39,449 bases of DNA, from the NCBI GenBank assembly GCA_902801165.1, contig CADCHI010000020.1:1-39449 (forward strand), in the 5' to 3' direction. The stretch is from an uncultured Eubacteriales bacterium (GTDB taxonomy: Bacteria > Bacillota > Clostridia > Christensenellales > Aristaeellaceae). The position numbers were made by a program, and so were the translations under genes. Numbering within the stretch: position 1 is the stretch's first letter; every line of letters starts with the position of its first letter. The notes below the pieces were generated by a model. It did not search any database and was not told where the DNA came from. It saw only the letters and a program-made list of their open reading frames with translations. This document shows positions 1 to 39,449 of this stretch, piece after piece.

Positions 1-246
1 GATGTTGACAAAGTCAACAGACTGGGGACCGCTGAAAGAGCCTGCAAGGCAAGGCGGCAAGCCTGCAAAAAAGGGAGCTTACCCAGTCGTAAGTGACCGT
101 ATTTTGCAGGCGCAGCCAACACAGCAAGCAAGAATCTCTGCCTGTTCTTTTCTGTCGGCAGAGATTCTTGCGTTTGCAGGCTTTGTCAGCGGTCTGAAGC
201 CCCGCTGTGACAAACGTCATCAGCGGGGCATGCTTTATGCGGGGAC
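1..246. repeat. Hairpin-rich non-coding stretch
   Basis: I see no credible gene here. The stretch holds nested inverted repeats: a 10-bp pair at 61-70 and 102-111, a perfect 15-bp stem at 128-142 and 157-171 with a 14-nt loop, and a 9-bp stem at 199-207 and 221-229. A short palindrome, GTTGAC-aaa-GTCAAC, lies near position 4. None is followed by a long T tract, so a simple terminator is not obvious. The repeated word GCCTGCAA, in both orientations, suggests a repetitive element or a structured intergenic region downstream of enolase. Confidence 0.5.
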
Positions 247-421
247 TAGAGTCTGTTTCTAAATTCGGAAAGATGCATTTTCGGCATCTAATCTTCCATT
301 TCTGCGTTGATTTCCCTTGACTTAGCCCCACTAAGCCTGCGGAAAATCGCCTTGAAATCGCCTTGAAATGAATGATCATCTGCTCGAAACTGCACATCCC
401 TCATTTTAGAAACACACTCTA
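247..421 (+). mobile_element. MITE-like element, copy 1
   Basis: This is a 175-bp element bounded by 17-bp terminal inverted repeats that start TAGAGTCTGTTTCTAAA on the left and end with the complementary sequence on the right, with one mismatch. It carries no coding capacity. A 42-bp core at 297-338 is identical to the reverse complement of 1923-1964 in the second copy. The outermost bases are TA at both ends, which could be a TA target duplication as made by IS630/mariner-type elements; that is an inference. It lies just 3' of enolase. Confidence 0.8.
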
Positions 422-438
422 ATCCGTTCGTTACAGCG

Positions 439-1767
<1,329 letters not shown>

Positions 1768-1850
1768 CTATCTCTTTTCTGCCGAAGGCACCCGTGTGCC
1801 GCGAAAACACGGATGCCCCGGCAGCGGACATCCTCTGGCGAGAACGCCCT

Positions 1851-2014
1851 TAGAGTGTGTTTCTAAATGCCGGGAGATGCAGTTTCGAGTGGATTTGGCT
1901 GCATTTCAAGGCGAGTTTCCGAAGGCTTAGTGGGGCTAAGTCAAGGGAAATCAACGCAGAAATGCAGTCGAATACGCCGAAAATGCGCTTCAGGCATTTT
2001 AGAAACAGACTCTA
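1851..2014 (-). mobile_element. MITE-like element, copy 2
   Basis: This is a 164-bp element with the same 17-bp terminal inverted repeats as the copy at 247-421, in the opposite orientation. The 42-bp core at 1923-1964 is identical between the copies, while the arms differ by substitutions and small indels. There is no open reading frame of its own. It sits in the leader between the enolase start and the best promoter-like sequence, so enolase mRNA would carry the element in its 5' untranslated region. Confidence 0.8.
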
Positions 2015-2047
2015 GGAGGTGGAAGTAGTATGCAACCTTCCAACCGG

Positions 2048-2077
2048 ATTATACCACAGCATTGTTAGTTATAGCAA
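2048..2077 (-). promoter_or_regulatory. Candidate enolase promoter
   Basis: Read on the minus strand there is a TTGCTA box at 2072-2077, an 18-bp spacer and a perfect TATAAT at 2048-2053. Transcription would start near 2041 and run through the MITE-like element into enolase. No better sigma-A site is visible between the element and the gene. Confidence 0.5.
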
Positions 2078-2106
2078 ACTAATTCTTTGTTAATTGACAT
2101 ACTCCC

Positions 2107-2436
2107 CTATTGTACCCTGACATCCGGGTTTTTCTCACCGAACTTTTCTTTCAAAACACCGGCGATCTCGGCGCGGGGCCTTCCCTGCTTCTCCATATGC
2201 TTGATGGTCTTATAGGCCGCAAACAGCGTGGAAGGACCAATTTCGCTGCTGAAATAGCCGATGCCCTGGTTCCATGCCAGCAGTTCAAACACGTCGTCCA
2301 GCGCCGCGCTGTCCACCCCGTGGATGTATGCCTTCACCAGCTCCCGCGTCGCCTGGCGCATGCGGCCAGCGCCGACCGCGTTGGTCAGCGACAGCAGCAG
2401 CCGGATCTCATAGGGCAGAGTGTGTCCCGCGTTCAA
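2107..2436 (-). CDS. Small helical protein, possibly carboxymuconolactone-decarboxylase-like
   Basis: This is a 109-residue cytoplasmic protein, the last gene of the ABC exporter operon. The predicted start is TTG, overlapping the upstream TGA as TTGA, which fits translational coupling; no ATG is available near the start. The sequence is largely helical (LPYEIRLLLSLTNAVGAG, ALDDVFELLAWNQGIGYF, AAYKTIKHMEKQGR). The pattern recalls the alpha-helical carboxymuconolactone decarboxylase/AhpD fold, but I see no CxxC or other catalytic signature, so this is a guess. It may be a scaffold or a decayed enzyme. It could also start at an internal ATG around residue 26. Confidence 0.5.
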   Translation of the reverse strand: MNAGHTLPYEIRLLLSLTNAVGAGRMRQATRELVKAYIHGVDSAALDDVFELLAWNQGIGYFSSEIGPSTLFAAYKTIKHMEKQGRPRAEIAGVLKEKFGEKNPDVRVQ

Positions 2437-3104
2437 AAGCTTCGCGCCGTTTTCTTCATCCCGATCAGCAGGATCGCAAACCAGACGATCATGCTCTCAC
2501 TCATCAGTCCGTTGGTAAAGCCCAGCCGGAAGGCACTCGCCGGCATCAGCAGGGAGACGCCCTTCAACACGCCGTAGATGATCAGCACATTGGTAAAGGC
2601 CATCCACCTCGGGAAAGCCGTTTTGCCGCTGATTTGCAGCCCAAACCAGTAGACAAACACCGGCAGCATCAGCGCCTCGCTGACAGGCACCAGCCACGCA
2701 AGCGGTGTATACAGTCCCTCGCAGATGGCCGCCGCGTCGCCGGCAAAGCCGTTGCGGTTCAGCCAGGCGAACAGCGTCAGGATCATGATGTAGAACAGGT
2801 GCAGCGCGATCCAGGGCGTCAGGCCGAAGGCGTTCAGGTAGTGATAGACCTTCCGCTGCCTTTCACCCGTTATGAACCCCTGCACGGCAAACAGCGCGAT
2901 CCCGTAGAGCAGGATCCCCGGAAACGCCAGCACCATCGCCAGGTCAAAGCGCCACTGCGGCATGGCGGCGACGCCCTCTGTCAGCCATGACAGCGTTCCA
3001 TGATATGTGGGGTTGCCGTACATCATCAGCCAATCCCCGCCGCCATAGCACAGGCAGCCCAGCATGCCGCAGGCCAGCGCGGTGTTCATCCTGTTTTTCT
3101 TCAT
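2433..3104 (-). CDS. DUF6796-like integral membrane protein
   Basis: The protein has 223 residues with about six hydrophobic segments, and its function is unknown. It shares with three other proteins in this window (7151-7846, 11106-11843, 14233-14856) a GD-containing first helix (here GGGDWLMMYG). It also shares a C-terminal motif of the form P-x-W-x-x-x-F-N (here FPRWMAFTN). I associate this pattern with the family called DUF6796, from memory. It starts at an ATG with GAGGTGAG upstream, 9 bp after the SRPBCC-like gene, and its stop overlaps the next start by 4 bp. Its presence behind the ABC exporter ties this operon to the paralogue array upstream. Confidence 0.75.
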   Translation of the reverse strand: MKKNRMNTALACGMLGCLCYGGGDWLMMYGNPTYHGTLSWLTEGVAAMPQWRFDLAMVLAFPGILLYGIALFAVQGFITGERQRKVYHYLNAFGLTPWIALHLFYIMILTLFAWLNRNGFAGDAAAICEGLYTPLAWLVPVSEALMLPVFVYWFGLQISGKTAFPRWMAFTNVLIIYGVLKGVSLLMPASAFRLGFTNGLMSESMIVWFAILLIGMKKTARSF

Positions 3105-3113
3105 ACGCTCACC

Positions 3114-3557
3114 TCACAGCTGTTCCTCCTGCCGGAGGAGCCGAATCCACTTCCGCTGCCGATGGGCATAGAACGCCTCGGCCCACAGCCAGACGAAGAT
3201 GGTCTTCCAGCCGGCGCGAATCTCCACGCGGTCGGTGTACTCCGTGTGACGCTCATCCAATGGACGGAGTTGGATGTCGTGGTTCCACACGGGGACGTGT
3301 TCGTTTTCCTCCCGGCTGCTGATGCCGTCCGGATCAAACCGAACGATGTGGATCGTGTGCGTGCCAAAGGGAATGCAGCCGAACAGCCGAAAGCGATAGG
3401 CGGACGTGCCGCCGACCTCCCATGCTGTGGCCGCGTCCTGTACCGGCTCGAACGAGGCAAATGGTGCGGCGACGACTTGCAGCGTGCTCAGCTGCCGGAG
3501 CTTTTGAAAGACCGCGTCCCGGCCCGCCGGGAAAACGGAGGTTCTCTGGACGACCAT
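3114..3557 (-). CDS. SRPBCC/START-like protein
   Basis: This is a 147-residue protein without signal peptide or membrane helices. The layout fits the SRPBCC helix-grip fold, a hydrophobic ligand pocket found in polyketide cyclases and lipid-binding proteins. It has an N-terminal strand and a helix with AVFQKLRQL. Alternating strands follow, with IHIVRFDPDG and HDIQLRPLDERHTEY, and it ends in a long C-terminal helix FVWLWAEAFYAHRQRKW. No specific ligand can be assigned. The start lies 1 bp after the exporter stop, so it is co-transcribed with the two ABC genes. Its position suggests it binds or alters the exported molecule. The fold assignment rests on pattern, not on a recognised motif. Confidence 0.65.
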   Translation of the reverse strand: MVVQRTSVFPAGRDAVFQKLRQLSTLQVVAAPFASFEPVQDAATAWEVGGTSAYRFRLFGCIPFGTHTIHIVRFDPDGISSREENEHVPVWNHDIQLRPLDERHTEYTDRVEIRAGWKTIFVWLWAEAFYAHRQRKWIRLLRQEEQL

Positions 3558-3558
3558 A

Positions 3559-5316
3559 TCACGCCTTGACCTTCCAGCTGGCGGCCTCGCGGCGCTCGCC
3601 GACGAAGGTTCTATAGATGCCCTCCTCGGCCATCAGCTGTTCGTGGGTGCCCCGCTGGACGATTTTGCCATGGTCCACCACCAATATCTGGTCCGCGTGC
3701 TCCACGGTCTTCAGCCGGTGGGCGATCATGATGACCGTTTTCTCCCGGGTCAGTGCCTCGATGGCCTTGGTCAGCTCGTTTTCGTTCTCAGGGTCCACAT
3801 TGGCGGTGGCCTCGTCCAGGAAGATCACCGGCGCGTCCTTCATCATGGCCCGGGCGATGGAGATGCGCTGTCGCTCGCCGCCTGAGAGATTCGCGCCGCC
3901 CTCGCCGATCACGGTGTCGTAGCCGTCAGGCAGGGCCGTGATGAAGTCGTGGCAGCAGGCCTTCTTCGCCGCGGCGATCACGTCCTCCATGGGCGCGTCG
4001 GGGGTACCGAAGCGGATGTTGTTGGCGATGGTATCGCGGAACAGGTAGACATTCTGGAACACGAAGGAGAAGTTCTTCATCAGGCTGTCCATGTCGTATT
4101 CGCGCACATTTCGTCCGCCCAGGGTCACCGTTCCATTGTCCACATCCCAGAACCGGGCCAGCAGGTTCACCAGCGTGGTCTTGCCGCCGCCGGAAGGGCC
4201 GACGATGGCGGTGGTGGTCCTCTCGGGAATGGTCAGGGAGACGCCGTCGATAACCTTTTTCTTGTCATACGAAAACACGACATTCTCCGCCGTAATATCA
4301 CGGCTTTTGGGCTGAATCTCTTCGCCGGAAATGTCCATCTGCGGCGCGTCCAGTATCTCCTGTGCCCGGTCCACGCTCATGTCCACCACGCGCAACAGCG
4401 CCGAGTAGTTGCCCGCGGTCTCCAGGCTGGCGTACACGATAAAGGAAGAGATGACCATCAGGATGGCCGTCAGCGCGTCCATGCTGCCCGCCACGAACAG
4501 CGCGCAGGACAGCGCCGTCATGGCCACCCCGGTCAGCTTGGCGATGAGGGTCTGGGCCGTCATGCGGGGAATCAGCGTCATCTCCATGTCGGTGTTGATC
4601 TTTACGTTCTCCGCGATGGCGTCGTTCAGCTCGCCGGACTTCTGCCCCGTCAGGTGATAGGCCTTGACCTCCGCCATGCCCTGCAGGTACTCCAGCACCT
4701 TCTCCACCAGCTTCTCGTCGGCGGCGATCTTCGTGCCCGCCAGCTTTCCCGCGGCGGTCTGCAGGCTGCCGTTCATCAGCAGGAACACGCCGAAGCCGAT
4801 GAGCAGCACCAGCGCCACCCGCCAGTCGAAGATGGCCAGCATGGCGATGATGAGCAGCGTGGTCAAAAGCCCCTGGGCCACCATCATCACCACGCGGGTG
4901 GCCACGTTCTCCAGGCTCTCCATCACGTTGGTCGTCACGGAGGTGATCTGGCCCAGGCTGTTTTCGTTAAAATACCCCATAGGCAGGTAGCGCATGTGCT
5001 CGGCGATCTCGATGCGCTTCATGGCGCAGGTGTCATAGCCCGCTTCGGTCTGGAGCATCGTGGCCTTCGCCTTCGCCAGCCCGGAGCCCAGGATGCTCAG
5101 CAGCATGATGCCCAGGCTCAGGAGGATGTCGTTCGTGGTGATTCCCCCATTGCCGCCCAATTCGACCGGCAGCAGCGCCCGCATCATCACGGCGATGGCG
5201 GGAATCTTCAGCGCCTCGAACAGCGCGATCAGCACGCCCAGCCAGATGGAGGTCACGAACTTTTTGCGGTTGGTTGCGCCGCAGAAGTCGAAGAAGCGCC
5301 GGATGACCTTAACCAT
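3559..5316 (-). CDS. ABC exporter half-transporter, subunit 2
   Basis: This is a 585-residue fused membrane and ATPase half-transporter of the type I exporter class. An N-terminal transmembrane domain covers roughly residues 20-300. The ATPase follows, with Walker A GPSGGGKT at 373-380, Q-loop near 421, signature LSGGERQ at 477-483, Walker B VIFLDE at 497-502 and switch His533. All key residues are present. The gene overlaps the preceding exporter gene by 8 bp, implying a heterodimer made from one message. The pair resembles the YbtP/YbtQ and IrtA/IrtB group of cytoplasmic-membrane transporters, some of which import siderophores, so direction is not certain. Neighbouring genes favour a small-molecule substrate. 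Confidence 0.92.
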   Translation of the reverse strand: MVKVIRRFFDFCGATNRKKFVTSIWLGVLIALFEALKIPAIAVMMRALLPVELGGNGGITTNDILLSLGIMLLSILGSGLAKAKATMLQTEAGYDTCAMKRIEIAEHMRYLPMGYFNENSLGQITSVTTNVMESLENVATRVVMMVAQGLLTTLLIIAMLAIFDWRVALVLLIGFGVFLLMNGSLQTAAGKLAGTKIAADEKLVEKVLEYLQGMAEVKAYHLTGQKSGELNDAIAENVKINTDMEMTLIPRMTAQTLIAKLTGVAMTALSCALFVAGSMDALTAILMVISSFIVYASLETAGNYSALLRVVDMSVDRAQEILDAPQMDISGEEIQPKSRDITAENVVFSYDKKKVIDGVSLTIPERTTTAIVGPSGGGKTTLVNLLARFWDVDNGTVTLGGRNVREYDMDSLMKNFSFVFQNVYLFRDTIANNIRFGTPDAPMEDVIAAAKKACCHDFITALPDGYDTVIGEGGANLSGGERQRISIARAMMKDAPVIFLDEATANVDPENENELTKAIEALTREKTVIMIAHRLKTVEHADQILVVDHGKIVQRGTHEQLMAEEGIYRTFVGERREAASWKVKA

Positions 5317-7054
5317 TGTCCTTCACCTCCATATGGGCACGCCACATCTTCTCATACAGGCCGTGATGGGCGAGCAGCTCGTCGTGGGTGCCGCTGTCGG
5401 CGATGGCGCCGTCGCTGACGACATAGATCCTGTCCGCGTCGGTGACGGTGCTCAGCCTGTGGGCAATGACGATCAGCGTCTTGCCCGCGGTCAGCTTCGA
5501 CACCGAGCGCTGTATGACCGCCTCGTTTTCCGGGTCGGTGTAGGCGGTGGCCTCGTCGAGAATGACGATAGGCGCAGCCTTGAGCATGGCCCGGGCGATG
5601 GAGATGCGCTGCCGCTCACCGCCGGACAGATGCCCGCCGGACGAGCCGACTACTGTGTCATACCCATTTTCCAGACCCATGATAAAGTCGTGGCAGCCGC
5701 TGTCCCTGGCGGCCTGTTCGACCTCCTGATCTGTCGCGCCGGGGCGGCCCAGGCGGATGTTCTCCCGCACGGTCATGTTGAACAGGTAGTTGCCCTGGCT
5801 GACGAAGGCCACCCGGTCGGCGTAGGCTTCCTGGGGGATTTGCCGGATGTCCACGCCGCCCAGCGAAATGCTGCCGCCGTTCACGTCCCACAGCGCCGCG
5901 ATCAGCCGGGCAATGGTGCTCTTGCCGCTGCCGGAGGGCCCCACCAGCGCCACGAAGCTGCCCTCGGGTACCGCCATGCTGACGCCATGCAGGATTTCCT
6001 TATCCGCATAGCTGAAATGCACATTGTCCAGCTTCAGGGCATTGCTCGAAGGCGCGTCGCCTGCGGCGGGTCTTACCTGCTCCGGCGCGTCCAGTATGGC
6101 TTGGACCTCGCCGAAGATGGTGCCCATGGTGCGGATGTCGTCGGAGTAGCTCATCAGGGTGATCAGCGGGGTGATCAGGCCCACGGAGAGTATGATGACC
6201 GTGACGAAATCCTGCCCGGACAGCGTGCCGCCCTTCACCAGCAACCCGCCGATGGGCAGCACGGACACCATCGTCGCCGGCATGACCACCATTGCGAAGG
6301 TGAAGGGGATGATGCTCGCCCGCATCCAGCCGATGAACGCGCCTGCCGCCGCGTGGGCGTCCTTCACGAAGCGCTCATAGCTGGACCTGGTCTTGCCGAA
6401 CACCTTGATCACCTGGATGCCGTTGATATATTCCACAGCGGTGTTGTTCAGCGCCTTGGTATTGTCGATGGTGGCCTGGTAGAATCCCGCGCTGGTGGCC
6501 ATCATCCAGATGTAGAAGAACATGCCCAGCGGCACGGTGGCCAGGCTCGCCAGTCCCATGCGCCAGTCGATGGTGAAGATGTAGATTGTAATAATTACGG
6601 GGATCAGCAGGTTCGCCGTGAACTCCGGCACGATGTGCGCCAGCGTGGTCTCGATGGAATCGATGCGCTCGATCAGCGTGTTCTTCAGCGCGCCGGAGCT
6701 CTGCGCCAGCACCACGCCCAGGGGCATGCGGGTCAGCTTTTCGGTGCAGCGCTTGCGGATCTCGCCCAGCACGGCGAAGGTCGCACGGTGGCTGGTGGCC
6801 GTGGAAAAGGCGTGGCAGAGCACCCGACCCAGCCAGAAGAGCGCGATCAGCCCGGCCTGGGTCAGGTAATACGGCAGGTCCCTCTCCCCCGCCATCAGCC
6901 CCTTCACGATGCCCACCACCGCGAAGTACGGCGCGACGGAAAACGCCACGCCCAGCACGGCGAGGACGACGCTCAGCGCGAACTGCCCCCGGTGCGGCCC
7001 CGCCTGCCCCAGCGCCCAGGCGATGGACGACTGGGATTTCCTCTTTGTTTCCAT
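5309..7054 (-). CDS. ABC exporter half-transporter, subunit 1
   Basis: This is a 581-residue half-transporter with a six-helix membrane domain and a C-terminal ATPase. Walker A is GPSGSGKS near residue 372. The ATPase also has LSGGERQ, Walker B IVILDE and the switch motif IAHRLS. The membrane segment IVPEFTANLLIPVIITIYIF is typical of the YbtP/IrtB-like group. The chosen start is the ATG at 7054, preceded by GGAGG with 7-nt spacing; a longer reading frame begins at an in-frame TTG two codons upstream and is less likely. It is the first gene of a five-gene unit behind its own promoter. It probably pairs with the overlapping downstream subunit. Confidence 0.92.
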   Translation of the reverse strand: METKRKSQSSIAWALGQAGPHRGQFALSVVLAVLGVAFSVAPYFAVVGIVKGLMAGERDLPYYLTQAGLIALFWLGRVLCHAFSTATSHRATFAVLGEIRKRCTEKLTRMPLGVVLAQSSGALKNTLIERIDSIETTLAHIVPEFTANLLIPVIITIYIFTIDWRMGLASLATVPLGMFFYIWMMATSAGFYQATIDNTKALNNTAVEYINGIQVIKVFGKTRSSYERFVKDAHAAAGAFIGWMRASIIPFTFAMVVMPATMVSVLPIGGLLVKGGTLSGQDFVTVIILSVGLITPLITLMSYSDDIRTMGTIFGEVQAILDAPEQVRPAAGDAPSSNALKLDNVHFSYADKEILHGVSMAVPEGSFVALVGPSGSGKSTIARLIAALWDVNGGSISLGGVDIRQIPQEAYADRVAFVSQGNYLFNMTVRENIRLGRPGATDQEVEQAARDSGCHDFIMGLENGYDTVVGSSGGHLSGGERQRISIARAMLKAAPIVILDEATAYTDPENEAVIQRSVSKLTAGKTLIVIAHRLSTVTDADRIYVVSDGAIADSGTHDELLAHHGLYEKMWRAHMEVKDNG

Positions 7055-7091
7055 ATGCAAACCTCCAAGGCAAAAGTTAGATTACGCTAAT

Positions 7092-7136
7092 AATCTATAA
7101 TTCGCCGCATCGAAAGTCAAGTTAAATATATTTAAC
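7092..7136 (-). promoter_or_regulatory. Promoter and palindromic operator of the ABC exporter unit
   Basis: On the minus strand a TTGACT -35 box (7115-7120), a 17-bp spacer and TAGATT (7092-7097) form a good sigma-A promoter. Directly upstream of the -35 box lies a perfect 16-bp AT-rich palindrome, GTTAAATATATTTAAC, at 7121-7136. A dimeric regulator could bind there, but none is encoded nearby, so the operator role is an inference. Confidence 0.6.
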
Positions 7137-7150
7137 TCTATGGTTCCCTC

Positions 7151-7846
7151 CTATAAGACGTATTCCCTGTCGCCCACATACCGCTTCCAGCCGAGCAGCA
7201 GCGCCGTGAACATGACGATGGCGCCGAGGCTCATGTTCGACGTCCCGATCCCGTTGATCAGCGCCGTGTTGCCAAGCCGCCGAACCCCGTTGAACACGGT
7301 CTTCCCGAGCAAGAGATTGAACACACAGTACCACTTCGGAAATGGCGTGCGTCCCTTGGCGAAGGCGATGAACTGCACGATACTCGCGCCGATGAAGAAC
7401 ACCGCAAAGACGGCCGCGACAGGCAGCAGGAAGTACAGGAGATACTTGAAGGCGATTTCACGCCCGACGGCCTGTCCCGCCGCCCCGGCGACGGATTTGT
7501 AAATCCACATGAATGCGCCGCAGGGCAGGTGCACCGCGCCGCCGGCGACGGCGAGATAGGCGTACATCGACAGCCTGTAGAACCTGCCGCCCCGTGGCAT
7601 CTTCTCGCGTATCAGGGGATAAACCGTCATCAAACCGCAGAATTCCAGGCAAATCCCCGCAAAGCCGACCAGGCAGCCCAGAATCGGCCGCCAGGCCGGC
7701 ATGGCCAGCGCAATGGCGAAGTAGCCGTCGATCATGCTGGCCCCGTCCGGGAACCTCGCCGCGCCGATCAGAAGGTCGCCGGCCAGCGTCAGCAGTACCC
7801 CGAACAGGCCGATTTTCAGAAACCTCTCTGCTCTTTGTCTGCTCAT
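7151..7846 (-). CDS. DUF6796-like integral membrane protein
   Basis: This is a 231-residue membrane protein of unknown function with about six helices. It is a paralogue of the proteins at 2433-3104, 11106-11843 and 14233-14856. Family marks are the first helix with AGDLLIG, a central AGGAVHLPCGA segment, and the C-terminal TPFPKWYCVFN motif, nearly the same as TPYPKWCWVFS in the 11106-11843 copy. The start has GGGGAG six bases upstream and lies 12 bp after the preceding gene. It is the last gene of the long array before the exporter promoter. No catalytic residues are recognisable, so it could be a transporter, a channel or a membrane anchor. Confidence 0.78.
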   Translation of the reverse strand: MSRQRAERFLKIGLFGVLLTLAGDLLIGAARFPDGASMIDGYFAIALAMPAWRPILGCLVGFAGICLEFCGLMTVYPLIREKMPRGGRFYRLSMYAYLAVAGGAVHLPCGAFMWIYKSVAGAAGQAVGREIAFKYLLYFLLPVAAVFAVFFIGASIVQFIAFAKGRTPFPKWYCVFNLLLGKTVFNGVRRLGNTALINGIGTSNMSLGAIVMFTALLLGWKRYVGDREYVL

Positions 7847-7858
7847 GATCTTCTCCCC

Positions 7859-8365
7859 TTACCGAATCCATGCAACCAGAGCCCCCACCAGCGCGGCGGG
7901 GATCAGCGCGAAGATGATGCCGGGGAACAGCATCCCCTTCGCGTGGAACCACTTCTGATGGTAGGCCGCATCCATGTGCTCCGTGCCCTCCAGCCGGAAC
8001 ATCGGTAGGTTGGCGAACAGCACCCAGTCCAGAAAGCAGGTATCATAGACGCCGATCCACGCCATCAGGCCGAAGGTCAGCCCAAAGCCCTGCCAGAAGG
8101 TCCTGGCCCCGGCGACCAGCGCGCACACCAGCAGGATGCCCGTGAAGAGCAGCACGCCGAAGCCCTTGGTCAGCAGCACATTCTTGGATTTATAGCTCAC
8201 ATCCACCCGGTCGTGGGTCTTGAAGTATTCCTCCTGGATGTCCGGCGGATAGTTGTGAATGCTCGCGGGGCTGTATTTCCTGTCGCCGCGATAATAGGCA
8301 AAAATGACCGTTGTAAAGATCGAAGCAAAGACTGCCATTTCGACCAGTATGACCCCGATATTCAT
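7859..8365 (-). CDS. Four-helix membrane protein of unknown family (copy B)
   Basis: This is a 168-residue protein with roughly four membrane segments: residues 5-25, a pair near 70-110, and the C-terminal 25 residues. It has a charged cytoplasmic or external stretch with HNYPPDIQEEY. It looks like a divergent paralogue of the protein at 10618-11109: both have a GAR-x-F-x-x-GF turn, D-x-x-x-x-D spacing, a GTE motif and a KW before the last helix. The ATG at 8365 is chosen because AGGAGG stands 7 nt upstream; an ATG two codons earlier is too close to that site. I do not recognise the family. Confidence 0.7.
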   Translation of the reverse strand: MNIGVILVEMAVFASIFTTVIFAYYRGDRKYSPASIHNYPPDIQEEYFKTHDRVDVSYKSKNVLLTKGFGVLLFTGILLVCALVAGARTFWQGFGLTFGLMAWIGVYDTCFLDWVLFANLPMFRLEGTEHMDAAYHQKWFHAKGMLFPGIIFALIPAALVGALVAWIR

Positions 8366-8390
8366 GCTCATACCTCCTCATAGACCCTTG

Positions 8391-8468
8391 TCAAAGTAAC
8401 GTTGTTTTCCTCATGTACCGATCCAGCTGCACGGCGTATTCCTCCGAACCCATCGTGACAAAGCGCAT
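8391..8468 (-). CDS. 25-residue small ORF with strong ribosome binding site
   Basis: The ORF encodes MRFVTMGSEEYAVQLDRYMR plus five more residues. It has GAGGAG eight bases before the ATG, and it fits exactly between the ATC-hydrolase-like gene (stop at 8481) and the membrane protein start at 8365. It is polar and shows no membrane helix. It may be a true small protein, a translational coupler or the N-terminal stub of a decayed gene. I recognise no family. Confidence 0.4.
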   Translation of the reverse strand: MRFVTMGSEEYAVQLDRYMRKTTLL

Positions 8469-8480
8469 CTTTGTATCTCC

Positions 8481-9080
8481 TCATGCCTTCTTCATGTCGA
8501 ACCGAAGCCGGTACTCGCAGGCCCTGGCCCCCTCGGAAACCGCCGAATTGCGATCATAGCGGATGTGCCGGAAGCCCTGAGAGTATTCCTTGTCCATGTG
8601 GCAGATGCACAGGACGGCCCTTTCATCGCCCAGCGCCTTGGCCAGCTCATGGTAGGGACAGGAGAGGATGTCCACGCCGTACATCTCCGGGGGCTCGGAG
8701 ACCAGCTGGCTTCGGTAGCCCAGCTTCTCGCTGCTCATCTTCTTCATGATGCTCCCTACATGGCGCCACACGAGACGGTCCGCGCCGGGCAGGCTCGTCA
8801 GGGCGTGAATGATCCGGGCGAAGCGCCTGCCCATTGCCTCGCCGTAGCTGTTCAGGAGGCCTTCGGCATCTTCCCCGCTGGCCGTCAGCGCGCGGTACAG
8901 CGCCACGGCCGGGAGCGTCATGGCGCCCTTGTGCCGCTTCAGCTCCGGCCGAGAAGCGAGAATATGGCGATACTCGTTCCCGGCATCCTCCCATATCCTG
9001 TCAGCGGCGTCCCTGCCCAGCGAAGCCGCGATCCTCCTTCGGAAGCCCCTGTAAAACCATTGTCTGTTCAGCGGATTCAT
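8481..9080 (-). CDS. ATC hydrolase family protein (paralogue 5)
   Basis: This 199-residue protein belongs to the family named for L-2-amino-thiazoline-4-carboxylic acid hydrolase, which in Pseudomonas opens the thiazoline ring to S-carbamoyl-cysteine. The three family cysteines are present: C141 in CPYHE, C160 in the C-x-x-D motif ICHMD, and C188 in the terminal motif, where the usual CD is CE here. The start at 9080 has GAGGGA seven bases upstream; longer in-frame starts lack a site. Most family members in such clusters have no known substrate, so only the family is assigned. It is followed by a 25-codon ORF. Confidence 0.82.
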   Translation of the reverse strand: MNPLNRQWFYRGFRRRIAASLGRDAADRIWEDAGNEYRHILASRPELKRHKGAMTLPAVALYRALTASGEDAEGLLNSYGEAMGRRFARIIHALTSLPGADRLVWRHVGSIMKKMSSEKLGYRSQLVSEPPEMYGVDILSCPYHELAKALGDERAVLCICHMDKEYSQGFRHIRYDRNSAVSEGARACEYRLRFDMKKA

Positions 9081-9167
9081 TGGATTGTCCCTCATTCTCG
9101 GATCAGATCGTACATGCGGAACCACCCGCCGCAGTTGTGCACCCAATCAAGCCTCGTCCCGAGGTGC
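9081..9167 (-). other. Intergenic gap with a possible C-terminal gene remnant
   Basis: Between the alpha/beta hydrolase stop and the next start, one minus-strand frame reads CEHLGTRLDWVHNCGGWFRM and then YDLIRE before a TGA. It has no start codon. It looks like a protein tail rather than random sequence, but I cannot name its family. It may be the end of a gene lost by deletion, as seen elsewhere in this array. Confidence 0.25.
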
Positions 9168-9917
9168 TCACAGGCTGATCAGCTCCTGCGCCATCCGTTC
9201 GGGATAGAACAGCGCCATATCCCCGTGGTCCATTCCCTCGAAGCTTTTGAAAACGGTGTCCGGAACAAACTTCTTCATGTATTTCAGATCCCAGTCCCTG
9301 GCCTTGCGCTCCTTTTCCGCATACCAGTAGTGGACCTGCCCGGAAAACCGCAGGGTTTCCTTCGGCATCTGATAGTTGTTGCAGGAATCGAAGGTATTCC
9401 AGAGCGTCCTGTACGTGCAATGGCGGAAAATATTGGCCACGTATTTCAGATCCTCCTCGCTGTACTGCGTGGAGCTGAACGCCTTCACGATCACCTTTTC
9501 CCCGCCAAGCTTTCCCAGCGCCATCATCCCGAAATCGCGCAGCGCGATAAACCGGGTCAGTATCCATGGCAGCTGATAGGGCGTGATGCCGCCGTCCATG
9601 ACATAGTGCTTCGCCTTCAGCTTTCCATCCACCGCCATCCGAAGGACGATGCTCCCGCCCATGGAGCATCCGTAAATGGTCGTTACTTCCCGAATGCCCT
9701 TTTGCAGGAGTTCGTCCGCCAGCGTCGAGGCAATCTTCTCCACCGAGCTGAACTGGGAAGCGTCCTCCAGGTCATATCCCGGGAGCGCCGGTATCAGCAG
9801 ATGATAACGCTCTTCGAGAAGCGGAATGACATTTTCAAAGTAGTCCCACGTCACCAGCGACGGGTGGATCAGCAGGATGTATTCCGGGTTCTCCAGGCCG
9901 TATTCGTAGATTCTCAT
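9168..9917 (-). CDS. Alpha/beta-fold hydrolase
   Basis: This is a 249-residue serine hydrolase of the alpha/beta fold, cytoplasmic. The nucleophile elbow is GCSMG with Ser85. The fold-typical LLIHPS strand-turn lies near residue 15, and ALPGYD near residue 44. A C-terminal MDHGDMALFYPE supplies the probable catalytic His. The length matches simple esterase or C-C hydrolase members. It begins 14 bp after an ATC-hydrolase-like gene, behind a GGGGA site. The substrate is unknown. It is a distant paralogue of the broken hydrolase that opens the array (14956-15701), and it probably acts on the same type of compound as its ATC-hydrolase neighbours. Confidence 0.85.
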   Translation of the reverse strand: MRIYEYGLENPEYILLIHPSLVTWDYFENVIPLLEERYHLLIPALPGYDLEDASQFSSVEKIASTLADELLQKGIREVTTIYGCSMGGSIVLRMAVDGKLKAKHYVMDGGITPYQLPWILTRFIALRDFGMMALGKLGGEKVIVKAFSSTQYSEEDLKYVANIFRHCTYRTLWNTFDSCNNYQMPKETLRFSGQVHYWYAEKERKARDWDLKYMKKFVPDTVFKSFEGMDHGDMALFYPERMAQELISL

Positions 9918-9931
9918 GCATCGTTCCCCGC

Positions 9932-10585
9932 TTATTTCTTAAGTGATACAGCTTTGGCCTTCTTTTTGTATCCGCAATCGCAGTACGGCCCGCCGGAGGC
10001 CAGGGTGTATCGGCGAACGAACTCTGATGCGCCGCCCGCCTCGCTCATCGTGTAGTCCAGCCGGCACATAGCGGGGACAAGGTCAAACAACCCCAACTCT
10101 TTCATCAGCACGCAGATGCCGCAGGTGGTAAAGCGAGCCTCATAGCCGCTGCCGTCCGCATAGGGAAGATACGCCATATTCCAGGAATAGGGGTTGCGGT
10201 CGGCCGGGTTCAGGGCTTCGGCTTTCTTCATGCCCGCGATGTCGAAATTGGTGAATTTCCGCCTTCCACTCATGCGGCAGAAGAGCTTCATCGGTCCCGT
10301 CATCATGGATTCACGGTAATAGTCCGTCGCCTGCTCCACCGTCGGCCTCGCGGGCATGCTCAGCAAAAAGGCGCTGAGCATCGCGCAGTTGACCAGGTTC
10401 ATCTTGAACCGGTCTCCCCTTTCAAACTCCGGGACGGATGCAATGATCTCCCTGTACTTCACCTTCGCCTTTGACGTGATTTCGCCGGATGCCCTTGCGT
10501 CGTATTTCAGAACAGAACCCAAGTGCTTCCTGAAGGAGCCGGAAAACAGCAGCCACATTCCGGCCGGCATACCCGCATATTTCAT
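9932..10585 (-). CDS. ATC hydrolase family protein (paralogue 4)
   Basis: This is a 217-residue member of the ATC hydrolase family. It keeps C155 (in CGIC), the C-x-x-D motif with C174 and D177 (CRLD), and the terminal YCDC with C202 and D203. The reading frame stays open far upstream, but the upstream part is a shadow of the preceding gene. The ATG at 10585 has GGAG nine bases before it, and it lies 32 bp after the preceding stop. The N-terminal region with MPAGMWLLFSGSFRKHLG is the usual helical part of the family. No signal peptide is seen. The substrate is unknown. Confidence 0.82.
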   Translation of the reverse strand: MKYAGMPAGMWLLFSGSFRKHLGSVLKYDARASGEITSKAKVKYREIIASVPEFERGDRFKMNLVNCAMLSAFLLSMPARPTVEQATDYYRESMMTGPMKLFCRMSGRRKFTNFDIAGMKKAEALNPADRNPYSWNMAYLPYADGSGYEARFTTCGICVLMKELGLFDLVPAMCRLDYTMSEAGGASEFVRRYTLASGGPYCDCGYKKKAKAVSLKK

Positions 10586-10617
10586 AGTCTTATTCTCCAT
10601 CGATTGTATAGTGAAAC

Positions 10618-11109
10618 TCACAGGATCAGCGCCATGATACCTGCCAACATCGCGGCAAGCACCGCCATGCCGATCGTTCCCATGAGCCATTTCTGACGCT
10701 TGTCCTTCGCGGTGATGTACGGCCTCAGATCTTCGGTGCCGGGGATGATCCACGCATGGGTATGCCCGACCCAGTATTCGTCGATCAGAAGTCGGTCGAT
10801 CAGATTCATAATGATCAGGATCACAAACCCCTGCCGGAAGCCGGGCAGGAAGCCCCGCGCGCCGTTGATTGCATAGACGCAAACGAGCACATAGGCCATA
10901 TACGCCGGAAGGCAGAAGCCCCTGAAGCGCGCGCTCCGCTTCCGGATGGCTTCCCCGGTCGTCATGCCGAGCTGTACGACGCGCTCCTGAACCTTTTTAT
11001 CATACAGATGCACCATCCCGATTGCGCCGTTTTTGATGCCGACGGCACAGATGAGCACCAGCAGAGCGCCAAGCCCAAGGCCTTCCGCGATGAGTTTTAT
11101 CGCGATCAT
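10618..11109 (-). CDS. Four-helix membrane protein of unknown family (copy A)
   Basis: This 163-residue protein has four hydrophobic segments: about residues 5-25, 65-85, 92-108 and 143-163. It also has a central DEYWVGHTHAWIIPGTEDL loop. It resembles the protein at 7859-8365 in length, helix layout and the GAR-x-F, GTE and KW positions. The chosen ATG overlaps the stop of the DUF6796-like gene as ATGA, indicating translational coupling, so the two membrane proteins may form a complex. The open frame extends upstream in phase but only as a shadow of the previous gene. Function is not known. Confidence 0.72.
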   Translation of the reverse strand: MIAIKLIAEGLGLGALLVLICAVGIKNGAIGMVHLYDKKVQERVVQLGMTTGEAIRKRSARFRGFCLPAYMAYVLVCVYAINGARGFLPGFRQGFVILIIMNLIDRLLIDEYWVGHTHAWIIPGTEDLRPYITAKDKRQKWLMGTIGMAVLAAMLAGIMALIL

Positions 11110-11843
11110 TTCCCGTTCACCTGCTTGTCCTCGCTTTTGGCAAGTTTCTTCGCGTTCATCAGCAATCCGCCGAACATCCACAGGTTGCCGATGCTGATCC
11201 ACCCCGCCGTGAGCGCGTTTGTAAGCGCATGATTTCCGAACAGCTTCAGGGAATAGGCGGCGGCCATGCCCACGGGCAGGGAAAACACCCAGCACCATTT
11301 GGGGTAAGGGGTATATCCCTTGGCAAAGGCGGCGATCTGCGAAACGCTGAGCACCGCAAAGAAGGCCGTAAACAGGACCATTCCCGGCAGCAAGAAGTAT
11401 TCGCCGAATCGAACAGACGTGTTCAGCGCGGCATCCGGGCTGGCATTCATCATGGCTTTGTAGAAAAACACGCATGCCAGACACGGGACGTGAACGCCGC
11501 AGCCGCCAAAGATCAGATAGCCGAAGATGCCGCTGCGATAGCGGTGGGCGTACCGCGGCGAGTAGGGCGCGATCATCCGATAGACGGCAAAATAGCACAG
11601 GCCTTCCAGCGGGATCCCGATAAACCCGAGGATCGACGACCAGAAGATGCGCCTGTCGGAAAGGGCCAGATAGGCGGACAACTTTCCTTCAAGTCCCGTA
11701 AGCGCCGGGTCGCTCACGCCCCAGCCGAGCAGCATATCCCCGATCAATACCATCACACCCGCAAAGAGCCCGATCCTGAGCAGCTTCCTGATCCTGTTCC
11801 AGTCCAGGTCATTCTTTATGCCAATATCGTTATACGTCGCCAT
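11106..11843 (-). CDS. DUF6796-like integral membrane protein
   Basis: This is a 245-residue membrane protein with about six helices, a paralogue of the other three in the window. It shows the first-helix motif LIGDMLLG, the central GGCGVHVPCLA that matches GGAVHLPCGA in the 7151-7846 copy, and the C-terminal TPYPKWCWVFS. Two in-frame ATGs exist; the one at 11843 has GGAGG five bases upstream and is preferred over 11855. It is coupled by a 4-bp overlap to the four-helix protein that follows. The role is unknown; being next to ATC-hydrolase-like enzymes suggests membrane handling of their substrate or product. Confidence 0.78.
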   Translation of the reverse strand: MATYNDIGIKNDLDWNRIRKLLRIGLFAGVMVLIGDMLLGWGVSDPALTGLEGKLSAYLALSDRRIFWSSILGFIGIPLEGLCYFAVYRMIAPYSPRYAHRYRSGIFGYLIFGGCGVHVPCLACVFFYKAMMNASPDAALNTSVRFGEYFLLPGMVLFTAFFAVLSVSQIAAFAKGYTPYPKWCWVFSLPVGMAAAYSLKLFGNHALTNALTAGWISIGNLWMFGGLLMNAKKLAKSEDKQVNGK

Positions 11844-11895
11844 ATGGGCCTCCATATCCTCATGTGTTCCAGCGTCAGAATCTGCATATATGCGA

Positions 11896-12612
11896 TCACT
11901 TATAAGGATTGTCCTGCGAAAACACCGGCGGCCAGTACGGAAGCGGCTTTGCGTCGAGCTTCAGCTTGAAATCGCAATAGTCCCCATCCTCAAAGCAGGT
12001 GTGTTCGCGGTAGAGCGGCGCGCCGAGCAGGCCGAAATTCACGTAGTCCAGGTTGCAGAGCCAGGGCATGTACGCCTCGTAGCCATACTTTCTTGCGAAG
12101 TTCGCCAGCGGACAGACCAGATTGTGGTAGCTGAAATCATACCCTGCCTCGGGCGGGATCTGCGTCTGCGTTTCAAAGCTGCCGGGATTCGCCGCCGCGT
12201 TCTTCGCGTTCTGGGCGTCCTTTTTCAGCAGCATTTTATTCAGCAGCTTCGGGCTCCTGTAGACCTTTCCCATCAGGGCACGGACAAGGCCGGGCATTTT
12301 CAGCGTGTTGCGCTCGTAGGCGTACACCATGATGTGCCCGATGTCCTCCATCGCCAGTCCATAGCGCTTCAAAACCTCGCCCATGGCCACGAAGGTATAG
12401 GCGCCGGTCAGGTTCCTCGTCCCACTCACCCTGTCGCCGCCGACATAGGGGAAGCGCTCAAGAAGATGCTTTTCATAGTAATCCCAGATTTCTTCAAAGA
12501 GCTCCCCGTACTTTTTCCCGCTCGCATTTTCGAGTTCCGGCGCGACGAGGGAGAGAAACCTGTCCATTCCCTTTCTGAACTTGTCCTTGTTCGCTGCGTA
12601 ATACTCATGCAT
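11896..12612 (-). CDS. ATC hydrolase family protein (paralogue 3)
   Basis: This 238-residue protein is the longest paralogue, with a tyrosine-rich N-terminus (MHEYYAANKD). The family cysteines are C167 (CPLANF), C186 in CNLD with D189, and C213 in YCDF with D214. A 20-residue tail past the last motif (PYWPPVFSQDNP) is unusual among the copies. The start at 12612 has GGGAGG ten bases upstream and overlaps the previous gene by 8 bp. It is a family member by motif, but the surrounding sequence is the most divergent of the five, so it may have a different substrate. Confidence 0.8.
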   Translation of the reverse strand: MHEYYAANKDKFRKGMDRFLSLVAPELENASGKKYGELFEEIWDYYEKHLLERFPYVGGDRVSGTRNLTGAYTFVAMGEVLKRYGLAMEDIGHIMVYAYERNTLKMPGLVRALMGKVYRSPKLLNKMLLKKDAQNAKNAAANPGSFETQTQIPPEAGYDFSYHNLVCPLANFARKYGYEAYMPWLCNLDYVNFGLLGAPLYREHTCFEDGDYCDFKLKLDAKPLPYWPPVFSQDNPYK

Positions 12613-13255
12613 GGCTGGTTTTCCTCCCATCGTCCGTTTTGTCGCCGACGATCCAGTAATCGCACAGACCGTCCCCATTCGCTATTGTATGCTTCCGGTA
12701 CAGCTTCCCGTGTTGAAGCCGGAACATGACCTCGTCCGTGGAGCACAGCGCAGGCATCAGCTCCGCTATGCCCTCCCGCTGGCAAAACTCACAGATCGGG
12801 CAGCGGGTAAAGTAATAGAAGCTGCCACCCCGATGGCGGGTTTCGTCAAAATTCACGTACCAGTTGACCGGATAATCCTTGCCATGGGCGGCAAACCACG
12901 CCTCGTACTTCCGCATGTCCCGCTCCCACTTCTTAGGTTTCCTGTTCAGGTCGGTCAGGCCGAAGAAGGTGCGGAGCAGCCTGCCCTCCAGCACGTCGGT
13001 CATCACCAGCGCCATCTCATCCGGCGTGATCCTCCTTCCGCTGCCCAGCCATGCCGCCGCGAAAACATAGGCGAAATAGGCGTTCATGGCCATGGGGTTG
13101 CCGGGGCCGAGATCGTCGGCGCGGGACAGCAGGCGCCTGTATTCCACCTTGCCCTGCCGGATCGCCCTGTCGGCCAGTTGCTTATCAAACCGCCGCGCGA
13201 TGCTCTTCTTCATCATCGGGGCAAACAGTGTCCAGTAGATGCCCTCGTATTTCAT
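12605..13255 (-). CDS. ATC hydrolase family protein (paralogue 2)
   Basis: This is a 216-residue member of the ATC hydrolase family. It has a cysteine cluster CPICEFC (C152, C155, C158), the C-x-x-D motif CSTD with C171 and D174, and the LCDY end with C198 and D199. The start has GAGG eight bases upstream. The gene lies 10 bp after the preceding paralogue and overlaps the next by 8 bp, so three paralogues are translated in series. The CxxCxxC cluster could bind a metal, but that is speculation. There is no membrane helix or signal peptide. Confidence 0.83.
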   Translation of the reverse strand: MKYEGIYWTLFAPMMKKSIARRFDKQLADRAIRQGKVEYRRLLSRADDLGPGNPMAMNAYFAYVFAAAWLGSGRRITPDEMALVMTDVLEGRLLRTFFGLTDLNRKPKKWERDMRKYEAWFAAHGKDYPVNWYVNFDETRHRGGSFYYFTRCPICEFCQREGIAELMPALCSTDEVMFRLQHGKLYRKHTIANGDGLCDYWIVGDKTDDGRKTSHA

Positions 13256-13265
13256 GATCTCTACC

Positions 13266-13865
13266 TCATTCTTTGTATTTCAGCAGGAAGTCACAGCAGT
13301 CGCCGCCGCGGCCGATGGTTTTGGTGCGACCCCATTTCAGCTTGGGATGCAGGTTGCCGTATCCCGCGTCGTCGCCATCGCAAAAGCATCGCGTGATCTC
13401 CGGACAGCCATACCGCTTGCAGGTCTCGAAGTACGGGCATCGCACGACGTTGAACCGCGCTTCATTGCCGTGGGTTTCCGGAAACTCGTAGACAAAGCCA
13501 GCATCCGTTCCAAAGCTGCGCAGCGAGATCTTCATGAACAAGCCGGGAATCCTCCTTGCCAGGCCAAGGACCTTGATGGCCCGCTGCAAATGAGGGACCG
13601 TCCTTGCGGAAAAGCGCTGGAAGTATTCCCGAATATACCACCCCGCCTTCTCCGGCTCGACGCCCTCCGCTCTGAGCGCCTCATACACCGCGATGCCCGG
13701 ATAGATGCGCTTGAACGTGTGGGCGCGAAGCGCCTTGGAATCCGAAGTGTTTTCAGCGCACAACGCCTCATAGCGCTTCTGCGCCTTTGCCACAATGCGG
13801 CGGGCACGTTCCCGCCCAATGTCCTCGGCGGCTATGGCACAGGTCGTCCTGATCAGTCGATTCAT
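13266..13865 (-). CDS. ATC hydrolase family protein (paralogue 1)
   Basis: This is a 199-residue protein, the most canonical member of the set. It has CPYFETC (C143, C149), FCDGDD with C162 and D165, the GRTKTIGRGGDCCDF end with C191 and D192, and a helical N-terminal half. The start at 13865 has GAGGAA six to seven bases upstream, 2 bp after a truncated methyltransferase gene. The known family activity is hydrolysis of L-ATC to S-carbamoyl-L-cysteine, but no carbamoyl-cysteine amidohydrolase is encoded here. Cysteine salvage is therefore not the obvious role. Confidence 0.86.
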   Translation of the reverse strand: MNRLIRTTCAIAAEDIGRERARRIVAKAQKRYEALCAENTSDSKALRAHTFKRIYPGIAVYEALRAEGVEPEKAGWYIREYFQRFSARTVPHLQRAIKVLGLARRIPGLFMKISLRSFGTDAGFVYEFPETHGNEARFNVVRCPYFETCKRYGCPEITRCFCDGDDAGYGNLHPKLKWGRTKTIGRGGDCCDFLLKYKE

Positions 13866-13867
13866 GG

Positions 13868-14044
13868 CTATTTCCTCGCAAGGACCGTGATCCACGGCTT
13901 TGACGGATGATGGTCGCTACTGACCTCGGAGAATCCCCGGTCCGCCAGCTTCGCGTGTCCGGAGTTCATGCCGCTGAGCATCATCTTTCCCAGAAGCCCC
14001 TCGGGCTTCCGGGGCTGGCTCACAAAATCCTTGAACAGTCCCAT
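13868..14044 (-). pseudogene. Internally deleted SAM-dependent methyltransferase
   Basis: The 58-residue frame begins with the typical N-terminus of small class I methyltransferases, MGLFKDFVSQPRKPEGLLGK, followed by MNSGHAKLADRG. It then jumps directly to a sequence that looks like the end of the same family, with GFSEV and KPWITVLARK. The whole Rossmann core with the SAM-binding glycine motif is missing, about 140 residues by family length. The reading frame, a GGAGG site nine bases upstream and the tight spacing to the next gene are intact. That suggests an in-frame internal deletion rather than assembly noise. It is unlikely to be an enzyme. Confidence 0.65.
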
Positions 14045-14058
14045 GGTCTCTAACCTCC

Positions 14059-14232
14059 TCAAATACTCCTGCTGCGCTCCCAGCCTTCGCCCGCGTCTGT
14101 TTTGTGCCGCATAAAGCCAGAATCACAGAGCGTTCCGCCCTGGCACAGCGTTTCGGTGCGAATGAAATCCGTATAGGGCGGATTGCCATAATGTTCATAT
14201 GGCCCCGGATTCCCGTGTTCTTCATACTGGGT
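14059..14232 (-). pseudogene. C-terminal remnant of an ATC hydrolase family gene
   Basis: Directly after the stop at 14233, one minus-strand frame continues as TQYEEHGNPGPYEHYGNPPY followed by TDFIRTETLCQGGTLCDSGF and a short tail. The RTxTLxxGGxxCD pattern matches the C-terminal motif of the intact paralogues nearby, for example RTKTIGRGGDCCD at 13266-13865. There is no start codon, and the catalytic upstream cysteines are absent. Its TGA sits inside the ribosome binding site of the methyltransferase remnant, as would be expected of a former intact gene pair. I regard it as a deletion remnant of a sixth paralogue. Confidence 0.55.
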
Positions 14233-14856
14233 TCAAAACAAAAACAGAATAAACAAGCCAAGGTACATCACAGCGCCGGCGATATTTCCCGCGCCCGGAA
14301 TGTTGAACGGCGCCTGCACGAGAAACAGCGGCAGGAGATTGAACACGCAGGCCCACGCGGGCAGCGGCGTCATGCCTGCCACCACCGGTATGAAATGCGC
14401 AACCGAGAACAGGAGGATCCCTGCGTAGCAGCCGATCATCACCGCCGAGGTTTTCCCGAAAAAATCCGCGGTCAGCTTCCGCCCCGCTTCGGTATGATCG
14501 CTTTTGATGTAGATCCATTCCGCTGCGCAGCCCACCACGTGATGCGCCAGGCCGAAGGTGTAGATCATCGCAGCGCCGACGATCATGATATTCGCCCACA
14601 GGACGGAATACGGACGCATCCAGATCCCCAGCGCGAGGTACCCGAAGAACTGCATGAACATGGCGACCGTGCCGAGAACGATCGAACGCATTGTTTCGCT
14701 CTCCGGCTTCGCCGTGAAGAGCTTCGCCATCCTCTTATTATCCTTCATATCGGAAAAACTGAATTGACCGCCGGGCGTACAGAGCAGCAGTCTGTCGGCG
14801 TATACGCAAAGGACGTGTCCGAGCATTGCTATCATCAAGATCCAACTGTGTTTCAT
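14233..14856 (-). CDS. DUF6796-like integral membrane protein
   Basis: This 207-residue membrane protein has about six helices and is the most divergent of the four relatives. It has a CVYADRLLL segment where others have GD-x-LLG, a central FGLAHHVVGCAAEW stretch, and the C-terminal TPLPAWACVFN motif shared with its paralogues. The ATG at 14856 is chosen because GGAG precedes it by eight bases; an ATG two codons upstream is too close to that site. It begins about 100 bp after the frameshifted hydrolase. Function is not known. Confidence 0.7.
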   Translation of the reverse strand: MKHSWILMIAMLGHVLCVYADRLLLCTPGGQFSFSDMKDNKRMAKLFTAKPESETMRSIVLGTVAMFMQFFGYLALGIWMRPYSVLWANIMIVGAAMIYTFGLAHHVVGCAAEWIYIKSDHTEAGRKLTADFFGKTSAVMIGCYAGILLFSVAHFIPVVAGMTPLPAWACVFNLLPLFLVQAPFNIPGAGNIAGAVMYLGLFILFLF

Positions 14857-14955
14857 GTTCATATCTCCACATTTCGGTTTTTCATTCAGCACAAGGCGAA
14901 GGAGCTTCCCGACGGGTCACCACTTGAATACGGCAAGCCTGTTGTTCATAATCCC

Positions 14956-15701
14956 TCACGCCCTCTTCATAAACGCTTCGATCTGCTCCACATAGGCCTT
15001 CGTCTCCGCCGCCATGTAGCCACAGTGCTGGTATCCCGGTCGAATCACAAGCTCCGCATTCGGCATGTAAACGGGAACTGCTTTTTTGAATACATCCAGT
15101 CGAAGTCCTTTTCACCGAAGTCCAGATGCAGCTTCTTCTGCTCATCTTCGGTCAGCCTGCGCAGGTCATAATGGCAGCAGGCGTGGCAGATGTTGTCGAT
15201 ATCCTCCAGTGTGATCCGCTCAAAATTCTGCGTCATCATCCTGGCAAAATCATATCCGTACATCTTCACCAGGGACGGCGAGGCCTCTACTTTTGTCTTT
15301 GCCAGTTTCTTCTTTCGGCTTCGGAACAACCGCCTCATGAACCATTCCGCAAAGCGCGCGTTCCTGGCCAGCGCCACGCCGTCGAACCAGGCGTGCGCAA
15401 CATGAAACGCAGGATCGACGAACAGCCGCCAGCCGACAGCCACGCCGAGTGAGGCGCCGTAGACAAGCGCGATCTCCGTGCAGCCGATCTCAAGTAAAAA
15501 AGAACGCAACGCTTGAAACTCTTCATCCGCGGAGTGATATCCGCCCGCCTTGCCGTGACCGCCCTGATCCAGCGCGATGATGTGGTACTCGCCCTTGAAA
15601 TGCGGCTTAATCAAGTCATGCAGGTCCGTCCCTGAAAACATCATCGGAGCCAGGAGAATAATAGTTGGATTATCCCTGCATCCGAACTCATTGATGAACA
15701 T
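14956..15701 (-). pseudogene. Alpha/beta hydrolase with frameshift at an A6 run
   Basis: The first frame runs from an ATG at 15701 (GGAG seven bases upstream) and encodes an alpha/beta hydrolase with ALDQGGHG near residue 43 and a GASLG nucleophile elbow at Ser84. It ends early at 15045, soon after MYSKKQFPF. Reading from the A6 run at 15082-15087 in the next frame restores a sensible tail. The tail runs KKAVPVYMPNAELVIRPGYQ, then HCGYMAAETKAYVEQIEAF and a stop at 14956. The tail carries the expected catalytic His. One A lost from an A7 run explains the break. It could be a true mutation, a sequencing error or a slippage site. It is the first gene of the array. Confidence 0.75.
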
Positions 15702-15746
15702 TCCGATTCTCCAATTAGTTTTGTCTAATCTCAATTTATGATATCG

Positions 15747-15789
15747 CCCATCATACAGCCATCCATCCCCGGCCTTGCTGTATGATGGG
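15747..15789 (-). promoter_or_regulatory. 13-bp inverted repeat in the array leader
   Basis: CCCATCATACAGC at 15747-15759 is repeated exactly, as its inverse complement, at 15777-15789, with a 17-nt loop. It lies about 13-55 nt downstream of the predicted transcription start and 46 nt upstream of the first start codon. There is no T tract on either side, so it is not a terminator. It could be a repressor operator with half-sites 30 bp apart, or an RNA hairpin. Confidence 0.7.
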
Positions 15790-15808
15790 TGATTAGTTAT
15801 CACTTACT

Positions 15809-15837
15809 ATTATAGCGTACTTAAGCCTGCATTTCAA
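15809..15837 (-). promoter_or_regulatory. Promoter of the ATC-hydrolase array
   Basis: The minus strand shows TTGAAA (15832-15837), a 17-bp spacer and a perfect TATAAT (15809-15814). This is one of the closest matches to the sigma-A consensus in the window. Transcription would start near 15802. That supports starting the first hydrolase at 15701 rather than at the longer frame beginning at 15803. Confidence 0.75.
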
Positions 15838-15883
15838 GGCTGTGCCATTGATTTAATCCTTCCTATCTGGAAAATAATAATTC

Positions 15884-16055
15884 GAAATGAAAAGGCTCCG
15901 GAAGCAGTGCCTGCGCACGGTTTCCGGAGCTGGTTTTCTGTTCGGTTTTCATAGGCGCAAATGGAAAACTGTTTTGCCCCAAGCAGGGAAAACGGGGTTG
16001 CCCCTTGACATGTACCTTATTCCCACTCGACAAGATAATTCTATGAATATCTTAT
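15884..16055 (-). repeat. 172-bp dispersed repeat, copy A, with terminator hairpin
   Basis: This 172-bp block matches 34419-34590 without any gap, with about 14 mismatches by hand count. Near one end, a perfect 9-bp stem GCTCCGGAA/TTCCGGAGC (15895-15903 and 15922-15930) is followed on the minus strand by TTTT and AT-rich sequence. It is the only terminator-like structure downstream of the glycan-hydrolase operon, which ends at 16170. The rest of the block has no convincing gene. Between 16056 and 16169 I see nothing further. Confidence 0.75.
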
Positions 16056-16169
16056 CTTCTGTCTACTTTAATACCCCAGTTTCCGCGTTATTTGGCTCAT
16101 ATCGGGTTATGCAGTGATTGGGTGGGAAACTTGGGAGATGATATGCTTGTTGGATTATTCCGCAACCAT

Positions 16170-17252
16170 TTACTCTGTTACTGTGTCCTCCCAGCGCCAT
16201 TCATCCCGCCAATCAATACAGGCCATGTTCCCGTCGAATCGGATCGGCAGCCAGACGTAGGTCGCCTTGGAGGTGTCCCGCCGCAGATCGTCGATCTGCG
16301 CCATGTCCAGGTCCAGGGCGGCGATGCGCGCCTCCTTCTCCGCTTCGCTCAAGTCAGCGTCGAATCGGATCTCATAGAACTGCTTGTAGCGCTCGTAGTC
16401 CAAATCCATCAGGTCGGGGCACCAGCGGTCCGCCATGGCGATGAACAGGTCCTTCCTCTCCGGCACCTGGAACACGCAGGAGATCTGCGTGTGAAAGGAG
16501 GTGTTGGAGGCGTCGCCGGGATGGGGATTGCCCAGCACCGTATAGGGCCCGTGCCAGGTGTCGGCTACGGCCACCTCGGAGGGATTGGGCAGGTAGCCCG
16601 TCGTGCCCGAGGTGATCAGGTAGTGCTTCCCCTTCCGCACAAAGTGGGAGGTCGCCTCCCGGACATACGGCGGCGCGATGTGGGGAAAGTGGGTGGTGTA
16701 GTATCCGGTCACGTCGGTGTAGTCGTCGGTCAAATCGGCGCAGATGGTTTCGGAGTGCACGCGCTCAAAGTAGTAATACGCCTTGCCGTCCGGCGCCACC
16801 GCCAGGTCGAAGTCCCCGGCGCTCATGCCCAGCGGCCGAAGCCCCGTGCGCACGATTGCATAGGGCCCCAGGATGTCGTCCGCAGTCAGCACGGTCTCGT
16901 GCTGCTCGCCGTTCTTCTGCATGATCTTGAGCCAGCAGACGTACTTCCCCGTGCGGCGGTTGTAGATGATGTGGGGCCGGTCGATCATCGCCGTGGGATG
17001 CAGCGGCGATGTCTCGTCGTCCAGCGCGGGCGGGATGATGAGCCCGCAGTCCTCCCAGTTGTACAGATCCCGGGAGCGATAGCAGCGGATGCCCCAGGTC
17101 CACACGCCGTTCTTGCCGTCGGTGTGCTCCTTGTTCTCGCCGTACCAGTACCACATATCCCCCACCCGAAGGATGGACCCGCCGTGGGCCTGGATGGGCT
17201 TCCCCTCGGTGTCCAGCCAGACCTGGCCGGGGTGAAAAGCGTCGTATCTCAT
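16170..17252 (-). CDS. GH43 family protein, exo-beta-1,3-galactanase-like
   Basis: This is a 360-residue five-bladed beta-propeller glycosidase without signal peptide. The start AHGGSIL followed by WYWYGENK is typical of the GH43 branch that includes exo-beta-1,3-galactanases. In those enzymes the usual catalytic-base aspartate is replaced. D147 in GDFDLAV and E199 in REATSHF are the likely modulator and acid residues. The ATG at 17252 is chosen because GGAG lies ten bases upstream; two earlier candidates are too close to it or use TTG. The gene overlaps no neighbour, but its ribosome site lies over the stop of the esterase gene. It is the last gene of the operon. The exact substrate is uncertain. 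Confidence 0.78.
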   Translation of the reverse strand: MRYDAFHPGQVWLDTEGKPIQAHGGSILRVGDMWYWYGENKEHTDGKNGVWTWGIRCYRSRDLYNWEDCGLIIPPALDDETSPLHPTAMIDRPHIIYNRRTGKYVCWLKIMQKNGEQHETVLTADDILGPYAIVRTGLRPLGMSAGDFDLAVAPDGKAYYYFERVHSETICADLTDDYTDVTGYYTTHFPHIAPPYVREATSHFVRKGKHYLITSGTTGYLPNPSEVAVADTWHGPYTVLGNPHPGDASNTSFHTQISCVFQVPERKDLFIAMADRWCPDLMDLDYERYKQFYEIRFDADLSEAEKEARIAALDLDMAQIDDLRRDTSKATYVWLPIRFDGNMACIDWRDEWRWEDTVTE

Positions 17253-17266
17253 AGTATTCATGCTCC

Positions 17267-18769
17267 TCAATCCAGCAAAATCCTGAACGGCAGCGCCGGG
17301 ATGCCCGCTGCGTTGTACAGGTTGATCTCATAGTATCCCTGCCAGGCGAATTCGATCTTCCACTGCTCCGCCATCGGCAGGTCGATTGTGAGGCAGTCTC
17401 CAGCAGCACGCGCTGGGCAGGACTGCCCGTTCACCCGCAGGGCGTTCAGCACGTCGCCATCGATGTGCAGGCCATTGCCATGCTCAAAGCTCAAACTGGC
17501 CCGATTGCCCTCCCGGGCTGCGCCGTTCAACACCGGCGCGTCGCAGAGGATGTCCTCGCCGTAGACGTGTCCCCGCGCCAGCAGCGCCAGCCGCTGGCCG
17601 ATGGGACGCTTGTGCTTGGGATGGATGTCCCATCGCATGCCGGCATCGCCGCTGGAGCACAGCCAGACCCGCGGCACGCGCTCCGCCACCCGCTGTTGGC
17701 AGGCGCGCAGCGTGGGATAGGCCTCCCCCGTTTCGCTGAACCACGCCCCGAACGGCGCCAGCTGCACCATCAGGAAGGGCAGTTCGTCATGCCACAGCCT
17801 GCGCCAGGCGCGGATCATGCCCTCAAGCACTCCGTCGTAGATGTCCGCGTGCGGCTGATCGCTCTCCCCCTGATACCATATCACGCCCTTTGCCGCGTAA
17901 GGCGCGACCTTCTCCAGCATCATATGGTACAGCCCGCTGGGGCGGCAGGGGTGCAGCGGCCCGATGACGTGATCGTAGCGGGGCTTGGGGCCCTCCATCA
18001 GCTTCAGCTGTTCTTCCCGGCTCAGGCCCGGATAGAGGACCTCCGGAGAATCTCCGGGGACGGGGTGGTTCTGGATGTTTGAGGGTTCAGACAGGAACCA
18101 TTGCCTGTAATCGTCCTGATCCATCTCTTCGAGGCGCTTTTCGTGCTCGATCAGCCAGATCTCTCCCGGCCCGCCCCGAAGGTCGCCCTCGTCCATCCAG
18201 CACGCGGCATTGGTGCCGCCCCAGTTGCAGCCCACGATGCCCACCGGCACGCCCAGCGCCGCCTGCAGGCGCTCCGCGAAGTAGTACCCCACCGCGGAAA
18301 ACCAGGGCAGCTCCTTCGGATTGCAGCGCCGCCAGAAGCCGAAGTCTGAAAAGTCATACTGCTCCAGCTCGCCCTCAAAGGAGACCTCCGGGTAGTCGAA
18401 GAAGCGAATGTCCGGGTTCTCCGGCCTGTCGAGCGCCTCCTGCTTTTCCGCGTCAAAATGCAGCCAGTACTCCATGTTGGACTGTCCCCCGGCGATCCAC
18501 ACCTCGCCGATCAGCACATCCGTCAAAGCAATGGTTTCACTTCCATTGGAAACGGTAAGCGTCAGACCCCGCGCGGCCTGCAGCGCCGGAAGCGTCGCCC
18601 GCCACGCGCCGGAACGATCGGCAAGGGTCTTTGTCGTCACTATGCTTTCCTGCGCACTTGACAGACAAACGCGCACCGCTTTTCCCGGATCAGATTCTCC
18701 CCAGATGGCGACGGGCTTGCCGCGCTGCAATACCATGTGATCCGAGAAGATCATCGGCAGCTTCAGCAC
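17267..18769 (-). CDS. Sialate O-acetylesterase-like carbohydrate esterase
   Basis: This is a 500-residue SGNH-type esterase, cytoplasmic because no signal peptide is present. The opening LPMIFSDHMVLQRGKPVAIW is the standard N-terminus of the family. The catalytic serine is Ser97 in GQSNME, the oxyanion block is VIWYQGESD, and the catalytic Asp-His pair lies in DIHPKHKRPIG. Known members remove O-acetyl groups from sialic acid, but relatives in hemicellulose loci deacetylate xylan or other plant sugars. That fits this operon better, since no sialic acid genes are seen. It lies 11 bp after GH42. Confidence 0.85.
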   Translation of the reverse strand: MLKLPMIFSDHMVLQRGKPVAIWGESDPGKAVRVCLSSAQESIVTTKTLADRSGAWRATLPALQAARGLTLTVSNGSETIALTDVLIGEVWIAGGQSNMEYWLHFDAEKQEALDRPENPDIRFFDYPEVSFEGELEQYDFSDFGFWRRCNPKELPWFSAVGYYFAERLQAALGVPVGIVGCNWGGTNAACWMDEGDLRGGPGEIWLIEHEKRLEEMDQDDYRQWFLSEPSNIQNHPVPGDSPEVLYPGLSREEQLKLMEGPKPRYDHVIGPLHPCRPSGLYHMMLEKVAPYAAKGVIWYQGESDQPHADIYDGVLEGMIRAWRRLWHDELPFLMVQLAPFGAWFSETGEAYPTLRACQQRVAERVPRVWLCSSGDAGMRWDIHPKHKRPIGQRLALLARGHVYGEDILCDAPVLNGAAREGNRASLSFEHGNGLHIDGDVLNALRVNGQSCPARAAGDCLTIDLPMAEQWKIEFAWQGYYEINLYNAAGIPALPFRILLD

Positions 18770-18780
18770 CTTTGTTCACC

Positions 18781-20817
18781 TCAATTTTCGATTTCAAATA
18801 CCGCCGTGCCGTAGGGCGGCAGCACGACCCTGCCAGTCAGGCACTTCCCGTCGTACAGCGACGTTGCCGTGGCTTTCAGCCGCACCTCCTGTTTCGTCGC
18901 CTGGTAGTTCAGGCAAAACAGGAACCTGCGCCCATCCTTTTCGCGCAGGACGATTTCCACCGCTTCCGGAGCCTCCACGATGTCGCGGAAGGGCTCACAG
19001 ACACCGGCATGTGCCAGCAGCTTCTTCACGAGGTCCCGGCCGAAGGCGCCGCCCACGTGGATCGTTCGACCCCTGCCCAGCGGACGCTCCGTGACCGCGG
19101 CCTCCCCGGCATAACCATTCGACGCGTACCGCGCCAATACCTGCGTGCCCTCCGCAGGCGTCAGGATCTCATCGAAAACGGGCATCCTGACCACCTCGCC
19201 GTTCCACAGGGCCGTGAAGGGCTCACGGGCATCCTCGAAGGTAAATTCACGGATGTCCGTGCCGGTCAACCCGGAGAGCAGCCCGGGTAGCGGCCGGGTG
19301 ACGCAGTGGCCGTCCATGTCCTTCAGGCCCGCGCGGCAGCCGACGATCAGCGTTCCGCCCTGCCGGACGTAGGCCTCCAGCAGTTCAACGCGCTGTGGGT
19401 CGATGATGAAGGGATGGGGATAGATCAGCACAGGATAGGCCGTCAGCGCGGCGAGGGGCGTCTCCCCGTCCAGCCACACCGTGTCATAAGGCGCATGGCC
19501 ATACTGGGACGCGGCAAAGATCTCCCGCTCGCTGAACGCCTGCACCTTCGCGTGCCAGGAATCCAGCCGGGCGTCGCAGGCGTTGTCGAAGTCCTTGACG
19601 ACCGCGAAGGCCGCGGCGCTCTTCGCCCCGCACACCGGATCGAGCGCGCGCATGTGTTCGCAGAACGCGCTGACCTCTCTCAGCTTCCGGTTGTCGCGGC
19701 TGTCGTAGTCCAGGATGCCGTGCCAGTAATATTCCGCGCCAAAGGGGCAGGTGCGCCAGCGGAAGAAGGACACGAAGTCCGCCCCCTGGGCCACGCTCTG
19801 CGTCGCCCACAGCTCCAGCTGGCCCGGCTTCGGCGCAGGCGCGGGCAGCAGCGTCATGCCCGACTCCTGCTCCATGATGCCGAAGTGCGGGCAGATGCCC
19901 CGCACGTCGGTGAGGTAGCGGCTGCTCTCCCGGTCCCGGAATTCATTCGCGGAGGCGTCGCCGCTCTGGGCCTCGCCGAAGCTGGGATAGGAGTCGTAGG
20001 TGTACACATCCAGGCACTCCCGGGTCATCCGGGCGTTGTCCAGGTTGCCGAACATGCCGTTGGTGGTGATGAAGTCGCCGGGCTTGGCGTATTTGAGCAG
20101 GATGTCCGCCTGCATGCGGCAGAAGCGGATGGCGCTTTCCGACACGAACCGGCTGTAGTCCAGCATCTGGTGTGGGTTGTAGCCGTCCATCGGCACCCGG
20201 CGCGGCGGATAGACCTGGGCCCAGTCCGTGTAGGTCTGGTTCCAGAACACCGCGCCCCACGCCCGGTTCAATGCCTCCAGCGTGCCGTACTTGTCCCTCA
20301 GGAATGCCCGGAACGCAGCCTGGTCAGCTTCGGAGTGGAACTCGTCCACACCGCAGTTCAGCTCGTTGTCGATCTGCCAGCCGACCACCATGGGATGCCC
20401 GGCATAGTGCACGGCCAGCTGCTCCACGATCCGCGCGCACAGCTCCCGATACTTCGGGGAATTGTAATTGTAGTGCCGCCGCGCGCCGTGGCGGTAGGTC
20501 ACGCCGTCCCGGGTGACGTTCAGCACCTCGGGATACTTCTCCGTCAGCCAGGCGGGCGGCGTCGCCGTGGGCGTGCCCAGTATGACCCGCATGTCCTTTT
20601 CGGCGCAGAGGCTCAGGAAATCGCCAAAGAAGTCGAAGCGAAACACGCCCTCCTCCGGCTCGACGAGGTTCCAGGCGAATTCCCCCACGCGGACGACGGA
20701 GATGCCCGCCGCCTTCATGCGCGCAAGGTCCGTTTCCCACATTTCCCGGGGCCAGTGCTCCGGATAGTAGCACACGCCCACAGTCATTTGCTTCCATTGA
20801 AGCGGATATTCTGTCAT
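18781..20817 (-). CDS. GH42 beta-galactosidase
   Basis: This is a 678-residue glycoside hydrolase family 42 enzyme. It has a TIM barrel with the N-terminal signature GVCYYPEHWP, acid/base Glu152 in WQIDNELN and the probable nucleophile Glu316 in IMEQESG. The trimerisation and small C-terminal beta domains follow, ending in LNYQATKQEVRL. It removes terminal beta-galactose, or in some members beta-galactosyl or alpha-arabinosyl residues, from oligosaccharides. There is no secretion signal. The ATG at 20817 has GGAG eight bases upstream; a longer frame starts at GTG three codons earlier. It lies between GH43 and the esterase in the operon. Confidence 0.93.
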   Translation of the reverse strand: MTEYPLQWKQMTVGVCYYPEHWPREMWETDLARMKAAGISVVRVGEFAWNLVEPEEGVFRFDFFGDFLSLCAEKDMRVILGTPTATPPAWLTEKYPEVLNVTRDGVTYRHGARRHYNYNSPKYRELCARIVEQLAVHYAGHPMVVGWQIDNELNCGVDEFHSEADQAAFRAFLRDKYGTLEALNRAWGAVFWNQTYTDWAQVYPPRRVPMDGYNPHQMLDYSRFVSESAIRFCRMQADILLKYAKPGDFITTNGMFGNLDNARMTRECLDVYTYDSYPSFGEAQSGDASANEFRDRESSRYLTDVRGICPHFGIMEQESGMTLLPAPAPKPGQLELWATQSVAQGADFVSFFRWRTCPFGAEYYWHGILDYDSRDNRKLREVSAFCEHMRALDPVCGAKSAAAFAVVKDFDNACDARLDSWHAKVQAFSEREIFAASQYGHAPYDTVWLDGETPLAALTAYPVLIYPHPFIIDPQRVELLEAYVRQGGTLIVGCRAGLKDMDGHCVTRPLPGLLSGLTGTDIREFTFEDAREPFTALWNGEVVRMPVFDEILTPAEGTQVLARYASNGYAGEAAVTERPLGRGRTIHVGGAFGRDLVKKLLAHAGVCEPFRDIVEAPEAVEIVLREKDGRRFLFCLNYQATKQEVRLKATATSLYDGKCLTGRVVLPPYGTAVFEIEN

Positions 20818-20871
20818 CCTCAGCACTCCTGTCTATTCATGCGAACCATTTCAAAGACCGCAGTCCCGCGT

Positions 20872-22359
20872 TCAAAGCCCGGCAATTCCGAGATTCTCAT
20901 ACTCAAACCAGTTGAACCGCGCTCTCCCATGGTTCTGCGCAAAGATTCCGATATATACCCCCGTGAAGCTGATGGGCGTTGCCTCCGTACTAACCAACGA
21001 GGTCAGGCCGGTGCCTGCGGAGATTTGGTTTTCATCCGAATCTCCATAGAAGAACGCATAGTGCTTCCTGTCCGCGCGCACCGACAGTACACAGGGGCCA
21101 TGCCAGGGGGCACGGTATGCCGTGAAGGCGATGTCCCCAACCTGTTTTCTCAGCTGAATCTCGCCATCCTGAAGAAGCAAATCATAGTGGTGCTCCGCGT
21201 CATAGAACACCGTCAGACCCGCCTCTCCCTGCTCGGGTTCCAGTCTCGTCATACAGCGCATATCAAACTGTTCCTGTCGACGTCCCAAAAATGTGGGCGA
21301 TCCTTCACCGGACAGCGTCGTGCCGGAATCGGACAGCAGGATGCCCTTGTCGTCGCGAACGTAGCATTTATCGTCGGGGTTTCTGAGCCAGTTCCACTCT
21401 GGTCCCAGGGGTTTTGCAAAATCACACCGCCTTGGAGTTTGGGGAAAGCGCTTCTCCGGGGGCAGCGGCCCGTCCATCTCACCGAGGATCGGCTCCCCCG
21501 CGTTGACCACCGGCCAGCCGTTCACCCAGGTAACCGGCGCCAGGAAGGTCTCGCGTCCAAGATGGTGAAAGTACAATTCGCTCAGCCTGTGTCCCAGAAA
21601 AACCATCCACCAGTTTCCCAGACCATCCTCAATCAGGTCTGCGTGCCCGACGCCCTGGATTTCACAATTCTCCTTCATGAGCCGGTTCTGGGACAGGATC
21701 GGGTTGTGTGGACAGCTTTCATAGGGTCCCCACACGCTGTCCGACCGGGCGATGGTCTCACAGTGTCCGTATTCCGTTCCGCCCTCCGCGATCATGAGGT
21801 AATAAACGCCGCCGATCTTATACAGGTGAGGGCCCTCCGGGCAGCGTCCGCCGTTCCCGTGCCAGATCATCTTGACGCCGGACAGCTTCTCTCCGGTGCG
21901 GATATCGATCTGGAACATGCCGATGCCCTGCAACCCGTCATCGGTGAAATGCGTTCCGGTATAAAAAACGCTGCCGTCGTCGTCAAAGAAAAGCGACGGA
22001 TCGATGCCGCCCTGGTCGATCCATACGGGATCGCTCCACGCGCCGCGAGGGTCTTCGGCATGCACCATGAAATTCCCTCCGGACGAGACATTGGTGACAA
22101 TGACCCAGAACAGGCCGTCATAATAGCGTATGGTCGGCGCGTAAATGCCGCCGGAAACGCCTGCTTTGCCGAGATCCAACTGACTTCTGCGGGTCAAGAC
22201 ATGGCCGATCTGTTCCCAATGGACGAGATCCTGGCTGTAAAAAATCGGAATGCCCGGAAAATATCCAAACGAGGAGGTGACCAGATAGAAGTCCTTGCCG
22301 ACCCGGCAAACGGACGGGTCCGGGTGAAAGCCGGGGATGATTGGGTTCTGATACTTCAT
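20872..22359 (-). CDS. GH43 beta-xylosidase / alpha-L-arabinofuranosidase
   Basis: The 495-residue protein has an N-terminal GH43 propeller and a C-terminal concanavalin-like domain from about residue 320. That is the architecture of subfamilies with beta-xylosidase and arabinofuranosidase activity. The catalytic base is Asp14 (FHPDPSV), the modulator is Asp120 (GGIDPSLF), and the acid is Glu175 (CPEGPHLY). The start at 22359 is behind GGAGG and gives the standard MKYQNPIIPGFHPDPS. There is no signal peptide. Activity on xylo- or arabino-oligosaccharides is likely, but the two cannot be separated by sequence alone. Confidence 0.92.
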   Translation of the reverse strand: MKYQNPIIPGFHPDPSVCRVGKDFYLVTSSFGYFPGIPIFYSQDLVHWEQIGHVLTRRSQLDLGKAGVSGGIYAPTIRYYDGLFWVIVTNVSSGGNFMVHAEDPRGAWSDPVWIDQGGIDPSLFFDDDGSVFYTGTHFTDDGLQGIGMFQIDIRTGEKLSGVKMIWHGNGGRCPEGPHLYKIGGVYYLMIAEGGTEYGHCETIARSDSVWGPYESCPHNPILSQNRLMKENCEIQGVGHADLIEDGLGNWWMVFLGHRLSELYFHHLGRETFLAPVTWVNGWPVVNAGEPILGEMDGPLPPEKRFPQTPRRCDFAKPLGPEWNWLRNPDDKCYVRDDKGILLSDSGTTLSGEGSPTFLGRRQEQFDMRCMTRLEPEQGEAGLTVFYDAEHHYDLLLQDGEIQLRKQVGDIAFTAYRAPWHGPCVLSVRADRKHYAFFYGDSDENQISAGTGLTSLVSTEATPISFTGVYIGIFAQNHGRARFNWFEYENLGIAGL

Positions 22360-22402
22360 ATTTCCTCCTTCTTTCCCTCTGGGATCATGACGAAACGCGC
22401 CT

Positions 22403-23935
22403 TCACCGCTCCTGGCCATCCACGCGGGTCAGCCTGAGCACCATGTACTGGCGGCCCGGCATTGGGATGTGGAAGCGGCCTTTGTGGATGCCGGCATCCT
22501 CGACGGTCATGTTCCAGGTGTCGACCAGCTCCACGCGGTAGGGCGTCGCCCTGTCGATCTCCACCACGCCCTCCCGGGGCTGCATGATGCCGTAGTAGAT
22601 CAGGTAGGCGGATTTCGCCTCGGCAAACTCCCCCTCCGGGGCGGCCATGGACACGTTGAACATGTCCCGCTGGGGCTGCAGGCCGTGGCCGGGGAACTGC
22701 TTCATCACATCCAGCAGGAACCTGACCCGCTTCCAGCTCTCGCCGTACAGCTTTCTGCCGTGGGACCACCACAGCACGTCCGTCTCCCGGCCGTTCAGGT
22801 CAGCCCTGTGCCCGAGATAGGTCTCCCCGTGCCCCGGATAGCCGCCGCGCACGGCGACCTCCCAGAAGCGCCGCACCATCTCCTCGCCGGTGATGTTGCC
22901 CCAGGGCCAGGGGATGTCGCCCTCGTAGGACATCTCGTCTAGCACCACGGGCTTGCCGAACTGCGTCCGGTAGTCGGCGGCCACCTGGGCGGGCCGCTGG
23001 AGGCTGCAGTGGGTGATCCAGGGGCGGGAATAGTCATACTGGTAGATGCAATGATGGATGGAGCGCAGGTGACGATAGGGGTCCTTCTTCACCAGCACGT
23101 CCGCGTAGAACTCCCAGTCGGAAAGCGTCTTGGCCTTCAGGATGTCGTACTCGTTGGCCAGCGACCACCACACGTTTCGGTAGGCGGCGAAGCGGGCCAC
23201 GCAGTAGTTCCAGTACAGTGCGTCCTCTGCGTGGGACATCTGCGAGAAACCCCAGCGGTCATAGGGGTGCATCATGATGAGGTCGGCCTCGATTCCCAGC
23301 CCCTGCAGCGCCAGGATGCACTTCTCGATGTGCCGGAAGTGCTCGGGATTGAAGCGGGTCTTGTCGAAGCGGTTGCCGCCCCTGTCGCCGGTATAGTCGT
23401 AGTAGTTGTCGTCGGTCAGCACCGAGGAGTCCATGGGCGTGCCCTCATAGGGATAGCTCCTGGGCTCGTGCAGGTTGTAGTCGAAGTGCTTGGGCAGCAC
23501 GCAGAAGCGCAGCTTGTTGAAGCCCGCGGCCTCCAGCGATTTCAGGGTCTCCTCGATCAGCACGTCCGACTGGTGGTTCCACACGTAGCAGGTGGTGCCC
23601 ACGGAATAGTAGGGCGTGCCGTCCTCGTAGGCGAAGTGATACTGCTTCGCCACCCGCACCGGGCCGTGGTTGCCCCCAGAAGGCGCGACTGCCGTAAACG
23701 CGCCGTTCACCGGCTCCACCAGGAAATCCGCCGCGATTTCATAGCGATATTCCCCCTCAAACGAGGGCATGAACCGCACGCGGTAGACGCCGTCGCCGTC
23801 GTAGAAGCCCTCCGCGCGGACGGTCTCCTGCGCGCCCGTGAACGCACCCTCTATGTGATGCTCGGTAAAGGGGTTGCCCGCCGACGGCCCCTTGACCGCA
23901 ATCTCGAACAGGCCCCATCTTTCAACTTGCTTCAT
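22403..23935 (-). CDS. DUF5060 / apiosidase-like glycoside hydrolase
   Basis: This 510-residue protein has an N-terminal beta-sandwich (about residues 1-90) of DUF5060 type. A TIM barrel of the apiosidase-like (DUF4038-related) group follows, and then a C-terminal beta domain. Likely catalytic carboxylates are Glu262 in SLANEYD and Glu334 in VLDEMSYEGD, the usual positions after strands 4 and 7. Members act on plant cell-wall glycans, and some release apiose or act on rhamnogalacturonan side chains. The specific activity is not predictable here. It starts 3 bp after the GH3 gene behind GGAGG, so the two are coupled. Confidence 0.82.
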   Translation of the reverse strand: MKQVERWGLFEIAVKGPSAGNPFTEHHIEGAFTGAQETVRAEGFYDGDGVYRVRFMPSFEGEYRYEIAADFLVEPVNGAFTAVAPSGGNHGPVRVAKQYHFAYEDGTPYYSVGTTCYVWNHQSDVLIEETLKSLEAAGFNKLRFCVLPKHFDYNLHEPRSYPYEGTPMDSSVLTDDNYYDYTGDRGGNRFDKTRFNPEHFRHIEKCILALQGLGIEADLIMMHPYDRWGFSQMSHAEDALYWNYCVARFAAYRNVWWSLANEYDILKAKTLSDWEFYADVLVKKDPYRHLRSIHHCIYQYDYSRPWITHCSLQRPAQVAADYRTQFGKPVVLDEMSYEGDIPWPWGNITGEEMVRRFWEVAVRGGYPGHGETYLGHRADLNGRETDVLWWSHGRKLYGESWKRVRFLLDVMKQFPGHGLQPQRDMFNVSMAAPEGEFAEAKSAYLIYYGIMQPREGVVEIDRATPYRVELVDTWNMTVEDAGIHKGRFHIPMPGRQYMVLRLTRVDGQER

Positions 23936-23938
23936 GAA

Positions 23939-26344
23939 TCAGACCTCCTCCACCGTCGTGTCGGCATAAAAGCCGCGGTTTCTGCCGTCGATGATCGCAC
24001 TCTCTGTTACCGCATAACCGCCCTCCAAGCGGATGTCCTCAGAGGACGCGCCGACCTGCACGTCGAAGCGGCCCCTTTCCACCTTCCAGTTCATGTCCTC
24101 GTCCAGAAAGGCCAGCTGGTCCGCCCGCAGGGTAAAGGCGACGCGCTTCGCCTCCCCCGCCCTGAGATGGATCCGGCAGAAGCCCGCCAGCTCCTTCACG
24201 GGGCGGATCATGGAGGCATAGGGATCGCTGACATACAGCTGGGCCACCTCATCACCATCCACATTGCCAGCGTTGCGCACCGTGAAGCTGATATTCACAC
24301 TGTCGCCGGGACCGATTTCGTCCGGCGAGACCTCCAGGTCCGCATACTCAAACCGAGTGTAGGACAGCCCGTGGCCGAAGAAGTATCGCGGCCTGTGGGA
24401 GCAGCTGGCGTAGTCCTGAAAGCCGATGCTCTCGCCCTGGTGCCAAGAGGAGCCGAATGGATGGTTGTAGAACACCGGAATCTGCCCGGCGTTGCGGGCC
24501 ACGCACACCGGCAGCCTGCCCGCGGGGTTGTAGTCCCCCAGCAGCACGTCTGCCACGGCCTGAGCGCCCATTTCGCCGGGGCACCAGGCCTCCAGGATGG
24601 CGCCCAGGTATTGGTCCGCAATGTCGCTGGAGATGGGCCGTCCGTCGAAGTGCACCCCCGCCATGGGAATGCCCAGTGCCGCCGCCTTTTCGATCAGGCC
24701 ATCCTGGCAGGGCGGCAGGTTGATGAATACGTCGTCCACGCCCTCGCCGGTGGTGGAGATGGAGCCGGAGGTGTACTTGCCGCCGAGGGTGAACAGGATC
24801 AGGTCCGCGCCTTTCATCGCCTCCAGCGCCTCGGCATAGTGAGTTGTATCATCGCCCGCGCAGGGGTAGCCGTGGGCCCAGGCGACCTCGGTCTCCGGCA
24901 GCCGCCGCTTGAGTTCGTCCAGCAGGCTGGGGCAGCCGGGGCACAGCTTGTCCAGCACGGCGTCGAACTCCGGGGTGTCATTCACCTGGATCTGGGTGCC
25001 GGGGACGCGCTCGTAGTCCGTCACGGGACCCTCGCGCTTCACCCCCGCCATGGAGCCCTCCACGGCCAGGATCGCCTCCACCATGCTCAGGTGGGTGTAG
25101 CCCGCGAAGAAGTACCGGGGATTAACCGCGTGGCAGCCGATCACGGCGATCTTCTTCGCCTTCTTCGAAATCGGCAGCGCGCCGCCGTTCTTCAGCAGCA
25201 CCATGCCCTCCCGCGCGCTGCGCAGGGAGAGGGCACTGTCATTCTCCGAGTAGAAGGCTTCCTTCAACGCCTCCCCTTGCGGCGCGAAGGGATGCTCGAA
25301 CAGGCCCATGCGGAACTTTGCCTCCAGCACTCGCAGCACGGCGCGGTCCAGCACCGCTACGTCCGCCTTTCCGGTGTCGAACCACCCGGCCAGCTCCTCG
25401 GTCAGCGTGGCGCGCGTGGGCAGCTCCACGTCCATGCCCGCCTCCAGGCAGGCCAGGCCCGCCTCGGTATCGCTCTCGAACATGTGCTGGGAGTTGTGGG
25501 CATTGCCCATGGCGCCATAGTCCGACACCGCCACGCCGTCGAAGCCCATCTCCTCCCGGAGCAGGTTCGTGAGAATGGCCTTGGACGCGGACACGGCCTT
25601 GCCGTTCAGCGTGCAATAGCAGGGCATGACGCCCCGCAGGCCGGCCTCGGTGATCGCCGCCTGGAAGGGCTTGGCGTAGACCTCCCGCAGCAGGCGCTCC
25701 GGCACCTCGGCGTCCGCGCCGTGGATGCCGCCCTGGGAGTGGTGGAAGCCCAGGAAGTGCTTGGCCACGGATTCCGACCGCAGGCCGCCGGTATCGTCCG
25801 ACTGGATGCCCGCGGTATAGGCCGCGCCCATGGCGGCGGCGAGGGTCGGGTCCTCGCCGTAGGTCTCGCCCTGGCGTCCCATGCGGGAATCCCGGGAGAC
25901 GTCCAGCACCGGCGCGAAGGTCTGCGTCACGCCCACGGCCCGCTCCTGCCGCGCCACCGCCCGGCCGATCTCCTTCTCCAGTTCCGGGTCGAAGCCGGAA
26001 CCCCGGGCGATGCCCGCGGGATAGCTGGTCGCGCCCTGTATGTAAGCCCCGCAGAGCCCCTCCATGTGAAACGCGGCCGGAATGCGGTGCGGGCTTCCCG
26101 CCATGGCCTTTTCCTGGAGCGTCCGCTGCCACTTCGCCGCTTCCTCCAGCGAATCGAGCCGCCGCATCTCCAGCGTGGAATACTGGCCGATGCCGCCCGC
26201 CACCGCCGCGTCCAATTCTCTCTCATACCCAGGTATGGGAAACGCCCCGATCAGCTGCTTAAGCTTTTCGCCGGTCGACATCTTCGAAAGCAAGTCCTTC
26301 GCCCGCTCCCCGGCGGTGAGTTCGGGGTTCATATATCGCTCCAT
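23939..26344 (-). CDS. GH3 beta-glucosidase / beta-xylosidase
   Basis: This is an 801-residue family 3 glycoside hydrolase. It has an N-terminal TIM barrel with the RQGETYGEDP and KHFLGFHHSQGG loops and nucleophile Asp275 in GVAVSDYGAM. The alpha/beta sandwich has IAVIGCHAVNPRYFFAGYTH, and a C-terminal fibronectin-III-like domain follows from about residue 680. It removes terminal beta-linked glucose or xylose. There is no signal peptide. The start at 26344 has GGGAG eight bases upstream; an ATG four codons later also has a site. It begins 30 bp after the isomerase/epimerase-like gene. Confidence 0.94.
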   Translation of the reverse strand: MERYMNPELTAGERAKDLLSKMSTGEKLKQLIGAFPIPGYERELDAAVAGGIGQYSTLEMRRLDSLEEAAKWQRTLQEKAMAGSPHRIPAAFHMEGLCGAYIQGATSYPAGIARGSGFDPELEKEIGRAVARQERAVGVTQTFAPVLDVSRDSRMGRQGETYGEDPTLAAAMGAAYTAGIQSDDTGGLRSESVAKHFLGFHHSQGGIHGADAEVPERLLREVYAKPFQAAITEAGLRGVMPCYCTLNGKAVSASKAILTNLLREEMGFDGVAVSDYGAMGNAHNSQHMFESDTEAGLACLEAGMDVELPTRATLTEELAGWFDTGKADVAVLDRAVLRVLEAKFRMGLFEHPFAPQGEALKEAFYSENDSALSLRSAREGMVLLKNGGALPISKKAKKIAVIGCHAVNPRYFFAGYTHLSMVEAILAVEGSMAGVKREGPVTDYERVPGTQIQVNDTPEFDAVLDKLCPGCPSLLDELKRRLPETEVAWAHGYPCAGDDTTHYAEALEAMKGADLILFTLGGKYTSGSISTTGEGVDDVFINLPPCQDGLIEKAAALGIPMAGVHFDGRPISSDIADQYLGAILEAWCPGEMGAQAVADVLLGDYNPAGRLPVCVARNAGQIPVFYNHPFGSSWHQGESIGFQDYASCSHRPRYFFGHGLSYTRFEYADLEVSPDEIGPGDSVNISFTVRNAGNVDGDEVAQLYVSDPYASMIRPVKELAGFCRIHLRAGEAKRVAFTLRADQLAFLDEDMNWKVERGRFDVQVGASSEDIRLEGGYAVTESAIIDGRNRGFYADTTVEEV

Positions 26345-26374
26345 AATCGCATCTCCCGTTCATTTTCTCTGGTT

Positions 26375-27184
26375 TTACAGTCGCTCTTTCAGCCACTCAA
26401 TATCCCTTTGAAGCGCCGCAAATCGACCGACGCAATTGAAAGCCCCCGTGTCGTACTCGTTTTCCAGCACCACCCAGCCGCCATAGCCGATGTCCCTCAT
26501 GGCGTTCAGGCATTCCTCTGCCTGACCGTGGCCCTCGCCCAGCAGCCTTGAACTCAGCGCCTCCGCCGTGCCGTCCTTCATGTGGACCTGGCAGATCCTG
26601 TCGCCGAGGCGCCTCAGCTGCTCCGCCGGGTCCTCGCCCCGGAAAAACACAGCGTTTTCATTGTCGAAGTAGATTTTGAAGTTGGGGCGGTTCACCCGGT
26701 CACACAACAGCAGGTTTTCCTCGCCGTTCAGCGTGTTCTCGCTGCCGACCACGATGCCGCTCTGCTCCGCCGCCGCGCAGGCCCATTGAAAAAAACGCGC
26801 CGCGGGCTCGATGTCCTCGCGCCCTCGAATGGTGAAGTCCGCGAAGTTGGGGATCTGGAGGATGCCGATGCCGAGGGCCGACGCCGCTTCGATGGCCGCG
26901 GTGACAATCTCGTGGCACAGCGCCTCCTGCGCCGCATCCTTCGGGCGCAGGCTGCAGCACCCGCCCAGCGCGTTCACCGCTAACGCCGGGAACGCCACGG
27001 CGTACTTCTGCCGGGCGTCCAGCCAGTATTTTTGAACGCCCGGGTCAGAAAGCGGCAGGCAGCGCCGCGCTTCTCCCAGGTCAAGCTCCACGCCGTCCAG
27101 CCCGAGCTCCGCCGCCATGCGGCAGGCCATCGGGCCCTGGATAGGCGAGCACCACTCCGCGATACCAATGCGTTTTTCGTTCAT
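26375..27184 (-). CDS. Sugar phosphate isomerase/epimerase-like TIM barrel protein
   Basis: This 269-residue protein belongs to the xylose-isomerase-like / AP endonuclease 2 superfamily. The metal-binding pattern is visible: GVELDLGEA near the N-terminus, GSENTLNGEE in the middle, the QVHMKDG motif and the C-terminal VLENEYD. Members isomerise or epimerise free sugars or inositols, or act as sugar dehydratases. The exact reaction is not assigned. It is the first gene of the hydrolase operon and probably handles a sugar released by the downstream enzymes. The start at 27184 has GGAGG seven bases upstream. Confidence 0.85.
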   Translation of the reverse strand: MNEKRIGIAEWCSPIQGPMACRMAAELGLDGVELDLGEARRCLPLSDPGVQKYWLDARQKYAVAFPALAVNALGGCCSLRPKDAAQEALCHEIVTAAIEAASALGIGILQIPNFADFTIRGREDIEPAARFFQWACAAAEQSGIVVGSENTLNGEENLLLCDRVNRPNFKIYFDNENAVFFRGEDPAEQLRRLGDRICQVHMKDGTAEALSSRLLGEGHGQAEECLNAMRDIGYGGWVVLENEYDTGAFNCVGRFAALQRDIEWLKERL

Positions 27185-27208
27185 ATAATTTCCTCCCATC
27201 ATGCCTCC

Positions 27209-27236
27209 ATTATATCATAATAACGGGACATTACAA
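27209..27236 (-). promoter_or_regulatory. Promoter of the glycan-hydrolase operon
   Basis: The minus strand has TTGTAA (27231-27236), a 16-bp spacer and a perfect TATAAT (27209-27214) ahead of the isomerase-like gene. The -35 box lies in the T-rich tail of the terminator that ends the transporter operon, so the two signals share bases. Confidence 0.65.
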
Positions 27237-27280
27237 AAGCTGCCGTCCGAAACGGTAATGCGTACCGCGGACGGCAGCTT
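27237..27280 (-). terminator. Terminator of the sugar ABC transporter operon
   Basis: A perfect 13-bp stem, AAGCTGCCGTCCG with its complement (27237-27249 and 27268-27280), is followed on the minus strand by TTTTGTAA. It lies 38 bp past the last permease gene. The T tract is short, so some read-through into the hydrolase operon is possible. Confidence 0.8.
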
Positions 27281-27318
27281 CACGATAAAAACGCGATTGC
27301 TTGAAATTCTTTCTGTAA

Positions 27319-28206
27319 TCAGCCCTTCACGCCGCCAATGACGATGCCCTTGACGAAGTACTTCTGCAGGAAGGGGTAGATGACCAGCACCGGCAGCACC
27401 GCGACCACGGCGATGCCCATGCGGATGCCCACCTGCGGAATCCGCATCTGGGAAGCCGCGACGCCCAGGGAGCTGGCGTTTCGGGAGAGGAACTCGATGT
27501 TCTTGATCATGTTGTTCAGGATCATCTGGATGGTGAACAGCCCCTGGTCGGTGACGTAGTACAGGCCGTTGGCCCAGTCGTTCCAGTAGTTGAGGCCCAC
27601 CATCAGCACCAGGGTGACCACCATGGGCTTCGAGAGGGGCACGATCACCGAGCGCAGGATGCGGAACTCCGTGGCCCCGTCCAGCTTGGCCGCCTCGATC
27701 AGCGCCACGGGGATGCTGCTCTGGAAGAAGGAGCGCATCATGATGACGTAGAAGGCGTTCATCATCAGGCCCGGCACGATCAGCGCCCAAATCGTGTTCT
27801 TGATGTGGAAGGTCTGGGCGTACATCATGTACGTGGGCACCAGGCCGCCGTTGAACAGCATCGTGAAGAACAGTATGAAGCTCAGCACCCCGCGATAGGG
27901 CAGGTCCTTCCGGGACAGCGGATAGGCGAACAGGATCGTCAGCAGCAGGTTGGCGGTGGTGCCGATGACCGTCACCACGATGGTCATCACATAGCCGTGC
28001 AGGATGGTGCCCTGGCTGCGGATGATGTAGCGGTAGGTCTCAAGGCTGAACACCTGGGGGAAGAAGCTGTAGCCGTTGCGGGTCAGGGTGGCCTCCTCGG
28101 TGAGGGAGGACATCACCATCAGCAGGAACGGCGCGACGCACAGCACGACCAGGAGGATCATGAAGGCGTGCATCAGGATTTGCTGAACTCTGTCATTTCG
28201 TACCAT
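27319..28206 (-). CDS. Carbohydrate ABC transporter permease, LplC/YtcP type
   Basis: This is a 295-residue inner-membrane permease of the CUT1 sugar-importer class with six transmembrane helices. The cytoplasmic EAA loop is clear, EAAKLDGATEFRILRSVIVP, and contacts the ATPase. The C-terminus with FVKGIVIGGVKG is standard for the LplC/YtcP group, which imports complex oligosaccharides in Firmicutes. No ATPase gene is encoded here; these systems often use a shared MsmK-type ATPase encoded elsewhere. The start has AGGAGG nine bases upstream and lies 18 bp after the other permease gene. Confidence 0.93.
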   Translation of the reverse strand: MVRNDRVQQILMHAFMILLVVLCVAPFLLMVMSSLTEEATLTRNGYSFFPQVFSLETYRYIIRSQGTILHGYVMTIVVTVIGTTANLLLTILFAYPLSRKDLPYRGVLSFILFFTMLFNGGLVPTYMMYAQTFHIKNTIWALIVPGLMMNAFYVIMMRSFFQSSIPVALIEAAKLDGATEFRILRSVIVPLSKPMVVTLVLMVGLNYWNDWANGLYYVTDQGLFTIQMILNNMIKNIEFLSRNASSLGVAASQMRIPQVGIRMGIAVVAVLPVLVIYPFLQKYFVKGIVIGGVKG

Positions 28207-28224
28207 GGATGCTCTCCTCCTTTC

Positions 28225-29172
28225 TCAGAACAGCGCGCTGTCCTTGTCGAGCTTGGAGACGACCAGGTTGGCCGCCATGACCAGCAGGAAGCCGCAGATG
28301 GACTGGAAGAAGCCCGCCGCGGCGGAGCGGCCCACGTCGTTCAACACGATCAGTCCCTTGTAGACGTACACGTCGATGGTGGTGGTCACATCGTACAGCA
28401 GGCCGGAGTCCATGGGCACCTGGTAGAACAGGCCGAAGTCCGAGTAGAACACGCGGCCGATGGCCAGCAGCGTCAGCGTGATGATGGTGGGGCGCAGGCC
28501 CGGCAGGGTCACGTGCCAGAGGCTCTGCCAGCGGTTCGCTCCGTCGATCACCGCCGCCTCGTACAGGCTGGTGTCGATGCCGATGACGGTGGCATAGTAG
28601 ATGATGGAGTTGTAGCCGAAGGTCTTCCACAGGTAGATGAAGGTGAGTATGAAGGGCCAGTACTTCGGCGTCATGTACCAGTTCAGCCGCTGGCCGCCCA
28701 GCAGGGACTTGTTGATGAAGCCCGCGTCGGTGGACAGGAAGGCGTAGCCGATGTAGCTGACGACCACCATGGAGATCAGGTACGGGATCAGGATGAAGAT
28801 CTGGTAGAGCTTCTGGGCGCTCTTGTTGCGCAGCTCGTTCATGATGACCGCCACGGCGATGGCCAGCACGGTGCCCAGCACGATGAACACGGCGTTGTAG
28901 CCCAGGGTGTTGCGGATCATGATGGCGGCGTCCCGGGTGGCGAACAGGAACTTGAAGTTCTTGAGGCCGGCCCAGGGGCTTCCGAAGATGCCCTTGGAGT
29001 AGTCGAACTGCTTGAAGGCCATCACCAGGCCGCCGATGGGCAGGTAGTTGTTGATGACCAGGTAGATCAGGCCGGGCAGCAGCATCAGGTAGAGCTCGCG
29101 ATGGCTCCACACGTTCCCCCAGCTGCCTTCGGGCTTGATCGCCACAGCGCCGCCGCGCTTTTTCTTGCTCAT
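28225..29172 (-). CDS. Carbohydrate ABC transporter permease, LplB type
   Basis: This is a 315-residue permease of the LplB group, partner of the downstream LplC-type protein. It has a basic N-terminus (MSKKKRGG) and helices starting at YLMLLPGLIYLVINNYLPI. The EAA-loop equivalent is YEAAVIDGANRWQSLWHVTLP. The start at 29172 has GGGAG seven bases upstream; the open frame extends farther, but that part has no ribosome site. It probably forms the membrane channel for the oligosaccharide delivered by the solute-binding protein encoded upstream. Confidence 0.93.
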   Translation of the reverse strand: MSKKKRGGAVAIKPEGSWGNVWSHRELYLMLLPGLIYLVINNYLPIGGLVMAFKQFDYSKGIFGSPWAGLKNFKFLFATRDAAIMIRNTLGYNAVFIVLGTVLAIAVAVIMNELRNKSAQKLYQIFILIPYLISMVVVSYIGYAFLSTDAGFINKSLLGGQRLNWYMTPKYWPFILTFIYLWKTFGYNSIIYYATVIGIDTSLYEAAVIDGANRWQSLWHVTLPGLRPTIITLTLLAIGRVFYSDFGLFYQVPMDSGLLYDVTTTIDVYVYKGLIVLNDVGRSAAAGFFQSICGFLLVMAANLVVSKLDKDSALF

Positions 29173-29251
29173 GTGCTCTCTCCCTTTCTCGCGTTCGCTT
29201 CGGTTCTCGTTGGCTTCATGGAAGCGCTGATCCGCTGTCCGCCGTCGGGCG

Positions 29252-29318
29252 GGCGGCGCATCGCCGCCTCCACGGAGGGGGCTTGTGGGAATCGGGGCTG
29301 CCACATGTGGGCAGCCCC
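29252..29318 (-). promoter_or_regulatory. Intercistronic stem-loops between binding protein and permease genes
   Basis: Two perfect hairpins lie in the 161-bp gap: a 9-bp stem GGGGCTGCC at 29294-29302 with 29310-29318, and a 7-bp stem GGCGGCG at 29252-29258 with 29262-29268. Neither has a T tract. Such structures after a binding-protein gene commonly protect that part of the message and raise its relative expression; that role is inferred here. Confidence 0.55.
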
Positions 29319-29333
29319 GGGGAAGGATTTGTC

Positions 29334-30806
29334 TTATGCCTGCTCAGCCAGGTAGGCGTCCAGCTGGGCCTGCATGTCGGCGATGACATCGTAGAAGCCG
29401 ATGGCGGTCAGCTCGGACTGGATGGCGGGCAGCACATCGTCCAGGGCCACGGTGCCGGTCAGCAGCACGTCGCGGTACTTCTCCTCGATGTTCTTGTAGG
29501 CGGCCACGAAGTCGCCCTTGTCGCTGGTGTCATAGAAGAAGCCGAAGGCGGCGGGCACGCGGACGGAGTCATCCCACTCGGCCACGGTGGCGGCGTAGTC
29601 ATCCACGGTCGCGGTGGCGCGGACGGGGTTCAGCAGGTAGTTGGGATAGGTGGCGGAAGCGGTGAAGCCGCCATAGGGCTCGTTCTCAGCGGTCATGCCC
29701 TCGGGATACTCGGCCTTGCCGTCGGCGTTCAGCACGTAGTGCTCGCCTTCGATGCCGAAGGACAGCAGGGTGTGCAGCTTGGCGTCGGTGTACAAGGCGC
29801 ACAGCAGGGTGAAGGCCTCGTCGGGATGGGCGCTGTTGCTGCTGATGCCGAACTGCAGGTTGCCGATGTCGGCGCAGTTGGCCATGGGGTCCACGATGAT
29901 GCCACCGGTCACGGTGTTGGGATAGAACATCTCCAGGGGATCGATGTCGGCGTTGTGCAGGGTGGCGAAGGCCGCGCCGGCGGTGACCATGTCGGAACCC
30001 TCGCGGGTGTTGCTGATGGCGTCAGCCATGATCAGGCCGTCGTTGTACCACTTGTTGGTGTAGGCGCAGAAGTCGCGGAAGCTGTCGGTCTCGAACATGC
30101 TCTTGATCTGGGTGTCGGTCAGCTCACCGTGGTCGGCATTGTTCAGGAAGCCAAAGGTGGTCAGGCCGACGGAGCGGATGTAGGGGCGAATCCAGGTCAT
30201 GTCTTTGGAGGACTGGGGCACCAGGGTGTAGATCTCCGGATGGGCCTCGTGCACCTGATACAGCACCTCGCCCAGCTTGTCCATGCTGTCAATAGAGGCG
30301 GCGTCGATGCCCATCTCCTCGACGATGTCCTTGTTCATAACCACGGTCTCATAGCCGCCGTACTGGTACTTGCGCACGAAGCCGTACAGCTTGCCGTTCA
30401 TGCTGGAAGCCTTCAGCTCGGCTTCGGTGAACACGCTCTTGACCTCGTCGGGCGCGGCCTCGAAGCGGTCGGTCAGGTCGATCAGCTGGCCGTTGCGAAC
30501 GTAGTTCGCCAGCTGGCCGCCGTCGGTGAAGTAGCAGGTGATGTCCAGCTCGGGGGTGGTCATGGCCAGGTTGGCGGCCTGCTCGAAGTTGCCGATCTCG
30601 ATGTAGACCAGCTTGGTCTGGATGCCGTAGTTCTCGGCCAGGTGCTCGTTGATGGCGGCCTGGACCTTCTGGATGGCCTCTTCGGTATAGGGGGCCAGGG
30701 TCGGGATGTACAGGGAGACGGTCACCATGTCTTCAGCCATGGCGGCGGGGATCATCGCGCTGAGCATCATCAGGACGCACAGCAGAACGGCGACGAACTT
30801 CTTCAT
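29334..30806 (-). CDS. Extracellular solute-binding protein of the sugar ABC transporter
   Basis: This is a 490-residue substrate-binding protein, LplA-like, with a C-terminal DUF3502-type region (VPAAFGFFYDTSDKG through EEKYRDVLLTG). It would capture an oligosaccharide outside the cell and hand it to the two permeases. A 24-residue signal peptide MKKFVAVLLCVLMMLSAMIP ends in AAMA before Glu-Asp, a signal peptidase I site. There is no lipobox cysteine at the cleavage point, although Gram-positive binding proteins are normally lipoproteins. The start has GGAGG eight bases upstream. The gene is separated from the regulator by a terminator. Confidence 0.9.
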   Translation of the reverse strand: MKKFVAVLLCVLMMLSAMIPAAMAEDMVTVSLYIPTLAPYTEEAIQKVQAAINEHLAENYGIQTKLVYIEIGNFEQAANLAMTTPELDITCYFTDGGQLANYVRNGQLIDLTDRFEAAPDEVKSVFTEAELKASSMNGKLYGFVRKYQYGGYETVVMNKDIVEEMGIDAASIDSMDKLGEVLYQVHEAHPEIYTLVPQSSKDMTWIRPYIRSVGLTTFGFLNNADHGELTDTQIKSMFETDSFRDFCAYTNKWYNDGLIMADAISNTREGSDMVTAGAAFATLHNADIDPLEMFYPNTVTGGIIVDPMANCADIGNLQFGISSNSAHPDEAFTLLCALYTDAKLHTLLSFGIEGEHYVLNADGKAEYPEGMTAENEPYGGFTASATYPNYLLNPVRATATVDDYAATVAEWDDSVRVPAAFGFFYDTSDKGDFVAAYKNIEEKYRDVLLTGTVALDDVLPAIQSELTAIGFYDVIADMQAQLDAYLAEQA

Positions 30807-30861
30807 TGTGAAATCCTCCTGTCTTTTTTGTTCGGGAAGCCTGTTCCCATCTGACATCTTG

Positions 30862-30906
30862 ATTATAAAAAAACGAGGCCGCAAATCATATCCATTTTGC
30901 GACCCC
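30862..30906 (-). terminator. Terminator after the two-component genes, overlapping a -10 box
   Basis: On the minus strand an 11-bp stem (two G-U pairs, arms 30896-30906 and 30875-30885, loop of 10) is followed by seven T residues at 30867-30873. This is a strong intrinsic terminator downstream of the response regulator. The last T of the tract begins a perfect TATAAT (30862-30867) that could serve the binding-protein gene, although I find no good -35 box. Confidence 0.8.
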
Positions 30907-30966
30907 GATGATTGATTTTCCGACTTTCTGATCGTTTTCTTGTGGGTTTTGCCAAAAAAGCGATCA

Positions 30967-32058
30967 TTAAATCCCATTTTCCATTGACTTTCTGTAATCG
31001 GTGGGCGTCCTTCCGGTGAGCTTCCGGAACATCTGGGTGAAGTTGTTGTAGTTGTCGTAGCCCACCTTGGAGGCGATGACCGTGATGGGCAGGTCGGTGT
31101 TGGTCAGCAGCTTGACGGCGTAATCCACCTTTTGTTTCAGCACGAACTCCTTGTAGCCCATGCCCGTCTCCTTTTTGAAGGCCCGGGAGAAGTAATCCTC
31201 GTTCAGGCAGGCGTGCTGTGCCGCTTCGCTGCGGGAGATCATGTGGTCCATGTTCTGGCCGAGATAGTGGATCACCTCTCGGACGCGCTGCTCGGTGGTG
31301 AGCTCCTGGCCGTTGCCCTCCCTGCGGGCGCGGGCATCGAAGGCGCGCAGGCAGCGGTCCACCGCGTCCAGCAGCTCCCCGCGGTTCTCATAGCGCTTTC
31401 CCAGCGCGGCCTCATCCTCGCCGCCGTCCGCCAGCAGCGCCTTGAAGTCCGTCTTCAACAGGTGCGCCGCCACCCGGCAGGCTTCGAGAAAGGCATAGTA
31501 CAGCCGCCGGCGCTCGCCCTTGGCCCGCTTGTTCTGCGCCTCGGCCTGGTCCAGCAGCGCTGTGATCCGATTGCGCACCATCTGGGTCTCCCCCCGCTCG
31601 ATCCAGCGGCTCCACTCCATGGTCTCCTCCTGGGCGCTGGACAGCGTCTCGTCCACGCTGCGGCTCAGCTCGATCAGATTGCGCCGCTCCGCCAGGCTGC
31701 CGACAGCCCGCTCCAGCACCTTCTCGATCTCCGGGATAGCCGCCGGCTGGAGGATGTAGTCGTAGGCCCCGTTGCGCAGGGCTTCCCGGGCATAGGCGAA
31801 GTCGGCATGGGAGGTCAGGAAGATGCACAGCACCTCGGGGTGATGCTCCCGCTGCCAGCGCTGCAGGGCGATGCCGTCCTCTCCGGGCATCTCGATGTCC
31901 GTCAGCAGGATGTCCACGGCCTCGCCGTCCAGTATGGCCCTGGCATCGTGGACGTTCTCAGCCGTCAGCACGCAGTCCACGCCCAGCTTATTCCAGTCCA
32001 CCAGCTTCTTAGTCGCTTCCAGTATGCGCACCTGGTCGTCCACCAGCAGCACCTTCAC
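30967..32058 (-). CDS. YesN-type response regulator with AraC DNA-binding domain
   Basis: This is a 363-residue transcription regulator. The receiver domain at residues 1-125 has the acidic pair D7-D8 and phosphoacceptor Asp54 in LLTDIEMPGEDG. The conserved lysine position reads Gln104 (YILQPA), a substitution I recall from some YesN relatives. A linker helix region follows, and then an AraC-type double helix-turn-helix from about residue 260 (VIASKVGYDNYNNFTQMFRK). The start is GTG, overlapping the kinase stop as GTGA. It probably activates the adjacent transporter and hydrolase operons in response to an extracellular sugar signal. Confidence 0.92.
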   Translation of the reverse strand: MKVLLVDDQVRILEATKKLVDWNKLGVDCVLTAENVHDARAILDGEAVDILLTDIEMPGEDGIALQRWQREHHPEVLCIFLTSHADFAYAREALRNGAYDYILQPAAIPEIEKVLERAVGSLAERRNLIELSRSVDETLSSAQEETMEWSRWIERGETQMVRNRITALLDQAEAQNKRAKGERRRLYYAFLEACRVAAHLLKTDFKALLADGGEDEAALGKRYENRGELLDAVDRCLRAFDARARREGNGQELTTEQRVREVIHYLGQNMDHMISRSEAAQHACLNEDYFSRAFKKETGMGYKEFVLKQKVDYAVKLLTNTDLPITVIASKVGYDNYNNFTQMFRKLTGRTPTDYRKSMENGI

Positions 32059-33767
32059 GACCCTTTCCTCCCCTCTTCCCGCTCGTCGCCTTTCGCCCTC
32101 TCCAGCGGCAGGATCAGCTCGCTGACCGCGCCGTCGTCATTGTAGAAGCCCCAGCTGGCCGCGTCGCCGTAGTGGAAGCGGCAGCGCTTGAGCAGGTTGA
32201 CGATGCCCACGCCCAGGCCCTCCCGGTCCGCAGGCACGTGGCTGTTCAGCATGTCCAGCACCTCCGGCGGGTATCCGCCGCCCCGGTCGGCATAGGAGAT
32301 GTTCAGCGCCTCCCCGTCCTCGCCCTTCAGCCGGGCCACCCTCAGCCAGATCTCCAGCCGCTCGCGCCCGCTGCGCTTGGCGTATTTGACTGAGTTCTCC
32401 ACGAAGGTCTGCAGGGCCAGTATGGGGATCTGCAAATCGAGGTCCGCCTCGTCTATGTGGATCGCGCAAACGATTTCCCGCTGGGTCAGCTGCCGCTGCA
32501 GCTCCACGTAGTTTTCGACGAACGCCTTCTCCTCCCGCAGCGTCACGAAGGGCTTGTCCGGCTGCAGCAGGTAGCGCAGGTGCGTGGACAGGCAGAGCAG
32601 GAACTGCTCCAGCGTGTCGTATTCCTTCAGTTGCAGCATATAGTAGGCGTTTTTCAGGCAGTTCGTGTAGAAGTGAGGCGCCAGCTGCAGCTGGGTGTAT
32701 TGCAGCTGGGTGCGCTGCCGCTCCATCTGCTCCTCATAGGCCTGGTTCTTGTACTGCTCGATGCCCTTCAGCATGGTGTTGACCGCCTGGCGCACGTCCT
32801 CGATCTCCTGGATGCGGTTGGGCGCCTGGAAGTCGGCGTCCCACTGGCCGCCCTGGAGCTGGGTCATCGTCACCCTCATGTCCTCGAGAGGCACGGACAG
32901 CTCCCGGATGGCGAAGCGCCGCACGACGACGAAAAGCACCAGCAGCAGCAGTATGGCCGCCGCGATGGCGATGTGCTGGCCGTTGACCCAGCGGCCCCAG
33001 GATTCGTCCACCACGCGCACCAGCGTCACCCCGGTGGAGAGGTTGCCCTGGGCATAGGCCGTGTATTCCCACAGCCGGTTCGCGCCGACCGTCAGCTTCC
33101 CGGCGTCGATCTCCAGGTTCTCCACCCCGCAGCCGGGAATCCAATGGAACGCGCCGCCGCTGACATAGCCCCAGTGAGCATGATCGTTCCCCGAGGGCAG
33201 TACCGATTTCAGGCTGACAAACCCGCAGATCTTCGCGCCGGGCTTCTGCATGGACAGGAAGTAATAGTCGCTGTCCGAGCCCTCCACGACCATGGAATCG
33301 ACAGAAAAGCTGTCTACGCTGAGGTCCCTGCCGAGGGCGTTGAGCAGCTCCTGGTCCTGGTAGGAAATCGAACTGTCCATGTGATAGAGCACCGGCCTGA
33401 GGTCGCTGTAGACCATCATCAGGCCGCCGATGTTTCCGCTGGTCTGCATTTGCAGCTTCAACATATTCAGGGTGTTGTAGATACGGGCGGTGTTCTCCGC
33501 GCCGCTTTCTTCTGCCGGACTGCCTTCAAAAAAGGCCCCCGTGGAATAGATCGCGTTGACCGCCCTGCGCATATTGTCGTAGGCGCGGTTCAGCTCGCTG
33601 TTGGCGCTCTGCAGCAGCTCCACGTCATGATCATCCACCTGCCGATGATGCTGGCTCATGGTGAACACCAGCAGGGCCCCGGCAAGCAGCAGCAGCGCCG
33701 CCATGCCGATCACCAGGATCCGCAGCACGCTCTTTCGCAGGCTGAACATCGTTTTCTGATGCTTCAC
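32055..33767 (-). CDS. YesM-type sensor histidine kinase
   Basis: This is a roughly 570-residue membrane kinase. It has a transmembrane segment at the N-terminus (LVIGMAALLLLAGALLVF), an extracellular sensor of about 220 residues, a second helix (HIAIAAAILLLLVLFVVV) and a HAMP-like linker. The phosphoacceptor motif is LQLAPHFYTNCL, and the ATPase domain has the N box QTFVENSVKYA and glycine boxes DRGGGYPPE and GLGVGIVNLL. I chose a GTG at 33767, ten bases after GGAGG. A GTG at 33773 is too close to that site; the ATG at 33749 is an alternative. It signals to the overlapping YesN-type regulator. Confidence 0.9.
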   Translation of the reverse strand: MKHQKTMFSLRKSVLRILVIGMAALLLLAGALLVFTMSQHHRQVDDHDVELLQSANSELNRAYDNMRRAVNAIYSTGAFFEGSPAEESGAENTARIYNTLNMLKLQMQTSGNIGGLMMVYSDLRPVLYHMDSSISYQDQELLNALGRDLSVDSFSVDSMVVEGSDSDYYFLSMQKPGAKICGFVSLKSVLPSGNDHAHWGYVSGGAFHWIPGCGVENLEIDAGKLTVGANRLWEYTAYAQGNLSTGVTLVRVVDESWGRWVNGQHIAIAAAILLLLVLFVVVRRFAIRELSVPLEDMRVTMTQLQGGQWDADFQAPNRIQEIEDVRQAVNTMLKGIEQYKNQAYEEQMERQRTQLQYTQLQLAPHFYTNCLKNAYYMLQLKEYDTLEQFLLCLSTHLRYLLQPDKPFVTLREEKAFVENYVELQRQLTQREIVCAIHIDEADLDLQIPILALQTFVENSVKYAKRSGRERLEIWLRVARLKGEDGEALNISYADRGGGYPPEVLDMLNSHVPADREGLGVGIVNLLKRCRFHYGDAASWGFYNDDGAVSELILPLERAKGDEREEGRKGS

Positions 33768-33967
33768 TTCCACATTACCTCCTGCCACACAGCACAACAC
33801 CGCGCTTCCGATTTATGTGGCTGCCTTCGGCCAAAACCTCCACAAGCAGCCGTAGGACAATGATGCACAGCGCCTGAATTGAATCCAGTACCGCCTTTGG
33901 GGCACATTTTTCTTCCAACGGGATTTCTGAGGATTTGCGTTGTCCATCGATTGTATGAGCCAATTGA

Positions 33968-33996
33968 ATTTTATCATGTACGTGCATCAATATCAA
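33968..33996 (-). promoter_or_regulatory. Promoter of the two-component operon
   Basis: The minus strand shows TTGATA (33991-33996), a 17-bp spacer and TAAAAT (33968-33973). The message would have a leader of about 190 nt before the kinase start. I see no other clear element in that leader. Confidence 0.65.
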
Positions 33997-34000
33997 GAGT

Positions 34001-34418
34001 CCTGAAAGTCATTTGTCCTCCAAGGGGCAAAATACTCCGACCTTTGCCCGTCCTGGTTCAAGTTCGTTTTTTCACCCTCTTTGCTCCTTCATTTCCCTCC
34101 CCTTGCGACCCCCATCCCCCGCCCGGTGCCCGATTTGGGAATCGTCGTGGGCACACCGTGGTTCCCGTCGTGGTTCCCACTACTGTTCCCGCCTAAGTTC
34201 CAAGCTGTGGTTTTCTCTTTCCGAAACCACCTTTCAAGGGCTGGAAGCCCTGGTATTACGGCGTTTTGAATCTCTATCAGCTCCATTGGCATGTACTTGG
34301 ATTGGGTGCCGAAGCAGGTTCCCACGATGATGCCGATACTGCTCCAGAAGCCGGTTCCCGGGATGTTTCCCAGATTGCTCCCGCATGGTTTCCGCACGGT
34401 TCCCGAACTCTGTTTTTG
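34001..34418. repeat. GTTCCC-rich stretch without a convincing gene
   Basis: About six GTTCCC words and several near copies (TTTCCC, CTCCC) occur between roughly 34160 and 34410, often as GGTTCCC. A minus-strand frame (34089-34568) reads through them as repeated GN/GT dipeptides but has no ribosome binding site and runs into the 172-bp repeat, so I do not accept it as a gene. The repeats could be iteron-like sites or the relic of a mobile element. The remainder of this stretch shows nothing I recognise. Confidence 0.45.
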
Positions 34419-34590
34419 GAAATAAAAAGGCTCCGGAAGCGGTGCCTGCGCACGGTTTCCGGAGCTGGTTTTTGGTTCGGTTTTCATAGGAGCAAAGGGA
34501 AAACAATTTTGCCCCAAACAGGGAAAACGAGGTTGCCCCTCGACATGTACCTTATTCCCACTCGACAAGAAATTTCTGTGAATATCTTAT
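34419..34590 (-). repeat. 172-bp dispersed repeat, copy B, with terminator hairpin
   Basis: This is the ungapped second copy of 15884-16055, in the same orientation. The hairpin arms are at 34430-34438 and 34457-34465, followed on the minus strand by a run of T residues (AAAAA at 34424-34428 on the plus strand). It lies downstream of the permease/GGDEF/EAL gene, though 450 bp away, and upstream of the two-component operon. Confidence 0.75.
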
Positions 34591-35039
34591 TCTTATTATC
34601 TATACACCCATTTCATATCTTTATTTGATTATATTTCGTCTTGTTCACACCTTTTCAGTCTTTTTCAGTATCATAGCAGTATCACCGTGATACTGTTGTT
34701 TACAGATTAGAACTCTCTATGTTCAATAAGATTTATAATACAAAAACTCGATTATCGCAAGTCCTTTTCGGTATCGATCGAAAGAAACTGCCAAACAAAA
34801 GGTTCATGTGCGTCAAACCAATCAATACTGTTTCGGGATTGATGGTGTTCAAGGTAGAGAAAGTAGTCTTCCTGCAATTGAAGCCCGCCTCCTTCGACTG
34901 TTCACCACAGTTGGACAACTGACTCCACCTCGACAGCATCATCAGACAAAAGTGTACCCTTACTTGTAACTATAAACAGTGTCCACTTCCTGTCACCTTT
35001 GTGCCAGGTCTCTGCGCATCGTCTATTTGAGGCCTTGGA
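34591..35039. other. AT-rich gene-free segment
   Basis: This stretch is clearly lower in GC than the rest of the window, especially 34591-34930. Two overlapping 67-69 codon frames on opposite strands (34719-34922 and 34733-34942) lack ribosome sites and resemble no family I know. The composition suggests recently acquired or decaying DNA. No terminator is obvious directly after the gene ending at 35040. Confidence 0.4.
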
Positions 35040-38000
35040 TTATCCTTTGCGCACGTTGACCTGTTCGATGAGGAACCGATCGAAATCCTCCGGCGGAACG
35101 GGTTTTGAGAAATAATAGCCCTGCACATATGAGCAGCCGAGCTCCTTGAGCGCCAGGTATTGCTCCTCTGTCTCCACGCCCTCCGCCACGACGGGCACAT
35201 TCAGGTAATTCGCAATGTCGATGATCAGCTCGATCATACGCACATCGCGCTGTTCGTTGAAGGCGCTTCTCACAAAGCTCATGTCCAGCTTCAGCACGTC
35301 GATGGGCAACTGGGTCAGCATGCCAAGGGAAGAATAGCCTGTTCCGAAGTCGTCCATCTCGATTCTGAAGCCTGTACCCACGCCGCGCAGCTCCCGTGCC
35401 ATGAGTATTACCTGCTCGGAATCTCCGGTATAAGCGGATTCCGTGATCTCAAGCATCAAATCCTCGGCTGTCAGATGCTGGCCTTCAAGAATATCCTGAA
35501 AGATGCCCTTCAAATTCGGCGTGAGCATGTCGATTCTGGATACGTTTACCGAAACCGGAATCGAGAAGCCGAAGCGATCCTTCCAGTCTCTGATCCGGGC
35601 TGCCGATTCCCTCCAGACAAACTCATCCAGCTCCAGGATCAGGCCGTTGTCTTCCAGGAGAGGGATGAACACGCCGGGGCTGATCACGCCAAGCTCGGGA
35701 TGATCCCAGCGAACCAGTGCCTCCGCGCTGGAAAGCACGGGCTTGTCTTGACGAATATCATATTTCGGCTGAAAGAACACCTTGAAGCGACGATCCCGCA
35801 AGGAAGGCTTGAAGTCCTCCAACAGCCGCTCCCGGTACAGGTCGGCCTTGTGCATTTCATCGTCATAAATGCCCACCGCCTTCACAACGCCGGTCTTTAC
35901 CGTGTTGGCCGCCGTTTTGGCATAGTCAAAGCGCCGCTCGATTTCAAGCGTTTTGTCAACGTTCGAGAATACGCCCATGCGCAGTCGAACACGGTTTGAT
36001 GAAACATCCTCGCCACTAAGGCCCTCGGATATCCTTTCCAACAGCGATTCATAATCGTCCCTGTGCGGGCAGTAGATCAGGAACATATCCGAGCCTCTCC
36101 GGCAAGCGACGCCGCCGATGTCGCGGGAAATCTTTCGGATGCGGTCGCCGATGCGTCCCAGCACGGCATCCCCATACTGCTTTCCGTATCGCTCGTTGAT
36201 CATGTGGAAGTGATTGACATCCACGACGATGGCGTCCATCGCCATCTCGGTATAGTGTTGATCGTACAGCCTGACATAGCGCAGGAAGTAGTCCAGGTTG
36301 AGCAGTCGGGTCAGGCTGTCGCGCTCAGTGGAATGGATGATATTGCGCTTCTCAGACAGCTCGATGCAGCGGTTGACGCGCGCCAGCACGATCTCCCAGG
36401 AGGGGTAAGGCTTGGGAATAAAGTCCATCGCGCCGATTTTGAGGCACTCCACTTCCGCGCTCTGTTCCGCAGTGAGCACGATGACGGGAATGTCCTTCAG
36501 CTCAGCTTCTTCCATCATGACCTTCAGCACATCCATACCGGACATACGCGGCATCTGAAGATCGAGCATCACCAGTGCCAGCTCGTCCTTGCGGGCTTTG
36601 AGCTGCTCCAGCGCTTCGATGCCGTTTGAAGCAAATACCAGGTCATAGGCATCTTCCAGCATGTTCCCCAGCAGCATCATATTGACGGCCTCGTCCTCAA
36701 CGATGAGGATGTGCTGTTTCAGGTGCATGACCTCTGAATCACCGGCCATAGGTATGATGGCCTTTCCCGTCTCCGAATCATCCCGTGTCGCCGCGCCAAG
36801 CCCCTTCAACAGCTGCTTTTCATCATACATCAGGCCGTCGGCGCGCTCAAACACGGCATGATAGCTCTTGTCCTCTCCGGGCTTGAACTCCGATAATCCA
36901 CCGGAGACGACGACTCCGCCGCTGCCGATGTGCGCCACCGACCGATCGTGCAGCGCCAGTACAAGCTCCTTGCGAATGACATAGTCCCTGCCGGTCAATA
37001 TGATCACGAACTCGTCGCCGCCGATTCGAAAAACCGGGCTGTGCTGAAAAATGTCGCAGATCATCTGAAAGGCCTTCTTGATATACTCGTCTCCGGCCTG
37101 GTGCCCAAGGGTATCGTTGATCTTCTTGAGTCCGTTGACATCGCAGACGACAACCGCGAATTTCTCCAACGTTCCCGCTTCGATGGCCGTGTTGATCTCC
37201 TTCTCACGCTGGAGATAGGCGGTCTTGCTCTTTGCGCCGGTCATCGGGTCTTTGAAAGCCGTTTCCCTGGCGGCGTCCCGCTCGGCGACGGCCTTGGTCT
37301 CCCACTTCTGCATGGAGAGGTGATTGATCAGCATTGCGCCGAGGGCCATGATGAACAGTCCGGCGACGATCACCGTATTGATCGCGTCCGTCCGATGGAT
37401 CTCGTCGAGCCGGTCCCGGATAAACGCCGCTTCATCCTGGCCGGAAACGCCTTCTTCGGCGTTGGTGACATAGTATTCCTGAACGGCGTAGATCGCATCG
37501 CTCGTCGCCTTCTCATCCACGCGCCCGGACCAGATCATGGCCATGAAGACCACCAGCGCCAGCAGCGCGATCCATACCACGATCGCCTTGCCGAAGCGCC
37601 GGGCGTGGTCCTTTTTGATGATCTGTCGGAAGTAGAAGAAGCCGATGACCGTCCACACCATGACCAGTATGTAGGTCTCCGTCTCCAGCATGGCATCGCC
37701 AAACAGGTTGGGGAAGAGCATGTAGACACCAAATAACAGCATCGTCGCAAACCCTATAAGCCCCGTGACGGTCTCTCTGCGCCGCTTCAGCTTTCTCGCG
37801 GTCTTGAGGGCGGCGGCGGAAACAAAGCCGTACAGCATGGTCGCGCCCAGCGTGGTCACGTCCACGATCCAGCCGATGGCGGTTCTACCGACGAAAGGAA
37901 TGACAGCGCTGATCGCCGCCACCAGGATCAGCGCTTCTGCCGGGGTACCCCTGTCGTTCAGCTCGGAAAACCGACTGGGCAGAATGCCGTCTCGGGCGGT

Positions 38001-38999
38001 GGCCAGGAGCAGCCGGCTCAACGCTCTCAGATTGCCAATCAGGCTGGTCAGAACCAGCGCGAGCAGCGCGGCCATCAGGATCGCCACGCCAAAATCGCCC
38101 ATATAGTGATGGGCGGCATAGAATGCCGGGAGCCCTTCGATGCCGCTGTAGTCGCCCAGATTGCGGATATAGTCGAGCCAGCTGGAGCAGCCCTCGGGAT
38201 AGGCCGATATGCTCAGAAGCGTAACAAATACATAAATCGCCGTCGAGACGAGCACGGAGGCCACCAGTATGCGATGCAGTCTGTCCCGCCTGAAGTTGAA
38301 TTCCTCCGCCGAATGGGTGATGTTTTCAAAGCCAATGAAGGCCCATGGCGAGATAAACGCGATCCTCAGGCTCTGTGCAATCGCGCTCTTTTCAGGCACA
38401 AAGGCCGGCGCCCAGCCGCCCCGATGCGCCACAGCCGCAACGACGAAGCACAGGGCGATCCCGGCGGTGAACACGCACACGAGCACGACCATTAAGCGAG
38501 CCATCGCCCTTTCGTTGCGAACGCACAGCAACGTTACACCCGCAATCGCGGCCAGCGTCAGCAGAGCCTCGCCCAGGTATACCTCGTATCCAAATACCGT
38601 GAAGAGATAGCCTGTCTTGAACGTATCGCCTATGAAAAAGCGGGCGAACAGCGGCAGACTCGTAGCGTTGGCCCAGAATATGGAAATATAGGTCAGACTG
38701 AGAAACCAGAAGACCAGGAAGGCGCGGTCATAGCCGAACACCTCCTTGGTGTAGTCGTAGATGCCGCCCGCGCGGGGATAGCGGCTTGCCATAAAGGAGA
38801 AGTTCCGGCATATGATAAGCATGAGCGCCATGCCGATGAGCAGACCGAGGATGCTCCCCAGCGGTCCCGCCTGGGCAAGATAGGTGTTGCTGGTAACCAC
38901 CAGCGAGCCCCAGCCCACGCTGGTACCCACCGCCAGCGCCCACGCCGCGGCAGGTGAAAGATATTGCTGCAAACCCATCTTCGGCTTTTGTTCTGACAT
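35040..38999 (-). CDS. APC permease - GGDEF - receiver - GGDEF-like - EAL fusion protein
   Basis: This 1319-residue membrane signalling protein begins with an amino acid-polyamine-organocation (APC) permease fold at residues 15-460, about 12 helices. Two more helices (470-490 and 538-560) flank a short external segment. The cytoplasmic part has a GGDEF domain with an intact GGDEF at 660-664. Next comes a receiver domain (acidic pair E768-D769, phosphoacceptor Asp813, Thr843, Lys863). A degenerate GGDEF-like domain (GSDMF at 969-973) follows, and then an EAL domain. EAL residues are E1093, N1152, E1184, D1216-D1217, K1237, E1273 and Q1293, so phosphodiesterase activity is likely. It probably makes and/or breaks cyclic di-GMP in response to an amino-acid-like ligand. 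The start has GGGGAG nine bases upstream. Confidence 0.93.
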   Translation of the reverse strand: MSEQKPKMGLQQYLSPAAAWALAVGTSVGWGSLVVTSNTYLAQAGPLGSILGLLIGMALMLIICRNFSFMASRYPRAGGIYDYTKEVFGYDRAFLVFWFLSLTYISIFWANATSLPLFARFFIGDTFKTGYLFTVFGYEVYLGEALLTLAAIAGVTLLCVRNERAMARLMVVLVCVFTAGIALCFVVAAVAHRGGWAPAFVPEKSAIAQSLRIAFISPWAFIGFENITHSAEEFNFRRDRLHRILVASVLVSTAIYVFVTLLSISAYPEGCSSWLDYIRNLGDYSGIEGLPAFYAAHHYMGDFGVAILMAALLALVLTSLIGNLRALSRLLLATARDGILPSRFSELNDRGTPAEALILVAAISAVIPFVGRTAIGWIVDVTTLGATMLYGFVSAAALKTARKLKRRRETVTGLIGFATMLLFGVYMLFPNLFGDAMLETETYILVMVWTVIGFFYFRQIIKKDHARRFGKAIVVWIALLALVVFMAMIWSGRVDEKATSDAIYAVQEYYVTNAEEGVSGQDEAAFIRDRLDEIHRTDAINTVIVAGLFIMALGAMLINHLSMQKWETKAVAERDAARETAFKDPMTGAKSKTAYLQREKEINTAIEAGTLEKFAVVVCDVNGLKKINDTLGHQAGDEYIKKAFQMICDIFQHSPVFRIGGDEFVIILTGRDYVIRKELVLALHDRSVAHIGSGGVVVSGGLSEFKPGEDKSYHAVFERADGLMYDEKQLLKGLGAATRDDSETGKAIIPMAGDSEVMHLKQHILIVEDEAVNMMLLGNMLEDAYDLVFASNGIEALEQLKARKDELALVMLDLQMPRMSGMDVLKVMMEEAELKDIPVIVLTAEQSAEVECLKIGAMDFIPKPYPSWEIVLARVNRCIELSEKRNIIHSTERDSLTRLLNLDYFLRYVRLYDQHYTEMAMDAIVVDVNHFHMINERYGKQYGDAVLGRIGDRIRKISRDIGGVACRRGSDMFLIYCPHRDDYESLLERISEGLSGEDVSSNRVRLRMGVFSNVDKTLEIERRFDYAKTAANTVKTGVVKAVGIYDDEMHKADLYRERLLEDFKPSLRDRRFKVFFQPKYDIRQDKPVLSSAEALVRWDHPELGVISPGVFIPLLEDNGLILELDEFVWRESAARIRDWKDRFGFSIPVSVNVSRIDMLTPNLKGIFQDILEGQHLTAEDLMLEITESAYTGDSEQVILMARELRGVGTGFRIEMDDFGTGYSSLGMLTQLPIDVLKLDMSFVRSAFNEQRDVRMIELIIDIANYLNVPVVAEGVETEEQYLALKELGCSYVQGYYFSKPVPPEDFDRFLIEQVNVRKG

Positions 39000-39049
39000 A
39001 CTGCTGCTCTCCCCATAATGAAGGATTATAGAATTTAATGATTATTTAA

Positions 39050-39078
39050 AGTATACCATAATCTGCTTCTCCTGAAAA
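39050..39078 (-). promoter_or_regulatory. Candidate promoter of the permease/EAL gene
   Basis: The minus strand has TTTTCA (39073-39078), a 17-bp spacer ending in TGG, and TATACT (39050-39055), an extended -10 arrangement. A second TATAAT at 39025-39030 lacks a -35 box. The 279-bp divergent gap holds no recognisable cyclic di-GMP riboswitch. Confidence 0.45.
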
Positions 39079-39278
39079 GTCCTTGAAGCCCTGCAGTCAA
39101 ATTTCATTTTCTTTTTTGAGGGCCAATCCCGACAGATCGGTTGTCCATCGAACAGAAGGCTTTCCCGCGCTCTTGCAGTGGAATCCTCTTGCCGAAACAT
39201 GTTCCCTGTGGTAAACTATTCATGAAGCTATCCTATAACGTTTATACATGAAATGCTTATTATAAGGCAGGTATCGTT

Positions 39279-39449
39279 ATGACCGGCAAACAGAAGGGTA
39301 TCACCCTGGCCTCCGCCATAGGAAGCGTCATACTTGTATTCATATTGGTTTTCGGAACGATGTGGATGGGCAGCAACGCCAGGAATGACACGGAATCGGC
39401 GGTCCGCTCCGTCAGCCTTCTCTACCTGGATGAGCTGGCGGGCCGCCGG
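39279..39449 (+). CDS. N-terminus of a membrane-anchored signalling protein (partial)
   Basis: The only plus-strand gene runs off the right edge after 57 codons. It starts MTGKQKGITLASAIGSVILV and continues with one membrane helix up to about residue 30. An external segment follows with NARNDTESAVRSVSLLYLDE. Such an N-terminal anchor followed by a dimerising helix is common in diguanylate cyclases and sensor kinases of Clostridia; the C-terminal domain is outside the window, so its type is unknown. The ATG at 39279 has AAGGCAGG just upstream. It is divergent from the permease/EAL gene. Confidence 0.6.
   Translation, partial: MTGKQKGITLASAIGSVILVFILVFGTMWMGSNARNDTESAVRSVSLLYLDELAGRR

Follow-up and report, generated by a model that had tools for sequence, protein, structure and literature searches.

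A five-domain gene and its surroundings

The window analysed here, 39,449 nucleotides of contig CADCHI010000020.1 from an uncultured Eubacteriales bacterium whose close relatives are mostly rumen-derived, contains on its minus strand one long ORF which, according to the ORF list of the window, starts with ATG and runs uninterrupted from 38999 down to 35040, encoding a protein of 1319 amino acids. Its features, together with the one of interest upstream of it, are the following (basis in brackets):

35040..38999, minus strand: five-domain gene, APC permease - membrane hairpin - GGDEF - REC - degenerate GGDEF - EAL (ORF and Pfam)
37713..38954, minus strand: APC permease core, residues 16-429, AA_permease_2 (Pfam, model and alignment)
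38097..38210, minus strand: TM7-TM8 loop, residues 264-301 (alignment)
37455..37586, minus strand: long predicted helix 472-515, TM13 and beginning of the extracytoplasmic loop (AF2 model)
37257..37433, minus strand: long predicted helix 523-581, end of the extracytoplasmic loop, then TM14 and the signalling helix that leads into GGDEF (AF2 model)
36813..37256, minus strand: first GGDEF, residues 582-729, signature 660-664 intact (Pfam and alignment)
36390..36710, minus strand: receiver domain, residues 764-870, with phospho-acceptor Asp813, Thr843 and Lys863 (Pfam)
35895..36323, minus strand: second GGDEF, degenerate, GSDMF at 969-973 (profile match)
35100..35816, minus strand: EAL phosphodiesterase domain, residues 1062-1300, with its catalytic residues in place (Pfam, 6.2e-59)
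39279..39449, plus strand: start of a divergent gene, first 57 codons, ended by the contig end (match to a hybrid-kinase N-terminus)

The ORF and the Pfam matches bear out the order of domains given in the initial annotation, i.e. permease, GGDEF, receiver, degenerate GGDEF and EAL in one chain. The objection which that annotation had itself raised, an assembly error joining two genes, is ruled out: near-full-length homologues of 59-81% identity are present in 14 of the 24 other genomes of the same genus (of these 14, G014 has one in-frame stop and G006 two), and an isolate, Lachnospiraceae bacterium AC2029, on a contig of 3.86 Mb (L128), carries the identical set of five domains. The homologue in G001 is spread across two frames. 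At two loci (L063 and L066) two adjacent frames are possibly frameshifted five-domain genes; at two others (L072 and L089) REC-GGDEF-EAL lies upstream of APC-GGDEF, which makes an origin from a frameshifted five-domain gene impossible. Of 70 five-domain ORFs, 46 have a C-terminal extension of more than 100 residues. When two of these proteins were scanned with Pfam, the extension gave no match except one below the cut-off within EAL, and local profiles gave none that was confident, the best being PAS at 3.2% probability. Inverted and direct repeats sought 3' of the gene amounted to just short two-copy matches.

The permease core and the membrane hairpin

The AA_permease_2 match has an E-value of 5.8e-33 and a score of 114.9 bits, against a cut-off of 27, and covers positions 3-405 of the 427 in the profile. 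With an AF2 model of residues 1-748 (pLDDT 84.3), Foldseek returned AdiC (3ob6_A, TMt 0.83) and GkApcT (6f34_A, TMt 0.76), and the permease part is accordingly predicted to have the APC/LeuT fold. Recognizable motifs are G-W30-G in TM1, N111/T113 in TM3 and P218-W219...E225 in TM6; W30 and E225, together with the GGDEF signature, are kept in 76 out of 76 aligned rows. The proposal that a permease fold serves as the input domain is supported. In the same model, residues 470-581 form a predicted two-helix membrane hairpin running into GGDEF, and not a plain linker; this element was absent from the earlier description of the protein. A second structure model had a pTM of 0.47, too low to place the domains relative to each other.

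The helices that line the pathway in APC transporters are TM1, TM3, TM6, TM8 and TM10, and over the 76 rows it is these that are the most conserved (0.85, 0.85, 0.80, 0.78 and 0.79, respectively), the lowest value, 0.49, being that of the extracytoplasmic loop 493-540. This distribution bears on the possibility that the permease is a mere membrane anchor or dimer scaffold, sensing being left to the hairpin loop or to the receiver alone. The hairpin does resemble a small two-helix sensor, and it stands before the output domain in the aligned classes. However, it would be odd for a sensing loop to be the least conserved part of the protein and TM1, TM3 and TM6 the most, and mere anchoring would hardly call for a carrier of 12 TM helices whose pocket is invariant. 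We therefore hold this explanation to be improbable.

Sensor permeases compared with unfused cousins

We compared 115 sensor rows with 10 unfused cousins. The clostridial cousins are permeases of ordinary length without a matched hairpin and some of them sit near catabolic genes; the gene neighbours of some give a hint that the ligand may be taurine or another omega-amino acid. Two differences stand out. Position 225 in TM6 is Glu in all 115 sensor rows and Asp in 9 of the 10 cousins, and the TM7-TM8 loop is 38 amino acids long in 114 sensor rows and 39 in one, but 27 or 33 in the 10 cousins. In GkApcT, a CAT homologue, the equivalent residue, Asp237, is described as essential for transport, its mutation to alanine having abolished function (PMC5803215). 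None of the 115 sensor rows has Asp there, a residue which is not a defining trait of all APC members. The invariant Glu leads us to lean towards a receptor that would transport little or nothing; since a change from Asp to Glu is conservative, the argument against transport is weak.

The opposite reading is that of a strict transceptor, a working transporter that imports its substrate and reports its own flux, turnover and not mere binding driving the cyclase. It would agree with the APC fold and the conserved pocket, with cousins that are ordinary-length permeases, in some cases close to catabolic genes, and with CbrA, which is reported to transport histidine. It agrees less well with the replacement, conservative though it is, of the Asp237 equivalent (PMC5803215) in 115/115 sensors when 9/10 cousins retain it, with a TM7-8 loop that is longer in all 115 sensor rows, and with the precedent of Ks-Amt5, which shows that transport may be lost in a fusion of this kind (PMC5764959). 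On balance we consider it rather unlikely, while granting it an appreciable chance.

Two candidate markers were discarded. The Na2-like site, whose position was read from the alignment, is F, L, I or M in the 115 sensors and L in the 10 cousins, so that a lysine at this site, which both lack, is of no use as a transport marker. Nor is GWG in TM1 a sensor hallmark, for it is also carried by 7 of the 10 cousins.

Cyclic di-GMP domains, receiver and probable neighbouring kinase

GGDEF was matched by Pfam in two stretches, the best being residues 582-729 (2.3e-36). The claim that the first is intact holds: the signature is GGDEF in 76/76 rows, and G660-F664, D620, N628, D629, H633 and D637, which we take to be the metal and guanine residues of a diguanylate cyclase, are invariant. 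The RxxD inhibitory site is absent and replaced by H-S-P-V at 653-656, also invariant in the 76 rows; RxxD is dispensable for cyclase activity. The second GGDEF is indeed degenerate, and generally so, since a canonical signature is found in 0 of 58 five-domain rows. The same 58 rows all have each of the expected EAL residues (E1093-A-L, N1152, E1184, D1216, D1217, K1237, E1273 and Q1293), as had been stated, and each of those needed for phosphorylation in the receiver (E/D768, D769, D813, T843 and K863; Response_reg match 764-870, 1.6e-20). With its acidic pair, phospho-Asp, Thr and Lys, the internal receiver would, by its residues, be of the phosphorylatable type. As for downstream effectors, the genome itself, which is 88.6% complete, yielded no PilZ protein (the control was positive in 5 of 14 genomes), and a search for the c-di-GMP-I riboswitch found none, its controls being silent as well.

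The gene start at 39279 had been overlooked previously. Its product, over the 39279..39449 that are available, resembles the N-terminus of HisKA-HATPase-REC-REC hybrid kinases that neighbour APC-GGDEF genes elsewhere, and judged from this sequence it is probably the partner kinase of the five-domain protein. Kinase genes lie next to the five-domain gene at 12 of 52 loci and next to APC-GGDEF at 3 of 25 (Fisher P = 0.36, not significant), only 32 of the 52 and 20 of the 25 having 1.5 kb on both sides. Linkage to a kinase thus holds in a minority of loci for both gene types.

Reuse of the modules among relatives

APC domains fused to cyclic di-GMP enzymes, and to other outputs, do occur in relatives. 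Among 592 genomes searched and the matches listed in one further scan, the permease-hairpin unit, where present, precedes GGDEF, PAS-GGDEF, HK-REC, HK-REC-REC, PAS-HK or HD_5. Permease and hairpin are therefore a shared input unit, joined to several output types. The reverse relation, in which the enzymes regulate the permease and transport is controlled by c-di-GMP, is compatible with the anatomy, which allows either direction; but the same unit is also placed on histidine kinases and on HD_5, where a role as input is simpler, and we regard such control as very improbable.

At 6 of 25 APC-GGDEF loci a separate REC-GGDEF-EAL gene lies alongside, as against 1 of 52 for the five-domain gene (Fisher P = 0.004); the five-domain chain joins two modules, APC-GGDEF and REC-GGDEF-EAL. 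The initial annotation had proposed that one chain switches between making and destroying cyclic di-GMP. Both enzyme halves are there, but the word switching is less apt, because the existence of the halves as separate genes in some relatives better fits two that are separately controlled.

A probable transporter-derived receptor

We think it probable that the five-domain protein is a transporter-derived receptor, its cyclase governed by a ligand bound in the permease pocket and its phosphodiesterase by the partner kinase acting via the receiver. The ligand, a small compound resembling an amine or amino acid, would occupy the pocket (TM1/3/6/8/10) and bias the permease between its outward- and inward-facing states. 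This motion would pass to the TM13-TM14 hairpin, the last helix of which is continuous with the first GGDEF in the model, and two chains could align their cyclases via that helix and so set c-di-GMP synthesis. Gene neighbourhood suggests that the receiver would be phosphorylated at Asp813 by the adjacent hybrid histidine kinase; it might then act through the degenerate second GGDEF to set the EAL phosphodiesterase.

MASE is another membrane input domain of GGDEF/EAL proteins. The 5TMR-LYT proteins of this kind likewise combine a membrane input with cyclase and phosphodiesterase; compared with both, the five-domain protein has a full transporter as input and a receiver between two GGDEF domains. 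No characterised APC-GGDEF-REC-EAL protein was known to the initial annotation, and none was found described among the papers that literature searches listed, as judged by titles and the openings of abstracts. Pseudomonas CbrA (SLC5-STAC-PAS-histidine kinase) likewise has a LeuT-fold transporter as N-terminal signalling input and a small two-helix membrane element bound to it, CbrX, but as a separate peptide (PMC13022988); it differs by an SLC5 instead of an APC permease, a cytoplasmic STAC bundle instead of the TM13-TM14 hairpin, and a kinase output. In the five-domain protein Pfam found APC and neither STAC nor a kinase domain, so that it does not belong to the SLC5/STAC sensor kinases (CbrA/CrbS), kinases being present in its relatives. 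L-histidine is reported to have significantly affected none of the kinase activities of CbrA, so that a fusion by itself is no proof of ligand control. Ks-Amt5 is likewise a transporter turned receptor, in which a conformational change reaches the fused output without HAMP, but has an Amt fold, is trimeric and ends in a histidine kinase (PMC5764959). GkApcT, AdiC and CAT share the fold (TMt 0.76-0.83), the TM1 G-x-G and the TM6 motif; they are without output domain, and the TM6 Asp of GkApcT (PMC5803215) contrasts with the sensor Glu.

The precedents, CbrA and Ks-Amt5, have other transporter folds and kinase outputs. More tentatively, with the chances somewhat below even, APC plus hairpin could be a bacterial receptor domain of a new, general class: an ex-permease of reduced or lost transport, with the TM6 Glu, a longer TM7-8 loop and an output hairpin, placed on cyclases, EAL and putative HD_5 phosphodiesterases and histidine kinases, chiefly in rumen-type Clostridia, and reading small omega-amino acids or amines (taurine, beta-alanine, GABA). 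If the five-domain protein is such a receptor, transporter-derived receptors would reach beyond the kinase fusions to c-di-GMP turnover, and there would be a first guess at what controls c-di-GMP in little-studied gut bacteria. One input on several outputs, with unfused cousins as controls, makes a natural series in which conversion of carrier to receptor is testable by comparing TM6 Asp/Glu, TM7-8 loop and hairpin across cousins, sensors and outputs. In the tree, sequences labelled as Coriobacteriaceae, Chloroflexi and Alphaproteobacteria are intermingled, which either binning error or transfer could explain.

The five-domain gene

The initial annotation had placed a permease, a GGDEF domain, a receiver, a second GGDEF domain and an EAL domain in a single frame, and this is borne out by Pfam within one open frame of 1319 residues.

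Features of the gene and its upstream flank
35040-38999 (-): open frame with ATG start, 1319 residues
Residues 16-429: AA_permease_2 (Pfam, 5.8e-33)
Best 582-729: GGDEF, two stretches (Pfam)
35895-36323: second GGDEF (whole-genome GGDEF search)
Residues 764-870: Response_reg (Pfam, 1.6e-20)
Residues 1062-1300: EAL (Pfam, 6.2e-59)
39279-39449, divergent: 57 codons matching a hybrid-kinase N-terminus (sequence match)

The possibility that assembly had joined two genes was also checked, and the gene is real. Near-full-length homologues (match start within residues 1-29, end at 1313-1317; 59-81% identity) occur in 14 of 24 other genomes of the same genus, two of the 14 with in-frame stops, and Pfam recovers all five of these domains in Lachnospiraceae bacterium AC2029 (L128, a 3.86-Mb contig). 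When the comparison covers 41 genomes (our own, of 98 contigs and 88.6% complete, in which the window is contig C20, plus 24 of the genus and 16 of the order), the protein is matched at 1e-30 or better in 30.

Residues 1-748, modelled with AF2 from 76 sequences (mean pLDDT 84.3, pTM 0.69), have APC transporters as their top Foldseek matches: SLC7A10, y+LAT1, AdiC (3ob6_A, TMt 0.83) and GkApcT (6f34_A, 0.76). After the permease core the model predicts helices at 472-515 and 523-581, which, read by eye, would pair as a hairpin (TM13 and TM14) that turns on the extracytoplasmic side and leads into GGDEF through its second helix. A hairpin with a variable loop is likewise seen by eye in the aligned permease-kinases and in the unfused permease L053. 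Over 76 rows, TM1 and TM3 come out as most conserved (mean identity to the majority residue 0.85), with TM6 at 0.80; the hairpin loop is the least conserved (0.49), followed by TM11 (0.55).

In the first GGDEF domain, signature and catalytic letters are kept in 76 of 76 rows, and the inhibitory RxxD site is replaced, invariantly in these rows, by HSPV. Among the 58 five-domain rows, the second GGDEF never has the canonical signature (GADTF in 30, GSDMF in the window protein alone), and receiver residues D813, T843 and K863 and the EAL catalytic residues are conserved throughout. A model spanning residues 562-1311 gives a fold for every domain (pLDDT 82.3) but no firm relative placement (pTM 0.47). 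A search of the 88.6%-complete own genome turned up no PilZ effector, a point against the proposed mechanism, although the control matched in 5 of 14 genomes. In 46 of 70 five-domain ORFs (L020, L028 and others), though not in the window protein, the chain continues for more than 100 residues past EAL; this extension, perhaps PAS-like, has no Pfam domain in the two proteins scanned. The own genome also encodes two REC-GGDEF-EAL-GGDEF paralogues of the window protein's second half (L036:1684-6444 and L037:3217-5448), with which they share 54-55% identity; an HK-REC-REC gene lies next to one of them.

One input, several outputs

The permease plus hairpin is an input domain shared among several signalling outputs, as the architectures of its relatives make clear.

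Architectures of 129 permease-containing ORFs (window and L017-L135, some genes counted twice), called with local profiles built from Pfam-annotated proteins
APC-GGDEF-REC-GGDEF-EAL: 70
APC-GGDEF: 29
APC-HK-REC-REC: 7
APC-HK-REC: 5
APC-PAS-GGDEF: 2
APC-PAS-HK-REC-REC: 2
APC-PAS-HK: 1 (cut by locus end)
APC alone: 12
Broken: 1

The 12 'APC alone' ORFs comprise two that are APC-HD_5 by Pfam (L107, L122), one whole unfused permease (L053) and, for the rest, cut, short or split frames. Ten of the relatives' permease proteins, scanned with Pfam, showed six fused architectures besides the unfused L053. A tree of 109 permease rows, which omits near-copies (>85%, same architecture) and cores below 440 residues, places eight unfused cousins (related stand-alone permeases) on one starred branch, opposite the 101 others; it was built by a quick method without bootstrap, is rooted by choice on these eight, and leaves 32 of 106 inner branches open. 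Architectures are intermingled among the 101 rows, with 26 changes against a minimum of 9, which on this quick tree implies repeated swapping, splitting or joining of outputs.

If the five-domain gene arose by fusion of APC-GGDEF and REC-GGDEF-EAL, a separate REC-GGDEF-EAL gene would be expected beside APC-GGDEF and rarely beside the five-domain gene. The adjacency is as expected: 6 of 25 versus 1 of 52 genome-contig loci (Fisher p 0.004), 1.5 kb being available on both sides in 20 and 32 of them, respectively. The five-domain gene has a kinase gene as neighbour in 12 of the 52 (a plain hybrid kinase in 7, a permease-kinase in 5), APC-GGDEF in 3 of the 25; the difference is not significant (p 0.36). 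Close relatives (L056-L058, L060) have the order HK-REC, REC-GGDEF-EAL, APC-HK-REC-REC, five-domain gene, which is not seen within the window's 450 bases upstream of the gene. The 57-codon stretch there has seven good matches beyond the window's own loci (L126, L123, L096, L104, L025, L133 and L026; 53-89% identity) and a weak one (L055, 36%). Five of the seven are HisKA-HATPase-REC-REC frames adjoining permease-GGDEF genes, L123 with the window's divergent layout; the other two, L025 and L026, showed no kinase domain at the matched place, the L026 frame being cut by the locus end.

The L053 permease (4100-5800, 567 aa), of the sensor clade and with the hairpin kept by eye, is divergent to a GGDEF-EAL gene and may signal in trans. 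At L039:4041-4526 (own genome, contig C5), the first APC membrane helices of a remnant run straight into a receiver-domain end beside a long PAS-HK-REC-REC frame; this looks like an internal deletion.

Distribution

Scanning genome contigs with a profile of ten permease-hairpin sequences gave at least 598 candidate stretches, at least 581 of which encode relatives. The best 80 of these were kept. By their titles, many of the records stem from the rumen or another ruminant gut, or bear RUG names, which denote rumen MAGs. Two relatives, AC2029 and Ruminococcus sp. YE71 (L122), are taken as isolates from their titles.

Since 26 of 28 genomes of the own genus match (own included), against 4 of 121 in the order and 10 of 398 in the phylum draw (at 1e-60), the unit is common in the genus and patchy outside it. 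The order matches are the own genome, one permease-kinase (G033) and two unfused permeases; those of the phylum are 4 long fused frames (own included), 5 unfused permeases (411-532 codons) and 1 broken frame. Three phylum genomes have permease-kinases by local profiles: G069, confirmed by Pfam on one protein; G401, where Pfam on one protein gave an ATPase match below cut-off only; and G286, by local profiles only.

Sensors and unfused cousins

An alignment set 115 rows from the side of the tree opposite the cousins ('sensors', among them L053 and split frames) against 10 unfused rows. In it, TM6 residue 225 is Glu in all sensors, versus Asp in nine cousins and Gly in one. The TM7-8 loop has 38 residues in 114 sensors and 39 in one, versus 27 (8/10) or 33 (2/10) in cousins, and every cousin has Pro at position 228, where sensors carry Ser, Thr, Ala or Cys. 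Residue 225 aligns with Asp237 in TM6 of GkApcT, so that sensors have Glu where this carrier has Asp; according to the parts of the source consulted, Asp237 is needed for function and ligand contacts are mostly through the TM1 and TM6 backbone (PMC5803215). Taken together, these features suggest a carrier pocket retained for binding and changed in the transport step. Trp30 in TM1 was discarded as a sensor mark, being present in 7 of 10 cousins too.

Transporters fused to signalling outputs are already known in CbrA and Ks-Amt5. The portions consulted of the descriptions of CbrA (PMC13022988, PMC7096432) and Ks-Amt5 (PMC5764959) do not describe the APC family, the hairpin or the c-di-GMP output. 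L-histidine had no significant effect on CbrA kinase activities in the part of PMC7096432 consulted, which by analogy would speak against the proposed mechanism. Titles and abstract openings, with subscription journals and domain-architecture databases outside the scope, yielded no description of c-di-GMP or kinase domains fused to an amino-acid permease or a permease domain, though a catalogue may list one.

Ten hand-picked neighbouring genes at five unfused loci (L164 left out) were scanned for a hint of the ligand. A class-III aminotransferase lies within about 2 kb of a permease in L156, L157 and L160 (in L160 on the opposite strand, with one gene between). None of the three reached a taurine- or GABA-naming model, their best models being generic subfamilies. 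Among other neighbours, a sulfoacetaldehyde acetyltransferase lies in L156 (772 bits, cut-off 676) and an alanine dehydrogenase in L157 (513, cut-off 392), and an aldehyde dehydrogenase in L158 narrowly misses the methylmalonate-semialdehyde model (441, cut-off 448.5); the neighbour scanned in L159, a phosphoesterase, gave no ligand hint. The aminotransferases and the L156, L157 and L158 enzymes are a weak pointer towards omega-amino acids, taurine among them, as the cousins' ligands.

Elsewhere in the window, 18781-33800 looks by eye like a cluster for plant polysaccharides, with glycoside hydrolases, a transporter of the sugar ABC type and a two-component pair resembling YesMN. About 1 kb follows at 33850-35040 in which no gene is evident by eye; GTTCCC-type words recur there, and 34430-34465 holds an inverted repeat of 16 nt.
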